Shown here: positions 1 through 61,293 of the stretch, in pieces
How positions within the stretch are numbered: position 1 is the first letter of the stretch
Layout of the letters: each line of letters begins with the position of its first letter
Virus record (IMG/VR): IMGVR_UViG_3300010885_035234
Span: 1-61,293 of that record
DNA from: a virus
Strand: one strand, 5' to 3'
DNA: 61,293 nt
Notes under the pieces: model-generated
Database searches by the model: none
What the model saw: the letters and a program-made list of their open reading frames with translations, nothing else
Told to the model about the DNA's origin: nothing
Translations under genes and position numbers: made by a program

Positions 1-35
1 GATTTGAAATGTGGCGCACTCTTAAGTTCTGGTGA
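1..35 (+). CDS. 3' end of an upstream gene (partial)
   Basis: In the third reading frame the window opens with a short in-frame tail (ending E-M-W-R-T-L-K-F-W) that stops at a TGA at 33-35, just before the ribosome binding site of the next gene. A tail open to the left edge and stopping right before an RBS suits the C-terminus of a preceding plus-strand gene. A second frame is open to a stop at 61-63 and would overlap the next start. Too little is visible to name a product. Confidence 0.35.
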   Translation, partial: FEMWRTLKFW

Positions 36-50
36 TACAAGGAAACAACA

Positions 51-362
51 ATGGCACTATTAAAGAAAATCTATACAGAAGATGATACTGGAGTCTATGC
101 GGAATATTGGAAGATATCCGAGATAAATTCCAATTGGATCACCAATAATATTGAAATCATTATGGTTGGATATATTTCAACAGAAGCCCGAGATAGTGGT
201 AAAAAACCATTACTGAGTAGGATTACTAATGCATCGGGAGAGTTGGCATTACAATACTTTTCTGCTATTGTTATGCAACCCGAAGGAATAGACATCATTC
301 ATGAAGCATACCTTTATATAAAGGGATATAATCCAATATTCCTTGACGCAGAAGATGTCTGA
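51..362 (+). CDS. Hypothetical protein, probable structural accessory
   Basis: This 103-residue protein has an AAGGAA ribosome binding site ten bases before its ATG. Its N-terminus (MALLK, then EYWKI) resembles short proteins often coded beside tail-fibre genes in marine phages, but I do not recognise a named family. It has no signal peptide, membrane segment or metal motif. The neighbours, a partial gene upstream and a collagen-like protein downstream, suggest the end of a structural block running into early metabolism genes. Function unknown. Confidence 0.75.
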   Translation: MALLKKIYTEDDTGVYAEYWKISEINSNWITNNIEIIMVGYISTEARDSGKKPLLSRITNASGELALQYFSAIVMQPEGIDIIHEAYLYIKGYNPIFLDAEDV

Positions 363-466
363 TTTTAACTAAATATCTCGCATACTAGTTGATTATTGAT
401 CATATGCCAAATCAATTACTGATGGAGAGTTTGTTGGATCGACAGATGTGTGATAAAGGATAATAG

Positions 467-769
467 ATGCCATTAGATTTCCCTTCATCTCCACCCCCAT
501 CAGTGAATGATATTTATACCTTTGGCACTTCTTCTTGGAAGTGGACTGGTGATTCGTGGACAGTTTATTCTACTCCACTTTTGGGTAACATTGGTGCTAC
601 TGGCAACACTGGTGCTACTGGTTCAGTTGGAGATTATGTAATTACATTCAATGGCTCGACAGGTGCTGTAGGCATTACTGCTGGTTTTAACATCAACATC
701 AGTCAAAGTGGCAATACATACATGGTATCTTTGTCCGATACCGCCCTGTTAGACGGTGGAGTCTACTAA
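467..769 (+). CDS. Short collagen-like / fibre-associated protein
   Basis: This 100-residue protein starts 6 bases after an AAGGA site. It opens with a proline-rich stretch (SSPPPS) and a WKWTGDSW segment, followed by a short collagen-type Gly-x-x run (GNIGATGNTGATGS, about residues 43-56). The remainder is beta-rich with Ser and Thr. Gly-Ala-Thr triplets of this kind are common in phage tail-fibre and whisker proteins, where they form trimeric stalks. I infer a small virion decoration or fibre protein. The gap before it (363-466) holds only a 19-codon ORF at 402-461 without a ribosome binding site, which I do not call. Confidence 0.7.
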   Translation: MPLDFPSSPPPSVNDIYTFGTSSWKWTGDSWTVYSTPLLGNIGATGNTGATGSVGDYVITFNGSTGAVGITAGFNINISQSGNTYMVSLSDTALLDGGVY

Positions 770-784
770 AATAGGAACCACATA

Positions 785-1306
785 ATGGATTTGAGAATAT
801 ATAAAATGAATGAAATGGTTCCGACCGTTTCTTATGCTACTGGAGAAGCAGCCTGTTTTGATTTGGCAGCCTGTCTTGCTGATCGCCCCTCAGTAAATGG
901 ATTCTATCCAAATAACGAGCCTGTAGTCTATCTCTGCTTGAGGGACGAAAACGATGATGTCATTATAAGGATACCACCACGATGCCGTGTGCTGATTCCT
1001 ACAGGCATGATCTTTGATATCGAAAAAGAACACCATGTGAAGATATATTCACGATCAGGTCTTTCGGTAAAGAAAGGATTTGCAATGACAAACGGACTTG
1101 GTATTGTGGATAGCGACTATGTGGAAGAGGTCTTTGTTCCAATGATAAATCATTCCGACAAGGAATTGGTAGTAAAACACGGTGATCGTATTGCTCAGGC
1201 AGAAGTAGTTTTCAATTGGAAGCAAGCCCCACTCTCCTATATACAGGAAGCACCACATCGGAAAAGTGACCGCAATGGTGGATTTGGATCAACAGGAGTT
1301 TCATAA
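785..1306 (+). CDS. dut: dUTP diphosphatase (trimeric dUTPase)
   Basis: Hydrolyses dUTP to dUMP and pyrophosphate, keeping uracil out of phage DNA and supplying dUMP to thymidylate synthase. The conserved trimeric dUTPase motifs are present in order: an N-terminal DLAAC segment near residue 28, SRSGLSVKKG with the substrate-binding Ser/Gly, GIVDSDYVEE with the catalytic Asp, GDRIAQAEV, and the C-terminal arm RNGGFGSTG. At 173 residues it is slightly long, mainly from an insertion after motif 1 (about residues 30-60). The stop overlaps the next start as TAATG, so it is translationally coupled to the DUF1599-like gene. It works with ThyX and RNR further along. Confidence 0.95.
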   Translation: MDLRIYKMNEMVPTVSYATGEAACFDLAACLADRPSVNGFYPNNEPVVYLCLRDENDDVIIRIPPRCRVLIPTGMIFDIEKEHHVKIYSRSGLSVKKGFAMTNGLGIVDSDYVEEVFVPMINHSDKELVVKHGDRIAQAEVVFNWKQAPLSYIQEAPHRKSDRNGGFGSTGVS

Positions 1307-1629
1307 TGAATCGTGAAGATTTGCTCAAGCACCATGTCGATATATGCAATGCTGGCTTGGAATTGATGAAGAAGAAAAACCATGATTATGCAGGAAACAG
1401 CGGAGAAACCCCGTTTGCAAACTTTGAGCGTTGTGAGGCTATGGGAATCTGTTCAACTGAGGCAGGATTTCTTGTGCGTCTAACCGACAAGTTGTCCCGT
1501 CTTTCCACCTTTGCAAGTGCAGGAAAACTAACGGTAGATAACGAAAGTTATGAGGATGCCATTATTGACATCATCAACTACTGTGTTCTTTTCTCTGCTT
1601 ACAACAAAGGCAAGACTCAGAAGCAGTGA
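1306..1629 (+). CDS. DUF1599 / Nmad1-like protein
   Basis: A 107-residue, mostly helical protein. The pattern H-x-D-x-C-x-A, then K-K-N-H-D-Y, then R-L-x-D-K-L-S-R-L and finally E-x-x-x-D-A-I-I-D-I-I-N-Y matches the DUF1599 family (nucleotide modification associated domain 1), found beside nucleotide metabolism genes in phages. The conserved acidic and His residues suggest a metal-dependent, MazG-like fold, but its reaction is not established. It lies between dUTPase and a glycosyltransferase with overlaps on both sides. Confidence 0.75.
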   Translation: MNREDLLKHHVDICNAGLELMKKKNHDYAGNSGETPFANFERCEAMGICSTEAGFLVRLTDKLSRLSTFASAGKLTVDNESYEDAIIDIINYCVLFSAYNKGKTQKQ

Positions 1630-2531
1630 GTTGTTGTGGCAAACAATCTCCTTGCTGTGGTCAAACAAAAAGTAACCCCTTTCGTGACAAGGGGTTACTC
1701 ACAATAGGCATGGCTTGTTATGATGATTTTGATGGGGTGTTCTTTTCTACACAATCCATTCTTATGTACCATAAAGAAGTGCTGCCTTACATAAAGTTGC
1801 TGATTGTGGACAACAATCCACACAGCCGACACGGAGAACAGACCAAGCAATATGCTGCACAGATCGGCGCAACCTATATTCCTTTTTCAGAATATCAGGC
1901 AACCACTGTGAAGGAATTGATCTTTGAAAATGCCGAGACTCCGTATGTGCTGTGCATGGATTCCCATGTCCTGATAGAGAGTGGCGCACTAACAAAACTT
2001 CTTATCTACTACCAGTGCAACGAGAATACCACGGATTTGCTTCAAGGCCCTCTGCTGTCCGAAGAACCAAATCACCCTGATGTATGGACACACCTTGAGC
2101 CTCGTTGGAGCGATCAGATGTATGGTGTTTGGTCGGTTGATGAGCGTGGAAAAGATCCAAATGCACAGCCATTTGAAATTCCAATGCAAGGAATGGGTTT
2201 GTTTTCCTGCCGCAAGGAAGCATGGGTTGGTTTTAATCCTAATTTCAGAGGATTTGGTGGAGAAGAGTGGTATATTCATCAAAAATTCAAGAAAGCAGGA
2301 GGCAGAACCCTGTGTTTACCTTTTCTTCGGTGGTCACACCGCTTTCGCCGCCCCCGTGGAGTTCCTTATTCGGTGAAAACAGATGACAAGATAAAGAATT
2401 ACTATATTGGTTATCTTGAATTAGGAATGGATGTGTCCCCTATAACAAATCATTTTGAAAATGAATATGATGTTTCAAGAGAGACTTTAGATCATTTGCT
2501 TTTTGAAGCAAAATGCTGTATAAACTCTTGA
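1626..2531 (+). CDS. GT-A glycosyltransferase (GalNAc-transferase-like)
   Basis: A 301-residue glycosyltransferase of the GT-A (family 2/27-like) fold. The nucleotide-sugar domain begins at residue 24 (LTIGMACYDD, then LLIVDNN). A metal-binding D-x-H motif (D112-S-H114) sits in CMDSHV. A distal GFGGEEWYIHQKF acceptor-site segment is typical of polypeptide-GalNAc-transferase relatives. The N-terminus is Cys-rich (SCCGKQSPCCG), an unusual possible metal site. The GTG start overlaps the previous stop and lacks a clear Shine-Dalgarno, so the start is less certain. Possible targets are modified phage DNA, a virion protein or host surface glycan; the sequence does not decide. Confidence 0.8.
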   Translation: MSCCGKQSPCCGQTKSNPFRDKGLLTIGMACYDDFDGVFFSTQSILMYHKEVLPYIKLLIVDNNPHSRHGEQTKQYAAQIGATYIPFSEYQATTVKELIFENAETPYVLCMDSHVLIESGALTKLLIYYQCNENTTDLLQGPLLSEEPNHPDVWTHLEPRWSDQMYGVWSVDERGKDPNAQPFEIPMQGMGLFSCRKEAWVGFNPNFRGFGGEEWYIHQKFKKAGGRTLCLPFLRWSHRFRRPRGVPYSVKTDDKIKNYYIGYLELGMDVSPITNHFENEYDVSRETLDHLLFEAKCCINS

Positions 2532-2556
2532 CACAAAAATCATCTGATGGTATACT
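2528..2556 (+). promoter_or_regulatory. Consensus sigma70 promoter of the methyltransferase gene
   Basis: TTGACA at 2528-2533 and TATACT at 2551-2556 are separated by 17 bp, a near-perfect housekeeping promoter. It lies inside the tail of the glycosyltransferase gene. The expected start point is about 2563, one base before the methyltransferase ATG at 2564, so the transcript may be leaderless. Confidence 0.8.
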
Positions 2557-2563
2557 CTACACA

Positions 2564-3724
2564 ATGAATACTCATAAAATCATCCAAGGCGACTGCATTG
2601 CAGGAATGAAAACACTCCCTGATGGCTGCATTCATACTTGTGTTACCAGTCCCCCTTACTGGGGTTTGCGTGATTATGGTACGGGGACATGGGATGGCGG
2701 GGATTCCTCTTGCAATCATATAGATGATGCCGCTCTATCAGAAAGGTTGCGACAGAAAAAGTCAATGATTTCTGTAGGGGAACACATAGATGGTAGCACA
2801 AGGACAAGAGTACATGATGAGCAAATTGGAAACACCATCCAACATCGTGATGTGTGTCCCAAGTGTGGCGCAAAAAGAATTGATGCCCAATTGGGCGCAG
2901 AGAAAACCCCTGAAGCGTATGTTGAGAACATGGTGGCGGTGTTTCGTGAGGTTCGTCGCATTCTGCGTGATGATGGCACGGTGTGGCTCAACTTGGGGGA
3001 TAGTTATGCAAGGAATGGTGGTGGTGTTGAATCTAAAATGAACAGTATTGATAAAATGGGTGTGGGGCAAAAAGCAACTTATTTGGCGGGTGCAATGCAA
3101 ACCATCAACAAAGTACCATTTGGTCTTAAATCAAAAGACCTCGTTGGCATCCCGTGGCGTGTTGCCTTCGCCCTCCAAGCAGACGGGTGGTACTTGCGTC
3201 AGGATATTATATGGAGCAAACCAAATCCTATGCCAGAAAGTGTCACGGATCGTTGTACCAAATCACACGAATATATTTTTCTGTTAAGTAAAAATGAGAA
3301 ATATTTTTACGACAATACCGCAATCAAGGAAAAAACGAGTGTTGATCGAACAAAAGAACTTGGACGGGCTGTTAGAAAAAGAAATCACGGTGGAAGAACT
3401 GATGGTTATACTGTGGCATCTGGAACAGTTGGTGATGGTATTAGTCGCAACAAGCGAACTGTATGGACTGTTACAACCAAACCGTTCCGTGGCGCACACT
3501 TTGCCACCTTCCCGAAGGACTTGATCGAACCGTGTGTCCTTGCGGGATGCCCTGAAGGTGGAACCGTTCTTGATCCGTTCACAGGATCGGGAACTACCGC
3601 TATTGTTGCACTAGAGAACAATAGAAACTTTGTGGGAACGGAACTGAACCCCGATTACATTAAGTTGGCAGAAGCACGAATCAAAGAAGAAGTACCACAA
3701 ACATTAGAAGGGGTATTTGAATGA
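2564..3724 (+). CDS. DNA methyltransferase (N4-cytosine or N6-adenine)
   Basis: Transfers a methyl group from AdoMet to an exocyclic amino group in DNA. The order is catalytic motif IV first (TSPPYWGLRDYG, about residues 25-36) and the AdoMet site near the C-terminus (DPFTGSGTTAIVA, then FVGTELN), the beta-class arrangement. A CPKCGA segment near residue 100 with an upstream Cys/His may form a zinc knuckle. I chose ATG 2564 because the protein begins MNTHKIIQGDC, the usual N-terminus of this family; the longer frame to 2513 overlaps the previous gene. No restriction partner is nearby, so it is probably an orphan enzyme protecting phage DNA. Confidence 0.9.
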   Translation: MNTHKIIQGDCIAGMKTLPDGCIHTCVTSPPYWGLRDYGTGTWDGGDSSCNHIDDAALSERLRQKKSMISVGEHIDGSTRTRVHDEQIGNTIQHRDVCPKCGAKRIDAQLGAEKTPEAYVENMVAVFREVRRILRDDGTVWLNLGDSYARNGGGVESKMNSIDKMGVGQKATYLAGAMQTINKVPFGLKSKDLVGIPWRVAFALQADGWYLRQDIIWSKPNPMPESVTDRCTKSHEYIFLLSKNEKYFYDNTAIKEKTSVDRTKELGRAVRKRNHGGRTDGYTVASGTVGDGISRNKRTVWTVTTKPFRGAHFATFPKDLIEPCVLAGCPEGGTVLDPFTGSGTTAIVALENNRNFVGTELNPDYIKLAEARIKEEVPQTLEGVFE

Positions 3725-4107
3725 GTTTTGGATATTCATATTATCTTGATATGTACGATTGCAAGGCAGGAACCGCCGACGATATGGAACTTACCTATCG
3801 GTTTCTTGAGCGTCTTGTTGACAAGATTGGTATGACCCGAATGAGTCAGCCAATTGTTATGCATGGCCCAACAAATAACAAGGGTGAGGAACTCTATCCA
3901 GAAAAGGCTGGTGTAAGTGGATGGGTTCCGCTGATTGAAAGCGGAATTCAGATTCATTCCATCGAACCCACCCACTTTATTACTTTGGATGTCTACTCCT
4001 GCAATCGTTTCGACAAGAACATCATTCTTGAATATGCACAGGAGTGTTTTGGATTCAAGCGTTGCGAAGAGCATTATTTTACCCGAGGTACAGCATATGG
4101 CGAGTGA
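3721..4107 (+). CDS. speD: S-adenosylmethionine decarboxylase-like protein
   Basis: A 128-residue protein resembling bacterial SpeD, the pyruvoyl-dependent AdoMet decarboxylase of polyamine synthesis. The core GWVPLIESGIQIHSIEP matches the SpeD region where the proenzyme cuts itself between Glu and Ser (here E73-S74) to form the pyruvoyl group. A conserved His follows (IHS) and then LDVYSC with the catalytic-type Cys. The start overlaps the methyltransferase stop (ATGA). SpeD homologues are known in marine T4-like phages. The usual E-S-H is E-S-G here, so activity needs testing. Confidence 0.7.
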   Translation: MSFGYSYYLDMYDCKAGTADDMELTYRFLERLVDKIGMTRMSQPIVMHGPTNNKGEELYPEKAGVSGWVPLIESGIQIHSIEPTHFITLDVYSCNRFDKNIILEYAQECFGFKRCEEHYFTRGTAYGE

Positions 4108-5176
4108 TTCGGAAATCTCATGCACCGTTATCGTTGATGACATTGTAAAGACACTTTCATCGTCTTTTGATTATACCTTTGATGGTGTGAGTACATTTAC
4201 TCCTCCTTTTTTACCAAGGTTGCCAAAGGATTTTGGCATTGGTCTGATTGTTGGCCCATCGGGAACAGGAAAATCCACCATACTCAAGCGTTTTGGTAAG
4301 GAAGTTCCCCCGTCTTGGGAACACGACAAGGCAGTCTGTTCGCATTTCCGTGATGCCGCTGATGCTATGGAGCGGTTGGGTGCTGTTGGATTCAATTCTA
4401 TTCCATCATGGATGCGCTCATATGAAGTTCTTTCTACTGGAGAGAAGTTTCGTGCAGATATGGCTCGCCGATTGGAGAATGGAGCCGTTGTTGATGAGTT
4501 TACATCGGTTGTGGATCGCAATGTTGCAAAGTCTTGTGCAAATTCAATTCGCAAGTATGTGAATGAAAAGGGATTAAAGGGTTTGGTTTTCGCATCATGT
4601 CACTATGACATCATTGAGTGGTTGCAGCCTGACTGGGTCTTTGACACCAGCACAGGCAAGATGACCACAAGGGGGTTGGAAAGGCGACCCGACATCATCT
4701 TGGAAATCCTACCTTGTTCATACGAAGCGTGGGCAATGTTCCGCCACCATCACTATCTCGACGGAAACATCAATAAGGCTTCACGAAGTTGGATCGCTAC
4801 ATGGAATGGAATCCCAATTGGATTCGCTTCTGCCCTTCCTTTCCCAAGCGGAACAATAAAGAATGCATGGCGGGGACACCGAACCGTTGTGCTTCCTGAT
4901 TATCAAGGATTAGGCTTGGGAGTTAGGATTTCGGATGCAGTTGCCACCATGTTTGTGGTAGATGGATACCGATATTTCTCGAAGACAGCACACCCACGCA
5001 TGGGCGAATATCGAAACCACTCTTCACTATGGAAGCCCACAAGCAAGAATGGAATCAATCGTCAGGACTACAAGCGTAGAATCTCTAAGATTGAAGGTTC
5101 TTACCAAATGAAACACGCAGATCGTCTATGTTATTCACATGAATTTATTGGAGATAAAAATGAAAAAGAAAGTTGA
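4097..5176 (+). CDS. ABC-type ATPase fused to a GNAT acetyltransferase
   Basis: A 359-residue two-domain protein. The N-terminal half is an ABC-like ATPase: Walker A GPSGTGKST (about residues 54-62), a signature-like LSTGEKFRADMARRL, and a Walker B with catalytic acid in AVVDEFTSVVDR. The C-terminal half looks like a GNAT N-acyltransferase, with VLPDYQGLGLGVRISD as the acetyl-CoA loop. There are no membrane segments, so it is not a transporter subunit. ATG 4097 is chosen because the longer frame is antiparallel overlap with the speD-like gene. Similar fusions occur in bacterial and phage genomes but the substrate is unknown. Its end overlaps the co-chaperonin start. Confidence 0.8.
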   Translation: MASDSEISCTVIVDDIVKTLSSSFDYTFDGVSTFTPPFLPRLPKDFGIGLIVGPSGTGKSTILKRFGKEVPPSWEHDKAVCSHFRDAADAMERLGAVGFNSIPSWMRSYEVLSTGEKFRADMARRLENGAVVDEFTSVVDRNVAKSCANSIRKYVNEKGLKGLVFASCHYDIIEWLQPDWVFDTSTGKMTTRGLERRPDIILEILPCSYEAWAMFRHHHYLDGNINKASRSWIATWNGIPIGFASALPFPSGTIKNAWRGHRTVVLPDYQGLGLGVRISDAVATMFVVDGYRYFSKTAHPRMGEYRNHSSLWKPTSKNGINRQDYKRRISKIEGSYQMKHADRLCYSHEFIGDKNEKES

Positions 5177-5447
5177 AGAAAAAGAAAAGTTCAAGCCCAT
5201 CGGTAAGTTTATTTCTGTAACTACGGAAAAGAAGAAGGAAACAACCACGGAATCTGGTATCATCTTTACTGATGTGTACACAGGACGCTATGTCAAGAGT
5301 ACTGTGGTTGATATTGGTGATGCCCTAACCGAAGACATCAAGCCTGGAGATACGGTGTATTGGGACTCTAAGGAGTTCAAAGGCGATGAAGTCGAAGGTA
5401 TGCATATCATTAATGAAAAGTGGATCGCTGGCGTAGAAAGGGACTAA
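5160..5447 (+). CDS. GroES-like co-chaperonin (Cpn10 / gp31 analogue)
   Basis: A 95-residue protein with the Cpn10 layout: KPIGKFISVTTEKK at the start, a short mobile-loop region ending TTTESGIIF, GRYVKSTVVDIGD, then IKPGDTVYWDSKEFKG and a C-terminal MHIINEKWIAGVE strand. Phage co-chaperonins such as T4 gp31 cap host GroEL so that the capsid protein can fold, and this is the likely role. A GGAGA site precedes ATG 5160. The gene is coupled on both sides, overlapping the ABC/GNAT gene and touching the polymerase start. Confidence 0.85.
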   Translation: MKKKVEEKEKFKPIGKFISVTTEKKKETTTESGIIFTDVYTGRYVKSTVVDIGDALTEDIKPGDTVYWDSKEFKGDEVEGMHIINEKWIAGVERD

Positions 5448-7976
5448 TTGGAACAGTATACAAATGTCGGTGTTCGTGGGAATCGTATCCTGTATCGTGG
5501 CTATGCTACTGAAGGTGGCAGAAAGCGGCGTATTCAACAGGCTGATCCTAATTTCCGACCAACACTCTTTGTAAAGGCAAACAAGGCTTCCAATTGGAAG
5601 ACGCTTGATGGTATTCCTGTGGAACCTGTACAACCAGGAACCATCATGGATTGCCGTGAGTTTATAAACCAATACAAAGGTGTTGGGGGATTTTCTATTC
5701 ATGGAAATACCGACTATATTGCACAGTTCATTGGAGAAAATTTCAAGGAAATTGACTTTAATTTCACTAACTTGAAGGTTGCTTTTCTTGATATTGAGAC
5801 TGAATGTGAAAATGGCTTCCCTGATCCAAATCGGGCGGAAGAAAAGGTAATCGTAATCACCATTGGTTGCGAAGGAATTTACCACTGCTTTGCATTAGGC
5901 AAGGCTGTTCCACATCAGAAGAATGTAAAGTTATATGAATACGACAACGAAGATGAAATGTTACAGGCATTCATCGACTTTTGGCGATCCGAGGATTATG
6001 ATATCGTCACAGGTTGGAATACCCAACTCTTTGATATTCCATATCTTGTGAACCGAATCGGCAAGCGCATAGGGGAGGATGCGGTAAAGCGTTTGTCCCC
6101 TTGGAATGATGTAAAGACCCGTGATATCTCCATGAAGGGAAAGATGTACGAGGTGTTTGATATTGTTGGTGTTACATCACTTGATTATCTTGATCTGTAT
6201 AAGAAGTTTACCTTTGTAAATCAAGAATCTTATAAGTTGGATAATATTGCATTCGTAGAGTTAGGAGAGCGCAAGGCATCGTATGCAGAATACGACAAGA
6301 TGTCCGATTTCTACAAGCAGAACTTTCAAGCATTTGTTGAATATAATATTAAGGATGTTTTTCTTGTCGAGAGACTTGAAGAAAAACTCAAACTACTTGA
6401 ACTTGCTGTTACTCTTGCATATTCAGCCAAGGTGAACTTCTCCGAAGTGTTCTCTCAAGTTCGTACTTGGGATTCCATCATCTATCACCATCTGAATGAA
6501 CAGAAGATCGTTATTCCACCAAAGAAGGATGAAGACAAGTCTGAGCAGTTTGCTGGTGCTTATGTCAAAGATCCTATTATTGGAATGCATAAATGGGTTG
6601 TATCTTTCGACTTGGATTCACTCTATCCTCACTTAATCATGCAATTTAATATTTCGCCTGAGACAAAGGTCAAGGGCAAGGAAAAGAAGCGCATCCCTAT
6701 TGATGATTTATTGCAATCACTCAAGTCAGGGGCATATCAAGCCAATGAATATAGCACGGCTGCAAACGGTGTTTCGTTTGTAAAGGATATCCGAGGATTC
6801 CTTCCTGCTCTGATGGATACAATGTATCAGGAGCGTAAAGTATTCAAGGAAAAGATGCTTGAGTGTAAGCGTAGGCTAAAGGAACAAAAAGATACTCTCT
6901 CCAAGACAGAGAAGCGTCAGTTAGAGAATGATATCTCTAAGTTCCACAACTTTCAATTATGTCGTAAGATTCAATTGAATTCTGCATTCGGTGCTATAGG
7001 CAACGAATATTTTCGCTATTATGATTTAGATTTGGCTGAAGCCATTACGGTGTCTGGTCAACTTTCCATTCGTTGGATTGAAGAACAGTTGAATGGATTT
7101 CTCAATGCATCATTCAAGACGGGTAACTATGATTATGTTGTAGCAAGCGATACTGACTCCATTTACCTTCGCTTAGAGAATCTTGTACAGCGTGTAATGC
7201 CGAATGAAACCGATGATTCCAAGATTGCAAAGTATCTCGAAAAGGTTTCACAAGAACTCTTACAGCCGTTCATCGACAAGCAATATGATAAACTCGCTAC
7301 GATGATGAATGCATACGAGAACAAGATGCACATGAAGCGGGAGGCTATTGCAAACAAGGGCATTTGGACTGCTAAAAAGCGGTATATGCTTAATGTTATG
7401 ATTGGTGAGGATGGAGTTGTTCTAAAGAAGCCTGAGATGAAGATCATGGGTATTGAAACCAGTCGTTCTTCTACTCCCCGTGTTGTACGGGATGCCCTTA
7501 CTGATAGCATTTCGATTATTATGAATGGAACACAAGAGGAAATCATCAGTTATATTTCTGATTTCAAGAATAAATTCAAGGCTCAAAGACCTGAAGATAT
7601 CAGTTATCCTCGTTCTTGTAATGGTCTAAAGGATTACCACGATCCAACCACTATTTTCAGAAAGTCTACCCCTATTGCTGTGCGTGGTTCCTTGGTTTAT
7701 AATCACCACCTTCGCAATAAAAAGATGGACAAAAAGTATCCGATCATTAATGAAGGCGACAAGATCAAGTTCATATACTTGAAAATGCCTAATCCACTTG
7801 GTGAGAATGTTATTGCATTTATGAGCAGCATTCCCTCTGAGTTTGGCTTGGCTAAATACATTGACTTTAATACTCAATTTGATAAGTCATATCTTGACCC
7901 GCTCAAGGCTATCTTGGATTGCATCGGATGGCAAACCGAAAAAACTAATACACTTGACTCGCTGTTTTGTGATTGA
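5448..7976 (+). CDS. Family B DNA polymerase (gp43-like)
   Basis: Replicative polymerase with proofreading exonuclease, 842 residues against about 900 in T4 gp43. Exonuclease motif I is LDIETEC (D115, E117). Polymerase motif A is FDLDSLYPHL near 386-395, motif B is KIQLNSAFGAIGN near 505, and motif C is ASDTDSIYL near 565-573 with the catalytic Asp pair. The start codon is TTG, directly after the TAA of the co-chaperonin and preceded by a GAAAGGGA ribosome binding site. It works with the downstream UvsX, helicase and primase; the clamp and clamp loader are not in this window. Confidence 0.97.
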   Translation: MEQYTNVGVRGNRILYRGYATEGGRKRRIQQADPNFRPTLFVKANKASNWKTLDGIPVEPVQPGTIMDCREFINQYKGVGGFSIHGNTDYIAQFIGENFKEIDFNFTNLKVAFLDIETECENGFPDPNRAEEKVIVITIGCEGIYHCFALGKAVPHQKNVKLYEYDNEDEMLQAFIDFWRSEDYDIVTGWNTQLFDIPYLVNRIGKRIGEDAVKRLSPWNDVKTRDISMKGKMYEVFDIVGVTSLDYLDLYKKFTFVNQESYKLDNIAFVELGERKASYAEYDKMSDFYKQNFQAFVEYNIKDVFLVERLEEKLKLLELAVTLAYSAKVNFSEVFSQVRTWDSIIYHHLNEQKIVIPPKKDEDKSEQFAGAYVKDPIIGMHKWVVSFDLDSLYPHLIMQFNISPETKVKGKEKKRIPIDDLLQSLKSGAYQANEYSTAANGVSFVKDIRGFLPALMDTMYQERKVFKEKMLECKRRLKEQKDTLSKTEKRQLENDISKFHNFQLCRKIQLNSAFGAIGNEYFRYYDLDLAEAITVSGQLSIRWIEEQLNGFLNASFKTGNYDYVVASDTDSIYLRLENLVQRVMPNETDDSKIAKYLEKVSQELLQPFIDKQYDKLATMMNAYENKMHMKREAIANKGIWTAKKRYMLNVMIGEDGVVLKKPEMKIMGIETSRSSTPRVVRDALTDSISIIMNGTQEEIISYISDFKNKFKAQRPEDISYPRSCNGLKDYHDPTTIFRKSTPIAVRGSLVYNHHLRNKKMDKKYPIINEGDKIKFIYLKMPNPLGENVIAFMSSIPSEFGLAKYIDFNTQFDKSYLDPLKAILDCIGWQTEKTNTLDSLFCD

Positions 7977-8014
7977 ACCACCTACATACTACTAACACCA
8001 TGAAAGGAAATACT

Positions 8015-8353
8015 ATGGCTAAAGATAATGTAAAGATTGTTCGTTTGACTACTGGAGAAGAACTTATTTGTGAGGCAACACCATCCGATGGTGGTTGGCT
8101 TGTTAACAAGGCACTACTGCTTGTGCCTGTAAGTCTACAGAATATGCAGATGATTCCGTGGCTTGCATATGCAAAGTATCCAGAGGAAGGTCTGTTGCTT
8201 CCAGAAAAGATTATTGCGTTTACCATTGACGCAGAAGATCGGTTGAAGGCGGAATTTGATAAGGCTTTCTCTAAGATTATTGCTCCAAGCAACGGACTCA
8301 TTAGTGGTGCTGGAATGGGAAATATTGCAAATAAACTCCACCTTGCAGACTAA
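8015..8353 (+). CDS. LSm-like small beta protein, conserved in T4-like marine phages
   Basis: A 112-residue protein starting NVKIVRLTTGEELICEA, followed by a loop, then WLVNKALLLVPV and a distal MIPWLAYAKYPEE and LLPEKIIAFT. The strand pattern resembles the Sm/LSm (Hfq-like) beta-barrel seen in small proteins next to replication genes of marine T4-like phages. The function is not established; RNA binding is a possibility only. ATG 8015 is chosen for its AAAGGAAA site rather than the earlier 7973 ATG that overlaps the polymerase stop. Confidence 0.7.
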   Translation: MAKDNVKIVRLTTGEELICEATPSDGGWLVNKALLLVPVSLQNMQMIPWLAYAKYPEEGLLLPEKIIAFTIDAEDRLKAEFDKAFSKIIAPSNGLISGAGMGNIANKLHLAD

Positions 8354-8557
8354 ATGGAAATTACTCAATTAAACCCGATGCAAATCGAATACCTCCTGTC
8401 CCTTCTTCAAGAGAAGGGCAGGAGGCTTCGTGATGAACACACATCAGTTCTCAAGTCAAAGTACATGGGAATGGAAGTTGTTCGTCAAATAATTAGTGCT
8501 GTGGAAAACAATAATCAACTTATTTCTGACTTGGAAAGAATGAAGAAAGAGGTATAA
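8354..8557 (+). CDS. Small helical protein of unknown function
   Basis: A 67-residue protein that starts right after the stop of the LSm-like gene (TAA-ATG) and ends one base before the UvsX start. It is predicted to be almost entirely helical and charged ([20 protein letters not shown] and a C-terminal [12 protein letters not shown]), compatible with a small coiled coil. No family recognised. Its place inside the replication operon suggests a replication accessory. Confidence 0.75.
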
Positions 8558-8558
8558 T

Positions 8559-9620
8559 ATGGCATTTTTAGATTCTATCATTAAGAACTCTGGAAACAAA
8601 TATGCGAGTGTGGTGGACGATGGAGTCGAGGCAGATGTGAATGGCTTCGTGGATACAGGAAGTTATGCGTTCAATGCCTTGCTTTCGGGTAGCCTGTATG
8701 GAGGTATTGCAAGCAACAAGATTCTTGCGTTGGCGGGGGAGTCTGCAACGGGTAAGACCTACTTTGCCCTTGGCATCGTGTCGAAGTTTCTGCAAGACAA
8801 TGCAGAAGGGGTAGTTCTCTACTTTGATTCAGAGCAAGCCGTGACATCGGGTATGTTTACTGATCGTGGTGTGGATCCAAAGAGAGTTGCCGTTTTCCCT
8901 GTTGCCACAATTGAAGATTTCCGACATCAGGCAATTTGTATTGTTGATAAGATTTTGGAAGAACCCGAAGCCAAGCGCAAGCCTGTTATGATTGTTCTTG
9001 ATTCGTTGGGAATGCTTTCGACGAGCAAAGAAATGCGTGACACAGCAGAAGGCAAGGACACCCGAGATATGACTCGTTCGCAGGTCATTCGTGCAACATT
9101 CCGCACTCTCACGCTGAAGTTGGGCAAGGCAAATATTCCTATGATTATGACTAATCACACCTATAGTGTTATTGGAGCATATGTTCCTACAAAGGAAATG
9201 TCGGGAGGAGATGGTTTGAAGTATGCTGCTTCCACCATTGTGATGCTTTCCAAAAAGAAAGAGAAGAATGCAGAAGGTGATGTAGTAGGCAGTATTATTC
9301 ATTGTAAATTGTACAAATCCCGTCTGACCAAGGAAAATCAATTGGTGGATGTGCAATTAAACTACGACAGCGGACTAAACAAGTACTATGGGCTGCTCGA
9401 CATTGCAATCAAGTACAACATCTTCAAAAAGATTTCTACCCGCATTGAATTACCTGATGGCAAGACGGCATTTGAAAAAACAATCAACGAGAATCCAGAA
9501 AAGTATTACACAGAAACGGTGATGAAGCAATTGGAAGAAGCAGTCGCCAAAGAATTCAAATACGGCGGCGGGCTTGAAGAAGAACCTGTCACAGAGAAGA
9601 TCCTGTTGAAAGAGGGATAA
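8559..9620 (+). CDS. uvsX: UvsX/RecA-like recombinase
   Basis: Strand-exchange ATPase that drives recombination-dependent replication in T4-like phages. Walker A is AGESATGKT (about residues 58-66). Walker B lies in [11 protein letters not shown] near 145, and a [11 protein letters not shown] segment follows where RecA proteins have loop L2. At 353 residues it is near the usual size for UvsX (about 390 in T4). The C-terminus is acidic and Glu-rich ([12 protein letters not shown]). It overlaps no neighbour but is one base from the upstream gene and two from the downstream gene, implying one operon with polymerase and helicase. Confidence 0.93.
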
Positions 9621-9621
9621 A

Positions 9622-9936
9622 ATGGATTCGTCTCAAAAAGAAACTCTGGACTTTGACATTGTATCCCGACCAGACATCGGGTATGCTATAAGACTAAGAG
9701 GCAGCATCTTTGAAGGAATCGAATATCGGTATACGGTGTTTCAATACGAGGACAAGCCCTTGGAGGGCAAACTGTATTTCGACTACGAGATCATTAAGAA
9801 CCCTAACGGGGTTCCCCGAACAGATGAATTGCATAACTTCGTATCGTTTATTGCGGAACGACTTGTTCGATCAGGATTAGTGAAGGTTGCAAATGAAACG
9901 AATAGAAATAGTAATTTTGGAAAATCTGCTATATAA
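9622..9936 (+). CDS. Hypothetical protein in the replication operon
   Basis: A 104-residue protein I do not recognise. It looks mixed alpha/beta with alternating strands (YAIRLRGSIFEGIEYRYTVF, then GKLYFDYEII) and a C-terminal helix. It begins two bases after the UvsX stop and its last 44 bases overlap the helicase start, so it is probably co-translated with the helicase. Its place suggests an accessory factor for the helicase or UvsX. Confidence 0.75.
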   Translation: MDSSQKETLDFDIVSRPDIGYAIRLRGSIFEGIEYRYTVFQYEDKPLEGKLYFDYEIIKNPNGVPRTDELHNFVSFIAERLVRSGLVKVANETNRNSNFGKSAI

Positions 9937-11305
9937 TGAGGAATTTACCCGAAAGGTACTTCCCTTTATCAAGGCAGAATATTTTGCAGATCATAATGAA
10001 AAGACAATTTTTAATTCTATCAGCGACTTTGTAGGAAAGTATTCAGCCCTGCCATCAAAAGAGGCAGTTGGAATCATTATTAAAGAAAGTAAGATCCTTA
10101 CGGAAGAGCAGTTTAATAAGTGCCGTGAGATTGTAGAGGCACTAACCGATGAAAAACAAAATCAGCAATGGATCACAGACGAAACAGAAAAGTTCTGCAA
10201 AGACAAAAGCCTGTACAATGCCATCCTTGAATCCATCCATATCATTGAAGGAAAATCAACGAGCAAGACTCCCTCTGCACTTCCTGATATCCTCTCGAAA
10301 GCACTTGCCGTATCCTTCGATTCCCATGTTGGACATGACTACATCGAAGATGCCGACTCCCGATATGACTTCTATCATAAGAAGGAATCCCGACTGCCAT
10401 TCGATTTAGAGTATTTCAATACCATTACAAATGGTGGTATTCCTCAGAAGACACTCAATATTTGTTTGGCGGGTACAGGTGTAGGTAAGTCGCTTTTCAT
10501 GTGCCATCATGCAGCAAATTGCCTTTCATTGGGAAAGAATGTTCTGTACATCACCTGTGAAATGGCAGAAGAGCGTATTGCAGAGCGTATAGATGCAAAT
10601 CTAATGGATACTGCATTGGATGATCTGAAGGCTTTGCCACGGGATGCGTATGAAAAGAAGATGGAGCGCATTCGTGAGAAAACACAGGGTAAACTTATCA
10701 TCAAGGAGTACCCCACGGCTTCGGCAAATGTAAACCACTTCCGTATCCTGTTGGAAGAACTAAAGTTGAAGAAGCGGTTTAAGCCTGATGTGATATTCAT
10801 CGACTATTTGAATATCTGTGCATCGGCTCGTATCAAGATGAATGCATCTGTTGGTTCTTATTCATACATCAAGTCGATTGCAGAAGAACTTCGTGGTCTT
10901 GCCGTGGAGCAGGGTGTTCCGATTTTCTCTGCCACACAGACAAATCGTACAGGCTTTACAAGCACCGATGTTGGTCTTGAGGATACATCCGAGTCTTTCG
11001 GTCTTCCTGCCACGGCTGACTTTATGTTTGCCCTGATTACAACGGAAGAAATGGACAAGTTGGGTCAGGTGTTGGTGAAGCAGTTGAAGAACCGATACAA
11101 TGATACTGCAAACAACAAGAGATTTGTGGTGGGAATCAATCGTGCCAAGATGAAACTATTTGATGTAGAGGAATCTGCACAGGCAGACATTGTAAATACA
11201 ACCCCTTCACCACAGAAACAGCAGTTTAAGGCATTTGGTGGTGGTGGGGAAAAGAAGTTTGCCAAGCGTGAAAATGATTCAAAGTTTAAAGGTTGGAAAG
11301 TCTAA
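9893..11305 (+). CDS. Replicative DnaB-type helicase (gp41-like)
   Basis: Hexameric 5'-3' helicase that unwinds DNA ahead of the polymerase and partners with primase. An N-terminal helical domain is followed by a RecA-type motor: Walker A AGTGVGKS near residue 192, then ITCEMAEERIAERID (DnaB motif 1a), Walker B PDVIFIDYLN near 300, and SATQTNRTGF (motif 3). The C-terminal tail is Gly/Lys-rich. ATG 9893 with a GAAGG site is preferred over TTG 9887. At 470 residues it matches T4 gp41 (475). The gp59-like loader is coded separately near 38 kb. Confidence 0.95.
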   Translation: MKRIEIVILENLLYNEEFTRKVLPFIKAEYFADHNEKTIFNSISDFVGKYSALPSKEAVGIIIKESKILTEEQFNKCREIVEALTDEKQNQQWITDETEKFCKDKSLYNAILESIHIIEGKSTSKTPSALPDILSKALAVSFDSHVGHDYIEDADSRYDFYHKKESRLPFDLEYFNTITNGGIPQKTLNICLAGTGVGKSLFMCHHAANCLSLGKNVLYITCEMAEERIAERIDANLMDTALDDLKALPRDAYEKKMERIREKTQGKLIIKEYPTASANVNHFRILLEELKLKKRFKPDVIFIDYLNICASARIKMNASVGSYSYIKSIAEELRGLAVEQGVPIFSATQTNRTGFTSTDVGLEDTSESFGLPATADFMFALITTEEMDKLGQVLVKQLKNRYNDTANNKRFVVGINRAKMKLFDVEESAQADIVNTTPSPQKQQFKAFGGGGEKKFAKRENDSKFKGWKV

Positions 11306-11317
11306 CAAGGAGAAGAT

Positions 11318-11485
11318 ATGAGCGAAAAAGAAAATGACAAGTCAGAGCGTAAAATCAAAAGCGTAATAATTGACAGCGAGTTGAAAGAATGGGAAGATTG
11401 GGGAAACAAGTATTTTGGTTCGGGTGACCAAAATACCGATGATCTGTATCACAAGGATGATCTAAAGAATAATAAGAGGCGGTAA
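11318..11485 (+). CDS. Small acidic protein between helicase and primase
   Basis: A 55-codon gene with a strong AAGGAG site 6 bases before its ATG. It ends in TAATG, overlapping the primase start. The product is highly charged: a basic N-terminal half (SEKENDKSERKIKSV), a WEDWGNKYFG patch, and an acidic DDLYHKDD followed by NNKRR. The RBS and exact fit between neighbours argue it is real. Possible adaptor between helicase and primase; no family recognised. Confidence 0.8.
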   Translation: MSEKENDKSERKIKSVIIDSELKEWEDWGNKYFGSGDQNTDDLYHKDDLKNNKRR

Positions 11486-12498
11486 TGTCCACCTATATTG
11501 ATAGAAAATTTATTGATCTTGTAAGCGGTCAACTCCGCAATTTTAAGTGGAAAAAGAGTGGTCTTGCAAACTGCTCCTGTCCACTCTGTGGAGATTCAAG
11601 CAAGAACAAGCGCAAGGCACGGGGATTCTTCTTTCAAAAGAAAGCAGACTTCTTCTATATGTGTCACAACTGTGGGTTTTCCTCTACGCTGTATAATTTT
11701 CTATCACAAATTTCTCCTGCATATGCCAAGGAGTATTCGCTTGAGCGGTGGAAGAATGGAGAACAGGGGCATTCCAACTATAAGAAGCCCGAAATAAACA
11801 TTCCTGCTCCTGTGTTTAGTGGAACAGGAGAACTACAGCCTCTTATAGAGTTGGGAGAGGATCATCCAGCCGTAAGGTTCTGTGTCAAGCGCAAGATTCC
11901 AAAGGACAAGTGGAATCGTCTGTTCTATACCGATGATTTTGGTAAGTTTGCAATGGGATTGGATGACTCTTTGGAACTAAAGAAACGGGAGAAGCGTTTG
12001 GTTATTCCGTTCTTTGATGTGAGTGGTAATATTATTGCAGCACAGGGAAGATTACTTGAGATTAAAAGCGAGACTGATATTCGCTATATGACGATCAAGG
12101 CGGACAAATCCATTGATCGTCTTTGGTACGGCATCAGCGAATGTGATGCCAACAAGCGTGTATATATTGTTGAAGGGCCTCTTGATTCTCTCTTCCTACC
12201 TAATGCTGTGGCAATGGTGGGAGCATCAAACTTTTCTATTCATCCAAAGATAGCGCAATCAGATATTGTGGTTGCCTTGGATAACGAGCCAAGGAATGCA
12301 GAGATTGTGGCTCTCATGGAGCGTTTCATTGATGTTGGGTATCCTGTCTGCATTTGGAAAGATGGAATTGTAGGCAAGGACATCAACGATATGGTTCTTT
12401 CAGGAAGAACTCAGGAAGATATTATATCAATGATTGATGGTTGTGTAGCCAAGGGAATGGAAGCAAAACTAAAGATAAACTTTTGGAAAAAGGTATAA
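11485..12498 (+). CDS. DNA primase (gp61-like, zinc finger plus TOPRIM)
   Basis: Makes RNA primers for lagging-strand synthesis. The N-terminus carries a zinc-binding region with CSCPLCGDSS near residue 30 and CHNCGF near 59. The centre has the primase/TOPRIM core: LVIPFFDVSGNIIAAQGR, then VYIVEGPLDSLFLPNA with the catalytic Glu, and VVALDNEPRN with the metal-binding Asp. At 337 residues it equals T4 gp61 (342). It is coupled to the small acidic gene upstream and ends one base before thyX. Confidence 0.93.
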   Translation: MSTYIDRKFIDLVSGQLRNFKWKKSGLANCSCPLCGDSSKNKRKARGFFFQKKADFFYMCHNCGFSSTLYNFLSQISPAYAKEYSLERWKNGEQGHSNYKKPEINIPAPVFSGTGELQPLIELGEDHPAVRFCVKRKIPKDKWNRLFYTDDFGKFAMGLDDSLELKKREKRLVIPFFDVSGNIIAAQGRLLEIKSETDIRYMTIKADKSIDRLWYGISECDANKRVYIVEGPLDSLFLPNAVAMVGASNFSIHPKIAQSDIVVALDNEPRNAEIVALMERFIDVGYPVCIWKDGIVGKDINDMVLSGRTQEDIISMIDGCVAKGMEAKLKINFWKKV

Positions 12499-12499
12499 G

Positions 12500-13159
12500 A
12501 TGAAAATAGATGTTCTTAATGAAGGATTTATTGAACTTGTAAGTCACATGGGTGATGATCTTACAGTCGTGAATGCAGCCCGTGTTTCTTTCAATAAGGA
12601 AGCCACGGAGTTTACAGACAAGGATGAAAAATTACTTCAATACCTTGCAAAGAACAACCATTGGACACCTTTTGCACATCCGCAGATCACCCTGCGGATC
12701 AAGGCTCCAATATCTATTCGCACACAATTTTTTAAACACAAACAGGGATTTGTGGAAAATGAAATTTCTCGCCGTTATGTTACATTTGAGCCAGAGATGT
12801 ATCATCCAAGGTGGCGTACAAAACCCACAAATGGGGCAAAACAGGGTTCTGAGGATTTCATGGAGTACGGCAATGATTGGAATAATTGCAATATTGCTTA
12901 CAGCATTGCTGTGGATATGTGTTTTGATGCTTATCATATGCTTCTCGGAAAAGGAGTTGCCCCCGAACAGGCACGATTCATACTGCCACAGGGAGTATAC
13001 ACCGAATGGTGGTGGACAGGCTCTCTTGCCGCCTACGGACGGTTCTACAGGCAGCGTAGCGACTCCCATGCCCAATGGGAAATCAGGGAGTATGCCGAAG
13101 CAGTGGGAAAAATACTTATGAATCTTTATCCTAAGTCTTGGGCAGCACTTCAGAACTAA
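12500..13159 (+). CDS. thyX: Flavin-dependent thymidylate synthase
   Basis: Makes dTMP from dUMP using methylene-tetrahydrofolate and FAD. The ThyX region is clear: IRTQFFKHKQGFVENEIS followed by RRYV, the family signature in a variant form (KHK where many have RHR). HPQITLRIKAPISI precedes it, and the C-terminal AYGRFYRQRSDSHAQWEIRE matches the second conserved block. 219 residues is typical. It depends on the dUTPase product. The 84 bases after it contain a TATAAT at 13163-13168 without a good -35. Confidence 0.95.
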   Translation: MKIDVLNEGFIELVSHMGDDLTVVNAARVSFNKEATEFTDKDEKLLQYLAKNNHWTPFAHPQITLRIKAPISIRTQFFKHKQGFVENEISRRYVTFEPEMYHPRWRTKPTNGAKQGSEDFMEYGNDWNNCNIAYSIAVDMCFDAYHMLLGKGVAPEQARFILPQGVYTEWWWTGSLAAYGRFYRQRSDSHAQWEIREYAEAVGKILMNLYPKSWAALQN

Positions 13160-13243
13160 CATTATAATAATCTTTTATAGCAAAATCTAATTGGTAACAG
13201 CAACGATAGATATCTGTTCGCATATGAATCAGGAGTGCGCCTA

Positions 13244-15166
13244 ATGTTAAAAACTCTTCCTACGCCTTATCAACATTTCATTTATATTTCTCGTTATTCC
13301 CGTTGGCTTGAAAAAGAAGGCAGACGAGAACATTGGGATGAAACTGTTAAGCGTTACTTTGATTTCTTTGAGGAAAATCTCAAAGAAAATAATAAATTTA
13401 AATTGACTGCTGATCTTCGCTCCGAATTGGAGAATGCCGTACTCAATCTTGAGATAATGCCTTCCATGCGGGCATTAATGACGGCAGGAGAGGCACTAAA
13501 GCGTGACAATACCGCTGGCTACAACTGTTCGTATGTTGCAATTAATCGTGTTCGTGCATTCGATGAAATACTCTACATCCTCATGTGTGGAACGGGTGTG
13601 GGCTTTTCCGTGGAGCGTCAATATGTTGAGAAACTTCCTACAATCGCTGAAACATTTACTGATTCGGACACCACGATTATTGTCCAAGACAGCAAGGCTG
13701 GTTGGGCTAAGAGTTATAAAGAACTTGTCTCCCTGCTCATTGGAGGTCAGATTCCAAAATGGGATATCTCTAAAGTACGCCCTTCTGGTGCAAGGCTCAA
13801 AACATTTGGTGGGAGAGCATCAGGCCCAAAGCCTCTTGAAGATCTTTTCCGCTTCACCTGTGATACTTTTAGAAGAGCGGCAGGAAGGAAACTTACATCA
13901 ATTGAATGCCATGACCTCGTATGCAAAATTGCGGAGATTGTCGTGGTCGGAGGAGTCCGTCGATCTGCTCTTATTAGCCTATCAAATCTCACAGATGAGC
14001 GAATGCGAGAAGCAAAAACAGGAGCATGGTGGGAAGCAAATCCCCAACGAGCCTTAGCAAACAACTCTGTGGCATACAAGGAAAAACCCGAGATCGGTGT
14101 ATTCATGGACGAATGGGTTTCCCTGTACAAATCCAAGAGTGGTGAGCGGGGCATCTTTAATCGTGCAGCAGCACAGAAGACTGTTGCAAAGTTGGGTGAT
14201 CGTCGTGATTCAACATATGAGTTTGGAACTAATCCGTGCTCAGAAATTATTCTTCGTGACCGTGAGTTCTGTAATCTAACAGAGGTTGTTATTCGTCCCA
14301 ATGATACGGCAGAAACTCTTGCCCGTAAGGTTCGTCTTGCGGCTATTCTTGGCACATGGCAAGCATCTTTGACAAACTTTCCATACCTGTCCAGTGATTG
14401 GAAAAAGAACTGTGAAGAAGAAGCACTGCTTGGAGTATCCTTTACAGGCATCATGGACAATGTTATGATGAGAAGCACCAACACCATCAAGGATGTTCTC
14501 ATCGGATTAAAGCAAGTGGCAATCGACACCAACAAGGAATGGGCAAAAAAGATCGGCATCAATCCAGCGGCTGCAATCACTTGTGTTAAACCATCCGGAA
14601 CTGTTTCACAATTAACCGATTCTGCATCAGGCATTCATGCCCGACACAGCGAATACTACATTCGCACTGTTCGTGCAGATCGTAAAGATCCTCTGTGCCA
14701 AATGATGATCGACTTGGGATTCCCCGCAGAGCCGTGTGTAATGAAACCCGATAATGTCATGGTGTTCTCTTTCCCAATGAAAGCAGAAGGTTCCCTGACA
14801 CGAAATGATGTTGAAGCCATTGCACATTTAGAGTTGTGGCTTGCATACCAGCGTTATTGGTGCGAACACAAACCTTCCATTACGATTACAACAAAGGAAC
14901 ACGAATGGATGGATGTTGGAGCATTTGTATATAAGAATTTTGATGAGATTAGTGGTATTTCTTTTCTGCCTCATTCCGATCATTCGTACCGTCAGGCTCC
15001 GTATCAAGATTGCACAAGGGAGCAATATCTTGCTGCTCTTGAGAAGATGCCTAAGAATGTGGATTGGTCGTTGCTCAAAACATATGAAAAGGAAGACAAG
15101 ACTACAAGTTCACAGACCTATGCCTGTAGTGCCAATGGTTGTGAAGTAGTGGATTTGACTACATAA
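13244..15166 (+). CDS. nrdJ: Class II (B12-dependent) ribonucleotide reductase
   Basis: Reduces ribonucleotides to deoxyribonucleotides. The 640-residue sequence resembles monomeric adenosylcobalamin-dependent reductases (RTPR/NrdJ): NCSYVAIN with the redox Cys near 95, a finger-loop segment NPCSEIILRD with radical Cys near 332 and Glu near 334, a CVKPSGTVSQL phosphate-binding segment, and a C-terminal Cys pair (ACSANGCEV) for re-reduction. No small NrdB-type subunit is nearby, as expected for class II. ATG 13244 has an AGGAG site 8 bases upstream; GTG 13235 is less likely. No cobalamin riboswitch was seen in the leader. Confidence 0.9.
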   Translation: MLKTLPTPYQHFIYISRYSRWLEKEGRREHWDETVKRYFDFFEENLKENNKFKLTADLRSELENAVLNLEIMPSMRALMTAGEALKRDNTAGYNCSYVAINRVRAFDEILYILMCGTGVGFSVERQYVEKLPTIAETFTDSDTTIIVQDSKAGWAKSYKELVSLLIGGQIPKWDISKVRPSGARLKTFGGRASGPKPLEDLFRFTCDTFRRAAGRKLTSIECHDLVCKIAEIVVVGGVRRSALISLSNLTDERMREAKTGAWWEANPQRALANNSVAYKEKPEIGVFMDEWVSLYKSKSGERGIFNRAAAQKTVAKLGDRRDSTYEFGTNPCSEIILRDREFCNLTEVVIRPNDTAETLARKVRLAAILGTWQASLTNFPYLSSDWKKNCEEEALLGVSFTGIMDNVMMRSTNTIKDVLIGLKQVAIDTNKEWAKKIGINPAAAITCVKPSGTVSQLTDSASGIHARHSEYYIRTVRADRKDPLCQMMIDLGFPAEPCVMKPDNVMVFSFPMKAEGSLTRNDVEAIAHLELWLAYQRYWCEHKPSITITTKEHEWMDVGAFVYKNFDEISGISFLPHSDHSYRQAPYQDCTREQYLAALEKMPKNVDWSLLKTYEKEDKTTSSQTYACSANGCEVVDLTT

Positions 15167-15230
15167 GGTATCTACTCATCTTGCCCCTCATCTTACTTCA
15201 CACGATGACGCAAATGTTGAGTTACATTTC

Positions 15231-15265
15231 GATAACCCCCTCTTCACCGAGGGGGTTATTTGTAT
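15231..15265 (+). terminator. Rho-independent terminator after RNR
   Basis: An 11-bp stem (ATAACCCCCTC at 15232-15242 and its complement at 15249-15259) with a six-base loop, followed by TTTGTAT. It closes the replication and nucleotide operon. The rest of 15167-15320 shows no gene. Confidence 0.8.
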
Positions 15266-15320
15266 ACAGATTACATACATAATCAGGTATGGTTAGCAGC
15301 AAAATAAAGAGGACAACCCA

Positions 15321-15710
15321 ATGTACGAATATGCAATTAAAGAAATAGTAAAGGTAATAGATGGGGATACGGTTGATGTTTGTATCGACTTGGGTTTCAA
15401 TATCTTTCATATTGAAAGACTTAGACTAAGTAGGGTGGATACTCCAGAAACCTTGACCAAAAATAAGGAAGAAAAGAAATATGGGATGGAAGCAAAGGCA
15501 TACTGTGCTGCTTGGATGAAGAAACAAAAACAAATAAAAATAAGAACATTAAAAGATGATAAATATGGAAGAATCCTTGCTGAGTTTATTGGAGATGATA
15601 ATATTTGCCTAAATGATCTTCTACTCAATGAAGGGTATGCTTGGCTATATGATGGTGGTACAAAAAACACAGATTTAACAATTCTCGAAACAAAAAGGAA
15701 CCAACAATGA
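15321..15710 (+). CDS. Thermonuclease (staphylococcal nuclease family)
   Basis: A 129-residue nuclease of the SNase fold. Motifs are VIDGDTVDV near residue 13, RLRLSRVDTPET near 34 with catalytic Arg and Asp, DKYGRILAEF with the second Arg, and LNEGYAWLYDG near the C-terminus. There is no signal peptide, so it should act in the cytoplasm or from the virion, perhaps on host nucleic acid. Its stop overlaps the start of the cohesin/dockerin gene (ATGA). Confidence 0.9.
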   Translation: MYEYAIKEIVKVIDGDTVDVCIDLGFNIFHIERLRLSRVDTPETLTKNKEEKKYGMEAKAYCAAWMKKQKQIKIRTLKDDKYGRILAEFIGDDNICLNDLLLNEGYAWLYDGGTKNTDLTILETKRNQQ

Positions 15711-16450
15711 AACTACAACAGTACATTAAATCATTCTTTGTCTTCTTGGTGTGCCTAACCAGCATGGCTTCAGCACAAAACGATCCAACTGCTAAGTTGA
15801 ATCTTACGCTGGTAGCACCACAACAGGCTGTGGCAATAGACGATATCATTGAGGTACAACTCATGGTATCTGCGGAGAACACCCCACAGCGATTTGTAGT
15901 GGCTGATGTCCCCTTTGGATGGGATCCTACCAGACTTCAACTACTTGGAGTATCATTGGTTGGTTCCCATGTGGGAGTCATGCAAGGGTATTCTACCTTT
16001 CCTGCAAATGATTATACTTGGTGCAATGAAGTCGTTCCGCCCCAAGACGGCAATGGAATGTTTTACTGCTATGGAGTTCTTGGGTATGAATGGATTGTAA
16101 CCACCGAACCTGCTCAGATGGCAAAATTCATCTTCAAGGTGGTTGGATTGGGTCGATCCGATGTTGTGCTATATGATAACCTTCCACTTCGACCTATGTT
16201 TCCTGCTTCCTGTGTTGTGTATGGCTGCTGCGTTGGCGGCAATGATGTCACAGGATCTCTGACCAATACCACCGTTGGACTTGCCCTACAAGGTGATTTC
16301 AACAATGATGGATTGGTAAATGCTCAGGACATGGGTGAGTTGCTTGCTGATTGGGGAGCCGCTAGTTTCAAGGCTAACCCCCATGACATCAATAACGATG
16401 GAATCGTCAACTCACAGGATCTAGCCTTGCTAGTCAATAATTGGAGTTAG
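15707..16450 (+). CDS. Secreted cohesin-like protein with C-terminal dockerin repeats
   Basis: A 247-residue exported protein. The N-terminus is a signal peptide (basic MKLQQYIK, hydrophobic FFVFLVCLTS, then ASAQ). Residues about 30-170 look like a cohesin-type beta sandwich (VQLMVSAEN, then DPTRLQLLGVSLVG). The end carries two dockerin F-hand repeats, GDFNNDGLVNAQDMGELLADWG and DINNDGIVNSQDLALL with Ca-binding Asp/Asn at positions 1, 3, 5 and 12. Dockerin tails of this kind are common in exported planctomycete proteins and rare in phages. Possible roles are binding to the host surface or blocking a receptor. Confidence 0.8.
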   Translation: MKLQQYIKSFFVFLVCLTSMASAQNDPTAKLNLTLVAPQQAVAIDDIIEVQLMVSAENTPQRFVVADVPFGWDPTRLQLLGVSLVGSHVGVMQGYSTFPANDYTWCNEVVPPQDGNGMFYCYGVLGYEWIVTTEPAQMAKFIFKVVGLGRSDVVLYDNLPLRPMFPASCVVYGCCVGGNDVTGSLTNTTVGLALQGDFNNDGLVNAQDMGELLADWGAASFKANPHDINNDGIVNSQDLALLVNNWS

Positions 16451-16483
16451 ATATATTTTATATGATATTTTTATATAAAAAGA

Positions 16484-16491
16484 TATAAATA
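16484..16491 (+). promoter_or_regulatory. T4-type late promoter (TATAAATA)
   Basis: An exact match to the T4 late -10 octamer, 49 bases before the ATG of the small membrane protein gene, in an AT-rich intergenic stretch. A TATAAT at 16500-16505 lacks a -35 and is a weaker alternative. Confidence 0.6.
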
Positions 16492-16539
16492 AATTCAGAT
16501 ATAATGGTTTTGGTGAAAACAAAAATCGGAGATAAACAT

Positions 16540-16668
16540 ATGGAAAGCATACTACTCAATATAGCATTTTTCGTCGGAGGTGCACTCTTTGGTAAGACCA
16601 CATGGGATTATCTTGGAAAGCCGGCATGGGATTGGTTACTAACAAAAATGCCTTGGAATAAGAAGTAA
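16540..16668 (+). CDS. Small membrane protein
   Basis: A 42-codon gene with a GGAG site 7 bases before its ATG. The product has one hydrophobic N-terminal segment (SILLNIAFFVGGALFG) and a Trp-rich, basic tail (TWDYLGKPAWDWLLTK, ending PWNKK). It stands alone between a late promoter and a terminator, so it is likely expressed late. A small lysis or envelope protein is possible; no family recognised. Confidence 0.7.
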   Translation: MESILLNIAFFVGGALFGKTTWDYLGKPAWDWLLTKMPWNKK

Positions 16669-16690
16669 TAGTTCCATCCAAATAAGCGAT

Positions 16691-16716
16691 GACACCCCCT
16701 TATGGGGGTGTTGTTG
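16691..16716 (+). terminator. Rho-independent terminator
   Basis: A GC-rich hairpin with an 8-bp stem (ACACCCCC and GGGGGTGT, loop TTAT, 16692-16711) followed by TGTTGT. It ends transcription of the small membrane protein gene. Confidence 0.8.
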
Positions 16717-16724
16717 TATAAATA
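16717..16724 (+). promoter_or_regulatory. T4-type late promoter (TATAAATA-CT)
   Basis: TATAAATACT directly follows the terminator and lies 28 bases before the RuvC-like start. It matches the extended T4 late consensus, in which CT often follows the octamer. Confidence 0.65.
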
Positions 16725-16751
16725 CTAAGAGTAGTCGCAAGGAGGTGGGCG

Positions 16752-17342
16752 ATGAGATATGTCGGAATAGATTACAGTATTCGCTGTCCTGCTATCTGTA
16801 TTTTCGAGACAAACGAATTGCCTCCTGTTTGGTATCCTGAGAACTGCCAAATACACTTCCTAACCGATAAGAAGAAATATGCTTATCGCATCACTCCCAA
16901 TATTATTGGATACCATGCTCCAATATACAAGGAGCAGGATGAGATGGATCGCTTCAACAAGATATCCAATTGGGCATTGGATCTTCTTACCAAACAAGAT
17001 ATCATTGGCATAGAGGAATATGCATTCTCTGCACAAGGAATGGTGTACAAGATTGGCGAGAATACAGGTCTACTCAAATACAAAATGTGGTCAGGAAAGA
17101 TGAACTTTGAATGCATCTCTAATAGTAAGCCAAAGAAATTGGCTACTGGTAAGGGAAACGCCGACAAGCAATCGGTTTATGATGCCTTCTGTGCAGAGAC
17201 AGGTTGGAATATACATCACCATATCCAATCACGCTCCAATAAAATAATGAGTCCGCTCACAGATGTGGCGGACTCGTATTGGATCTGCAAGTATTTGTTT
17301 CAGAAGCACACTATTGCTTCTTCACTGATGCCTTTGCCTTGA
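16752..17342 (+). CDS. RuvC/RNase H-fold nuclease
   Basis: A 196-residue protein with the RuvC-type active-site layout: GIDYSIRCPA with Asp6, GIEEYAFS with Glu about 91, and DVADSYWICKYL with two Asp near the C-terminus. The spacing suits a Holliday-junction resolvase or structure-specific nuclease used in debranching DNA before packaging. An AGGAGG site precedes the ATG. Its last 32 bases overlap the converging spanin-like gene on the other strand. Driven by the late promoter at 16717. Confidence 0.8.
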   Translation: MRYVGIDYSIRCPAICIFETNELPPVWYPENCQIHFLTDKKKYAYRITPNIIGYHAPIYKEQDEMDRFNKISNWALDLLTKQDIIGIEEYAFSAQGMVYKIGENTGLLKYKMWSGKMNFECISNSKPKKLATGKGNADKQSVYDAFCAETGWNIHHHIQSRSNKIMSPLTDVADSYWICKYLFQKHTIASSLMPLP

Positions 17343-17892
17343 CCTTTGGTATTATCTTTCCTGCTTGTGCTGTGGTATCGGTATCGGCAGGAACATCATC
17401 AAGGGATTTTCTCATCTGTATAAAATACCAAGCAACTGCTCCAGTTAATAAGCAATAGAATAGTATTGCATACCAATTGAATTTTGATGTTGTTATTTCC
17501 GTACCGATAGGAAGAGTCACTTCGGCTCCTGATTCCATTGTTACCTTGATTGGCGAAGTCGTTCTAAGTGGGGTATTTGGTGGAATAGTTATCTCTGTGT
17601 TTTTTGGAAGAGTTACATCCTTTTTATCCAATATTCCATTGCGAACCTGACCAACCGTATCGTTTTCTAATGTCACGGCAGTAAACTTTCCAATACCTGT
17701 TGATAGTATTGTATCGTTTGGAACATCCACTATTGTTTGATTGTTCAAACGGCTCTGAGTGGGTTTTCTAATAATATCAGGAGTCCTGTCAATGATCTGA
17801 GGGCCCTGAACTGTGCCGATTTGGCATGAACAAAGGAAGAATAACAAAGATACCCCTGTTATTGTTAATATGCTTTTTATATGTGTTTTCAT
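17311..17892 (-). CDS. Probable unimolecular spanin (lipoprotein with C-terminal membrane segment)
   Basis: A 193-residue lipoprotein: the signal ends in a lipobox-like LCSC near residue 23. It is followed by a Thr/Pro-rich beta domain in the periplasm, then one membrane segment (WYAILFYCLLTGAVAWYFIQ, about 140-159) and a basic cytoplasmic tail ending KVKAKASVKKQ. An outer-membrane anchor plus an inner-membrane anchor in one chain is the plan of u-spanins such as phage T1 gp11, which fuse the two membranes in the last step of lysis. It overlaps the holin gene by ATGA, supporting a lysis role. Confidence 0.65.
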   Translation of the reverse strand: MKTHIKSILTITGVSLLFFLCSCQIGTVQGPQIIDRTPDIIRKPTQSRLNNQTIVDVPNDTILSTGIGKFTAVTLENDTVGQVRNGILDKKDVTLPKNTEITIPPNTPLRTTSPIKVTMESGAEVTLPIGTEITTSKFNWYAILFYCLLTGAVAWYFIQMRKSLDDVPADTDTTAQAGKIIPKVKAKASVKKQ

Positions 17893-18326
17893 GATTTTCC
17901 TCCTCCTGCGGCTGAACCAAAGTAAAATCCAACTATTCCAATAAGAATCTCACGATTTTCTTTGGTGAACAGGTATCCATACACTGATTGAAATATTGTA
18001 TCGGTTCTTGCTGGAACAAGACCAAAGAAAAACTCTGGAGTAGTGTGATCCACTTCAACAATCGTTGCAATACCAAAAAAAGGCAGGACAAAGGGTGCGA
18101 TAATTGTGCCGAATAGAACCACAAGCACAATCAGTTGTCGCACCGCTTTTCCTGCATCAATAGGAACACGCTTTAGTGCGCTATCCTGATTTTGAGTTGT
18201 ACGGGCATTTGCCTCAAGAAGTCTCTTGAAGTTTTCTTGCTCTGCTAAACGCTTTTCTGCCATATATCTGAAAAGAAACCCTGTAAAACTACCACATATA
18301 AGCGAAATTAATTCTGTAGAAATCAT
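17889..18326 (-). CDS. Probable holin (three-membrane-segment type)
   Basis: A 145-residue membrane protein with an N-terminal hydrophobic segment (ELISLICGSFTGFLF), a charged amphipathic helix (EKRLAEQENFKRLLEANA), a central membrane segment (LIVLVVLFGTIIAPFVLPFF) and a C-terminal one (ILIGIVGFYFGSAAGG). This plan and the GFYFGS ending resemble the 3TM holin family of marine phages. Holins make the inner-membrane holes that release endolysin. The adjacent spanin-like gene fits; an endolysin was not recognised in this window. An AAGGAG site precedes the ATG. Confidence 0.65.
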   Translation of the reverse strand: MISTELISLICGSFTGFLFRYMAEKRLAEQENFKRLLEANARTTQNQDSALKRVPIDAGKAVRQLIVLVVLFGTIIAPFVLPFFGIATIVEVDHTTPEFFFGLVPARTDTIFQSVYGYLFTKENREILIGIVGFYFGSAAGGGKS

Positions 18327-18341
18327 AACACACTCCTTACA

Positions 18342-19565
18342 TCATTGTTTATCTTTGAATGGGTCTTTGCTATTGAATCCTTCCAACTCTTCTTTGCGGA
18401 TGTTTGTTGCAAACTGCTCTAAACGGTTCTTTGGGATATTCAATCCCGAGATAAGTGTATAGAGGCGAAGAGTTGGTTTTTCGTCCTCGTAGATGCCACG
18501 GTGCAAGGTTGCCTTTGGGCATAGGGAGGACAGGGTATCAAAGCCATAAGACAGGCTATCCATCAATCCTGGAGTGTTCTCCATGATTTCCTTGCCACCA
18601 ACTGCACAGCAAGCCGCATAGGTTGCATCCGAGATGTCGATCTCGGCAAGCAGGGTCTTGTCCATGTTGGACTTGATTGCTCCAGAAATCTTGGTTTCGT
18701 GAGAAGGTTGTTTGTTGTCGCCATCACTTTTGATTGGATCAAGTTTAGAAACACCCATGACCATTGTGCCGCCGCAACGAAGAACAGTTGCATAGTCAGT
18801 CGGATCAAATGATGTGTATGGAGAAGCGTGTTTCGACAAGACATTAAAGATATGGAACAGACCTGAGACAGTGTTATTAATTGTATTCCAAAACTCTTTA
18901 ACTGTTAGATTCTTGTACATCTTCTCAATCTTGGAGTTATCAATGATAACAAGTGGAGAGATTTCCTTGCGCTCTGCCTGTCCACCAACTTGCTTTAGAA
19001 CACGATATGCATTAAGAGAAACCTTGGGCGATGCTGCTTCTCCACGGGTTGGAAGCGACATAACAACACCAACACGCTCTTCCGGCTTGTCGTGTCCAAT
19101 AAACTTCATGTACTTTTTTGCAATATCAATAAGAACAAGCGAAGAACCACTACCGCTTCCACCGCCAGCACCAATACACACCATGATATGATCAACTTTG
19201 GTTCCGTATGTTTTACGCATAAGATCAAATATCTCTTGCTTGTACTTAAGGGTGGCGGCTGCACCACGCTCCATGTCTTTTCCTGCACCTTCTTCACCAA
19301 TATCCAAAAGCATCTTTTGTGCCATTGGGATATCCAAGCGATCAAGGTCTTGGCGTGATGTGTTTATGGCAATGCACTTCTTGTAGCCACGGTCATAGAA
19401 TGCCTTGGCAATGCGACCACCACCCTGACCAGATCCAATCCATGCAAACACATGGGAGCCTCCAGAGGCATCCTCCACGCATTGCTCGGTATTATCTGGC
19501 TCCTTGTAATCCTCAAGTTCCAAATCTGGTATCTCTAAATCAGGTACATTTGGCAGTTCATCCAT
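18342..19565 (-). CDS. Tubulin/FtsZ-like GTPase
   Basis: A 407-residue protein with the tubulin/FtsZ nucleotide fold: an acidic N-terminal tail, GSGQGGGRIAKAF near 44-56, AINTSRQDLDRL near 67-78, and a glycine loop IGAGGGSGSGSS (the FtsZ GGGTGTG loop in variant form) near 132. The C-terminal T7-type activation region is less clear. ATG 19565 is chosen for its AAGGAG site; the 19586 start adds seven residues and has no RBS. Phage tubulins such as PhuZ build filaments that centre the replicating phage genome; whether this one polymerises is unknown. It sits between the lysis pair and structural-type genes. Confidence 0.8.
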   Translation of the reverse strand: MDELPNVPDLEIPDLELEDYKEPDNTEQCVEDASGGSHVFAWIGSGQGGGRIAKAFYDRGYKKCIAINTSRQDLDRLDIPMAQKMLLDIGEEGAGKDMERGAAATLKYKQEIFDLMRKTYGTKVDHIMVCIGAGGGSGSGSSLVLIDIAKKYMKFIGHDKPEERVGVVMSLPTRGEAASPKVSLNAYRVLKQVGGQAERKEISPLVIIDNSKIEKMYKNLTVKEFWNTINNTVSGLFHIFNVLSKHASPYTSFDPTDYATVLRCGGTMVMGVSKLDPIKSDGDNKQPSHETKISGAIKSNMDKTLLAEIDISDATYAACCAVGGKEIMENTPGLMDSLSYGFDTLSSLCPKATLHRGIYEDEKPTLRLYTLISGLNIPKNRLEQFATNIRKEELEGFNSKDPFKDKQ

Positions 19566-19579
19566 TTCATTTCTCCTTT

Positions 19580-20770
19580 TTACCATGAGTATGATAGTTC
19601 TGTTGTTTCTATTCCAAAATATTCTAAAAGTGCTGCTGCACCATCTGTAAAAAGAGCAGCAATAATATCAAGCACGGATTTGACGGCAGCAATAAAGTTT
19701 CTGTACATTGCTGCAACTGATGATCCTGCTGATCTTAGAATACTTACGGTGGTGTCCATTATGCCCTCCGTAAGACAATATCTATCGAAATCTTCGTACA
19801 ATATCTTTTTTATTTCTAAGAATTCTTGAGAATCCTTGATGTCTACACGCAGAGAACCGCCGCTTTCGTTGCCACGATCCCTGATGTTCATTCGGAAAGA
19901 TCCAAGATGAGAATTCACAAATTCATCTATTTCATGGAGTTCAACTGTTCCTGATTCTCCCCATGCAAGAAACCAATCTGCAACTCTATCAGATTCCTTT
20001 GATACGAATCTCTTTTCGCCTGATGCAAACTCTCGGAATATTCTCTTGCGAACCGAGGCAGAACTCATGTATTCACGAAGAGATGCGGTTATCTTGTCTT
20101 GAATCCCAATAGCCTTTAGAAAAGTATTAAATTTGTTTAAGTCTTGGCTTGTGGGTGTGCTTGCATTGGTCTTTAGACCTGTAAGATTGGAAAGCATGGA
20201 ATCAAAATCCTCGGGCTTTCCTGCTGTTTCCTGAGCATACTTTGCACGGATATCATAGTAAGAGTTCTTTGAAAGGGTCTGGGATAGAATTGACCGAACA
20301 AGCCCAGGCATTTCCTTGGTTGCACCTAATGCCGCAGATATGACAGCATTTGCCTCTCCTGCCTGTGCAGCAGCAATCTGTGCTGCGCCTTGCTTCTTCA
20401 TACTTACCCGCATCTTGCCATTCATTTGCGACAAGATGACAACATCCGCCTTTGGGTCACCGTTACAACGACCCACACCACCACACATGAAACGCTTGTA
20501 TACAGGGGTAAGCACCGACGAACCACTTGCAGAATCCTTGGAAATTTGGTCGGCTCCTGTTATTGCTCCAACTTGCTTTTTTAGGGAGTCCACACACTTT
20601 TGAGCAGTGATCTTGGCATATGCAGATTGGTATGCAGAAAGACGATCTTTCTTGTTCATGGCTGATACAATATCACCTTCAAATCGTGCAGGATTTAGTG
20701 CTCCGCTTGATAGTTTTTCGGTATCGCTCTGCTTTTGTAGCCGAGCAGCAATGTCTGCTATGCGATTCAA
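19580..20770 (-). CDS. Conserved structural-type protein, possible nuclease-like core
   Basis: A 396-residue protein whose TTG start overlaps the previous stop. The first half is helical and Lys/Ala-rich. A segment KADVVILSQ, followed by MRVSMKKQGAAQ and QAGEANAV, places Asp and Lys as in PD-(D/E)xK folds, though without the usual ExK. The C-terminus is hydrophobic (FIAAVKSVLDIIAALFTDGA). I recognise a likeness to head-associated proteins of marine T4-like phages but cannot name it. It is coupled to the upstream 107-residue gene. Confidence 0.65.
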   Translation of the reverse strand: MNRIADIAARLQKQSDTEKLSSGALNPARFEGDIVSAMNKKDRLSAYQSAYAKITAQKCVDSLKKQVGAITGADQISKDSASGSSVLTPVYKRFMCGGVGRCNGDPKADVVILSQMNGKMRVSMKKQGAAQIAAAQAGEANAVISAALGATKEMPGLVRSILSQTLSKNSYYDIRAKYAQETAGKPEDFDSMLSNLTGLKTNASTPTSQDLNKFNTFLKAIGIQDKITASLREYMSSASVRKRIFREFASGEKRFVSKESDRVADWFLAWGESGTVELHEIDEFVNSHLGSFRMNIRDRGNESGGSLRVDIKDSQEFLEIKKILYEDFDRYCLTEGIMDTTVSILRSAGSSVAAMYRNFIAAVKSVLDIIAALFTDGAAALLEYFGIETTELSYSW

Positions 20771-21090
20771 GAGGGCATCTTTCCCTTCGGCTTAAAGTAA
20801 ACCATATCCTGTGATGCAGCACGACGAAGAACAACAGTCTTATCAGGATTCTTGTAGAGGTATCTTTTCATACTATGCACATTGCTCTCTTGGTTGGAAG
20901 TATCAAAATAATTATTCCAACGATCCCACTTCTTGGAACCCCGCATGAGTTTGGCATATTCGTCGGCATTAACATCAAACACTCTGCATCCTGCAAAGTA
21001 TTCGGTTTCCTTCTTCTTTTTGGGAAGAATAGTTGGTTCAGATGTAGTGGGGAAAGAACCTGTGTTTGTAACTGGTACTGCGCCTTCCAT
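20767..21090 (-). CDS. Hypothetical protein under a late-type promoter
   Basis: A 107-residue basic protein with a Pro/Thr-rich N-terminus, KKKKETEYFAG, then WDRWNNYFDTSNQES and a basic C-terminal half. A GGAG site precedes ATG 21090, and the CATACATAC element 25 bases upstream resembles the late promoters of this genome. No family recognised. It heads a small operon with the 396-residue gene. Confidence 0.65.
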   Translation of the reverse strand: MEGAVPVTNTGSFPTTSEPTILPKKKKETEYFAGCRVFDVNADEYAKLMRGSKKWDRWNNYFDTSNQESNVHSMKRYLYKNPDKTVVLRRAASQDMVYFKPKGKMPS

Positions 21091-21114
21091 ACAATTCTCC
21101 TATTTTGATCTATT

Positions 21115-21123
21115 GTATGTATG
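21115..21123 (-). promoter_or_regulatory. Late-type promoter (CATACATAC)
   Basis: Reading on the minus strand, CATACATACAATAGATCAAAATA precedes the AGGAG of the 21090 gene. Nearly the same string stands before the 35987 gene (CATAAATACGATAGACC, then AAAATA), so promoter and leader are both conserved. Confidence 0.55.
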
Positions 21124-21126
21124 CAG

Positions 21127-21528
21127 TCAGGGCTTTAGGTCTTTTCCAATATTTCTTAGAACAGAAACAACATTTTCATCTAAAGCAAGGGATGTAAGGT
21201 CTATTTCAGGTATGTTCTCTTTCGGCATAGTATTAAGAAACACTAAAATAGTTTTTATTGCAGGATACATGGATTCATTTAGTTTAAAGAAAAGAATGCG
21301 GCTTGAACACTCTATTCCCAACACATTCTGCAATATTATAATGTGGTTAAGTATGAGTCTTTCTTTTAAAATTCCTGTATTATTGTAGTTTTGCAGTAGT
21401 TTCTTTAGATACTTGATTCTATTCATATCCTCATAGAACTCTTCAATGTCTATACAAGACGGATTTGTATAGTTTTTCATTGCATACATGATGTAGTTTT
21501 CGTTTGTTAATTTTTCAAACTTTATCAT
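21127..21528 (-). CDS. Conserved T4-like phage protein (DUF7207-like)
   Basis: A 133-residue helical protein beginning MIKFEKLTNENYIMYAMKNY, with IDIEEFYEDMNRIKYLKKLL and ILNHIIILQNVLG. This pattern of an opening FAMKNY-type motif followed by EDxxRxKYxKKL is familiar from a conserved family in cyanophages and pelagiphages. Its role is not established. I chose ATG 21528, which has AAAGGA upstream and the family's usual N-terminus; ATG 21555 is possible but overlaps the previous stop. Confidence 0.7.
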   Translation of the reverse strand: MIKFEKLTNENYIMYAMKNYTNPSCIDIEEFYEDMNRIKYLKKLLQNYNNTGILKERLILNHIIILQNVLGIECSSRILFFKLNESMYPAIKTILVFLNTMPKENIPEIDLTSLALDENVVSVLRNIGKDLKP

Positions 21529-21547
21529 ATAAGGAGGTTCCTTTAAA

Positions 21548-22081
21548 TCAAGCATCTTGAGGCACTATCTCACCTTCAATATCAACTGTTGTTAATTCAC
21601 CTTGAGAATCGGATATTATAGATGGTGAAACATGAATTCTTACCACAAGTTTATAGCCAAGTTTGCTTTCGATTCCGTCGTCTTCCACTCTGTAGCCAGG
21701 AAAGGTTTGGTCGATTTGGTATGGATAAAGTGCAGATGTGAATGATGTTAGAGGAAAATCAACATAACCCGAATCCATGCTTTGAAGTGCTGCCATGCGG
21801 TCAGGACTCAAATGAATATCATATCCACTACGGTTAAAAACCATCCGCAGCAAGTGCAAGGCTTCTAATGGCGACTGTGGATTTTTGTGCTCCAAGAGCG
21901 AAGCCATCATAATGATGCCCAAGTTCTTTACGGCATTAGGAGAAGAAATATCAAACACACGAAACATCTCTTCTTCGTTATAAAGAGTAGGAAGATCCAA
22001 CCGTGGTATTTGGGTCTTTTTGTTGTTGTTCACAGGAAACATTGCTTCCCATGAGTTGTTGGCTTCTTTTATCTTCTTCAT
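21548..22081 (-). CDS. Hypothetical protein
   Basis: A 177-residue protein starting MKKIKEANNSWEAMF after a GGAG site. It is acidic and mixed alpha/beta, with LGIIMMASLLEHKNPQSP and a C-terminal beta segment KLGYKLVVRIHVSPS. No motif or family recognised. It lies in a minus-strand operon behind the NMNAT-like protein and may be structural. Confidence 0.65.
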   Translation of the reverse strand: MKKIKEANNSWEAMFPVNNNKKTQIPRLDLPTLYNEEEMFRVFDISSPNAVKNLGIIMMASLLEHKNPQSPLEALHLLRMVFNRSGYDIHLSPDRMAALQSMDSGYVDFPLTSFTSALYPYQIDQTFPGYRVEDDGIESKLGYKLVVRIHVSPSIISDSQGELTTVDIEGEIVPQDA

Positions 22082-22090
22082 GTGTTCTCC

Positions 22091-23818
22091 TTACCAAATG
22101 GCATCATTACCTTTATCTAGTAAGATTTTCTTTGTTTTTGTATCAACAATCTGTAATCCTGATACACCAACACGCATTTCAACAAATCGTCCACTGGACT
22201 TCACCACATAGACTTCATCACCCATGTACAGTCGGCGCACAATAACCATTTCATAGTCATCAGTCTTGCCGTACTTTTTACCGTACACAGTGATTGGGGT
22301 TTTCATGGGTTTCTTTTTGAAAATATCGACAATTTCCTGTGCATTCTTCTTGTTTGAAGCCATTGCACTGTCTGTTTTCTTTTCTGCACCCGCCTTTGGT
22401 GGGTTCATAATGTTACCAAGTCGGTCGGTTTTACGAGCCTTGAGGGGTTGGGCTGCACGGTCATAGAATCCAGGAAGTTCATCCTCGGGAATCTCTTCTT
22501 CGTGCCATCCGTCTGCGTCATTCCATTTAACAGTAACCGTCTTTTCTTCCTTGTTGCGACCAACTACTTCTGCCTTCTTTGGTATGGTAATGGCTTCATC
22601 CAACTCACGCTCTTCTTTGACAGGCTTGTTGGTCTTTGGGTCAACAGACTGATAACGCTTGATTTTTTTGCCACAATTGGTACAATGTAACACTCCATCC
22701 ATATCGTCCATCTGACTCGTCTCTTGATAGGTTCCTTTTTTACAAGTGGTACATTTCTTACCAGTCATATCAACTTCATTCACCACACCATGATATGTGT
22801 CGAAGGACATTGTGATTGCGCCAACACTTTCCTCATGACTGCCCATTAAGTGCTTGACTTTGTTTGCCATAAGAATCTTGCCGATGCCATCCTTTACATC
22901 GGCAGAAAAAACAGTTTTGTATGGTGGCTTGTTGGCAGCGGCTAAAATCTTACCATACTTTTTCTTGATCTCGGAGATGACTGCTTTCGGCAAGTCATAG
23001 AGCCAATCTTCCATGCTTGCTTTGACTGCACCTTCCATAATAGGCTCACCCAAACGGGTCTTGGTTTTTATGCCGTGACGCTTGTTGTACTGCTTCCATG
23101 CCACGCCGTAAAGGTATGAATCAGCATTATCGCCATATCTGTCTTGGAAACTATCTTTTGCTTTAGAGATCATTCTTTCCGCCTTTTCGTCTGGTGGTGC
23201 TTTTTCGCTTATGGTTTTCTTGGACTTTTTCATTGGCTTTTCTAATCCTTTGGCTATGGCATCAAACAGTTCTCTTGCTCCCGAGAAACCCTTTGGCATT
23301 CCTGTTTTGAAGAGTTTAAAGTCATTGGCTGCTACTGCTGCACGAAGTTTAGAGGCACTCATGCCTTCGACTCCTGTTGCTTCAGGATCTCTGTGTCCCG
23401 CACTCACTACTTTAAATTCTTCTAAATTAAGGGCTTTCTCGCCGCCCGTATTTAGGTATTTATCCACGGTGTTCTGTATACCTTCAACACGATCTTCCCC
23501 AACAATCATGTGGATTTTCTTATATCCACGCTTCTCTAAATCGTAGAGAACATCCATAAATGTATCAATACCCGCACCGCTCTTAACAATGTTTGCCTGT
23601 GGAAACATCTGCTTTAGAAATCGTATCTTATCCTCGTATCGAAGTGGGTTTTTGACGGCAGCACGGGGTCTACCACCATCAAATGATTGAGAAGCATAAA
23701 TGCGATGCTCTCCACCAACAGATTTGGCATGGGAAATAACTGCATTAAACAATTTTCCATGTCCTGTTGTGGGAGGTTGAAATCTTCCAAAAGTAAAAAC
23801 AATCGTCTTTTTGCTCAT
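22091..23818 (-). CDS. NMNAT-like nucleotidyltransferase with C-terminal zinc ribbon
   Basis: A 575-residue multidomain protein. The N-terminal 190 residues have the nucleotidyltransferase alpha/beta fold: TFGRFQPPTTGHGKLF with the T-x-G-H motif (residues 8-23), MIVGEDR, and MSASKLRAA in the place of the ISSTKxR motif. The middle is Lys-rich and helical. A zinc ribbon follows (KCTTCKKG ... HCTNCGKK) and then an SH3-like beta region (VTVKWNDADGWHEEE). The head resembles NMN/pantetheine adenylyltransferases; the long tail is unlike them, so the substrate is uncertain. It follows the KxDG protein gene, separated by a terminator and a promoter-like element. Confidence 0.75.
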   Translation of the reverse strand: MSKKTIVFTFGRFQPPTTGHGKLFNAVISHAKSVGGEHRIYASQSFDGGRPRAAVKNPLRYEDKIRFLKQMFPQANIVKSGAGIDTFMDVLYDLEKRGYKKIHMIVGEDRVEGIQNTVDKYLNTGGEKALNLEEFKVVSAGHRDPEATGVEGMSASKLRAAVAANDFKLFKTGMPKGFSGARELFDAIAKGLEKPMKKSKKTISEKAPPDEKAERMISKAKDSFQDRYGDNADSYLYGVAWKQYNKRHGIKTKTRLGEPIMEGAVKASMEDWLYDLPKAVISEIKKKYGKILAAANKPPYKTVFSADVKDGIGKILMANKVKHLMGSHEESVGAITMSFDTYHGVVNEVDMTGKKCTTCKKGTYQETSQMDDMDGVLHCTNCGKKIKRYQSVDPKTNKPVKEERELDEAITIPKKAEVVGRNKEEKTVTVKWNDADGWHEEEIPEDELPGFYDRAAQPLKARKTDRLGNIMNPPKAGAEKKTDSAMASNKKNAQEIVDIFKKKPMKTPITVYGKKYGKTDDYEMVIVRRLYMGDEVYVVKSSGRFVEMRVGVSGLQIVDTKTKKILLDKGNDAIW

Positions 23819-23835
23819 ATCTTCTCCATGTTATC

Positions 23836-23844
23836 GTATATATG
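23836..23844 (-). promoter_or_regulatory. Late-type promoter (CATATATAC)
   Basis: CATATATACGATA on the minus strand lies 18 bases before the 23818 start, just after a terminator. It differs by one base from the CATAAATACGATA found before the 35987 gene. Confidence 0.45.
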
Positions 23845-23876
23845 CAAAAAAGAGGGGAGTCGATATCGACTCCCCT
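23844..23876 (-). terminator. Rho-independent terminator
   Basis: A 24-bp perfect palindrome (AGGGGAGTCGAT and its complement, 23853-23876) is followed on the minus strand by CTTTTTTG. It separates the KxDG gene from the NMNAT-like gene. Confidence 0.85.
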
Positions 23877-23919
23877 GCTCGGGCTTCTGTTCCTGTTCCT
23901 GTTGCAAATCTCACCGAGG
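23852..23919 (-). ncRNA. Candidate small RNA between late promoter and terminator
   Basis: A CTAAATAC element (23925-23932) would start a transcript near 23919 that ends at the terminator near 23845. The 70-odd bases contain no ATG on the minus strand, but they do hold a repeated AACAGG unit. The transcript may instead be just the tail of the upstream mRNA. Confidence 0.3.
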
Positions 23920-23953
23920 TATGCGTATTTAGGATTTTTCGGTATTCGCCCCA

Positions 23954-25198
23954 TCATGCCCATGTCTTTGGTAGATTGAAATTCTTTCTGGAGAAATCCA
24001 ATCTGTCTACTAATTTATACGCATTATTATTCATGCGGTTTACCACCACGAACCCTTCGGGTGGAGAAACACTGTAATTTCCGCCGTCTTGAGTAAAAGA
24101 ATTTAGATGCATCTTTGTTTGTCGTAATCCCGCAATAACCAAGAGTTTGGCTTCTGAAATAAGATGGTGCAAGGAGAAGATACTATCGTATTTTGGTATG
24201 TTGGACTCAATAGAGTCTATTAAGCGCTGGGCAGCGGTAGTTCTTGCTTCTCTTACATCACCTTTTTTCAGTTTTTCGAGTTCAATCTTGACTTTTTCTT
24301 GCATATATTTCAAGAATCCTGAACCCGAGCCGTGTGCAACACCCTGTCGCACATTTTGATTTATGTATATCATTAGTTCATCAACAATGGGTTGACTTTT
24401 CTGTATTTGATCAAGGAATCCTGCAACCGAACGCCCTGCGGATCGCACTGCTTTGAGTTGCACCTCTATTTGTTTCTTTTCAAGCGAATTCAGAGGCATA
24501 CTGCATTGACCTGCATCACTTCCTCTAAGGTTTGCATCAATAATCCATGCTGACTTTATTTTATTTAGATAAGAAATGTCGGGTGCAAACGAGGGGGATA
24601 GTGATTTTATATCATTTCCATCATATTTTGTATGAAACACAATGCCCATTTTTGCCCCTTTTATCTCTTTTGCAATGGGAGAATCAGCAGGAACAGCATA
24701 TGTGAGGGTATTGGGACGAAAGGTTAGGTACTTGCGCCCATCAATTGTATCCGTCTTTAGATCAGACTTGGTGAACAGCATATCACCCTGCAAGATGCCT
24801 CGAATACCTACATTTTTGAGATTCTCCAGAGCAATCTTTAGTTTTTCGTTCAAGCCTCCAGCCGGATGGTTTTGGTCAATATCCTTATTCGTATAATTGA
24901 TCTTTGGATTCTTATTGAATAACGACTTTGTGGCAACAAAAAACTTGCCATTCTCAGGATTTATTCCTGCAATAAGTGCGGGTGCGCCATCAAATTTTGT
25001 GGTAACGCAGAGCGAAGCCTTGGCATCAGAGGCAAGGTTAATCAACTTCTGTAGGTAATCCACGGCAATACCAATGCCCTTGGAGCCATTAAGAAGAATT
25101 GCATCCTCAATATGGGTGAGATGGGTAACACCGCCAGAAGCCTTTTCTTCGGCTTCTTGCAGAAATTCTCGGTTATATGTGGCAAATCTTAGCGTCAC
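23954..25198 (-). CDS. KxDG ligase-fold nucleotidyltransferase with capsid-targeting-like leader
   Basis: A 414-residue protein. TKFDGAPALIAG near residue 77 looks like motif I (KxDG) of DNA/RNA ligases and capping enzymes, where Lys takes the AMP or GMP. ILQGDMLFTKSD fits the position of motif III, and KMGIVFHTKYDG of motif IV. A basic helical C-terminal half follows. The N-terminus (TYNREFLQEAEE, residues 7-18) resembles the capsid-targeting leaders at 45-61 kb, with a possible cut after LQE. A family like this is common in marine T4-like phages (DUF6267 is the name I recall) without a proven activity. It may seal or mark nucleic acid. Confidence 0.65.
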   Translation of the reverse strand: MTLRFATYNREFLQEAEEKASGGVTHLTHIEDAILLNGSKGIGIAVDYLQKLINLASDAKASLCVTTKFDGAPALIAGINPENGKFFVATKSLFNKNPKINYTNKDIDQNHPAGGLNEKLKIALENLKNVGIRGILQGDMLFTKSDLKTDTIDGRKYLTFRPNTLTYAVPADSPIAKEIKGAKMGIVFHTKYDGNDIKSLSPSFAPDISYLNKIKSAWIIDANLRGSDAGQCSMPLNSLEKKQIEVQLKAVRSAGRSVAGFLDQIQKSQPIVDELMIYINQNVRQGVAHGSGSGFLKYMQEKVKIELEKLKKGDVREARTTAAQRLIDSIESNIPKYDSIFSLHHLISEAKLLVIAGLRQTKMHLNSFTQDGGNYSVSPPEGFVVVNRMNNNAYKLVDRLDFSRKNFNLPKTWA

Positions 25199-25224
25199 GG
25201 TGTTCTCCTGGTAGATGGACGCTG

Positions 25225-25232
25225 GTATTTAG
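25225..25232 (-). promoter_or_regulatory. Late-type promoter (CTAAATAC)
   Basis: CTAAATAC on the minus strand, 27 bases before the 25198 start: the same distance as the CATAAATAC before the 35987 gene. Confidence 0.5.
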
Positions 25233-25238
25233 GAGAAA

Positions 25239-25312
25239 TGCACTTGATAGGATTTGAACCTACACTGAGTAGAACCTAAATCTACCGCCTCTTCCGGTTG
25301 GGCTACAAGTGC
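25239..25312 (-). tRNA. tRNA-Leu (anticodon UAG), short variable loop
   Basis: A 74-base cloverleaf: acceptor GCACTTG/CAAGTGC, 3-bp D stem, anticodon stem GTAGA/TCTAC with loop TTTAGGT (anticodon UAG, reads CUA), variable loop of only five bases (TCAGT), T-loop TTCAAAT, discriminator A, no encoded CCA. The anticodon and A73 say leucine, but bacterial tRNA-Leu normally has a long variable arm, so identity is not fully certain. Confidence 0.8.
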
Positions 25313-25317
25313 GTAAA

Positions 25318-25391
25318 CATCGCTGGGTGGATTCGAACCACCGACTTACTGCTTAGAAGGCAGTTACTCTATCCAACTGAGTTACAGCGAT
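25318..25391 (-). tRNA. tRNA-Arg (anticodon UCU)
   Basis: A 74-base cloverleaf with a perfect 7-bp acceptor stem (ATCGCTG/CAGCGAT), D stem ACTC/GAGT, anticodon loop CTTCTAA (UCU, reads AGA), T-loop TTCGAAT and discriminator G as expected for Arg. CCA is not encoded. It is the first of a pair driven by the promoter at 25400-25428. Confidence 0.93.
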
Positions 25392-25399
25392 ATAGGAAT

Positions 25400-25428
25400 A
25401 GTATATCGTCGGACTCTGCCTTTGTCAA
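25400..25428 (-). promoter_or_regulatory. Sigma70 promoter of the tRNA-Arg/tRNA-Leu pair
   Basis: On the minus strand TTGACA (25423-25428) and TATACT (25400-25405) are 17 bp apart, ending nine bases before tRNA-Arg. The TTGACA overlaps the stop codon of the small basic protein upstream. Confidence 0.8.
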
Positions 25429-25568
25429 GCCTTCTTTGGTTTCTTCTTTTTTACAGGCTTCTTTGTGGTCTTTTTCTTGCCAAATATGGCTTCCCAATTG
25501 GAATTCCATTTCTCCTGATCCACGGGGCGATACTGATCACCTTTTCCTGCACCATTATTTCCTTCCAT
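25425..25568 (-). CDS. Small basic protein
   Basis: A 47-codon gene with an AAGGAG site six bases before its ATG. The first half is polar with a YRPVDQEKWNSNWEAIFGKK motif that I have seen in short proteins of T4-like marine phages; the second half is nearly all Lys, Thr and Pro. Its strong positive charge suggests nucleic acid binding. The stop lies within the tRNA promoter. Confidence 0.7.
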   Translation of the reverse strand: MEGNNGAGKGDQYRPVDQEKWNSNWEAIFGKKKTTKKPVKKKKPKKA

Positions 25569-25628
25569 TAACAACTCCTTCTAATACATAGCAATAGAGT
25601 ATGTAGTGGGAGCAAGGGATGGGAAAAA

Positions 25629-28600
25629 ATGATGAAAAGCCTGTACGAAAAAATAATAAGGGCTATTAAATCATTATTTGCCGCCGTTGCCGCTATCTTT
25701 GTAAAAGGAAAACCAATGCCGAATGATCCAATTGTAAAAGTAAAAACACCACCAATAAAATTTGTTCCATTTGCCCGGTCAAGCATTACCGAGGATTGGA
25801 GTTCATTGGCAGAGTTCTATGGAACGGTAGAGGCTATTAACCTTGCAAAGACAAGAATGTACATTGCCTATCAGTTTGACGGGCAAGCAGGAGCAGCAGC
25901 AGGATATCGTGGTGGGGCATTCGGTTCGGGAACCGATCCAGAATTTAGTTGGCTAAAGTTTATCACAGGATTAAGCGGTGGATATACTGCTTCGAATCTG
26001 TACACCCTTCCTAAAGCAGATCAAAATGGAGGTGTGACCGATTGGCAATACAAGCCTAATGCTGCGCTTGCAGGGGTCACTCCAGGAACATTAGGAACAT
26101 TATCTGATGGAAGCGGAACGCAGTATAATGCATGGTTTGGAGATTTTTATTGGGATACAGAAGTATACGAAGCATCAATCAGCAAATGGTATCAATGGGG
26201 TGCTCGCAAGTTTTGGCTTCATCTGCCCCACGGCAAGGTTCCTTTTGGGCTATATTCAGGGCCAAGCACAGGAATTACATATAACTGTCCGGATGCTGGA
26301 ATGTACCAACCTGATGCCTATATCTGTGCAAAAGAAGGATTTGTGGATGCAGCCACTGGGCGCACAGGAAATATTCCCCAGCCTTGGCTTACTGATGATG
26401 TGGTTAATGGGGAAATCCAAGGCTTTGTTCCGCTTTTCAAGGCATTAATTTCAGGATCTTCGGCAGGACTCTCACGGGAAACATGGGAGCGTCTAACAGG
26501 CGAAAATACAGAGATGGGTCAGTGGTATAATCCTGCTGATCCTATTGAAGTAACCGTGTATAATGGGTCAATTAATGGGGAATCCTTTCCCCGTTGGCGG
26601 CGTTGGTTTAATGCAACAACAACACCTCTTTCTGATACGGAAGGCTTGATTGGTAGCGTATATGCCCGTCGCCGACTTGAAAGAAGTTTAGAGCCTTATG
26701 CCCGTGCAGGAATGCGTATTGCACTTGATGCTCTTGTGAATGCTCCAGGCCCCACTGTTGGGATAAATGGAACCAATGGTAATTTTGCTGAACTTACATT
26801 CAACGGCGAACCGTATACAACAGCACACGCTTTGCCAGCAGGATACACACTCGGCAATGCATTCGGCAATGCAGATGCAGGGTGGTGGAAGTTCTTCTCG
26901 GAATGGGTTATTCCTACATTCGGCAAGAACAACATATTCATGGAAGCAAATGGCGGTTCATTTTTAACTGGTGGTGTATGGCACATGAATCCCTATGTTC
27001 TTATAGGGGGAATTAATGTGTGTACGGCAGACGAATTTGGTCGTGGAGGTTTTGGTGGAACGGCTTCCAGTCCTTCTTTTGCACCAACAAATCCAAGACA
27101 GCACTACCTTGAGGAGTTGGGCGAAGTCGAGTATTTAAACTCACCTACTTGGGCATCAGTTAGGCCCCATGTTGGAAGTGTCGGTACTGCTGGTGTGACT
27201 CTGTTGAATGGAAAATATTGGTATCTTAGTTCTTTTGCAGAAAAAGCAGGAGTAACAGGTTATGATATTAATTTAGTATCACAATCAAATCCAACCGGTT
27301 GGTATGCATACAATAGCGGCTTGGTTCCATTTATGCTATACTCAGAAATGCTGCAAGGACAAGGAGCAGATTATCTGCGGCTCAAGAAGGGCTATTCTGA
27401 CCCCACCAATGCAGATAACGGTGTTCCTGGAGAACACATATGGGGTCACTATTGGGCAGCAGACCAATTGGCTTTCCGCCAAAGAATAGGCAACGGGTAT
27501 ACCTTTGCTGGGCAAGGGGTGCTTGGCGATCCTAATCCAATGATTCGGGACAAAACCCGTCCCGGAATAATATTTCCAGCCGGTGCGCTGAAGCGCACAT
27601 TAGACTCTGTGATGCCTGGAGTCAATGCATTCGGAATAACCAATGACTTTCAACGGTCATTCTCCGGCATTACTGCTTTTGGAAAATTTGTTGCTGGAAT
27701 AAAGTCAGGAAAACTCACACTTGACCCTCTAAAGAGCAATGCAGGACAGAATATTCCACCGGCTCCAAACAGTCTTCCCCTGTTCCCACCAGTAACAAGT
27801 GAAATAGTTCAGACGGTTGCAAGCAAGTTGGCATTAGAAAACCGAACCGAGGGAATTGGCGGAGTCATGTGGCTGTACCCATCGGATTATGATCGGTATT
27901 GCAGCACTGGCTTGGGTGGAAGTCTAAATGGTCAATACCATGTTCCAAACACCACCGGTGATCTTGTGGAACGCAAAATGGAGCAATGGTTGGATATGAA
28001 GATTCGTACATGGTACGAGCGTTTCGGCAAGTATCCAAAGTACATCACATGGAAACCACCAGCATACTCTGGATTGCCAAATAATCAACAGTCAAGTTGG
28101 GAAGACTATCGCCATTTGCAATATACTCAAAGAATACCAACAACAGCAACGGAAACACCCGCTGCATTTGCGGTAAGAGAAGACTATCATTCCAAAACAC
28201 CAGGGATGACCGCTAGTAATACTCTTCTTCAAAACAGCGGCTTTTTCACCCATATTCCGTGGTCAAACGCAGGAAGCGCAGCCAATAGTCCTGATGACTA
28301 TTCACAATATCTTGACACAATTGGTATTCTTGGTGAAACTCTACGGCTAACAAAGGCATGGCGTACAAAGCGAGGATTAAGCAGCAAAGTTGGTCTGTAC
28401 CAATTTCCATTCTTGCCACAGGATGCATATGTTGTCTATGGTGTGAGTGGTGGTGCTCCTGTGGTGTTGGATAGTGCAGGGTGGAACGACTTGGTTTTCC
28501 CAATAGGAAGCACATCCACCAGCCCTAATCCGGGAGGCACATTTGGTTGGTACACCCAAGCCCAAACAACCGATCTAAAGAATCGTATTAAATTGGAATA

Positions 28601-31600
28601 CCGTAAGCGTTATGAACCTGTTGCGAAGGAATGCGAAGTCGTAATGCCTGAGATTTTTGAATACAGCAGTGCAGAAATCATTAATGACAGCAGGAATGAA
28701 TACTACCGAGCATGGCACAAGGAAATGCTGAACTTGGCTTATGATCTAAAGACAAAGAGTGCATGGGATGTTGGTGGCGACGGTTCAATCCGTCCTCCTG
28801 CTCTGATTAATGCCGAGATTATTCCTCTTGTTACTCCTGCCTATATGGGAGTAACCGGTGATTTTGATACGGGTGATCCAATAACAACACAGCGCAAAAC
28901 CTTTTTTGACCATGACAAGATGAACCACAATTCCATTGATTGGATTCGTGATGAATACCTGCGTCCTGTTGATAGAACCCCGCAGAAGGTGCAAGGTATG
29001 TCTGTATGGAGTCCGTATCTTGCAAGAGCACTAAATGCTACCCGCTCCTCTTCGCCGATTACTGGTATTACCACCGACCGTGAATGGCTTTACAAGTGGC
29101 TAAAGGCAGACCAAGGTGCAGGAATAACAGTTGATTGGAATGGTACTACTGGGGATATGAAAACCAAGACTATTCAGTTCTTTGATATCCATCGTAATCT
29201 TTCCAAGAGATATCTAAAGAGATTTGATGCAGGACAGCCAAGAATTGATGTTGTTGCTGACCCGTACAAACACACCCCGTTTGCTGTTGGTTGGACTATT
29301 GGATATGACCACTCGTATCCTGCAAAAATAGATGGCATGGATATTACTGATGTTCATCCGCTTATTTGGGTGGGATATAATGTCACGACAAATGGATTTT
29401 TTAGAACTCCAGGAGACACAACCGGTTATCCTGGAACAGCAGGATCTCTACAGTTATTTAATGATGTTGTTACAAGACTAAAAAGAATTCCATTAGGAAG
29501 AAGAGTTATTCTTCCGTACTTTTGGGCACAAGATCCTATTTCAGATCAAAAAGTACAAATAGATTTCTATAAGAATACCTCAGACGGCGCAACCTATACG
29601 GGTATATTGCCAAAAAGAACACACGAAACAGGAACAGTAAAGCACATTACGCCTTGGGCATATCGGCAAACAGATGATACCAAGCGGTCGTTTCAGGCAT
29701 TTCTTGCACAGTGTGCAGCAACAGGCGCAGCATTTAATACAATAGCAGATGACGGGGAGAGTTGGGTTAATCCAAGTGTTGGATCTGTTTCCAATTCTTT
29801 TGGTGGCCCATATGGCCCAACAGGTATGCCTGCAATTTATATTGGTTCTAATGGTTTCAATTATGTTTATCCTGATCCTGCCACTTGGTTGGAACCCGCA
29901 GATCCCCGTATGACTACAAGCATAGTAGCGGATCCCCGTTTCTCTACACTTGGCAACTCTTATGATGGCAAAACTTTCGGAGGCGCAATAGAGTATTACT
30001 ATAAGTCTATGGTTGGAAATACTCAAATTTATAAAAATATGGGTATTGCACAACTTGGAATGGATTTCACCTATCCAAATTCCGACCATATTGCCGGTTC
30101 TACTCCTGGTATAATCATGGAATACTATGCCTTTGAAGGGCCAAACGGAATCTCGGCGGCTACAGGGCCTATAGGTGCAACGGCTTATGCGCCACCAGCA
30201 AACGCAGACAGTGAATACCGATACAATGTAATTCTGAGAAATAGCGGTGTAGCCGCCGCCGTTGCTTGGGCAAATACTACCCCTTGGAGAAACCCTTGGG
30301 GTAATCGTCAGTACACTGCAACCAACAATGCTGTTGTTAACCGATATATTGCATGGTATGCTAACACATTGGCTTTGGAAAACATTGCAATGGGTGATTT
30401 AAACAAGAAAGTTTACATTGATTCCATAGACGGTTCAACATTTGAAGCACACAGAAAGATTAGTTACAACCACTATGATATTTTCCCAATAGGATTCACA
30501 GAAGGTGTATTTGCCCGTAACGGCTATACCCATTATAATTTCCACGGTGATTATCCTTTCGTGGATGCTTCTCCTGCTCTGTACGGAGAAATTCAAGGTG
30601 CAGACCCGACTGACCCAGGCTCATTTAAGAATGCACAATATGTTATTTTCCCTCGAAATGATTTTGAACGATACCCTCTTTTGCGAAATAATGATATTCA
30701 TTTAAAGGCTAACCCTATCGACCCTTGGGATAGTTATGATATCCAAAGTCTTATGAATACAGGCAAGGCATTACCTTTTTATACAAGAGGTACAAATACT
30801 CCTGCAAGAAGTTATATTGCAATGCTTATGGATTTGCAGGTAGTTCGGGGAATGCTTCGCACAAATCCTAACTCATGGAAGGGATTTTCTCCTTGGGTAT
30901 GGAATCCAAATGAATACAGGGGTTTACCATCTGTTTCATACCGATTCCAAGAGGGTGGGGAGAATTGGGAAATTGAAAATCAAACAGATGTACGGTATTG
31001 GAACGAGTTGCTTAACCACCACCTATTGTCTGGTGCAAAGCATTTCAATTATTTTACTGTTGGAGATCAACCAGGCTTTACCGCTGGCAGAGGCTTTACC
31101 GCTGGCTTAACCTTTATGCAGGGGGTCATAAATGAATGGAAAACTGTGAGTGAAGGGTATCGTGTGCAACCAGCATCAAATCTTGATGGCAATATTTCTT
31201 TAGTGGTTGACCGAGTAGACATGAGCAATGCAGGAGGAAACCATGCAGGGGCCACAGGCACAGTTATAAGCGGTGCTAAACTGCTTAAGTTTGCCCGTGG
31301 AAAGACGGCAGCATCTTTGCCAACCGGGACATTCCTCTGGAGAGTCACAGCAGCACCACAGGGAACCGAACTCATAAGAACAGATGATGCTTCCCGTGTG
31401 CTTTCAGATTTGCCAGGAAGAATAGACCTTGCAACAGGAGAAGTTTTTGCATTCGAGAAGATGACCCGTCCGCAGAGCGATGGCACGACAGGAAACGGGG
31501 ATTTCTCCAAGTTCTACAAGAACGATGGGTATGTTTCGCTTACCGAAGCACCCTCCGAGGGCATTATTCTTTCCACCCGCAAGAATATTGTGGATAGCGG

Positions 31601-34600
31601 AGCCGAGTTGCGTCATGCACCAACAGTTCTTGCAAAGGATTATGCCGTACAGCCTGTGCTTTTAGGAACAGGAAGAGCCGCAGAGTTTACAGCCTCTGTT
31701 AATGCAGGTTTAATAGACATAACCCCAACAGGAGATTGGTATAACAATGTTCCAAACTCAAGATTGGGTGTGTGTGTTGTTGGATTCTACCAATTAGGTA
31801 ACGGACAAGCCTTGCGTGCGGTTGGAAATATCACATACGGACTCGAAAGTTTTATAGGATTCTATGAAATTGGCTTCGGTTTTTGGCACGCCGCTATTTG
31901 GTCAAAGCGTCCAGGGGAAAATACAATCGACAAAGTATTCACCTATCAGATGGAGGATGTACCAAGTTACAATAATCCGGTTAATTTAAAGGTAACTGTT
32001 AATGCGGATGCAACCGAAGTAAAATGGTTTGTTAATGATGTATTGAAGAAAACCTATACTGTTTCTGGAGCAAACACACTTCCAATAGGCAACCGTGCAG
32101 AAAATGGGCTTTGGGCAGGATGCGGAGTACAAGACATTACTTTGGCTACTTCCGGATCGGTTGCACCTGGAACCACCGGCGGCGTTCAGCAACTCATAGT
32201 GAAGAAATTGGATTTGCGTCTTTTGACGAAATCTGATGATGCGCAGGTCACAGTTTCAAACCGTGGTGCATGGATCAAGCGCACGGCTACATCCCAAATG
32301 CCTCTGTACCGCATAAGTACAACATATCCTGCTGCACCAACAGGAACCCTTACTCCTGGAACAGGATTTCCTGCAAATCCTGATGCGGTATTCACTCCTG
32401 ATCCAAATATGAATCCTCCAACATCTGATCTTGAGGACTATTCTGATCTTCGTGTGGTTGCTGCATGGAAGAATGATCCGATTCCTTTTGATCCAACTCC
32501 AAGTGGAACAACACTCACGGTGGTTGCATACCACCCATCAGGTATAGAAAAGGTGGAGGCTTGTCTGAACGGAGGAAATGTTGTTACAAGGCAAGGTACA
32601 GGATCTCTCTATGGAGAATACGAATTCTATATTCCTCCTGTAAGCGGAGCACAACTACCCTTGGTAAACTTACCAAAAACAATTGCAGGAGCCACATACG
32701 GTGGTCTGCACGAAATTCGTGCCAAGGTGTTTCCATTCACAGGAGGAACACGCATATTGGGTGGAGAACCTGATACGGATTCCAAATACTATACGCCTGT
32801 GGATACGGCATTCACCGTCAAAAAGCGTGATGTGAATGAAACTTCGTTCTTTGTGCAGAACATTGATACAGCGAATGATTCGGGTTATGGATCTGCCGTT
32901 GTTATAGGCGGAGCCACCAATTTTCCTCCTCAAAGTATCTATATTAATATCAAGGATGCAATAGCATCAGAAATGGTGACATTCGGCAAGAAGTATTTGG
33001 ATATAACGGTTCAGTCTCCCACAGCCCTTTCCCGAAACATACCAAGCATCCTTGATACTTCAGTCATCATTCCTACTCCAGAACTTTGCACACTAAGAAT
33101 AACAGCAAGCACAACAACACCAAATAATGCACCAATAACGATGGTTGCTGACACATCTTCGGAATCCAGTAACTCCCAAACATCTTATAGCGGAAGAACC
33201 ATAGGTGGATTCGTCGCCGATTGGGTAAATACCACTACACAATACAGCCTTACGAACTCTTCCTTCCCATCTTATGGTGGAAAACAATTGGAAGTAAGCA
33301 ACAAGAAGATATACAGGATAAACACGGCAAAGTACAATCCTCTTTCTTTGTATAATTCTGGTCGATCTGTTGATCTTGGCCCTACGGATGGAACAAGCAC
33401 TGCTGATTGGTTGTTTGAACCTGTGATGAACCAAACTCAATGGAGTTCTGCTGTTCTGAATGCAAGAGTAGGTAAGTTCTTTGGTATTGGAAAGATCAAG
33501 ATGAAGAATATCTCTTATGACAAGGGATCGTGTCCGGATCTATTCGCAATCGACTCAAATCAGGCAGTGGCATTCGAAGGAGTCACCCTGTTCTCTTCAT
33601 TACAGCCTTCAATAGATCCGTATCGTATTGCGGCAAACGGAAATGCAGCGTTCTTGAACTGCACAACTCATACTTCAGGACTAACTGTGGCGAATGCATT
33701 CGGATTCTCCAGATATGTTGTGGGATGCACTGCAACCGGAGTAAAGGGAGCAGTGTTCTCTAATGCATCGTTTGTTCGTAACTCCAGTGCAACAGCCTGC
33801 AACAAGATTGAAGTGGCAAACAGTCCTGCATTCTTTTCCCGCAAGGGCATAGCCACCCCTTTGGGAGCACAAGGAAAAAAGAACAACTTGTACTTGGATA
33901 CGGTATGCAGCGGAGACTATGCAGACTGCATCTCGTTGGGAAGAAATGAAATAAAGGCAGGATCGGAGATGGATCACTACGATCTTCTGTATAAGAACCT
34001 GATCTTCACAGGCTCTACAGGCATGATAGACAGAATAGAAGGTGGAGTAAACGGTGTCTATATGACAGGCATTTCCATGCCTAATGCCCTGTTGTTCTCA
34101 CCAAACTACAAGACAGTATTGACTGCACAGACTCCAAGATTTCAAAAGATGTATATTGATACATCAAGCGTAAGAATGATTATGAACGAAGGGTCTACTT
34201 TTGGCAATGAACTTGCTGCTCCGAATGTTGCATATAAAAATGGTTTTGGTGTGAAATTAGGAAGCAACCCCCAATCCGCAGGATTCACCGCCGAGATAAC
34301 TCCAAGAGCACCCACCGGAATACAGATTGCGCTTGAAATCAAGGGAATACCTTGGAGGAAAAGCACGGTGAGTACCAATATCAATACGCCTTACGAACCA
34401 GGAAATGTACTTACTCCTTGGTTTACTATTACAGACAGTGCTGGAATAAAAAGATTCGGCTTGGACATGGGCGGCGGCTTTGGGCCAACTGCCAGTGGAA
34501 ATACTCCAAAGGGTCTTTCATTTGCTTCTTGGTCAAGAGAAGCATATGAATCCGCAATCAATCCAAGACTAAATTGGGTCTACAGTCTTTCCAATATTAA

Positions 34601-35369
34601 TTGGGTTGCTCTCGCAAATTCAGGAACCCCAGCCGTGTTGGGTACAGGTAACAATGCATATGAGCAGTGGATAGCCGACTCAACTCCCGATGGCGTAACA
34701 GGATATATTAATCTTACTGGAACTCTTCAGACATTTCATCGAGCAGCCCCCAAGAATGGAGTTATCTATCCGGAAAGTACTGCACCCAAGCAGTGGTTGG
34801 TGTTTCATAGTGCTGATTCAAGTCTAAATTATTATTCAGCAGGTGGTGACTTATGGCAGCAGAACACAACTACCCGAGATGTAGGCGCAGATCCTCTGAA
34901 TAATTCAGGAAACTCAGGACATTGGTTGAATGTTGGAAATACAGGTGGTCGCTGGATTGATTCAGCATCTGTCGGAATAAATGTATTTGGTTCATCTGCT
35001 GCTGTTGCACAAAGGGGCGGAATCACATTTGGTGCATTCGCCGGCTCCGCAGAAGCAACCACCTTCAGAACTGCAATGAGTAATCCAACTCTTGGAGGAT
35101 TGACGCTTACAGATCAGAATGGAAATGTGTTTAGAATAAATCCAACAAGTAGTTGGCAAGGATTGGGTAGCCGATATGTCTATGCACTCGGTTCTCAATT
35201 CCTATATGCAAGTGGATTGTGTGCAGGATTCTCAGTTGTGAATGCAGGAAATATCGGATTGTATCCAAGAGAGTGGTCTTACAATGGAGATGCCACAAAC
35301 CAATATGCACCAGTCAAACTTGAAATAAATCTAACTAATACTGGATTGTATAACAATGCGAACAAGTAA
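25629..35369 (+). CDS. Giant virion adhesin / tail-fibre-like protein
   Basis: A single open frame of 3246 codons, far longer than most phage fibre genes. The N-terminus has an amphipathic, hydrophobic stretch (IIRAIKSLFAAVAAIFVKG). Residues up to about 1900 contain several Trp/Tyr/Gly-rich segments of the kind found in glycosidase-like barrels (ARKFWLHLPHGK, GMRIALDAL, YITWKPPAYSG). About 2000-2150 is a lectin-like beta sandwich with VKWFVNDVLKKTYTV. Ig-like domains follow near 2230-2400, and about 2420-2900 looks like a right-handed beta helix. I infer a receptor-binding or glycan-degrading virion protein. Domain limits are by eye. tRNA genes flank it on both sides and it runs opposite to its neighbours. 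Confidence 0.8.
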   Translation: MMKSLYEKIIRAIKSLFAAVAAIFVKGKPMPNDPIVKVKTPPIKFVPFARSSITEDWSSLAEFYGTVEAINLAKTRMYIAYQFDGQAGAAAGYRGGAFGSGTDPEFSWLKFITGLSGGYTASNLYTLPKADQNGGVTDWQYKPNAALAGVTPGTLGTLSDGSGTQYNAWFGDFYWDTEVYEASISKWYQWGARKFWLHLPHGKVPFGLYSGPSTGITYNCPDAGMYQPDAYICAKEGFVDAATGRTGNIPQPWLTDDVVNGEIQGFVPLFKALISGSSAGLSRETWERLTGENTEMGQWYNPADPIEVTVYNGSINGESFPRWRRWFNATTTPLSDTEGLIGSVYARRRLERSLEPYARAGMRIALDALVNAPGPTVGINGTNGNFAELTFNGEPYTTAHALPAGYTLGNAFGNADAGWWKFFSEWVIPTFGKNNIFMEANGGSFLTGGVWHMNPYVLIGGINVCTADEFGRGGFGGTASSPSFAPTNPRQHYLEELGEVEYLNSPTWASVRPHVGSVGTAGVTLLNGKYWYLSSFAEKAGVTGYDINLVSQSNPTGWYAYNSGLVPFMLYSEMLQGQGADYLRLKKGYSDPTNADNGVPGEHIWGHYWAADQLAFRQRIGNGYTFAGQGVLGDPNPMIRDKTRPGIIFPAGALKRTLDSVMPGVNAFGITNDFQRSFSGITAFGKFVAGIKSGKLTLDPLKSNAGQNIPPAPNSLPLFPPVTSEIVQTVASKLALENRTEGIGGVMWLYPSDYDRYCSTGLGGSLNGQYHVPNTTGDLVERKMEQWLDMKIRTWYERFGKYPKYITWKPPAYSGLPNNQQSSWEDYRHLQYTQRIPTTATETPAAFAVREDYHSKTPGMTASNTLLQNSGFFTHIPWSNAGSAANSPDDYSQYLDTIGILGETLRLTKAWRTKRGLSSKVGLYQFPFLPQDAYVVYGVSGGAPVVLDSAGWNDLVFPIGSTSTSPNPGGTFGWYTQAQTTDLKNRIKLEYRKRYEPVAKECEVVMPEIFEYSSAEIINDSRNEYYRAWHKEMLNLAYDLKTKSAWDVGGDGSIRPPALINAEIIPLVTPAYMGVTGDFDTGDPITTQRKTFFDHDKMNHNSIDWIRDEYLRPVDRTPQKVQGMSVWSPYLARALNATRSSSPITGITTDREWLYKWLKADQGAGITVDWNGTTGDMKTKTIQFFDIHRNLSKRYLKRFDAGQPRIDVVADPYKHTPFAVGWTIGYDHSYPAKIDGMDITDVHPLIWVGYNVTTNGFFRTPGDTTGYPGTAGSLQLFNDVVTRLKRIPLGRRVILPYFWAQDPISDQKVQIDFYKNTSDGATYTGILPKRTHETGTVKHITPWAYRQTDDTKRSFQAFLAQCAATGAAFNTIADDGESWVNPSVGSVSNSFGGPYGPTGMPAIYIGSNGFNYVYPDPATWLEPADPRMTTSIVADPRFSTLGNSYDGKTFGGAIEYYYKSMVGNTQIYKNMGIAQLGMDFTYPNSDHIAGSTPGIIMEYYAFEGPNGISAATGPIGATAYAPPANADSEYRYNVILRNSGVAAAVAWANTTPWRNPWGNRQYTATNNAVVNRYIAWYANTLALENIAMGDLNKKVYIDSIDGSTFEAHRKISYNHYDIFPIGFTEGVFARNGYTHYNFHGDYPFVDASPALYGEIQGADPTDPGSFKNAQYVIFPRNDFERYPLLRNNDIHLKANPIDPWDSYDIQSLMNTGKALPFYTRGTNTPARSYIAMLMDLQVVRGMLRTNPNSWKGFSPWVWNPNEYRGLPSVSYRFQEGGENWEIENQTDVRYWNELLNHHLLSGAKHFNYFTVGDQPGFTAGRGFTAGLTFMQGVINEWKTVSEGYRVQPASNLDGNISLVVDRVDMSNAGGNHAGATGTVISGAKLLKFARGKTAASLPTGTFLWRVTAAPQGTELIRTDDASRVLSDLPGRIDLATGEVFAFEKMTRPQSDGTTGNGDFSKFYKNDGYVSLTEAPSEGIILSTRKNIVDSGAELRHAPTVLAKDYAVQPVLLGTGRAAEFTASVNAGLIDITPTGDWYNNVPNSRLGVCVVGFYQLGNGQALRAVGNITYGLESFIGFYEIGFGFWHAAIWSKRPGENTIDKVFTYQMEDVPSYNNPVNLKVTVNADATEVKWFVNDVLKKTYTVSGANTLPIGNRAENGLWAGCGVQDITLATSGSVAPGTTGGVQQLIVKKLDLRLLTKSDDAQVTVSNRGAWIKRTATSQMPLYRISTTYPAAPTGTLTPGTGFPANPDAVFTPDPNMNPPTSDLEDYSDLRVVAAWKNDPIPFDPTPSGTTLTVVAYHPSGIEKVEACLNGGNVVTRQGTGSLYGEYEFYIPPVSGAQLPLVNLPKTIAGATYGGLHEIRAKVFPFTGGTRILGGEPDTDSKYYTPVDTAFTVKKRDVNETSFFVQNIDTANDSGYGSAVVIGGATNFPPQSIYINIKDAIASEMVTFGKKYLDITVQSPTALSRNIPSILDTSVIIPTPELCTLRITASTTTPNNAPITMVADTSSESSNSQTSYSGRTIGGFVADWVNTTTQYSLTNSSFPSYGGKQLEVSNKKIYRINTAKYNPLSLYNSGRSVDLGPTDGTSTADWLFEPVMNQTQWSSAVLNARVGKFFGIGKIKMKNISYDKGSCPDLFAIDSNQAVAFEGVTLFSSLQPSIDPYRIAANGNAAFLNCTTHTSGLTVANAFGFSRYVVGCTATGVKGAVFSNASFVRNSSATACNKIEVANSPAFFSRKGIATPLGAQGKKNNLYLDTVCSGDYADCISLGRNEIKAGSEMDHYDLLYKNLIFTGSTGMIDRIEGGVNGVYMTGISMPNALLFSPNYKTVLTAQTPRFQKMYIDTSSVRMIMNEGSTFGNELAAPNVAYKNGFGVKLGSNPQSAGFTAEITPRAPTGIQIALEIKGIPWRKSTVSTNINTPYEPGNVLTPWFTITDSAGIKRFGLDMGGGFGPTASGNTPKGLSFASWSREAYESAINPRLNWVYSLSNINWVALANSGTPAVLGTGNNAYEQWIADSTPDGVTGYINLTGTLQTFHRAAPKNGVIYPESTAPKQWLVFHSADSSLNYYSAGGDLWQQNTTTRDVGADPLNNSGNSGHWLNVGNTGGRWIDSASVGINVFGSSAAVAQRGGITFGAFAGSAEATTFRTAMSNPTLGGLTLTDQNGNVFRINPTSSWQGLGSRYVYALGSQFLYASGLCAGFSVVNAGNIGLYPREWSYNGDATNQYAPVKLEINLTNTGLYNNANK

Positions 35370-35376
35370 GTTATAA

Positions 35377-35448
35377 CTGAGAAGGAAAGACTCGAACTTT
35401 CAACATCAGGTTCCAAAGACCCGTGTTCTACCATTGAACTACTTCTCA
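35377..35448 (-). tRNA. tRNA-Gln (anticodon UUG)
   Basis: A 72-base cloverleaf: acceptor TGAGAAG/CTTCTCA, D arm GTTC/GAAC, anticodon loop CTTTGGA (UUG), T-loop TTCGAGT, discriminator G, no CCA. Its 3' end lies 8 bases from the stop of the giant adhesin gene on the other strand. Confidence 0.93.
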
Positions 35449-35456
35449 AAATAAAA

Positions 35457-35545
35457 AGGAAGAAGTGAGATTCGAACTCACGGTACACCATTAGATGTAC
35501 GCTAGTTTTCAAGACTAGATCCTTAAACCGCTCGGACATTCTTCC
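35457..35545 (-). tRNA. tRNA-Ser (anticodon UGA)
   Basis: An 89-base class II tRNA with acceptor GGAAGAA/TTCTTCC, anticodon stem CTAGT/ACTAG with loop CTTGAAA (UGA), and a long variable arm based on the GTACA/TGTAC pairing, as expected for serine. No encoded CCA; the discriminator base is U, where G is usual. Confidence 0.9.
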
Positions 35546-35549
35546 ACAA

Positions 35550-35620
35550 TGGACTCACGGGGATTCGAACCCCGAAAACCGCCTTGCAAAGACGGTGTGA
35601 TCCCATTTCACCATAAGCCC
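35550..35620 (-). tRNA. tRNA-Ala (anticodon UGC)
   Basis: A 71-base cloverleaf with acceptor GGGCTTA/TGAGTCC including the G3-U70 pair that marks alanine, anticodon loop TTTGCAA (UGC), T-loop TTCGAAT and discriminator A. No encoded CCA. Confidence 0.93.
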
Positions 35621-35627
35621 TTATAAT

Positions 35628-35987
35628 TCACTCTAAACTCAAAAGATACTTTGTATGATTAAGTGTTGCCAACATTTCGTCACGAATATTCAGTAAATCT
35701 GTGTCGGTTGTATCAACAAGAGAAGGCAATTCATTCACAAGAAAACTAATTGCATCATCCAACACACTCATGGTATCGGTTTCCCCGTAGTTTGCCAAGG
35801 AGATATTGAATGTTTCGGTTGCTTTTCTAATACCATTCTTACCAAAATAAGTCTCTACAAAACTATCAATAGATCCTTCCAATGCTTTGTATGCTGCTCC
35901 AAGAGCCTTGTGTTCTGCATATGATTTGGTCTGCCAATGGAATATTCGCAGTTGATTCTGAAGAGTAAGCATTTTTGTAATAAACAT
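35628..35987 (-). CDS. DUF5856-like (ferritin/Dps-like) small protein
   Basis: A 119-residue four-helix-type protein starting MFITKMLTLQNQLRIFHWQT, then KSYAEHKALGAAYKALEGSIDSFVE. The QLRIFHWQTxSYAEHKA pattern is that of DUF5856 proteins of large phages and viruses, which look like distant Dps/ferritin relatives with conserved His, Trp and Glu. Metal or oxidant handling is possible but unproven. An AAAGGA site and a late-type promoter lie upstream. It is inserted between tRNA genes. Confidence 0.75.
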   Translation of the reverse strand: MFITKMLTLQNQLRIFHWQTKSYAEHKALGAAYKALEGSIDSFVETYFGKNGIRKATETFNISLANYGETDTMSVLDDAISFLVNELPSLVDTTDTDLLNIRDEMLATLNHTKYLLSLE

Positions 35988-36013
35988 TGTGGATTCCTTT
36001 ATTTTGGTCTATC

Positions 36014-36022
36014 GTATTTATG
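36014..36022 (-). promoter_or_regulatory. Late-type promoter (CATAAATAC)
   Basis: CATAAATAC on the minus strand, 27 bases before the DUF5856-like start, one base from the T4 late octamer TATAAATA. Confidence 0.6.
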
Positions 36023-36031
36023 CTTTCTTTT

Positions 36032-36055
36032 AATCCCATCGAATTCGATGGGATT
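36032..36055. repeat. 24-bp perfect palindrome
   Basis: AATCCCATCGAA and its exact complement meet at a central GAATTC. It lies between tRNA-Leu and the late promoter of the next gene. There is no U-run on either side, so it is not a classic terminator; it may be an RNA-processing hairpin or a protein site. Confidence 0.6.
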
Positions 36056-36065
36056 AACATTTCAG

Positions 36066-36139
36066 TAGCGTGAGTGGGACTCGAACCCACACTGTAGGCA
36101 TTTTAAGTGCCTTGTCTCCTGCCTTTGGACTATCACGCC
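36066..36139 (-). tRNA. tRNA-Leu (anticodon UAA), short variable loop
   Basis: A 74-base cloverleaf: acceptor GGCGTGA/TCACGCT, 3-bp D stem, anticodon stem AGGCA/TGCCT with loop CTTAAAA (UAA, reads UUA), five-base variable loop ACAGT, T-loop TTCGAGT, discriminator A. Like the UAG tRNA it lacks the long leucine variable arm. Confidence 0.85.
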
Positions 36140-36172
36140 ATATATTATTTAAGTATTTGATTTTTTATAATT

Positions 36173-36202
36173 GAGGGGAGGGAGATTTAACCCCCTCCCC
36201 TC
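36173..36202. repeat. Stable hairpin downstream of tmRNA
   Basis: A 10-bp stem GAGGGGAGGG/CCCTCCCCTC with a 10-base loop, between the tmRNA 3' end and tRNA-Leu. No U-run follows on either strand. It may guide 3' processing of the tmRNA. Confidence 0.6.
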
Positions 36203-36230
36203 GACCTGTCGATTCCACCACTCTCAGTCA

Positions 36231-36562
36231 TGGAGATGGGGGGATTTGAACCCCCGTCCAGAGTCACATTACAGGCAAATATCCTACGAAATCTAGTCCG
36301 TGTTCGTACAGCAATTAGGCACGGACACCTTCATGCAGTTTTTTGACCTGTTTCTTTCAATTTGGTTACAGGTCGTGTACCAAATCTACCCGATGGTTTG
36401 GGGCGGGTGGATATCGGAGTCTCCACCCGCCCTCCGCTGCTTCAAGCAGCGAGGCGATACTGTGTGTTGGCAGTTATCTTTTGGACGATTTTTTACAGAG
36501 CCTTCGACCAACTCTGATTCGCAATCTGCCCACTACTTGACCTGTCGATTCCATTCATCCCC
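36231..36562 (-). ncRNA. ssrA: Phage-encoded tmRNA (transfer-messenger RNA)
   Basis: A 332-base tmRNA. The 5' end reads GGGGATGAATGGAATCGACAGG, close to the bacterial tmRNA consensus. The 3' end reads GGACGGGGGTTCAAATCC and then CATCTCCA. They pair as a 7-bp acceptor stem with the G3-U70 pair needed for alanine charging. The tag frame (36442-36471) follows AUAACU and reads ANTQYRLAA then stop, ending in the LAA signal recognised by ClpXP-type proteases. A GGCGGGTGGA/TCCACCCGCC hairpin follows. CCA is not encoded. The 5' end touches the gp32 stop codon, so it may be cut from the gp32 transcript. No SmpB gene is visible here. Confidence 0.92.
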
Positions 36563-37483
36563 TTAGTTGTCATTACGAGCCAAACGCTCAAAATATGACA
36601 TGGCATCACCAGAGAAATCGGTTTGCTCATTCTCTGTTTTGATTTCCTTGGCACTCTTGCTTTTTGGTGGAGCAGACCACGATTCTTCGGAAGTTTCCTC
36701 GGAATCCTCAATCTCCTCGGCTCGCTTTGGCGCATTAGAGCCACCACTCAGAACCATGTCAAACTTACGCTTGAGTTCATCGTATCCCTTGTACTCCTTG
36801 GGATTGGTGAAATCCTTTAGGGGATACTGCGTTTTCCAAATAGACTCTAACTTTGAGTCATCTCCACCAAACAAAGGCATTGGAGCCGCAAATTCGCTCT
36901 TGTCATAGTTTACATACCCATCAACCTTGCGAACCTTTAACTTGAAGTCTGCGCCCTTCCAATAATCAAAAGGATTCACAGCCTCTTCATCTTGGAATTG
37001 GGGATGCATCTTTTCTTCAATCTTCTCAAAAATCTTCTTGCCGTACTTGTACAGGAACACCTTGCCTTCGTTCTCGGGAGCCGAAGGATCAGAGATTACA
37101 AGAATATTGCTGATATACGACAACTTACGCTTGCGGTCACGGGCAATGTTCTTGTTTGATTCAATCCCGCTGTTCCACATCTCGTTGTTTGCCTCACAAC
37201 ACGGACACTTGCCACCAATTGTGGTTGGGCAGTTTTCGATGTACCATCCGCCCTTGCCTTGGAAACCGTGGGAAAACTGACGAATCCACGGCAAATCTTC
37301 CCCCTCTGAGGCAGGAAGGAAACGAATCACGGCATAACCATTACTGGACTTGTCAAGGGTTGGCTTCCAAATGCGATTGTCCTCATAGGAACTCTCGCCG
37401 CCACCCTTCTTTAGTTTTTCTGCTTCGTTAAGCAGACGCTTCATGCTGTCGGTTGAACTCTTCTTTAGGTCTTTAAAACTCAT
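36563..37483 (-). CDS. Single-stranded DNA-binding protein (gp32-like)
   Basis: Coats single-stranded DNA and coordinates the replisome. The order follows T4 gp32: a basic N-terminal segment (KDLKKSSTDSMKRLLNEAEK), an OB-fold core starting YAVIRFLPA, a zinc site in CPTTIGGKCPCCEANNEMW, and an acidic C-terminal tail (RAEEIEDSEETSEESW) that in T4 contacts other replication proteins. 306 residues against 301 in T4. An AAAGGAG site precedes the ATG, with a sigma70 promoter at 37544-37571. The order gp33-gp59-gp32 is the T4 order. Confidence 0.93.
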   Translation of the reverse strand: MSFKDLKKSSTDSMKRLLNEAEKLKKGGGESSYEDNRIWKPTLDKSSNGYAVIRFLPASEGEDLPWIRQFSHGFQGKGGWYIENCPTTIGGKCPCCEANNEMWNSGIESNKNIARDRKRKLSYISNILVISDPSAPENEGKVFLYKYGKKIFEKIEEKMHPQFQDEEAVNPFDYWKGADFKLKVRKVDGYVNYDKSEFAAPMPLFGGDDSKLESIWKTQYPLKDFTNPKEYKGYDELKRKFDMVLSGGSNAPKRAEEIEDSEETSEESWSAPPKSKSAKEIKTENEQTDFSGDAMSYFERLARNDN

Positions 37484-37543
37484 ATGTACGCTCCTTTGTG
37501 TTTTGTGTACGATGTTTGTATAACGCTGTATGCTGACCTGTCT

Positions 37544-37571
37544 ATTATGTAGCGGATCAGGAAAAAGTCAA
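37544..37571 (-). promoter_or_regulatory. Sigma70 promoter of the gp32-like gene
   Basis: On the minus strand TTGACT (37566-37571) and CATAAT (37544-37549) are 16 bp apart, with about 55 bases of leader before the gp32 ATG. Confidence 0.65.
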
Positions 37572-38200
37572 GCCCCTACTCCGGAATCCTGCAACTTTTC
37601 CCTTAGTATCTTTCGGTGCTTTAGTGTATTCGTAAGAACACCCTTAGAGCGCAGGAAAGGACGATACTTTTGGCAACGCTTACTGTAGGCATCCCACAGG
37701 GCATCTTCTTGCAGGGATTTGTTGAACTGTGGAAAGAATCCCAAGATTTCATCTAATACTATGAATGATTCAGGAGAAATCTCGCCTCGCACGGCGGCTT
37801 GAAGAAGCGGAGGGTGCTGTCCCCCATCACTACAGAAAAGAGAATTAAATCCCTTTCCCGTGGCTTCCAAACCACGACACAGGTTTACCATGTCTTCACC
37901 AAATTCTTCTGAAAAGTTTTGCATTCGCCGCTGCCATTGAGCATATATTTCTTCGTGTCCTCCCTCCATCATCTGCCCGATCCATTGGTGTGGGTTGTGG
38001 GCAAACAAGGCAAAGAAAAAGTCCACAGGATCACCTTTAAATGAACGGGACAACCGTTCAAAACAATACTTGTCGTTTCTTTTTAGATAAGAATCGAAAG
38101 TAGTCTTGGTTTTGCCACCAAACCGCAGAAAATCATAGGAATCTGTGGTGAAGTGGAGTTTAACTCCAAGATAGATTTTGAACAGGTCAAAGCCTTTCAT
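37568..38200 (-). CDS. Helicase loader (gp59-like)
   Basis: Loads the gp41-type helicase onto gp32-coated DNA at forks and recombination intermediates. The 210-residue helical protein can be lined up with T4 gp59 by eye: FDLFKIYLGVKLHF, RNDKYCFERLSRSFK, then ALFAHNPHQWIGQM and FSEEFGEDM correspond to similar segments of gp59 in the same order. It is coded between the gp33-like and gp32-like genes, as in T4. Its start overlaps the gp33 stop by four bases. Confidence 0.85.
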   Translation of the reverse strand: MKGFDLFKIYLGVKLHFTTDSYDFLRFGGKTKTTFDSYLKRNDKYCFERLSRSFKGDPVDFFFALFAHNPHQWIGQMMEGGHEEIYAQWQRRMQNFSEEFGEDMVNLCRGLEATGKGFNSLFCSDGGQHPPLLQAAVRGEISPESFIVLDEILGFFPQFNKSLQEDALWDAYSKRCQKYRPFLRSKGVLTNTLKHRKILREKLQDSGVGA

Positions 38201-38433
38201 AGGGGAAGTCGGGAGCCGTTGTATTTCTGCTTTTCCTTTCCTCGGAGAAGGTTTCGTTGAGCAGCCTCAAATTTGATTTTTTCCACAACAGGCTTCGTAA
38301 GGTGCTTGGCAATGGCTTGTGGTTCAATTTCGTATGTTTCACATACATCCATTACGGCATCCAAATAGGACGAATTCTTCATTTTTACTCGCCTCTCTAT
38401 TTCCCATGCAAAGTTTACTGATCCATCAAACAT
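38197..38433 (-). CDS. Late-transcription co-activator (gp33-like)
   Basis: A 78-residue protein corresponding to the C-terminal two thirds of T4 gp33, which links the sliding clamp to RNA polymerase at late promoters. Matching features are YLDAVMDVCETYEIEPQ, VVEKIKFEAAQRNLLR and the basic tail. ATG 38433 has a GAAAGGA site and a strong promoter; the longer frame to 38577 crosses the promoter and is not used. T4 gp33 is 112 residues, so the N-terminus is shorter. The late promoters in this window agree with its role. Confidence 0.75.
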   Translation of the reverse strand: MFDGSVNFAWEIERRVKMKNSSYLDAVMDVCETYEIEPQAIAKHLTKPVVEKIKFEAAQRNLLRGKEKQKYNGSRLPL

Positions 38434-38458
38434 AGGGTATGTCCTTTCGTATATGAGG

Positions 38459-38486
38459 ATTATAACAGCACAACAAAGGAAGTCAA
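38459..38486 (-). promoter_or_regulatory. Sigma70 promoter of the gp33-gp59 operon
   Basis: On the minus strand TTGACT (38481-38486) and TATAAT (38459-38464) are 16 bp apart, 26 bases before the gp33 ATG. It diverges from the fibre gene on the plus strand. Confidence 0.85.
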
Positions 38487-38508
38487 GCAGTAATGCCGTC
38501 TTTCCATT

Positions 38509-38553
38509 TATACATATGGTATAAGTTGACAGCACAAGCCTAAAATGTATAAA
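38509..38553 (+). promoter_or_regulatory. Promoter region of the repeat fibre gene
   Basis: Two candidates overlap here: TATACATA at 38509-38516 (one base from the late octamer) and TTGACA (38526-38531) with TATAAA (38548-38553) at 16 bp. The second would start the transcript only about five bases before the ATG, inside the ribosome binding site, so the first is the better fit for a translated leader. Confidence 0.5.
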
Positions 38554-38564
38554 TGGGAGTCGCC

Positions 38565-41500
38565 ATGTCTGATTCATTGGGTCAAGGATTTACAGCCAGC
38601 ATTGTTAATAGCGCAGCAAACTATGTTTCCTCGGATCGTTCCACATTAGGAATGGCTGACGGCTTAACAGGCGCAATCCAATATGTAAAATTGGTATGGG
38701 GTGGCAGCGGCGAGGCAAAGTTTGTCTCTGAAGCAGGAACTGATCCCAGCGCACTGCCTGTTAGTCTAAACAATGCCGACAACTATTGGCTTGTCAATTC
38801 GGTGATTGATACTGTTCATCGTGCACCTTCTGGGGCTACGGCTTTCCGTGTAGCAGTTGACGGTTCGGGATTGTGCTTTGCTGGTGCTTGCTTTGGAAAT
38901 ATTAGTATTGGAGCAGCAATATCAATTGCAGGATTTTGTGCCGGGGCAACAAATGCAAATTTTGGTGTAACATTTGGTACTGTTGGAATTACTGCACCTA
39001 ATGGCTTGAGAGTGCGAAACTTCCTGTCTGGTGCAGGAGTGGTGGAACCTCTTCAAGTTACAGGTGGTGTATACGGTCTTGGTGGTACTTTTGCAATCAG
39101 CAATGCGCTTTCCGTGGATCTTAGTGCGGGTGTAACCATTATGGGTGTTCGTGCCGGATTCACCATGCCTGTCTCTATTGCAGCGGGTGGTTTGAGTCTT
39201 GGTTCGGATCAGATAGTCACAAGAATAAATTCTATTGCCTCCGGAATAACTATTGGAGTTGCTTTAACAACTCCTGGTGGCACATTCTTTCCTGGAGCAT
39301 ACCAAGGCATTCCTGTATTTGGTGTGAGTGGTGCAACAGCACTTGGTGTAACATTCTCTGGTAATGTTGGAGTAACCTTTTCCGGTACTGTTGGAGTGAC
39401 ATTTACTGGTTCTTTTACAACCGATCTCAGTGCAGGTGTAACCATTGTGGGTACTCGATCTGGATTGGTGCTTGGTACAACAACAAGTGGCCCTATTGAA
39501 ATAGTGGCATCGAGTCTTCTTGGTATTACTCAAAACGGTCTTTTGGGTGTTACTTTTGGAAAGATAGGATTTAATACGGCATCTGCTATGGGAGTTTCAA
39601 TTAGTGATGTTGGACTATCTGGAAATGCACTATTGGTTGCTGTGGTGGGCGCAGGATTGTGCTTGGGTACAGTTACGCTGACTGCAACCCAATTTGGTGT
39701 ATATGGACTTTCCGGTGCAACGGCTATTGCTGTTACTGGAAAACAAGGCAGCACATTCGGCATGGTTATGGTTAATCCTACTACAGGATTGGCTTTGCCA
39801 AGTTCAGATAAGGGTATTCCTGTGTTTGGTGTGAGTGGTGCAACAGCAATGGGAACCACATTTGGATCTGTTACCATAGCAAATAAGGTAATGATATCAA
39901 ACAGTGCATCCACTGACTCTATTCCTGTGAACATAAAGGCTTGGCAGTCGCTGGACGGCAGCGTTACTTTAATAGACCATCTCAAGGGATTAACAGTCAG
40001 CATATCAGGATTCTCTGCTGCCATGACTATTGGAGCAACTCTTGGGGTGTTTAGTGGTTCAACCTATCTTGGTGTATTTACTCCGAGTACGGGAATCACA
40101 ATTGCAGCATTGCCTAATGTTGTACTTGATTCTGGTTCTATTGCTGCTGTGAAAGGTCATGCAGACTCTCTTACGAATTCTCCTGTTGGCATAAGCATGA
40201 CAGGATTGCTGAAAGGGTTGAGTGGATTTGGTACTAGTGGTGCTCTGATAGGCATAACCTTTCCTGGAGTAGGTATGTCGGGAGATGCACTAAAGGTAGC
40301 AATTTCTGGGGCAGGATTGTGCTTGGGTTCAATTAGTGTTTCAGTAGACAAAATGGGTGTATATGGGATTTCTGGTGGAACAGCGGTAAATATAAGCCAA
40401 ATTGCAGGCAGTACACTTGCTACAGTTCTAACTGATAGGGCAGGAAATGTATTGGGACACTCAGGAGCAGCATTCATAGGATTCCCTGTTCATGGTGTGA
40501 GTGGTGCAACAGCACTTGGTGTAACATTCTCTGGAATAACCATTGCCTCGGGGTATATTGGTGTAACATTCCCTGTCAGCCATTTCAAGATTCATCCAGT
40601 AAAGGCTGATGGTACTGCCTTTAATGATGCTGGCGATGGCTTCCCTATTCATGGTGTAACCAGTGCAACTCCTGTTGGTATCACAGTCTCTGGAAATATT
40701 GGAACCACCTTCGGTATTGTTGGAACCACCTTCGGTACTGTTGGAACCACCTTTGGTACTGTTGGAACCACCTTCGGTACTGTTGGTGTAAGCCTTACTG
40801 GTCAATTGGCAGGGTTGAGTGGATTTGGTTCTGGTGGTGCTCTGATAGGCATAACCTTCCCATCAGTTGGTCTATCTGGAGATGCACTAAAGGTAGCAAT
40901 TTCTGGGGCAGGATTGTGCTTGGGTTCAATTAGTGTTTCAGTAGACAAAATGGGTGTATATGGGATTTCTGGTGCAACAGCCATTGGTGTTACATTCTCT
41001 GGAAATGTTGGAACCACCTTCGGCACTGTTGGAACCACCTTTGGAATTGTTGGAACCACCTTCGGCACTGTTGGAACCACCTTTGGTACTGTTGGAACCA
41101 CCTTTGGAACTGTTGGAACCACCTTTGGAACTGTTGGAACCACATTCGGCAAGGTTATGGTTTTCGGTAATGCCGACTTGAACAATGCAATCGGAATAAC
41201 ATGGTTGGGTGCACAATCAATCAGTGGTGATGTTGCTATTAAAAATTCAACTGGATCCTCATTTGGTGTTCTTATATTGGGAGGAACGGCTGCAATACGA
41301 CCGTTTGCTTATGGAAATAACGCTGGAAGCACATTGGCTGTTGTTCTCACTAATACTATTGGCTCCCCATTAGGAATGTCTGGAGCCACAGTCGTGGGTC
41401 TGCCTGTGTTTGGTGTGAATGGTGCAACAGCACTTGGTGTAACATTTGCTGGAATAAGCCTTTCTGGAAATGTTGGAACCACATTCGGTGGAGTAACATT

Positions 41501-42878
41501 CTCCACAGTTAGAACAGTTATTGTGGGATCAGCATTTGCTGACGGCGGAAACAACCTTGGTGTTCCTGTATACGGAGTGGCAGGTGCAACCTCTGTAAAG
41601 GTTGAAGTTGTTGGTGGAACCCTAACTGGTATCTTTCTTACTGAAGGTGCAGGAATAACCGTATTGGGTGTGTCTTCTGGTATTCCTGTGTTTGGTGTGA
41701 GTGGTGCAACAGCAATTGGTGTAACATTTGGTGGAATCAACACCAACATCCTGTTTCCTACTACTGGAATAACCATTGCTGCTATTAGTTCTGGAGTCAC
41801 CTTTGGTATTACTGGTGGTGTAAGAATTGATAATATCCCCCAGGTAACACTCAGCGGCTCAAATAATACTGTAAAAATTACTGATGATGTTCCAATCATC
41901 GCCGGATCATTGATGACCAACAACACCAAACTATTGGCTGGAACTGCTGCCGCCGGAATAATTGTCACAACAAAGGGTGGAAATCAGTTCATGTGGGGAC
42001 TAACAATTGGCCCTTGGTTGGGTGTGAGTGCCGGCGCAGCAGGTATCCCTCTTGGCTCCGATATCATTGGCGCACATGGCGCAACTGTTTGGTTCTTGAA
42101 GCCCACGCCTATTCCTGCAACCTATTTGTATAATGGGCCTGGAATAGACGGATCCACGCCTGCTGGAATCACCGCCGTTCCACTAAAGCAAGGCTTGCAC
42201 ATACAGTTAACTAAATGGGATGCAATATCCCATGTGCTGATTGGATATACTGCACCTTCGCAATTCGAGTTCCTTAAGAATGCACAGGTACTACACAAAG
42301 AGTACCAAGTTGCACCTGTTTGGGGAAATGCTTTGGATCAGTTCCGCCGATTCACTAATGGTGCTACGGCGGCGGCGATATTGGCAGGAGGTGTTGGCAA
42401 TGCCTCCGCCGCAAGTGGATATGATCGTTTTGGAAGAAAAGAAGAAATAAGTGGTATGGGCGTTGCCGGACACATAGAACCAAAAACATTTATGGGAGTT
42501 ATCGAAAAGCCTTCACGCATCTTTGTTCCAACAAACGATGCAGGATTAGTCTACATCTTGCCAAAGGCAGAGTACTTCAACCATACTATTGGATCAGGAT
42601 TTTGGAACGAGGAAACAGGAATATGGACTTCGTACACCCTGTACGAGCGTTCACACTATGCCAGTGAAATGCACGGATTCTCGGGCGGCGAACCAGACTT
42701 GGACAGTAATGGCGTTGGCGGCACTTTCGGTCAATACAATGATAGTAGTAATTCGGGAAGACAGGTACAAACTGCTACAACTGGTACGACCTTCCAAGCC
42801 CGCCAAAGCGATGCAATCATTAAAATCCTTGCATCGTATGGATCAGGAACCCCGTTCATCAGGATGTGGGGATATTAA
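38565..42878 (+). CDS. Repeat-rich fibre protein
   Basis: A 1437-residue protein made largely of Gly/Thr/Val/Phe repeats. A recurring GVSGATALGVTFSG-type unit is scattered along its length. Two tracts of a seven-residue repeat GTTFGTV (four units near 40701-40790, seven near 41010-41156) are coded by a 21-bp DNA repeat. A block of about 60 residues (SGFGTSGALIGITFP through DKMGVYGISG) is duplicated at 40205-40385 and 40809-40988. The last 300 residues are non-repetitive and probably globular. I infer a long beta-structured fibre with a C-terminal binding head. ATG 38565 follows a GGGAG site. Confidence 0.75.
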   Translation: MSDSLGQGFTASIVNSAANYVSSDRSTLGMADGLTGAIQYVKLVWGGSGEAKFVSEAGTDPSALPVSLNNADNYWLVNSVIDTVHRAPSGATAFRVAVDGSGLCFAGACFGNISIGAAISIAGFCAGATNANFGVTFGTVGITAPNGLRVRNFLSGAGVVEPLQVTGGVYGLGGTFAISNALSVDLSAGVTIMGVRAGFTMPVSIAAGGLSLGSDQIVTRINSIASGITIGVALTTPGGTFFPGAYQGIPVFGVSGATALGVTFSGNVGVTFSGTVGVTFTGSFTTDLSAGVTIVGTRSGLVLGTTTSGPIEIVASSLLGITQNGLLGVTFGKIGFNTASAMGVSISDVGLSGNALLVAVVGAGLCLGTVTLTATQFGVYGLSGATAIAVTGKQGSTFGMVMVNPTTGLALPSSDKGIPVFGVSGATAMGTTFGSVTIANKVMISNSASTDSIPVNIKAWQSLDGSVTLIDHLKGLTVSISGFSAAMTIGATLGVFSGSTYLGVFTPSTGITIAALPNVVLDSGSIAAVKGHADSLTNSPVGISMTGLLKGLSGFGTSGALIGITFPGVGMSGDALKVAISGAGLCLGSISVSVDKMGVYGISGGTAVNISQIAGSTLATVLTDRAGNVLGHSGAAFIGFPVHGVSGATALGVTFSGITIASGYIGVTFPVSHFKIHPVKADGTAFNDAGDGFPIHGVTSATPVGITVSGNIGTTFGIVGTTFGTVGTTFGTVGTTFGTVGVSLTGQLAGLSGFGSGGALIGITFPSVGLSGDALKVAISGAGLCLGSISVSVDKMGVYGISGATAIGVTFSGNVGTTFGTVGTTFGIVGTTFGTVGTTFGTVGTTFGTVGTTFGTVGTTFGKVMVFGNADLNNAIGITWLGAQSISGDVAIKNSTGSSFGVLILGGTAAIRPFAYGNNAGSTLAVVLTNTIGSPLGMSGATVVGLPVFGVNGATALGVTFAGISLSGNVGTTFGGVTFSTVRTVIVGSAFADGGNNLGVPVYGVAGATSVKVEVVGGTLTGIFLTEGAGITVLGVSSGIPVFGVSGATAIGVTFGGINTNILFPTTGITIAAISSGVTFGITGGVRIDNIPQVTLSGSNNTVKITDDVPIIAGSLMTNNTKLLAGTAAAGIIVTTKGGNQFMWGLTIGPWLGVSAGAAGIPLGSDIIGAHGATVWFLKPTPIPATYLYNGPGIDGSTPAGITAVPLKQGLHIQLTKWDAISHVLIGYTAPSQFEFLKNAQVLHKEYQVAPVWGNALDQFRRFTNGATAAAILAGGVGNASAASGYDRFGRKEEISGMGVAGHIEPKTFMGVIEKPSRIFVPTNDAGLVYILPKAEYFNHTIGSGFWNEETGIWTSYTLYERSHYASEMHGFSGGEPDLDSNGVGGTFGQYNDSSNSGRQVQTATTGTTFQARQSDAIIKILASYGSGTPFIRMWGY
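40701..40790 (+). repeat. 21-bp tandem repeats, tract 1
   Basis: About four in-frame copies of GGAACCACCTTYGGNAYTGTT, coding GTTFG(T/I)V, within the fibre gene. Confidence 0.85.
41010..41156 (+). repeat. 21-bp tandem repeats, tract 2
   Basis: About seven in-frame copies of the same 21-bp unit, with scattered third-position changes. Copy number can alter by slippage or recombination without shifting the frame. Confidence 0.85.
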
Positions 42879-42896
42879 AAGACAAAAACCTACCCT

Positions 42897-43334
42897 TTAG
42901 GCTTGGGGAGGCAGGGAGGGCGGCGGATTCTTCGGGGTCAGCCGCCCTTCTTCAATACCACGCTTGATGTTTGCAAGCAGTTCCTCTATTTGGATCTTGC
43001 GAGGCTCCGAGTTGTTTCCTGCCTCGTAGTTGGAGAATCCAGGCATCTTGCGTGGACACAGAAGAACCGGGTAGTCAATCTTTGTGTACTCGCCTTCCTT
43101 GCCGTTCAGCCACTTTCCGGGCTTGTCTCCACATCCACAATCATTGCAGTAGAAACGACCGTCTTCCACCTTGCTTGGACGCAGGGCAGGACACACAGGA
43201 ACCGTATGCCCGTTGCCAAAGCACGAAAGCATACGAACATCCTTGACTGTGGGATCAGCCCGTTTGTCATCCAAGCCACGGGAAAAACGAGCACGAAGAT
43301 ATGATGCTAATTGCCCAAATGTAGGTACTGCCAT
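42897..43334 (-). CDS. Cysteine-rich putative metal-binding protein
   Basis: A 145-residue protein with a Cys cluster: LSCFGNGHTVPVCPAL, RFYCNDCGCGDKPGKW and YPVLLCPRKM give at least six Cys that could hold zinc or an iron-sulfur cluster. The C-terminal part is helical (IQIEELLANIKRGIEEG) with a proline-rich end. No family recognised. It follows the exonuclease gene by three bases, so the two may act together, and Cas4-type nucleases often carry such clusters. Confidence 0.7.
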   Translation of the reverse strand: MAVPTFGQLASYLRARFSRGLDDKRADPTVKDVRMLSCFGNGHTVPVCPALRPSKVEDGRFYCNDCGCGDKPGKWLNGKEGEYTKIDYPVLLCPRKMPGFSNYEAGNNSEPRKIQIEELLANIKRGIEEGRLTPKNPPPSLPPQA

Positions 43335-43337
43335 GAG

Positions 43338-43979
43338 TCAAGCCTTTTGCTTTTGCATCTTGTGGAATCGGTCTATTGCTGTCTTTAGTTGCCGAACATA
43401 GTCATTTGTATTCCTTATGACTTCCTGCACGATTCCATCCTCACAGGATATCAGGATAACAATCTGACCAACGGCTATTCCTGTACGCTCTTGCCACATG
43501 ATTGCATAGGCAGTTGCTTGCAGAAAATAGTTTTCAATGTCTTCAATACGCTTGGCTTTGGTGGAACCCTTGAAGTCTACAACCGATAGTTTGCCACGGT
43601 ATTCGGATATACAATCGGTTCGTCCTGCAAGGCACAACAGGTCACTCCAAAGAGGAACCTCTTGTCCGTATATTCTGCCAAAGTGCTTTAGATACGGCTT
43701 TATTTGCAGGGCAAGATAGGTTTCATCTGTATTTGCAAGGGTTCCTGTGGAAATCCAATCTTCCATTAATTTGTGAAAGTTAGTACCACGACGCAAAACC
43801 CGTTGTGATTCTTGTGGATTCTCGGCTCTCCATTTTGCAAAGAACTCGTTTTTCTCCCACCCAACAACGGTGGTGACAGACGGATAAACGGCTCCACTCG
43901 GGGTAGAGTAGAAGCGTTTTCCGTTCTCGTCTGTTTTTTGTTCTAAAGTCCAATCAATCGGTAGTGGGTCATAATTCAT
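43338..43979 (-). CDS. PD-(D/E)xK exonuclease (Cas4/MGME1-like)
   Basis: A 213-residue nuclease with the RecB-family active site: GTNFHKLMEDW (H69), LAGRTDCI (D122), VVDFKGST (D135, K137) and the QxxxY motif in FLQATAYAI (Q154, Y158). Such enzymes process single-stranded DNA ends in recombination and genome maintenance. It lacks the Cys cluster of true Cas4, though the adjacent gene has one. A late-type promoter overlaps the end of the upstream gene. Confidence 0.88.
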   Translation of the reverse strand: MNYDPLPIDWTLEQKTDENGKRFYSTPSGAVYPSVTTVVGWEKNEFFAKWRAENPQESQRVLRRGTNFHKLMEDWISTGTLANTDETYLALQIKPYLKHFGRIYGQEVPLWSDLLCLAGRTDCISEYRGKLSVVDFKGSTKAKRIEDIENYFLQATAYAIMWQERTGIAVGQIVILISCEDGIVQEVIRNTNDYVRQLKTAIDRFHKMQKQKA

Positions 43980-44000
43980 AGTTCACGGTATCCTCCACTG

Positions 44001-44009
44001 GTATTTATG
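44001..44009 (-). promoter_or_regulatory. Late-type promoter (CATAAATAC)
   Basis: CATAAATACC on the minus strand, 22 bases before the exonuclease ATG, overlapping the stop of the preceding gene. Confidence 0.55.
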
Positions 44010-44430
44010 GAGTCTTTTTCAAGGCTTCACGCATACTGCTCATTGCCTTTACCATCAGGCTTTCCTTTAGTTTATTCTTGCGCTTGATTGCAAACATAAA
44101 CTCCTGCTCCTCTTTGGTATCAGAGCAACCACAGTTTTTTGCTTCATCAAGCAGTCCAGTGGCTCTTAGATGACGGTCGCCTACTTCGTCGGCAACATCC
44201 ACAATGTCTGAATCTGTGAATAGACCACTGGAATCAGATGCCTCTATTCCATCAATAACATCCTCAACATAAGGAACAAGCAGAGGAATAAACTTTTTGC
44301 TGTTTCCGCTCTTTAGAGCATCAAGCAGTTTTTCATAATCCCCATTAGGATGCTTGTTTAAATGCATAAGTTTATTATTGACGGCTTTAACCGCCTTACG
44401 AATCATGTTCATGCTTGCGCTTTTTGCCAT
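44005..44430 (-). CDS. Hypothetical helical protein
   Basis: A 141-residue, mostly helical, charged protein. It has a basic N-terminus (MAKSASMNMIRKAVKAVNN), a central acidic stretch (SGLFTDSDIVDVADEVGD) and one Cys pair (NCGCSD). An AAGGG site precedes the ATG. No family recognised. It forms an operon with the small Ala/Lys-rich gene upstream. Confidence 0.65.
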   Translation of the reverse strand: MAKSASMNMIRKAVKAVNNKLMHLNKHPNGDYEKLLDALKSGNSKKFIPLLVPYVEDVIDGIEASDSSGLFTDSDIVDVADEVGDRHLRATGLLDEAKNCGCSDTKEEQEFMFAIKRKNKLKESLMVKAMSSMREALKKTP

Positions 44431-44433
44431 TGG

Positions 44434-44694
44434 TTAGCCCTTCTTCTTGGTAATTTTCTTTGTTACCTTTGGTTTTGCAGTAGTGGTTGGAGCAACAGTT
44501 TTGTTCTTTTTGTTCAACTGTTCTGCCAATGCCGCACCACTAAGCGGGGTCTTTTGGTTGTTTAGTTGCTCTGCTAAAGCGACTGCTGCTGGATTAGCCG
44601 CAGGAGTAACCACAACCAATGGCAGTTGCTGAACTTTAGAGCCGAATCCGAAAAGTGATTTGATCCAATTCCATACCTTTGCTATAATACTCAT
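44434..44694 (-). CDS. Small basic protein with a repeated ALAEQLN motif
   Basis: An 86-residue protein. The N-terminus is amphipathic and aromatic (AKVWNWIKSLFGFG), able to bind membrane. Two copies of ALAEQLN(N/K) follow, then a Thr/Lys-rich tail (KPKVTKKITKKKG). ATG 44694 has a GGAGA site; the longer frame to 44733 does not. No family recognised. Confidence 0.6.
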   Translation of the reverse strand: MSIIAKVWNWIKSLFGFGSKVQQLPLVVVTPAANPAAVALAEQLNNQKTPLSGAALAEQLNKKNKTVAPTTTAKPKVTKKITKKKG

Positions 44695-44720
44695 CCGATT
44701 TCTCCGTATTTGTTTTATGC

Positions 44721-44837
44721 TTATGGTAAGCACTTTATATTTTTTATTTCTTTTTTCAATTGGTTTGTAACTTCGTTTAACTCTTCAACTTTTCTCAAGA
44801 GGGAGATTACTATTTTTTCTATTTCTTCTGTCGTCAT
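44721..44837 (-). CDS. Very small coiled-coil protein
   Basis: A 38-codon gene with a GAGG site seven bases before its ATG. The product has heptad-like spacing of Ile, Leu and Val (IEKIVISLLRKVEELNEVTN), suggesting a short coiled coil. It fits the gap between the HNH gene and the 86-residue gene. Confidence 0.5.
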   Translation of the reverse strand: MTTEEIEKIVISLLRKVEELNEVTNQLKKEIKNIKCLP

Positions 44838-44858
44838 TTTTAAACCTCGTAATACTAT

Positions 44859-45377
44859 CTATAGTTTCAAAATACTGACCCACGGCTCCCATTCGCCTCT
44901 TTTTTCCATTCGGTGCAACATTATTGCATTTTTTGCGGGTGCTGTGGGTGTTTTTGCCAAACACATTCCTGCCTCTTTAGGTGTGCGGTTCGCTTTTTTG
45001 CGATTACAAGGCTTGCAAGCCGATACCATGTTGCCCCATGAGTGGTCACCACCTCGGGATCGGGGCATTACATGGTCAATAGACGAGTTACGGCTGTTTA
45101 GGTGACACCCACAGTATTGGCAGCGGTTGCCGTCACGGCGGTGTACATTTCGCTTAGAAGGCAACTTGCACCGTACAAATGGCACATGAACATATTTTCG
45201 TAAGATAATAACCGAGGGCAAATCAAAATAGCCGCTTGATGTTTTTATTTTGTAACAATCGGTATGGTTACATGGTTTTTCTGCCTTTTCTGCAAAAAGC
45301 AGTTTGACAGCCCGAACCCAATCAATAATGTCAAGAATTTCTTCTGAAGCATTTAGTAGTAATATATCCATAAGCAC
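44859..45377 (-). CDS. HNH endonuclease
   Basis: A 172-residue enzyme with a Cys-bracketed HNH domain: RCQYCGC, SIDHVMPRSRGGDHSWGN and ACKPCNRKKANRTP, giving the catalytic His, the Asn and the zinc ligands. The N-terminal half (LLLNASEEILDIIDWVRAVK) is the usual extension of this family. It may be a homing-type or restriction-type nuclease. It has its own sigma70 promoter, unlike its late neighbours. Confidence 0.88.
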   Translation of the reverse strand: MLMDILLLNASEEILDIIDWVRAVKLLFAEKAEKPCNHTDCYKIKTSSGYFDLPSVIILRKYVHVPFVRCKLPSKRNVHRRDGNRCQYCGCHLNSRNSSIDHVMPRSRGGDHSWGNMVSACKPCNRKKANRTPKEAGMCLAKTPTAPAKNAIMLHRMEKRGEWEPWVSILKL

Positions 45378-45396
45378 CTCTTGGTATAGTTACTCT

Positions 45397-45424
45397 ACTA
45401 TACAGCAGTTCTTTGGGAAGTCAA
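45397..45424 (-). promoter_or_regulatory. Sigma70 promoter of the HNH gene
   Basis: On the minus strand TTGACT (45419-45424) and TATAGT (45397-45402) are 16 bp apart, about 20 bases before the HNH ATG. Confidence 0.7.
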
Positions 45425-45435
45425 GCAGGAGTCGA

Positions 45436-45870
45436 TTATTTCTTGTTTAATCCGAATGCTTTTCTTCTTTTGTTTGCCAACCGCCGCTTTCGAGCAGATA
45501 CACTGTGCTTGGATTTGGCTCTTCTTGCAGAGCGTTTATTTCTTCTCTTTAGTTTTACCAAATCACTGGACTTACGCACCATGCAAGTTCTTCCTACCTT
45601 TTTCTTTCCTGGAGCACACACAAACAAAATCTTTTTGCGTCCACTACGAACAACCAACTTGCGCTTGACAGAGCCTTCTGTGATTGTTTCTTCTTGTACA
45701 TCGTTGTCATCCACATAGATGTATCCGTCTTCACCAACTGTATACGATATTCCCTGAGAGTCAAGAAAAGCCGTGACATCTTCAATGGATTTGCCGTCTA
45801 AATCAAACTCCACCGTTTGCTCGGCGGTTTCTTCTTTTAGATATTGCTTTATCTCGGTGAATGATTTCAT
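45436..45870 (-). CDS. Basic internal head protein with capsid-targeting leader
   Basis: A 144-residue protein. It starts MKSFTEIKQYLKEETAEQ, with a possible prohead-protease cut after LKE. A central acidic, beta part is followed by a Cys motif (FVCAPGKKKVGRTC) and a strongly basic C-terminus of about 45 residues rich in Lys and Arg (KLKRRNKRSARRAKSK). That tail should bind packaged DNA. ATG 45870 is chosen over the 28-residue longer frame because the leader motif begins there, right after the upstream stop. Function after delivery unknown. Confidence 0.75.
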   Translation of the reverse strand: MKSFTEIKQYLKEETAEQTVEFDLDGKSIEDVTAFLDSQGISYTVGEDGYIYVDDNDVQEETITEGSVKRKLVVRSGRKKILFVCAPGKKKVGRTCMVRKSSDLVKLKRRNKRSARRAKSKHSVSARKRRLANKRRKAFGLNKK

Positions 45871-45871
45871 T

Positions 45872-47485
45872 TTAGCACTTACATCCCCATACTCGTAGTG
45901 CTGCATTAATCTTGGAATCAGGATCTTTTGCAGTTTCTGCACGGGACAGCCCACCCTCGGGGTGGTTCTTGCCCTTTACAAATCCCTTGTAGGGTTTTTC
46001 TTTTTCCTCTGATAGTTCATTCTTGCGTCGAAGTGAGTTTGAAATTATTGAGGATACTGCCTCTTCCATTGAAGATGATGATTTTCTCTTCTCTCTTTTT
46101 ATCATGTCCTGTATGGTCTTGATATCTGAGGATCGGGATGCAATGATATTTCGGCAGCGTTTGTATTGTTTTGTGTCTCCTGCTGCCTTTGCTGCATGGG
46201 CAAGTTTCTTGTTCTTCTCTATTTCTGCAATACAATCGGTTATGCCTTGTTGCATTGTTTCAATTGATACTGCTTCTTTCATTTCTTGCCTTTCGTTCAG
46301 TTTCTGTAGATGTTTTCCAACAAGATCAGCGGCAAAGTCATCACGCAATTTTCTCGTCTTGTTTTTTCCAGGCTTCCATGCTCCAGCAACAGGTTTTGTG
46401 CGTGGTTTTGTTTGACCGAATTTTCCAGTGCTCTTTTTTCCGAATGTGGCTGCTGGCTTGCTTCTTTTTGGGGCATTATCACTGGCGGTTTTACTTTTGC
46501 TGCTTGCGGCTACTTCCAATTTCTTTTTGACAATGTTTTTGGCAACTCCACTAACCGAAGCCTTTTTCTCGGCAGACACGGCTGTCTTGCGCTTTCGATT
46601 CTCGCCTGATCGGCGTGATCCCTTTTCTAATTCTGCATATACCTTTGCTTCTTCCTCGGAGGCAAAGTATTTCTGCACGCCGCCCTTGTTCATTGCACCG
46701 AATGTTCCACGGCTTGTTTGCCATGATGTTCCAGGAGTGTGCTGCACCCGTTCGGCTGCTGCTTCGGGTGCTGCTGCCGCTCTTGCCGCCTGTGGTGGAG
46801 CCTCTCCGTTTGCCACAGCCTTTTCTGTTTCCTTTTGTGCAGCAAGAACAGCCTTGCGCCCGGCACTAATGCTTTCCTTGTGCTTTTTCACGGCTTCTTT
46901 TGGATCAACCGATGCTTGTTTGTGAGCCTTCATCCACTTTGGATCTTTTTCGGATAACCACTTCTCGCTCTGTTTTTGACTGGCATCCACACGGGATATG
47001 CGGCGTTGAAGTTTGCCAATGGTATCAGAGTTGGGAAAACTACGGTCTTCCTCTTCCTTCATCCGTGTCTCCATCTTTTCCCGCTGCTTTTGGAGGAAAA
47101 TCGCATGAGCACGCTGCTCGTAGTTGTTGTCTCCAGGCTTGTGCTTTACTGCATAGTCGGATGTAATGGATTCCAAGCGATCCATGTTCTCAAGGTTCGT
47201 CTTGCGGTGTCCGCTGAGTGCATCGTACTCGCCACGCATCTTTGTAGTACCAGCAACATCTCCACCTTTTTCGGCTGCCTCTATCTGCCCTTTGAGTGCC
47301 TCTTGTCTGGCACGAAGGTTCTTTTCGTTCATCTGTGCAGTATCGGCGGCAATCTGTAGGCGTTCACGAACAGCAGAAGGACAATCCTTGCTCATCTGTA
47401 CACCTGTAACGGCTCCCTTGGAGTCGGTGCTTATCTTCTCCATGAGATTCTGAATCTCGGTGATCTGTTCGTTTATTGTTTTCAC
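45872..47485 (-). CDS. Large Lys/Ala-rich internal head protein with capsid-targeting-like leader
   Basis: A 537-residue, very basic and helical protein. It opens MKTINEQITEIQNLMEKI, with a potential cut after ITE. Residues 40-230 are coiled-coil-like with many Gln, Lys and Glu; the middle is Ala/Pro-rich (PPQAARAAAAPEAAAERV); the rest is Lys/Arg-rich (KRKTAVSAEKKASVSG). A REQMKEAVS-like internal segment (ERQEMKEAVSIETM, about 400-413) may be another cut site. It may act as a scaffold or DNA-binding core protein. Its start overlaps the previous stop. Confidence 0.7.
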   Translation of the reverse strand: MKTINEQITEIQNLMEKISTDSKGAVTGVQMSKDCPSAVRERLQIAADTAQMNEKNLRARQEALKGQIEAAEKGGDVAGTTKMRGEYDALSGHRKTNLENMDRLESITSDYAVKHKPGDNNYEQRAHAIFLQKQREKMETRMKEEEDRSFPNSDTIGKLQRRISRVDASQKQSEKWLSEKDPKWMKAHKQASVDPKEAVKKHKESISAGRKAVLAAQKETEKAVANGEAPPQAARAAAAPEAAAERVQHTPGTSWQTSRGTFGAMNKGGVQKYFASEEEAKVYAELEKGSRRSGENRKRKTAVSAEKKASVSGVAKNIVKKKLEVAASSKSKTASDNAPKRSKPAATFGKKSTGKFGQTKPRTKPVAGAWKPGKNKTRKLRDDFAADLVGKHLQKLNERQEMKEAVSIETMQQGITDCIAEIEKNKKLAHAAKAAGDTKQYKRCRNIIASRSSDIKTIQDMIKREKRKSSSSMEEAVSSIISNSLRRKNELSEEKEKPYKGFVKGKNHPEGGLSRAETAKDPDSKINAALRVWGCKC

Positions 47486-47739
47486 TCGGAATCACCTTTC
47501 ATGTAGGTGTGTACAGAGTTAAGGTAGTCTGCTGCCCTGGTGATCTTGGATTGCACCCATGCTTCCAAGTCTTGGTTTGGCTCCATTAGTGCCAAGATTG
47601 CTTTGGCATCAGATATGAGGGATTGCAATTCGGCTTTCGCCATATCGCTTTCATCGCCACTACTGTCTCCAGTAGTGCTTGAGTCCTCGTTGAGTATTCT
47701 TAGAATCTTTTCTTGTAATCGTTCGTTCTCATTTTGCAT
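47482..47739 (-). CDS. Small acidic protein, head-associated type
   Basis: An 85-residue acidic protein: a helical start (NENERLQEKILRILNEDSS), a Ser/Asp-rich linker (TTGDSSGDESD), then LEAWVQSKITRAADYLNSVHTYM. The last segment is a pattern I recognise from proteins linked to head assembly in marine T4-like phages. It has no clear capsid-targeting leader but is coupled to the 537-residue gene by ATGA. Confidence 0.7.
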   Translation of the reverse strand: MQNENERLQEKILRILNEDSSTTGDSSGDESDMAKAELQSLISDAKAILALMEPNQDLEAWVQSKITRAADYLNSVHTYMKGDSE

Positions 47740-47758
47740 GGCAAGCCCTCTGTGTGTC

Positions 47759-47767
47759 TTTATTTAG
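47759..47767 (-). promoter_or_regulatory. Late-type promoter-like element (CTAAATAAA)
   Basis: CCTAAATAAAG on the minus strand, about 20 bases before the 47739 start and overlapping the stop of the upstream gene. Weaker than the others. Confidence 0.35.
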
Positions 47768-48549
47768 GCTTTTTGTGGGTAAGGATTTGTTTTTTCCCCT
47801 GCTAAAATAAATGGATTCTTCTTGTCAAACCATACAACCACGCCGTTCGCCATTGCTGTTCGTGGACTGTCGATTTCGGTGACTTCACCTCCCGTTTCCT
47901 GTGCGGTGACTCGGGCAATCATTCTGTAGATACGACCACGGGCAGGGTTTGCTGTCTCTTTTGTTCCAAAGATGATGCCACGGGGATTCTTTTTATTTAC
48001 AAAATCCTTGGCAGCATCAGTAACGGCTCCAAGAATCATTGCCGCATCGGCAGCACTGAAACGGTTCACCTCGTCGTCTGTTCCGGTATCCCAATTCCAA
48101 AGGAATCGTCCTGTCCTGCTCGGCATTCCTCTTTTTGCTGTAGTTAATGATGCTTCACGCATCGAGAATGATAATTCCCATACATTATTTCGGATGTCTC
48201 CGTCCGACATTAGTTCTAATTCACTATAGTCTTTTTCAAATTTTATATTGTAGAACTCTACGGTATATGCAACAGGCTTGAACTCTTTTGTAAACTCAAT
48301 CACAGAATCACCAAACACCTTGTCCCAATCATAAGAGCCAAGAGTAGGCACAATGTCTGTACTCTTGTTTTTAAGAAACCAACCAATAACAAATGCCTCT
48401 AAATCCTTGCCTTGGGGAGCCAGTTCAGCCTTGCCGCCCTTATTCATAAGAATAAATGTATATCCCCAAGTCGTATCTCCTGTGGAGAATGGTTTCATGG
48501 GAATCTTGCGGTCGAATAGTTCGGAGATGAAGGTTTTGTATGTTTTCAT
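47764..48549 (-). CDS. Hypothetical protein with capsid-targeting leader
   Basis: A 261-residue protein that begins MKTYKTFISELFDRK, almost the T4 internal-protein leader, with an expected cut after ISE. The mature part is mixed alpha/beta, with TGRFLWNWDTGTDDE and NPARGRIYRMIARVT segments in the second half. No enzyme motif recognised. It is the first gene of the minus-strand cargo group next to the plus-strand paralogous fibre genes. Confidence 0.75.
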   Translation of the reverse strand: MKTYKTFISELFDRKIPMKPFSTGDTTWGYTFILMNKGGKAELAPQGKDLEAFVIGWFLKNKSTDIVPTLGSYDWDKVFGDSVIEFTKEFKPVAYTVEFYNIKFEKDYSELELMSDGDIRNNVWELSFSMREASLTTAKRGMPSRTGRFLWNWDTGTDDEVNRFSAADAAMILGAVTDAAKDFVNKKNPRGIIFGTKETANPARGRIYRMIARVTAQETGGEVTEIDSPRTAMANGVVVWFDKKNPFILAGEKTNPYPQKA

Positions 48550-48608
48550 GGTTAATTATCTTTAATATAATATATAGGCTTTTCCCGTATTTTCTTACGG
48601 CTTTTGGT

Positions 48609-48617
48609 CATAAATAC
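48609..48617 (+). promoter_or_regulatory. Late-type promoter (CATAAATAC)
   Basis: CATAAATACG on the plus strand, about 87 bases before the 48704 ATG. It probably drives both paralogous virion proteins. Confidence 0.5.
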
Positions 48618-48703
48618 GCATGATGCTTATGGCATCGTATATTAGCCATCATATTATGTTTTCTTGAAAACAGAAACAAACAGGCTTAAAAAGGAATAAC
48701 ACT

Positions 48704-50506
48704 ATGGCAGAATATTACTGGGTAGGTGGCGCAACCGCCACTTCGGGATCTTATACCAATAATTTGGGTAATTTCTCAGGCAAAACGGGTGCAGAAAACA
48801 TGAATTGGATACTTGCATTTGATTGGAATAATCCAAACAATTGGGTTGAAAAGTTCGGACTCAATGGTGAATATTTTTTCCCAGCATTGAGATCTCCCTC
48901 GGCAGGAGATGTTGTTCAGTTTGGTGGTACTGGGACAAATAATCCACTGTATTTTATCGGTCAACCAAACGCAAAGGCTCCTTGCCTTTTCGGAGGAGTA
49001 GAACAATCAGGTAATGTTGTAACTTGGTACGGTGGAGGTGCATCTGGTACAAACTCTGTGGGTGGAACAAATGATACTGCTCTTGCTTTATTGAACATTG
49101 TAAATTTTAATAAACCAACAACAGCATACAAGTTTGCGAATATTGGATTCGGACAAGGAATTTCCAATCTATATTCTCCAAATACTGACCATTGTCCACT
49201 TCTTGATGCAGAAGCCAAGGGATTTACTCTTGATTCATCAATTTGGGGCGAAGCCTCTTGGGAATCTTTGGTTGCTGCTGTAGCAGCAACAGGTGGACTA
49301 ACAAGATTAAATCAACTGAAAATATCTGCTCAACAAATAAAAATTGGAGGAATTACGGCTGCTTCAAATCCAGATTCACCCAATGCAGGAAACAATATTA
49401 ATACTCTTGTAAATCAAGGTGTTGTTGATATTGAAACAGTAAAGAGTATTTCTTACTATGGTGCTACAGCTGGTAGTTCTGGTGGTTGGTTTGCAAACAC
49501 AACTGTTTCTTCGCAAGGACACCATGAGTTGCGCTTTAAGGGATATGCTCGCACAATGCAAATTAGCCCTGCCCGTAATTTTACAAGCACAAATCCAATA
49601 ACAAAACTAACAAATTATGATTCATACAGACAAGTTGGATTCCGAGCAACCGCACCAAGAGGATTACTGCTTCTACAAGGAGCAACAATTGCTCAATTAA
49701 CAGTAACCAATGCTGGAATCTCTGGAAATTTCGGAAGCATATATGCTGGCCCTACAACAAATATTGCAGAATTCCATGTGGATCAAATGGGAAATCCACA
49801 AGGAGGCTTTGTACAACTCTATGGCAGAATGGCAAGAGGAGAAGTCTTGAATGATATGGGAACCTATGCTATTGCATCAGGTGGCAATACCGCAGATGTT
49901 CCAAACATAGATTTTGGTAATGTTGCAATCAACAACACCGGTGACCCGGGCGTACAACTGCCTCTCTATGATGCTGCATTTGGGTCTAACCACAATCAGG
50001 TAGGGTTTAGAGGTGTAGTCATAGGAGGAGATGGTGCAACATTCACAGCCAATAGTTTGGTTTTGGGTAAAGATTTAGTATATAATGGCGACCTCGCCAA
50101 CACAGCACTTCAAGTATTTTTTGGTGGTAGTGCAGTAATAAACAAAATTGCGGCAAACAACTGCGATATTTCAGGATGGTATGTTGAAGGTTGGGGATCA
50201 ATAATTTCTCCAAATTCCAAGGTAAAAATACACACATTAGATATGAGAAAATCATGCAAACTTTCGTTTGCCCACTGTGCAGAATTTGATGGTTGGGAAT
50301 TTGGTGTTCAAGAAAACGGAATAATAAACGGTGGTGTTCTATCGTCTTCAAACATTTATGAGGATTATCAGGAAATAAGAGGAAGTAAGGGATTGAGACT
50401 TTGGAATGATACAATAATCGAAGGTGCGCTTTTTGCAGGAAATCTTACATCAACAAAACAGGGCAAGCCAATAACCACACCTGGTTCTGGAAACATAGCC
50501 TTCTAA
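48704..50506 (+). CDS. Virion surface protein, paralogue 1
   Basis: A 600-residue protein starting MAEYYWVGGATATSGSYTN, then NLGNFSGKTGAENMNWIL and FDWNNPNNWVEKFG. The same opening, a shared AKAPCLFGG motif and QSGNVVTW recur in the next gene, so the two are paralogues. Further on the pattern of short polar strands suggests a parallel beta helix. Aromatic and Asn-rich N-termini of this kind often mark proteins that bind each other in a fibre. I infer a tail-fibre or spike subunit. Confidence 0.75.
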   Translation: MAEYYWVGGATATSGSYTNNLGNFSGKTGAENMNWILAFDWNNPNNWVEKFGLNGEYFFPALRSPSAGDVVQFGGTGTNNPLYFIGQPNAKAPCLFGGVEQSGNVVTWYGGGASGTNSVGGTNDTALALLNIVNFNKPTTAYKFANIGFGQGISNLYSPNTDHCPLLDAEAKGFTLDSSIWGEASWESLVAAVAATGGLTRLNQLKISAQQIKIGGITAASNPDSPNAGNNINTLVNQGVVDIETVKSISYYGATAGSSGGWFANTTVSSQGHHELRFKGYARTMQISPARNFTSTNPITKLTNYDSYRQVGFRATAPRGLLLLQGATIAQLTVTNAGISGNFGSIYAGPTTNIAEFHVDQMGNPQGGFVQLYGRMARGEVLNDMGTYAIASGGNTADVPNIDFGNVAINNTGDPGVQLPLYDAAFGSNHNQVGFRGVVIGGDGATFTANSLVLGKDLVYNGDLANTALQVFFGGSAVINKIAANNCDISGWYVEGWGSIISPNSKVKIHTLDMRKSCKLSFAHCAEFDGWEFGVQENGIINGGVLSSSNIYEDYQEIRGSKGLRLWNDTIIEGALFAGNLTSTKQGKPITTPGSGNIAF

Positions 50507-50570
50507 CACAATCATTAACAAAACAAAAATGAATTCTGTGTAAACAAAACAGAAAAAAGAGGAAAAAACA

Positions 50571-52406
50571 ATGAGTATATTTGCATGGGTAGGAGGTTCC
50601 ACAGGAACCACAGGATCTTATACAAATCCACTTGGTAATTTTACAGGATTATACGGCGCAGCCAATATGAATTGGGTATTGCCTTTTGATTGGAATAATG
50701 CTCTAAATTGGTACGAGTATAGACTTCCATATATTGGGGCGAATCCAAATTCTATAGGTTGGTGGCTCTCAAAGAAAGCACCAGCAATAGGAGACATCGT
50801 AAAATTCTGTCCTGATGGTGTTACATTTGGTGTTGGGAATCCTCTTATGGGGGGGGTTCTTCCACAGGCAAAGGCTCCTTGCCTTTTCGGAGGAGCATCA
50901 CAATCAGGTAATGTTGTAACTTGGTTGGGAGGTTTGACCTCGGGAGCAGGAGCCTCGGGAACAACATACGATAGTAGTTTGCTTCAAATCCATATCGGAG
51001 CCAATGGCTTAAAGCCAAAGAATAATACTATCACAGATCCAGCCACTGGTCAGGTCATACTCGTTCCGACTGGTTTTAATACACAATATCCCTTCTCATA
51101 TATTGGAGGAGGATTGTTTACTGGTACAGGATCCGCAGGGACTTATCCTCAGAGTATTTATTTTCCTAATGCTTTAATAGATGCAGCAGCCCAAGGATTT
51201 GTGCTTAATCCCATGATTTGGGGTGGCACTGGTGATGGAGGTTTTGGTGGAGGTTGGAGTGCTGGTGCTTCTTCTGGTTACGGAACGATAGGATATTGGA
51301 ATTGGCTGCTAACACCAATCTTCGGCAATGGCTTTTATGGTGGAACAGGTGGAACAGAAAGATTAAAAGCAGGAATTCGCATCAAGACACCGATGTTTTC
51401 CACAACTCCAGATACAAGTGGAAGTTTAGTTGTAGGAAATAGTTATACCAACTCTCCAATACAGGGAATTATTCAGATCAACTGCCTAAAGAATTTTGTA
51501 TCTGTTCCAGGAGTAAGTGGTGCAACGGCTACCGCTTATGTTAATACGGTTGCAAATCTTTATGGAACTCCAGAATATGTTCTTTCTGGTTACTTCAATA
51601 CAATCAATAGATTCGGATGCACTGCCGAAATATGGAATAGTCGGTATAATGCTCCGCTAGGTACGATTCAGCGAAGACACTTGACACTCAAGGGAGCAAC
51701 AGCAGGAAAGATTGATGCAGAAGCAGGAAGATATCATGTTGAATGGAACTTTGATGATTATTCTAGTGTTGGATTTCTTCGTTGTGCACCAAAAAGCACT
51801 AGTTGGTCATTTAGATTGGCAAATGATTGGAATCGGGCAACAGTATTCCAAGATTTGGGAATGGGTACAACTTTTGATACCGACACACAAATATGGGTAG
51901 GTGGTTGGAGTCAAATAGCAGGATACAATACATCATATGACAATATTGGACTATTGTTAGGAAGAACCCCTGGTCTTATTGGAACACCGACACAGGTTAA
52001 TCTAAAGACAGTGTCGGTTGGAGAAGGTGCAAGCACCAACTCACATAATATGTATGTACGAGGGCCATTGGCAGTTAACAAGTTATTACTTAGCGCAACA
52101 ACCGTAACGACATCATCTCCGAGTACTCCCTATAGAATGGACTTTGGTGAAGTACAGTTATCTAATAATTCCAGTATTCAGATGATGGACTACTATAGTA
52201 ATTCGAATTGGTATTTCGGTATAAAGTACGGAGATTTGATCTCTGGAGGAATAGTATTCACAGATGAGATAAGTACTGTTGTTTTTAACAAGGGAGTAAG
52301 ATTGTATAATGATCAATTGGAAGTATCTAACTTTAGATCTGGAGTCTCGACCCGTCTAGGAAAGATAAACACCACAGCAGAAGTGATACCAAACGACTTC
52401 GTCTAA
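50571..52406 (+). CDS. Virion surface protein, paralogue 2
   Basis: A 611-residue paralogue of the preceding gene: MSIFAWVGGSTGTTGSYTN, LGNFTGLYGAANMNWVLPFD and AKAPCLFGGASQSGNVVTW. The central and C-terminal parts differ more, with a Gly-rich stretch (GGTGDGGFGGGWSAGASSG) and a beta-helix-like second half. An AGAGGAAA site precedes the ATG. A duplication followed by divergence of the distal regions suits receptor-binding variation. A terminator follows at 52443. Confidence 0.75.
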   Translation: MSIFAWVGGSTGTTGSYTNPLGNFTGLYGAANMNWVLPFDWNNALNWYEYRLPYIGANPNSIGWWLSKKAPAIGDIVKFCPDGVTFGVGNPLMGGVLPQAKAPCLFGGASQSGNVVTWLGGLTSGAGASGTTYDSSLLQIHIGANGLKPKNNTITDPATGQVILVPTGFNTQYPFSYIGGGLFTGTGSAGTYPQSIYFPNALIDAAAQGFVLNPMIWGGTGDGGFGGGWSAGASSGYGTIGYWNWLLTPIFGNGFYGGTGGTERLKAGIRIKTPMFSTTPDTSGSLVVGNSYTNSPIQGIIQINCLKNFVSVPGVSGATATAYVNTVANLYGTPEYVLSGYFNTINRFGCTAEIWNSRYNAPLGTIQRRHLTLKGATAGKIDAEAGRYHVEWNFDDYSSVGFLRCAPKSTSWSFRLANDWNRATVFQDLGMGTTFDTDTQIWVGGWSQIAGYNTSYDNIGLLLGRTPGLIGTPTQVNLKTVSVGEGASTNSHNMYVRGPLAVNKLLLSATTVTTSSPSTPYRMDFGEVQLSNNSSIQMMDYYSNSNWYFGIKYGDLISGGIVFTDEISTVVFNKGVRLYNDQLEVSNFRSGVSTRLGKINTTAEVIPNDFV

Positions 52407-52442
52407 AACAAATAGGCTTAGGCTTACCTACACAATACAAAG

Positions 52443-52474
52443 ACACCCTGCTGAAAGGCAGGGTGTTCTTTTTT
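52443..52474. terminator. Bidirectional terminator
   Basis: A 9-bp stem (ACACCCTGC/GCAGGGTGT) with a six-base loop, followed on the plus strand by TCTTTTTTA. It ends the paralogue operon and lies just before the HAD gene stop on the minus strand, so it may serve both. Confidence 0.85.
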
Positions 52475-53048
52475 ATCCTTTGTATCTGGGCGAATACTTT
52501 ACCAATCGTGTCTTGATCCGAACATTTCCAGGATCAGACAACTTCTTGATGTACTCAATGTTGAGGGAGTTGTCATCAAACACCTCAATGTCATTGTAGC
52601 CCCTGTCAATCTCGGCTGCAATCCAATCACGCTTTGCACGGGCAATGCCTTCGTGTGATCCACCTGCCTTGCTGCCGATTGCCACAACCTCTATGTCTAT
52701 TCCCATGTTCTTTAAATATTTTTCCACTCCTGCCCCGTTAGCCCTACCAGTGAGTATCACGGTACGACCTCCACGCCTCATTACCCTACGCATAATCTTT
52801 AGAGTGGCAGGAATAGGATCGGCTCTTATCTCTTTCTTTGAGTGTCCCTCGAAATCAAATCTTTCGTTGTCTTTCAACTTGTAAGACTTGAACTTCTCTG
52901 ATGAAAGGCGATTTACAATTTCTCCAGTGGTTTTATCAAGCACATCAACTGTGGATTTGTCCACGGCAAGAGTATCGTCAAAGTCAAATATCCAAAGAGA
53001 CTTACGGGGAGAGGCGAGTTCTGTGATATACCGTGAGAAAGACTTCAT
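52473..53048 (-). CDS. HAD-superfamily phosphatase with capsid-targeting leader
   Basis: A 191-residue protein. The leader is MKSFSRYITELASPRK (expected cut after ITE), followed by the HAD motif I in WIFDFDDTLA with nucleophile D22 and acid/base D24. Motif II is VILTGRA near 97, a Lys lies near 125, and motif IV is EVFDDN near 162. The plan resembles polynucleotide kinase-type 3'-phosphatases and other small HAD enzymes. If packaged in the head it could process nucleic acid ends or nucleotides in the new host. Confidence 0.85.
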   Translation of the reverse strand: MKSFSRYITELASPRKSLWIFDFDDTLAVDKSTVDVLDKTTGEIVNRLSSEKFKSYKLKDNERFDFEGHSKKEIRADPIPATLKIMRRVMRRGGRTVILTGRANGAGVEKYLKNMGIDIEVVAIGSKAGGSHEGIARAKRDWIAAEIDRGYNDIEVFDDNSLNIEYIKKLSDPGNVRIKTRLVKYSPRYKG

Positions 53049-53050
53049 TG

Positions 53051-53785
53051 TTATATCTTTTTATTCAAAACCAAATCAACAAATTTGTGATGCGTCATAA
53101 CCCGTGCAGTTGCAGGGCTGTTATCGAATCTCAATATCTCACGCTGTTGCCAAGAGGACAAAAGATCGGTGAAATCAGGATTGAACAGGCATTTCCTTGA
53201 CTTTGTTTTCATCATCCATACCACAGGTATGTACGGAGCAGTCTCTTTTCCTGTTGCCATCTCGTCTGCAATTCTTTCCCATTCCTTGGCGATTCGATTA
53301 CGGCTGTATGATCTCCATGTTGCATAGTTTTGAGTTCCCCATGTGAATCGCATTGATGTGATAAAGTCTGTTGACCAACTCTCAACAACACGCTTGTGGT
53401 GATAGGGAATAGATGCAATAACAATGCCATCTTTCCTTTTAGAATTTGGAAAACTTTGTGTCATCTTTTTGAACAGATTGAGCGGTAATCCCATTCCTCG
53501 GTACATCCACTCTCCTGTTGAAGGTATGAGTTTGTTTCGGTACAGTTTGGCACAATCAGCACAATCCCAAAGTGTATCCAATGACTTTTTCAGCCCTGCA
53601 TCAAGCACCTCTTGGCTTGTTCCCCGTGCTGCTGCATATCCAGGAGAGTGGTTGTGCTCAAGATAATTCTTTAAATTAGTGAATGTACGGTTTTCCCAAA
53701 GAGTATCTTCTTCGTCTTGCTTGAGGTGATCTGCAAACAGACTGCTGCCGAACAGCATTTTGCAATAGTCTATTTTTTCTTTCAT
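53051..53785 (-). CDS. Possible ADP-ribosyltransferase
   Basis: A 244-residue protein without a clear capsid-targeting leader. Three segments sit in the order seen in R-S-E type ADP-ribosyltransferases: WMYRGMG (R96), ESWSTDF (S136, S138, T139) and WQQREILRF (Q214, E216, the Q-x-E form). T4 codes for three such enzymes, and Alt is packaged in the head, which makes this reading attractive. The likeness is by motif only and the intervening sequence is not diagnostic. It lies two bases downstream of the PD-(D/E)xK gene stop. Confidence 0.5.
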   Translation of the reverse strand: MKEKIDYCKMLFGSSLFADHLKQDEEDTLWENRTFTNLKNYLEHNHSPGYAAARGTSQEVLDAGLKKSLDTLWDCADCAKLYRNKLIPSTGEWMYRGMGLPLNLFKKMTQSFPNSKRKDGIVIASIPYHHKRVVESWSTDFITSMRFTWGTQNYATWRSYSRNRIAKEWERIADEMATGKETAPYIPVVWMMKTKSRKCLFNPDFTDLLSSWQQREILRFDNSPATARVMTHHKFVDLVLNKKI

Positions 53786-54609
53786 CTTTCTCCCTTTAGT
53801 GTTTTGGATAGACCATTAACAGCAGACTCATAATTATCAAGCGATATAGAAGACTTTGCTCCTGCAAGTTTGAGTCTGCCCTGTACACGGTATCCAACAG
53901 AGCGATAGGGCTTTCCACCAGATCCTGCTGGTCCTGGACGCATCTCTATGTCAATGTCTCCCTCAAGCATTGGAACTTCAAGACCCAATATGTCATTGCC
54001 TGTATGAAACAGACCCATTCCTCCGATTTGAATATAGTCTACATTCTTCTTCTGATAGTGCTGACGAATCCATTGTGCATTATATTTTATCTTTTTATTT
54101 GTTGGAATGATTAGTCCTGCTTTCTTGGCGGCTTCCCAATCCTTGTTCTTTACCTTTAGTGGAAATCCCAATCCTTCATCGGTATCATAGAATGGATCAC
54201 CAAGCGAAGAGAAATGGTCTAGTAGTTGGTCAAGGTATTTTACAACAGGAATAAGGGCATTAGAGAACATCTCTACATCTTCTTCTTTGATCTTTGTGAA
54301 ATCAAAGCGATCCACAAGACGGTCAGGAAACGAACCAACAAATCCGTCTGCGTCCCGTTCATAATTGATGGATGTGCCGCCCATCTGTGCATTGCCATCC
54401 ATCTTGATCTCCATGTTGATGGTTCGACCATTAATGGTGAAAGATGCATCTCCTGATCCAGCAGAAGAAAATGCTCCACCAGCACTCTCTATTCTCTTGA
54501 AATTGGGATACTCTTTCGCAAGTCTGTCCATGACAGCCTCTACCTTTTTCTCATAATTTACTCCACCCATGCCTACAGATTCTGCCAAATAAGATTTGAA
54601 AGTCTTCAT
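53782..54609 (-). CDS. PD-(D/E)xK nuclease-like protein with capsid-targeting leader
   Basis: A 275-residue protein beginning MKTFKSYLAESVGMGG, nearly the T4 leader, with an expected cut after LAE. GSGDASFTING followed by NMEIKMDG gives D54, E67 and K69 in the spacing of PD-(D/E)xK nucleases (resolvases and restriction-type enzymes). The rest is alpha/beta with a GLEVPMLEGDIDIEMRPGP segment. If packaged, a nuclease could attack host DNA or clear defences on entry. Activity is inferred from motifs only. Confidence 0.7.
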   Translation of the reverse strand: MKTFKSYLAESVGMGGVNYEKKVEAVMDRLAKEYPNFKRIESAGGAFSSAGSGDASFTINGRTINMEIKMDGNAQMGGTSINYERDADGFVGSFPDRLVDRFDFTKIKEEDVEMFSNALIPVVKYLDQLLDHFSSLGDPFYDTDEGLGFPLKVKNKDWEAAKKAGLIIPTNKKIKYNAQWIRQHYQKKNVDYIQIGGMGLFHTGNDILGLEVPMLEGDIDIEMRPGPAGSGGKPYRSVGYRVQGRLKLAGAKSSISLDNYESAVNGLSKTLKGER

Positions 54610-54647
54610 GTTTGTCTCCTAATTTACAGGATATGTAGTAGAGCAGC

Positions 54648-55394
54648 CTACTCCACGAATGGGGGCATGGGATCAGGAGGCAAGAACATAGAGCAGATGC
54701 GTTCACGAATCAAAAATGTAGGAAAGGCATACATTGTGCCATTCAGTGCATTTCTACGAACAATAATGCCTACACAGCGTCCGTTCTCTGTAAACAACCC
54801 GCCGCCGCTGGAGCCGTTCATGCCTACAGCATCGGTATGAATGAAATGTATTTTTGCATTGGGTGAAATGCTTATGCTTCGGAACGGATGACACACAACT
54901 CCACGACTAACTGTTCCTGCATCAAGCAACGGAGAACCAATCATCCATACAGGTTGTCCGATACGAGGAAGCGTGTCCGCAAAATCCACAAATTGCATTC
55001 CTTGCTTTTCTTCATCTATTTGCAGCACAGCCCAATCCTCAACCGGATCAAGCGCAATAACCTTTGCCGAGGTACTGTACTGTATTTCCTCGATTCCTGG
55101 TTGGTATCCAATGATATGAATGATTTTCTGCCCGTAGGTTTTTGGAGTTTCTTTTTCTGCATCCCCATCGGCTATAACATGAGCAGCAGTAATCATGCCC
55201 ACCTTGTCACCCGTTTTAAACAAGACTCCTGCACCTGCTGATCCATCATAAAACACAAGTGGAACGGCTCTTACCATCCGTTCCACATCAACTGTTGTTG
55301 GGGTTGCGATAATAGGGGTATTGGCAACAGGCACAGAGGATTTGCATCCTCCAACCATAGCGAGTGCCATTGCTAAAACTAATGCAATTTTCAT
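54648..55394 (-). CDS. Trypsin-like serine protease lipoprotein
   Basis: A 248-residue exported protease. The signal ends in a lipobox (LAMVGGC, lipid Cys 17), so it should be anchored in a membrane on the periplasmic side. The catalytic triad is visible: H72 in ITAAHVIA, D120 in VEDWAVLQ and S196 in MNGSSGGGLF, the DegP/trypsin pattern. It has no PDZ domain. It could clip host surface or envelope proteins, for instance to block superinfection. An AAGGAGG site precedes the ATG. Exported proteases are rare in phages. Confidence 0.85.
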   Translation of the reverse strand: MKIALVLAMALAMVGGCKSSVPVANTPIIATPTTVDVERMVRAVPLVFYDGSAGAGVLFKTGDKVGMITAAHVIADGDAEKETPKTYGQKIIHIIGYQPGIEEIQYSTSAKVIALDPVEDWAVLQIDEEKQGMQFVDFADTLPRIGQPVWMIGSPLLDAGTVSRGVVCHPFRSISISPNAKIHFIHTDAVGMNGSSGGGLFTENGRCVGIIVRRNALNGTMYAFPTFLIRERICSMFLPPDPMPPFVE

Positions 55395-55441
55395 GGCTGA
55401 CCTCCTTGGATAAATCTATTTTATCTATGGATTTATCAGAG
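55395..55441 (-). promoter_or_regulatory. Hairpin in the protease leader
   Basis: GATAAATC and GATTTATC pair across a 13-base AT loop in the leader of the protease gene, just upstream of its AAGGAGG. It may be an attenuator or a weak terminator of the NUDIX gene; the GATAAATCC is also late-promoter-like. Confidence 0.35.
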
Positions 55442-56578
55442 TCAGACCCGTGGTTTTCCAAGCATTTTCTTTGTATGGGTCTTGCCGCCGATCTTTCGGG
55501 AATACGACCCATCATCTCCCTGCCATTGGATTTCCTTGCCTTTCAGCACATGGCGCACGGTAGCCTCGTCCTTTACAACAGGCGCACCACGGGCAACAAG
55601 TATGTCAAAGATTTTTCCACTTGCCTCCACATAACTTCCTGGAGTATTGAGTATGTCCACGGCTTTCTTTAGAACCTCACGCTTGGCTTCGGTTCCACCG
55701 TCCGATGCAATCGTGGTCATCTTTTTGCCGAACGGAGTGGTTTTTGACAGCACTGCTGCATCCACATCGTCTTGTGGATCGGTGTCTATGACATCGGTAA
55801 TGTTGTTGTCCGCAGGAACAGAGTCTGCATTGGGAAAATCAGGATGTCCTCCAAGCGGTGCATAGGCTGCACTAATAATGTTGAAAATGTCGTGCTGAAC
55901 ATCGGTGTTGCCACGCACCTGTTGAATTGACAAGGTGTCCCATTCGTTCTTTTTTGCAGTAAGACCACGGTTTGCTTCAACAAGAAAATCTTTGAACAAT
56001 ACGATTCGACTTTCATTGGTCTGGTTGAAAGCCTTGCGTTGCTTTGCTTTTTTATTGGTTCCAAGCGCATCGGTGATTATATCCTTGTGATCAAATGCAA
56101 GAAGAGGCAAGCGGTCAACCGAGAACCACTTTGCATCGGATGCATCGTCGGTTCCACGCACATTCTTGCCCATGCCTCGGGGTATTGTGACGGTATAGGC
56201 ATACGAGATCGACCATGCCTGATCTGTGTCACGGGGATCACGACCGCCACCCTTGTATGTGCCCACGGATCGCATGGCTTGGCGCAGTTCTCCCGTGATT
56301 TTTAGTCCTGTCTCTTCCTCCATCTCACGCACGGCTGCATCGGCAATCGGTTCCGTGGTTCCATTCTTCCATGCTTCGCCACGCTTGGCTGTGGTATTAA
56401 CGAAACCGCCAGGAATAGCCCACTTTCCGCCTTCAACTGCATCTGTCCTGCGCTTGATGAGCAGAATCTCTAAGCCGCTGGCTGCCTCACGAAAAACCAC
56501 AAGGTCTACCGTTGGATTTGCACCGGAAAAACGATAGCCTTCTGCTGCTTCAATGATGTATTGTGAAAAGGGTTTCAT
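55442..56578 (-). CDS. NUDIX hydrolase fused to a second domain, two capsid-targeting-like segments
   Basis: A 378-residue protein starting MKPFSQYIIEAAEG (cut expected after IIE). Residues 20-175 are a NUDIX fold: the box runs from E76 through R84-E85-M-E-E-E-T-G91, preceded by WAIPGGFV; its first loop has an insertion of about 15 residues. Residues 194-202 (LFKDFLVEA) look like a second leader, and behind it lies a distinct domain with AYAPLGGHPDF and GSYVEASGKIFDIL, seen in marine phage proteins annotated as GNAT-like. NUDIX enzymes cut X-linked nucleoside diphosphates such as ADP-ribose. The substrate here is not known. Confidence 0.85.
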   Translation of the reverse strand: MKPFSQYIIEAAEGYRFSGANPTVDLVVFREAASGLEILLIKRRTDAVEGGKWAIPGGFVNTTAKRGEAWKNGTTEPIADAAVREMEEETGLKITGELRQAMRSVGTYKGGGRDPRDTDQAWSISYAYTVTIPRGMGKNVRGTDDASDAKWFSVDRLPLLAFDHKDIITDALGTNKKAKQRKAFNQTNESRIVLFKDFLVEANRGLTAKKNEWDTLSIQQVRGNTDVQHDIFNIISAAYAPLGGHPDFPNADSVPADNNITDVIDTDPQDDVDAAVLSKTTPFGKKMTTIASDGGTEAKREVLKKAVDILNTPGSYVEASGKIFDILVARGAPVVKDEATVRHVLKGKEIQWQGDDGSYSRKIGGKTHTKKMLGKPRV

Positions 56579-57204
56579 TTCTTTGCCCTCAGTTCAAGAT
56601 GGGTATCCATTGCTTTATCCGTAGCATCCGACGAGTACTTGTGCATTCGAATACCCTTGGATGCTGCCTTGCGACGAACTTCTCCACTACCAGACTGCCA
56701 TATGTCTCCCGTGTGCAACTTGCTTGCTTGTCCAAGATCTGTCTTCTTTCCACCATAAGGATGGTGTACCGCATGGACATACTTCTTGGTTTGGGGATCA
56801 TTCATCAGACCATGCCATATGGATGCACCACCTGGACTCTGCTCATTACCGCTACGAATGGTATAGCCTTGCTTATGAAGATGCTTGTATGCAGCAACGG
56901 CAAGCGAGTGTCCGATCTTCTTCTTTGTATGATCAGGATGAACAGCAGTCGCCTCCACTTCGAGATGCTTGCTTTTGTGGGGAGTCTGATTTGAAATATT
57001 CCCAACCACCTTATTGCTCTTGTCATGAATGATGAAGAAGTCTCCACCCGACTTATAAAGAGAATAGTCCTTGTGAATCTTTCCAAGATTCTTCTTATTT
57101 GAATAATCAAACTCATCCTGTGCAGTATTCATATCCCCACGGGTAGCCCTTCGAATACCAGAAATAAGTTCGATATCTTCAAGGAGTTGGCGATAGGTCT
57201 TCAT
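56575..57204 (-). CDS. GNAT acetyltransferase with capsid-targeting leader
   Basis: A 209-residue protein. MKTYRQLLEDIELISG gives a leader with LLE as likely cut site. The GNAT core is in the middle: FFIIHDKSNKVVGNI, then LEVEATAVHPDHTKKKIGHSLAVAAYKHLHK with the acetyl-CoA loop. The C-terminus is basic (GEVRRKAASKGIRMHK). GNAT proteins acylate amines on proteins, antibiotics or small molecules. A packaged acetyltransferase could modify host proteins at entry. Its stop overlaps the NUDIX start. Confidence 0.8.
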   Translation of the reverse strand: MKTYRQLLEDIELISGIRRATRGDMNTAQDEFDYSNKKNLGKIHKDYSLYKSGGDFFIIHDKSNKVVGNISNQTPHKSKHLEVEATAVHPDHTKKKIGHSLAVAAYKHLHKQGYTIRSGNEQSPGGASIWHGLMNDPQTKKYVHAVHHPYGGKKTDLGQASKLHTGDIWQSGSGEVRRKAASKGIRMHKYSSDATDKAMDTHLELRAKK

Positions 57205-57210
57205 TTATTT

Positions 57211-57711
57211 TTAAAGAGGGTTGTATGTTTTTTCGAACTCTGCCTTTGCTATGCGGTAGTATCCACCGTCGTCTTTCTCCCGCACAACATAGTCACCTTT
57301 CTTTAGAACCATCTGTTCTCCCCACGAAGCGGTAAAACTAATGCTATCTTTTCCTGTATAAAGAGCAACCATTCGATCACTCTGCTCTGGATAGACTTTT
57401 CCACCAATACTTCCTTCATAGAGTTTTGGAAACTTTGCTGATTTTATAACATACTTTTCCCTGCTAGTTCCCGACATGATGATATCGTTTTTCGTGGCAG
57501 TATTATCTGTTTCTTTGCCATCAGGAAGAACTGTTGTAACCTTTACACCATCTTCGGGATTTACTCCGTATGATAGTTTAGGCATTTGGTTAATGCTGCC
57601 TTTCGAGAGATCGTAGAAGAGATACATGATTCTCTTCTTTTTTACAGGATTGTAGTTCAAAGAAGAGAGTATATTGTGGGATTCATTGATGTATTGTGAA
57701 AACGGTTTCAT
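57211..57711 (-). CDS. Hypothetical protein with capsid-targeting leader
   Basis: A 166-residue protein starting MKPFSQYINESHNILSS, with the same first eight residues as the NUDIX protein and an expected cut after INE. The mature part is beta-rich, ending WGEQMVLKKGDYVVREKD and YRIAKAEFEKTY, a pattern of a small domain seen in other phage proteins. No enzyme motif found. Six bases separate it from the GNAT gene. Confidence 0.75.
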   Translation of the reverse strand: MKPFSQYINESHNILSSLNYNPVKKKRIMYLFYDLSKGSINQMPKLSYGVNPEDGVKVTTVLPDGKETDNTATKNDIIMSGTSREKYVIKSAKFPKLYEGSIGGKVYPEQSDRMVALYTGKDSISFTASWGEQMVLKKGDYVVREKDDGGYYRIAKAEFEKTYNPL

Positions 57712-58425
57712 TTATTTGATGTTTTTAAGGAAGTACGGCGCATAGATGTCGATCTTGCCTTCACGAAGATAGCGGGCCACTATTGCTTCTTGATTTTTCT
57801 GATCATCAATCACAGGCATATTACTTCTGGCTGGTGATCGGGGTGGAGTCCTGGCTCGCTTGATGAAACCAATACGCCTCTTTAATTCAGCCTCTCCACC
57901 AATGCCAGCCAACCATGCAATTGCCTTCTGTTTGTCATAGAACTTTGCATCCATTCCCTTGCCTTCAAGTATTGCTTCCATTGCATCCCGCATGGTTGAT
58001 CCGAATATGTTTGAGTCGCCCGAAGGTGCGCCTCGACGGGTATTGCCAAAGGCATCTCCTGCTGCACGAAGCACGGGAACCAAATCTCTGATATCCAGTG
58101 CCACCTGTATTCCAGTGATTCTTGCAGAAGGCTTGTTTAGCAGGGTTGCTGCCCAACGGTGGTGACCGTCTAAAATATAATTATCATGGCTCACTACGCT
58201 TTTCAGATCGCCGCCAGCCACGCCGCCGATTGCCATTCCTAACGCCTTGCCTAAGTACACATCCTTTTGCGTTGGCTTCAGCATTTTGGCATCCCAAGTA
58301 TGCGGTCCGGCTCCAACCACATCATCCTTCAAGTTGCCGTCATCAAATCCCATTTGAAAGAATGGCCCGTGAAGTTCTTGGGGAAGCGGATTAGGAAAGC
58401 GTTTGTGGTTAATCTTTTTTGCCAT
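57712..58425 (-). CDS. ParB/sulfiredoxin-like nuclease-domain protein
   Basis: A 237-residue protein with a ParB-like core: VVSHDNYILDGHHRWAATL near 80-100 contains the D-G-H-H-R-W signature of ParB/Srx-fold proteins, some of which are nucleases or CTPases. A small C-terminal basic segment follows (RRIGFIKRARTPPRSPARS). No capsid-targeting leader is visible. ATG 58425 has an AGAGGA site; the longer frame to 58509 overlaps the upstream gene. Its role within the cargo operon is unknown. Confidence 0.78.
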   Translation of the reverse strand: MAKKINHKRFPNPLPQELHGPFFQMGFDDGNLKDDVVGAGPHTWDAKMLKPTQKDVYLGKALGMAIGGVAGGDLKSVVSHDNYILDGHHRWAATLLNKPSARITGIQVALDIRDLVPVLRAAGDAFGNTRRGAPSGDSNIFGSTMRDAMEAILEGKGMDAKFYDKQKAIAWLAGIGGEAELKRRIGFIKRARTPPRSPARSNMPVIDDQKNQEAIVARYLREGKIDIYAPYFLKNIK

Positions 58426-58438
58426 TGGATATTCCTCT

Positions 58439-58732
58439 TTATTCGTTTGGTAGTCTGATAATAACGCTGCCGTGCCATATACGAATGGATTCGGCATCAG
58501 GGTATTCATCCCATAGCATATTTATCAATTTTTTCTCTAATTGGCGCTGGGTCGGGCGATCTGTGCGTTTAGGAGTCTCGGGTGTCCATTGACCCTGCAA
58601 TGCCCCACCCAAGTTGAACTGGGGCGCATTTGTAAACTGTGGAATTTCGAAAAGCAGATCCTGCACAGGTATCACTAGTGTTTCGGCACAGGCACTTCCT
58701 GTAAGCATAAGAGACAGCAGGAAAGCCTTCAT
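58439..58732 (-). CDS. Small secreted protein
   Basis: A 97-residue protein with a signal peptide (MKAFLLSLMLTGSACA, cut before ETLV). The mature part of about 80 residues is polar, with a Pro-rich linker (WTPETPKRTDRPTQ) and an alpha/beta end (LINMLWDEYPDAESIRIWHG). It starts inside the stop of the previous gene (TGATG). It may act in the periplasm alongside the lipoprotein protease. No family recognised. Confidence 0.7.
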   Translation of the reverse strand: MKAFLLSLMLTGSACAETLVIPVQDLLFEIPQFTNAPQFNLGGALQGQWTPETPKRTDRPTQRQLEKKLINMLWDEYPDAESIRIWHGSVIIRLPNE

Positions 58733-59109
58733 CAGAAGAGATCCCCGTTAAAGAAGAGTTCACTGGAGATCCAGCCGTAGTCGCCCTGTTGCAATTTCTT
58801 CTCGGCGGTCACTAGTTTTTTCTCCATGCTTGCGAGCCGCTTGTCCTGTAGGATGATGTGGTCTTCAACCATCTTCATCTTGTCCTTCCAGTCGGCTATG
58901 GATTGCATTGCCTCTTTCTTCTCCGATGTTCCCTCGCTTAACGGATCCGCTTTCATTGCCTCGACCTCTTCATAGCCCATGAACGGCTTGGGCTTCTTCT
59001 TCTTTTTGTCGCAATCCTTGCCCTTGCACGGCGGCTTGGGCTTTAGCACAGAGTCATCTCCGTACATACGGGAATCGGTTTCGGCTATGAGTTGGCTGTA
59101 TGTTTTCAT
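58732..59109 (-). CDS. Hypothetical protein with capsid-targeting leader
   Basis: A 125-residue protein starting MKTYSQLIAETDSRMYG, with LIAE matching the T4 cut site. A Lys-rich part (PPCKGKDCDKKKKKPKP) with two Cys precedes a long helix (DWKDKMKMVEDHIILQDKRL, then SMEKKLVTAEKKLQQ) that is probably a coiled coil. No enzyme motif. Confidence 0.75.
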   Translation of the reverse strand: MKTYSQLIAETDSRMYGDDSVLKPKPPCKGKDCDKKKKKPKPFMGYEEVEAMKADPLSEGTSEKKEAMQSIADWKDKMKMVEDHIILQDKRLASMEKKLVTAEKKLQQGDYGWISSELFFNGDLF

Positions 59110-59111
59110 TA

Positions 59112-59288
59112 TTATTTTCCTTGCTGTCCTGCCTTCACTGTTTGGGGTTTGCCCTTATCGTATGCAATATGTAGTTTGCCGCCGTCAAGCATCCCACGCT
59201 GCCGTCTATATTCCTTTGGGTCATGGGCAGTAGAAAAGTCACGAAACGAAACAATACGCTGTGCTTCCGGCTTGGAATCGTTCTGCAT
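59112..59288 (-). CDS. Small basic protein in the cargo operon
   Basis: A 58-codon gene, filling the gap between two leader-bearing genes and ending two bases before the next start. The product is polar and basic (SFRDFSTAHDPKEYRRQRGM, ending VKAGQQGK). An AAGAAAGA ribosome binding site is present. No leader or family recognised. Confidence 0.65.
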   Translation of the reverse strand: MQNDSKPEAQRIVSFRDFSTAHDPKEYRRQRGMLDGGKLHIAYDKGKPQTVKAGQQGK

Positions 59289-59297
59289 GGGTCTTTC

Positions 59298-59783
59298 TTA
59301 TCTGTCCCAAGGCTTGGAGCCCGGGCGGAAATCTGTTAACGAAAAGATGATTTTATATGTGCCCTTCTTCATGGCGGCTTCTGCTGAAGCCAAATCCATC
59401 TGCAATCGTTTTAATTCCCGCCCTGCACCTTGAATGTGCCGCTCCAATTCCCCGATTCGATCCTCTAATCGAATAACGGCTTGCTCTGCCTCGATTTTTA
59501 ACCGCTCATCCGGTTTCGGCACACGCCCATTAGCAATGGCAGAAAGCGTTAGCCGAAGCATTTCGGCATCAGATTCGCCTCCCTGTATAGAAACAACTTC
59601 TGTGTAGTCGTCCACATCGCCTTGGGCATTTGTTGCTTGGAAAACGGCTGTTTCGTCTGCCATTGAGGAGTACGATATAACAAAGTAGCGGTCGCCGATC
59701 TGGTACACAGTCATGCCGTTACTGTTTTTGCCTAATCGACGGGGTTGTAGGCTTTCGCCCAAGAATTCTCGGTACTGTTTCAT
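59298..59783 (-). CDS. Hypothetical protein with capsid-targeting leader and coiled coil
   Basis: A 161-residue protein. Leader MKQYREFLGESLQPRR (cut expected after LGE), then a small beta domain (GMTVYQIGDRYFVISY and AVFQATNAQGDVDDY), then a long helix from about 100 to 145 (EDRIGELERHIQGAGREL) likely forming a coiled coil. No enzyme motif. Its ATG overlaps the previous stop. Confidence 0.75.
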   Translation of the reverse strand: MKQYREFLGESLQPRRLGKNSNGMTVYQIGDRYFVISYSSMADETAVFQATNAQGDVDDYTEVVSIQGGESDAEMLRLTLSAIANGRVPKPDERLKIEAEQAVIRLEDRIGELERHIQGAGRELKRLQMDLASAEAAMKKGTYKIIFSLTDFRPGSKPWDR

Positions 59784-60580
59784 GTGTGTGCTCCCCCTGC
59801 CGACCTTTGCCTCGCCGCAGCCTTTTCCCGATCCAATCTCTGCTGAAGTCCGCCGACGGGCGAATAGAGGTAGTGATCTTGCGCCTGTTTCCTATACCAA
59901 GTATCAGCCTCATCCCTGCTTGGGAAATATCTGACTATACCGTTATGTGTTGCCTTCCATCCGCTACCGTTTGTCTCGTCAACACCGTCTCTTTTTCTTT
60001 GTATTTCTTCGTGACCACGGGATGCCCTCTCCCGATCTGCAAGGGCTGCCGTGCGCTGCAACTCCTCTTCTCGATCAAGTTCAAACACATTATTTCCAGT
60101 GTCATCCCGAAATCGCCCTTTGCCTAAGTTCCTTGAACCTCCTGCACTTGAGAATCTACCTTTTGTGTGCTGTGACCATCTACCAAGATCGAGCCTATCA
60201 CTTTCATTGCTTGGATCAAAGTGGCTTGGCGAACCACCAACAGCCTTTTCACCAGTTCCTCTGTTGAACCAACTGTCATTTGCCTTTACCCTTTGCTGCC
60301 CCTCACGGCTCTCCATGTCTTTCCGACTTCCAAACCGCAATGCGGTAGTGTTTCTTACTCTTCCTAATTTTGGCACAAGCACCGACGCAACTCTAGCAAT
60401 TTTAGCAGCAGTCCGAATTCCCCCTGCGATTGGTTGGGGTATTGCGCCTTTTTCTCCACGCATAGCCTTCCGTAAATGGACTAATCCTTTTTTAAACAGG
60501 CTTGTCTCGTCCAATTGTTCTAATTGTTCTGGGTCTATTTGTTCGCTTATCTGTTTTTTAAATTCTTGGTACTGTTTCAT
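59780..60580 (-). CDS. Basic internal-head-type protein with capsid-targeting leader
   Basis: A 266-residue, basic, low-complexity protein. It starts MKQYQEFKKQISEQIDPEQ, with a possible cut after ISE. Helical segments (KGLVHLRKAMRGEKGA, then AAKIARVASVLVPKLGR) are followed by Arg/Gly/Ser-rich sequence and a short alpha/beta module near 205-230 (GWKATHNGIVRYFPSRDEAD). This composition suits a DNA-binding head protein. The 73 bases before the next gene (60581-60653) hold no recognised site. Confidence 0.7.
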   Translation of the reverse strand: MKQYQEFKKQISEQIDPEQLEQLDETSLFKKGLVHLRKAMRGEKGAIPQPIAGGIRTAAKIARVASVLVPKLGRVRNTTALRFGSRKDMESREGQQRVKANDSWFNRGTGEKAVGGSPSHFDPSNESDRLDLGRWSQHTKGRFSSAGGSRNLGKGRFRDDTGNNVFELDREEELQRTAALADRERASRGHEEIQRKRDGVDETNGSGWKATHNGIVRYFPSRDEADTWYRKQAQDHYLYSPVGGLQQRLDREKAAARQRSAGGAHT

Positions 60581-60653
60581 GTGGGTGCTTTCTTCAGGGG
60601 CAACTATTAGGCTTTTCCTAATGGTTGGGCTTTATGTGCCTTGCTCTTTTCTA

Positions 60654-61293
60654 TTATTTGATGCCGTACTGCTTGTCCAAGTCTGCCCATTCGGATTGGC
60701 AAAAGTCCAGGACTGCCGTCAGGTATTCGGTGATCTCGTTGATTGTAACCTTGCCCATAGAGGGGTTAAAGCCACCGCCCATGCCCAGGCGACCAACCCG
60801 CTCCCGCTTGCCGATGCTCTTGCGGAACGCCCGGCCCACCGCATTAATATACTTAGGGTCAAACGGGTCGGTCATGCCACGGGTATCAAAGTGGCCCATG
60901 TCGTAACTGATGTGCTGGATCTCGCTCATCACCATCTCCATGCGGTTTAGTGCCATGTCGCCGCTTTTCCAATCCTTTAAGACCTCCTTGCAAAAGACAA
61001 CCCACTCCTGACGCTTCTTGAAGCCTTTTGGCTCCATACGCCCGTGCCGTTGAGCCATTGTTTCAGGCTTGCCTGGAGTGGCGGCTTCTTTCAAGTCGCC
61101 GCCCGTGTAGTCTAAAAACGAATCAAAAGCATCCTCTGCACTCCATCCGTCCTTTTTGGAATCCCATAACGGGTCTTCCAGAGGAGCCGTCCGCTTGCCG
61201 TTCTGATCGCACCGCCATATGGCGGCTTTTGTCCAATTCTGATTTGTTGACCCTTGCCCTTGGCTTGGGGGTTCGGATGTAAAGCAGAAGTAC
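60654..61293 (-). CDS. Hypothetical protein, 5' end beyond the window
   Basis: The frame is open from the TAA at 60654 to the right edge, at least 212 codons, so the gene starts outside. A TTG at 61094 is a possible internal start, but coding-like sequence continues upstream (SEPPSQGQGSTNQNW, then AIWRCDQNGKRTAP and WSAEDAFDSFLDY). The C-terminal part is helical with WKSGDMALNRMEMVMSEI. Any leader lies beyond the window. Function unknown. Confidence 0.7.
   Translation of the reverse strand, partial: YFCFTSEPPSQGQGSTNQNWTKAAIWRCDQNGKRTAPLEDPLWDSKKDGWSAEDAFDSFLDYTGGDLKEAATPGKPETMAQRHGRMEPKGFKKRQEWVVFCKEVLKDWKSGDMALNRMEMVMSEIQHISYDMGHFDTRGMTDPFDPKYINAVGRAFRKSIGKRERVGRLGMGGGFNPSMGKVTINEITEYLTAVLDFCQSEWADLDKQYGIK

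Follow-up and report, generated by a model that had tools for sequence, protein, structure and literature searches.

The window, which is the whole virus record of 61,293 bases and probably a fragment of a larger genome, contains a 15-kb locus that combines a common leader with mostly unrelated cargo. We consider it quite likely that this locus is a leftward cluster of exchangeable, leader-tagged head-cargo cassettes, the products of which would be packaged, cut by a gp21-type protease and ejected together with the DNA. A preliminary description had listed eleven minus-strand ORFs that share a T4-type capsid-targeting leader. All eleven are present; nine carry a strong leader in a leave-one-out (LOO) profile, and the other two (45870 and 60580; genes are named by their start position) have weaker, long-leader forms. 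The features are as follows:

45436..45870, minus strand: 144 aa, MKSFTEIKQYLKEE, long-leader form, LKE at residues 11–13, very basic C-terminal part
45872..47485, minus strand: 537 aa, GTG start, MKTINEQITEIQ, leader-like, LOO score 10.2
47764..48549, minus strand: 261 aa, MKTYKTFISE, leader-bearing
52473..53048, minus strand: 191 aa, MKSFSRYITE, leader-bearing HAD-like protein
53782..54609, minus strand: 275 aa, MKTFKSYLAE, leader-bearing, supposed nuclease
55442..56578, minus strand: 378 aa, MKPFSQYIIE, leader-bearing NUDIX protein with a second domain (PF00293, 4e-15)
55976..56008, minus strand: internal leader copy RIVLFKDFLVE, residues 191–201 of the NUDIX protein, between NUDIX and second domain
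56575..57204, minus strand: 209 aa, MKTYRQLLED, leader-bearing GNAT-type protein (PF00583 over cut-off)
57211..57711, minus strand: 166 aa, MKPFSQYINE, leader-bearing, PGDYG/phrog_419-like C-terminus
58732..59109, minus strand: 125 aa, MKTYSQLIAE, leader-bearing
59298..59783, minus strand: 161 aa, MKQYREFLGE, leader-bearing, weakly similar to the 59109 gene
59780..60580, minus strand: 266 aa, MKQYQEFKKQISEQ, leader-like, long-leader form, ISE at residues 11–13

Source phage and setting of the locus

The UvsX protein of the window shares 63% identity with its counterpart in Pelagibacter phage HTVC008M and about 52–61% with those of marine cyanophages among the matches listed. A gp32-type single-strand-binding protein is also encoded, and two relatives, G001 and G007, carry T4-type genes for the tail tube, baseplate hub and DNA end protector. 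Judged by these sequences, the source phage is a T4-superfamily myovirus, kin to marine cyanophages and pelagiphages. A near-DNA search of phage records with the locus returned zero matches.

Neither head genes nor a recognized prohead protease were found on the 61-kb fragment. The gp21-type protease gene for which the preliminary description had advised a search went unrecognized there, and neither the window nor its close relatives gave a match to the gp21 family (PF03420); this family was detected in five other T4-type records (T4, HTVC008M, S-RIM2, G008 and G011). Its absence from the window is most simply explained by that part of the genome being missing. A walk towards the head genes, with baseplate hub and gp21 scans, recovered gp21 in relatives but gave no contig with a link to this clade. 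The T4-type late promoter (TATAAATA) is not enriched in the window and does not occur near the locus, and this consensus is that of T4 and may not be the one of this phage. Such a promoter upstream is common in T4 and is not strictly defining.

Detection of the leader

Seven start codons in the window match the strict pattern MK.[FY]..[FYL][LI].E, all on the minus strand and all within the locus, against a mean of 0.0 in Markov-1 random sequence; searched as DNA, the pattern gives seven matches and none in the reversed control. A LOO position matrix built from the N-termini, as the preliminary description had suggested, was applied with a threshold of at least 8 bits to the 61 window genes and to 8,640 pseudo-ORFs. 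It retrieved nine window genes and two pseudo-ORFs (Fisher p about 1e-18), adding 57204 and 47485 to the seven of the strict pattern, and the higher-scoring of the two pseudo-ORF matches is probably a leader remnant in G001. The locus has 18 genes, and every one of the nine is among them (p about 3e-6). The profile, a small one, has a bias towards this clade.

The defining features are K2, an aromatic residue at 4, F/Y/L at 7, L/I at 8 and E at 10; nine genes pass the profile and two are long-leader variants. The weakest of the nine is 47485, with I at position 4 and Q at position 7. The variants, 45870 and 60580, lie outside the ten-residue register and place L/I-x-E at residues 11–13, with the aromatic residue at 4 and F/I at 7 retained. 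The L/I-x-E motif, expected within a propeptide of 10–19 residues, ends at residues 9–13 in 11/11 leader genes, against 7/43 other window genes when allowed anywhere in residues 8–20, although in the strong leaders its presence is partly built into the search pattern.

Cargo of the leader-bearing genes

When the leaders were stripped and the remainders compared by all-against-all blastp, only 59109 and 59783 were similar, and weakly so (E about 1e-4). The cluster is mixed, as several genes of the same stretch lack the leader (47482, 53051, 54648, 57712, 58439 and 59112, with 48704 and 50571 on the plus strand).

The preliminary description had proposed that many of these proteins are enzymes, namely a nuclease, a HAD phosphatase, a NUDIX and a GNAT protein. 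The last three hold on Pfam and PHROG matches: the NUDIX (PF00293) and GNAT (PF00583) assignments are secure by family profile, and a HAD/polynucleotide-kinase-phosphatase-like assignment of the 53048 protein is supported by phrog_415 (polynucleotide kinase, 1.4e-9), with PF03767 (4.8e-5) under the cut-off. The nuclease did not fare as well, since the 54609 protein has no family match and its AlphaFold model, with a pLDDT of 42, was discarded as unusable; an arrangement D54...E67-x-K69, invariant across its paralog, nevertheless suggests a PD-(D/E)xK nuclease.

The 45870 gene starts at an in-frame ATG within a slightly longer ORF, and its product matches phrog_33445 (3.9e-5). The 47485 protein has no family match, and the 48549 gene has a homolog in the same slot of G002. 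Searches with the 54609 and 48549 proteins against phage records gave no matches. Most cargo has no or weak matches in Pfam and PHROGs, PADLOC identified no known defense homologs, and profile searches of the PDB yielded nothing usable. Matches of cargo to PF04687 and PF01514 were under the cut-off and were judged to be chance.

An internal leader in the NUDIX protein

From residue 191, where its second half begins, the NUDIX protein reads RIVLFKDFLVEA. In the G001 homolog, a corresponding copy (SIVSFKTFIAEA; SIVSFKTFIAE) is found at the same junction, after a long extra stretch. The second domain is also a separate gene in G001, where it starts MKSFKGYI, and is encoded alone in phage pT24. 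The simplest reading of these sequences is that the NUDIX protein derives from two fused cargo genes, with the second leader kept as a candidate processing site. With an internal leader ahead of its second domain, the protein thus looks like a two-part cargo polyprotein.

Modularity and leader evolution

Regions around one slot are nearly identical in G001 and G002 (591/600 and 992/1000 bases). In G002 the slot holds a leader-bearing gene of 253 aa, and in G001 it holds a remnant of 79 bases; its leader (MKTFHQYITELAS) is a different one, similar to the start of the window HAD gene. Most of the locus is present in a close relative, G022, at 82–100% identity, without the 54609 cassette and with different genes beyond 59783. 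A distant relative, G009, has a leader cluster of its own (MKTYREFIVE, MKSFNRFIAE and MKSFSQFLTE); its GNAT protein has the same leader as that of the window over 11 residues, with 63% identity between the whole proteins. One domain occurs in G001 both with and without the leader (50232 and 51160, 43% identical), and the G001 paralog of 54609 is leaderless. On these comparisons, relatives exchange, lose or gain complete cassettes of leader and cargo.

Between 54609 and its G001 homolog, the body (257 codons) shows 73 synonymous and 7 nonsynonymous differences, and the leader (11 codons) shows 1 and 5, respectively. These leader changes leave positions 2, 4, 5, 7 and 10 untouched, and position 8 switches only between L and I. 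Over 77 leader codons, the window and G022 differ by 10 synonymous and 4 tolerated nonsynonymous changes; amino-acid change is equal in leaders and bodies, and synonymous change is higher in the leaders. Faster leader evolution was therefore rejected as a general rule, being confined to the comparison of 54609 with G001. The constraint on the leader acts at the peptide level.

Leader-bearing proteins in cyanophage virions

The cultured cyanophage S-CREM2 has a virion proteome of 52 proteins (PMC10665884). A profile whose training set was limited to T4, the window and the relatives of the window, with S-CREM2 left out, gave scores above 4 bits to 5 of the 219 N-termini annotated in this phage, and all five are in the mass-spectrometry virion proteome; this threshold was picked after the scores had been seen, though virion proteins fill ranks one to five at any cut. 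They comprise a cytidylyltransferase, a SAM hydrolase, an APH/ChoK-like kinase and two unassigned proteins, none of them structural. No profile-positive protein is found among the 167 undetected or the 24 structural proteins (p 4e-5 against undetected proteins, 6e-4 against all genes). A Cas9-like virion protein of S-CREM2 contains LRFASFMAEAA near residue 17.

In the shallower proteomes of S-SZBM1 and S-SCSM1, only one of four profile-positive proteins was detected. Both small positives of S-SZBM1 are absent from its detected virion proteins; the one detected non-structural enzyme of this phage, a cytidylyltransferase, starts with MRFRQFIIEA, one residue short of the register. In S-SCSM1, an NMNAT (MKSFLQFLKEA) was detected and a 106-aa protein was not. 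Pooled over the three proteomes in strict register, 6/9 positives were detected against 1.8 expected (p 0.003). The association in S-CREM2 makes head targeting likely for proteins that carry this leader sequence; the proteomes report detection in virions, which is not proof of ejection.

Comparison with known systems

In T4, ten residues suffice as a capsid-targeting sequence (CTS), with positions 4 and 7 acting in targeting and 8 and 10 governing processing (PMC9026906). The injected T4 proteins Ip1–3 block GmrSD enzymes, and T-even relatives are reported to have a varied repertoire of at least ten Ips (PMC12373910). The window set resembles T4 IPI, IPII and IPIII in its MKTYQEFIAE-type leader at residues 1–10 with an L/I-x-E site, in unrelated and mostly basic mature parts, and in gene content that varies between relatives; the long leaders of 45870 and 60580 are reminiscent of the longer leader of IPI. 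By contrast, T4 has three such genes, the window has nine to eleven in one 15-kb locus, and the window set, known here from genes alone, includes enzyme domains and an internal leader.

The preliminary description had regarded a set of this size, with these activities, as notable beside the handful in T4, which makes too much of its uniqueness. The same profile finds 8 of 386 genes in Vibrio phage CZ01, four genes in T4 and one or two in each of three marine phages; together with the T-even repertoire (PMC12373910), the eight genes of CZ01 show that many leaders per genome are not unprecedented. The novelty lies in how densely the leaders occur (nine to eleven in 15 kb), in the enzymes among the cargo and in the internal leader.

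T4 Alt, a head-packaged ADP-ribosyltransferase, offers a likeness to the cargo model as an enzyme that resides in the head, is gp21-cut and is ejected (PMC9026906), but no cargo protein of the window matches the Alt family, with NUDIX, GNAT and HAD domains occurring instead. The virion enzymes of S-CREM2 and S-SCSM1 named above have a window-type leader by profile and differ in cargo; the accessible parts of the proteome reports mention no leader for them, and there the authors could not exclude carry-over. P1 DarB has an N-terminal packaging signal, as the window proteins would, whereas the P1 Dar proteins, from another phage group, lack an N-terminal consensus (PMC9024508). Ejection proteins of giant phages, again another group, are described in the accessible part of the source as protease-processed head cargo, as in the window model (PMC10052503).

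Alternative explanations of the leader

The strongest alternative, which we regard as unlikely, is that proteins recruited to the prohead core by the leader act there as components of the core or scaffold, or condense DNA, and are not delivered as effectors. The mature parts of 9/11 leader proteins are basic, and the 45870 and 47485 genes are kept in both sub-lineages, as structural genes are. NUDIX, GNAT and HAD domains are unlike a scaffold, however, the cassettes are dispensable among close relatives, and the T4 proteins with such a leader are injected (PMC12373910).

It is improbable that the motif signals a destination other than the head, for instance by docking the protein onto another phage complex or by stabilizing it. 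The undetected positives of S-SZBM1 (two) and S-SCSM1 (one) count in favor of this, but the leader fits the tested T4 CTS positions and the L/I-x-E cut site, and the S-CREM2 enrichment and the pooled test point to the virion.

A DNA or RNA element, such as a translation start enhancer or a recombination sequence, with the peptide incidental, would agree with strong copies lying at gene starts with one exception, and with the closeness of the 56578 and 57711 leaders at the DNA level. This very improbable explanation was rejected on the codon comparison of the leaders: the same residues are encoded by differing codons throughout, the window and G022 leaders differ mainly at synonymous sites, and a further copy of the motif stands within the NUDIX protein and not at a gene start. 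Chance or ordinary start-codon composition, to which we give next to no credence, was likewise rejected, for although MK starts are common and the profile also matches a T4 gene at 145112, which we take to be thymidylate synthase td and count as a false positive, the excess over pseudo-ORFs and the random expectation of 0.0 speak against it.

Proposed mechanism and implications

In the preferred head-cargo model, each cassette encodes a protein preceded by a capsid-targeting leader of the T4 type, and residues 4 and 7 of this leader would direct the protein to the prohead core. Cutting after L/I-x-E at residues 8–10 (11–13 in two proteins) would be the work of a gp21-type protease, and the mature protein would be retained in the head and enter the host together with the DNA. 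The same protease, cutting at the internal leader, could release two cargo proteins from the NUDIX precursor. That the proteins are packaged in this phage, cut, ejected and active on host defense or metabolism is our inference; entry into the host with the DNA is suggested by analogy with T4. Points counted against the model are the absence of head genes and a protease from the fragment and its close relatives, the undetected positives of S-SZBM1 (two) and S-SCSM1 (one), the lack of late promoter enrichment, the leaderless genes of the locus and a leader turnover that does not in general exceed that of the body.

A broader proposal, which we advance tentatively and think somewhat doubtful, is that phages throughout the T4 superfamily use the leaders as a delivery code, one that can be transferred and that has local dialects. 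Any protein might become packageable on gaining a leader, tandem leaders might give rise to protease-processed polyproteins, and the code might explain the cyanophage virion enzymes (NMNAT, SAM hydrolase, kinase and Cas9-like). Starts of the form MKxLxx[FY]E were seen in a 635-kb phage and perhaps represent one local leader dialect.

The locus extends the known T4 internal-protein system as a new form, and provides about ten candidate effectors of the first minutes of infection in one phage. The internal leader, if true, would be an unfamiliar way to pack two proteins as one precursor. Cyanophage virion proteomes repeatedly hold enzymes whose route of entry is unexplained, and for which contamination could not be excluded in the accessible parts of the reports. 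A predictive leader would make this question of enzyme entry testable, and head-delivered proteins would become readable from genomes.

Other genes in and near the window's proposed cargo locus

The predominantly minus-strand cargo locus, in which probable capsid-targeting leaders cluster, also holds a peptidase gene and is broken up by two plus-strand genes. At lower coordinates, six tRNA genes accompany a tmRNA gene.

25239-36139: tRNA genes, six
36231-36562: phage-encoded tmRNA gene, tag ANTQYRLAA
48704-50506, plus: protein of ~600 aa
50571-52406, plus: protein of ~600 aa, similar in appearance to the preceding one
54648-55394: trypsin-family peptidase, lipoprotein-like, with export signal (PF13365, 9e-18)

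A family search of one of the two plus-strand proteins returned no match. The short ORF 59112-59288 includes RIVSFRDF, which resembles RIVLFKDF of the internal leader in the NUDIX protein (56578); the ORF is perhaps a remnant.

Leader-like N-termini in other phages

A conserved cyanophage protein of ~106 aa (S-RIM2 100855, S-SCSM1 44215 and S-SZBM1 gene 191) carries a strong leader, with the sequence M-K-[ST]-[YF]-K-[QS]-F...VNISGDFNG, and is absent from the proteins detected in the two virion proteomes (S-SCSM1 and S-SZBM1). Near the leader cluster of the distant relative G009 (locus L318), two more recurring N-termini occur in regions 38742-39701 and 32195-38881, namely MRY[TS]EAR[KQ]ILAEAAL[RL]ELGLL and M[NS]NQFL[QN]HLNSITPQGRAKDT.

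LR745206.1 (locus L093) is an uncultured phage of 634,780 bases, whose homologue of the window NUDIX protein has the N-terminus MVFIKKFESFDK. A pattern count over gene starts found MK-x-L-x-x-[FY]-E at 20 genes of this phage, with none for the reversed-control pattern there and no such starts in T4, S-RIM2, Vibrio phage CZ01 or the window. These starts possibly constitute a further leader dialect, in a huge phage.
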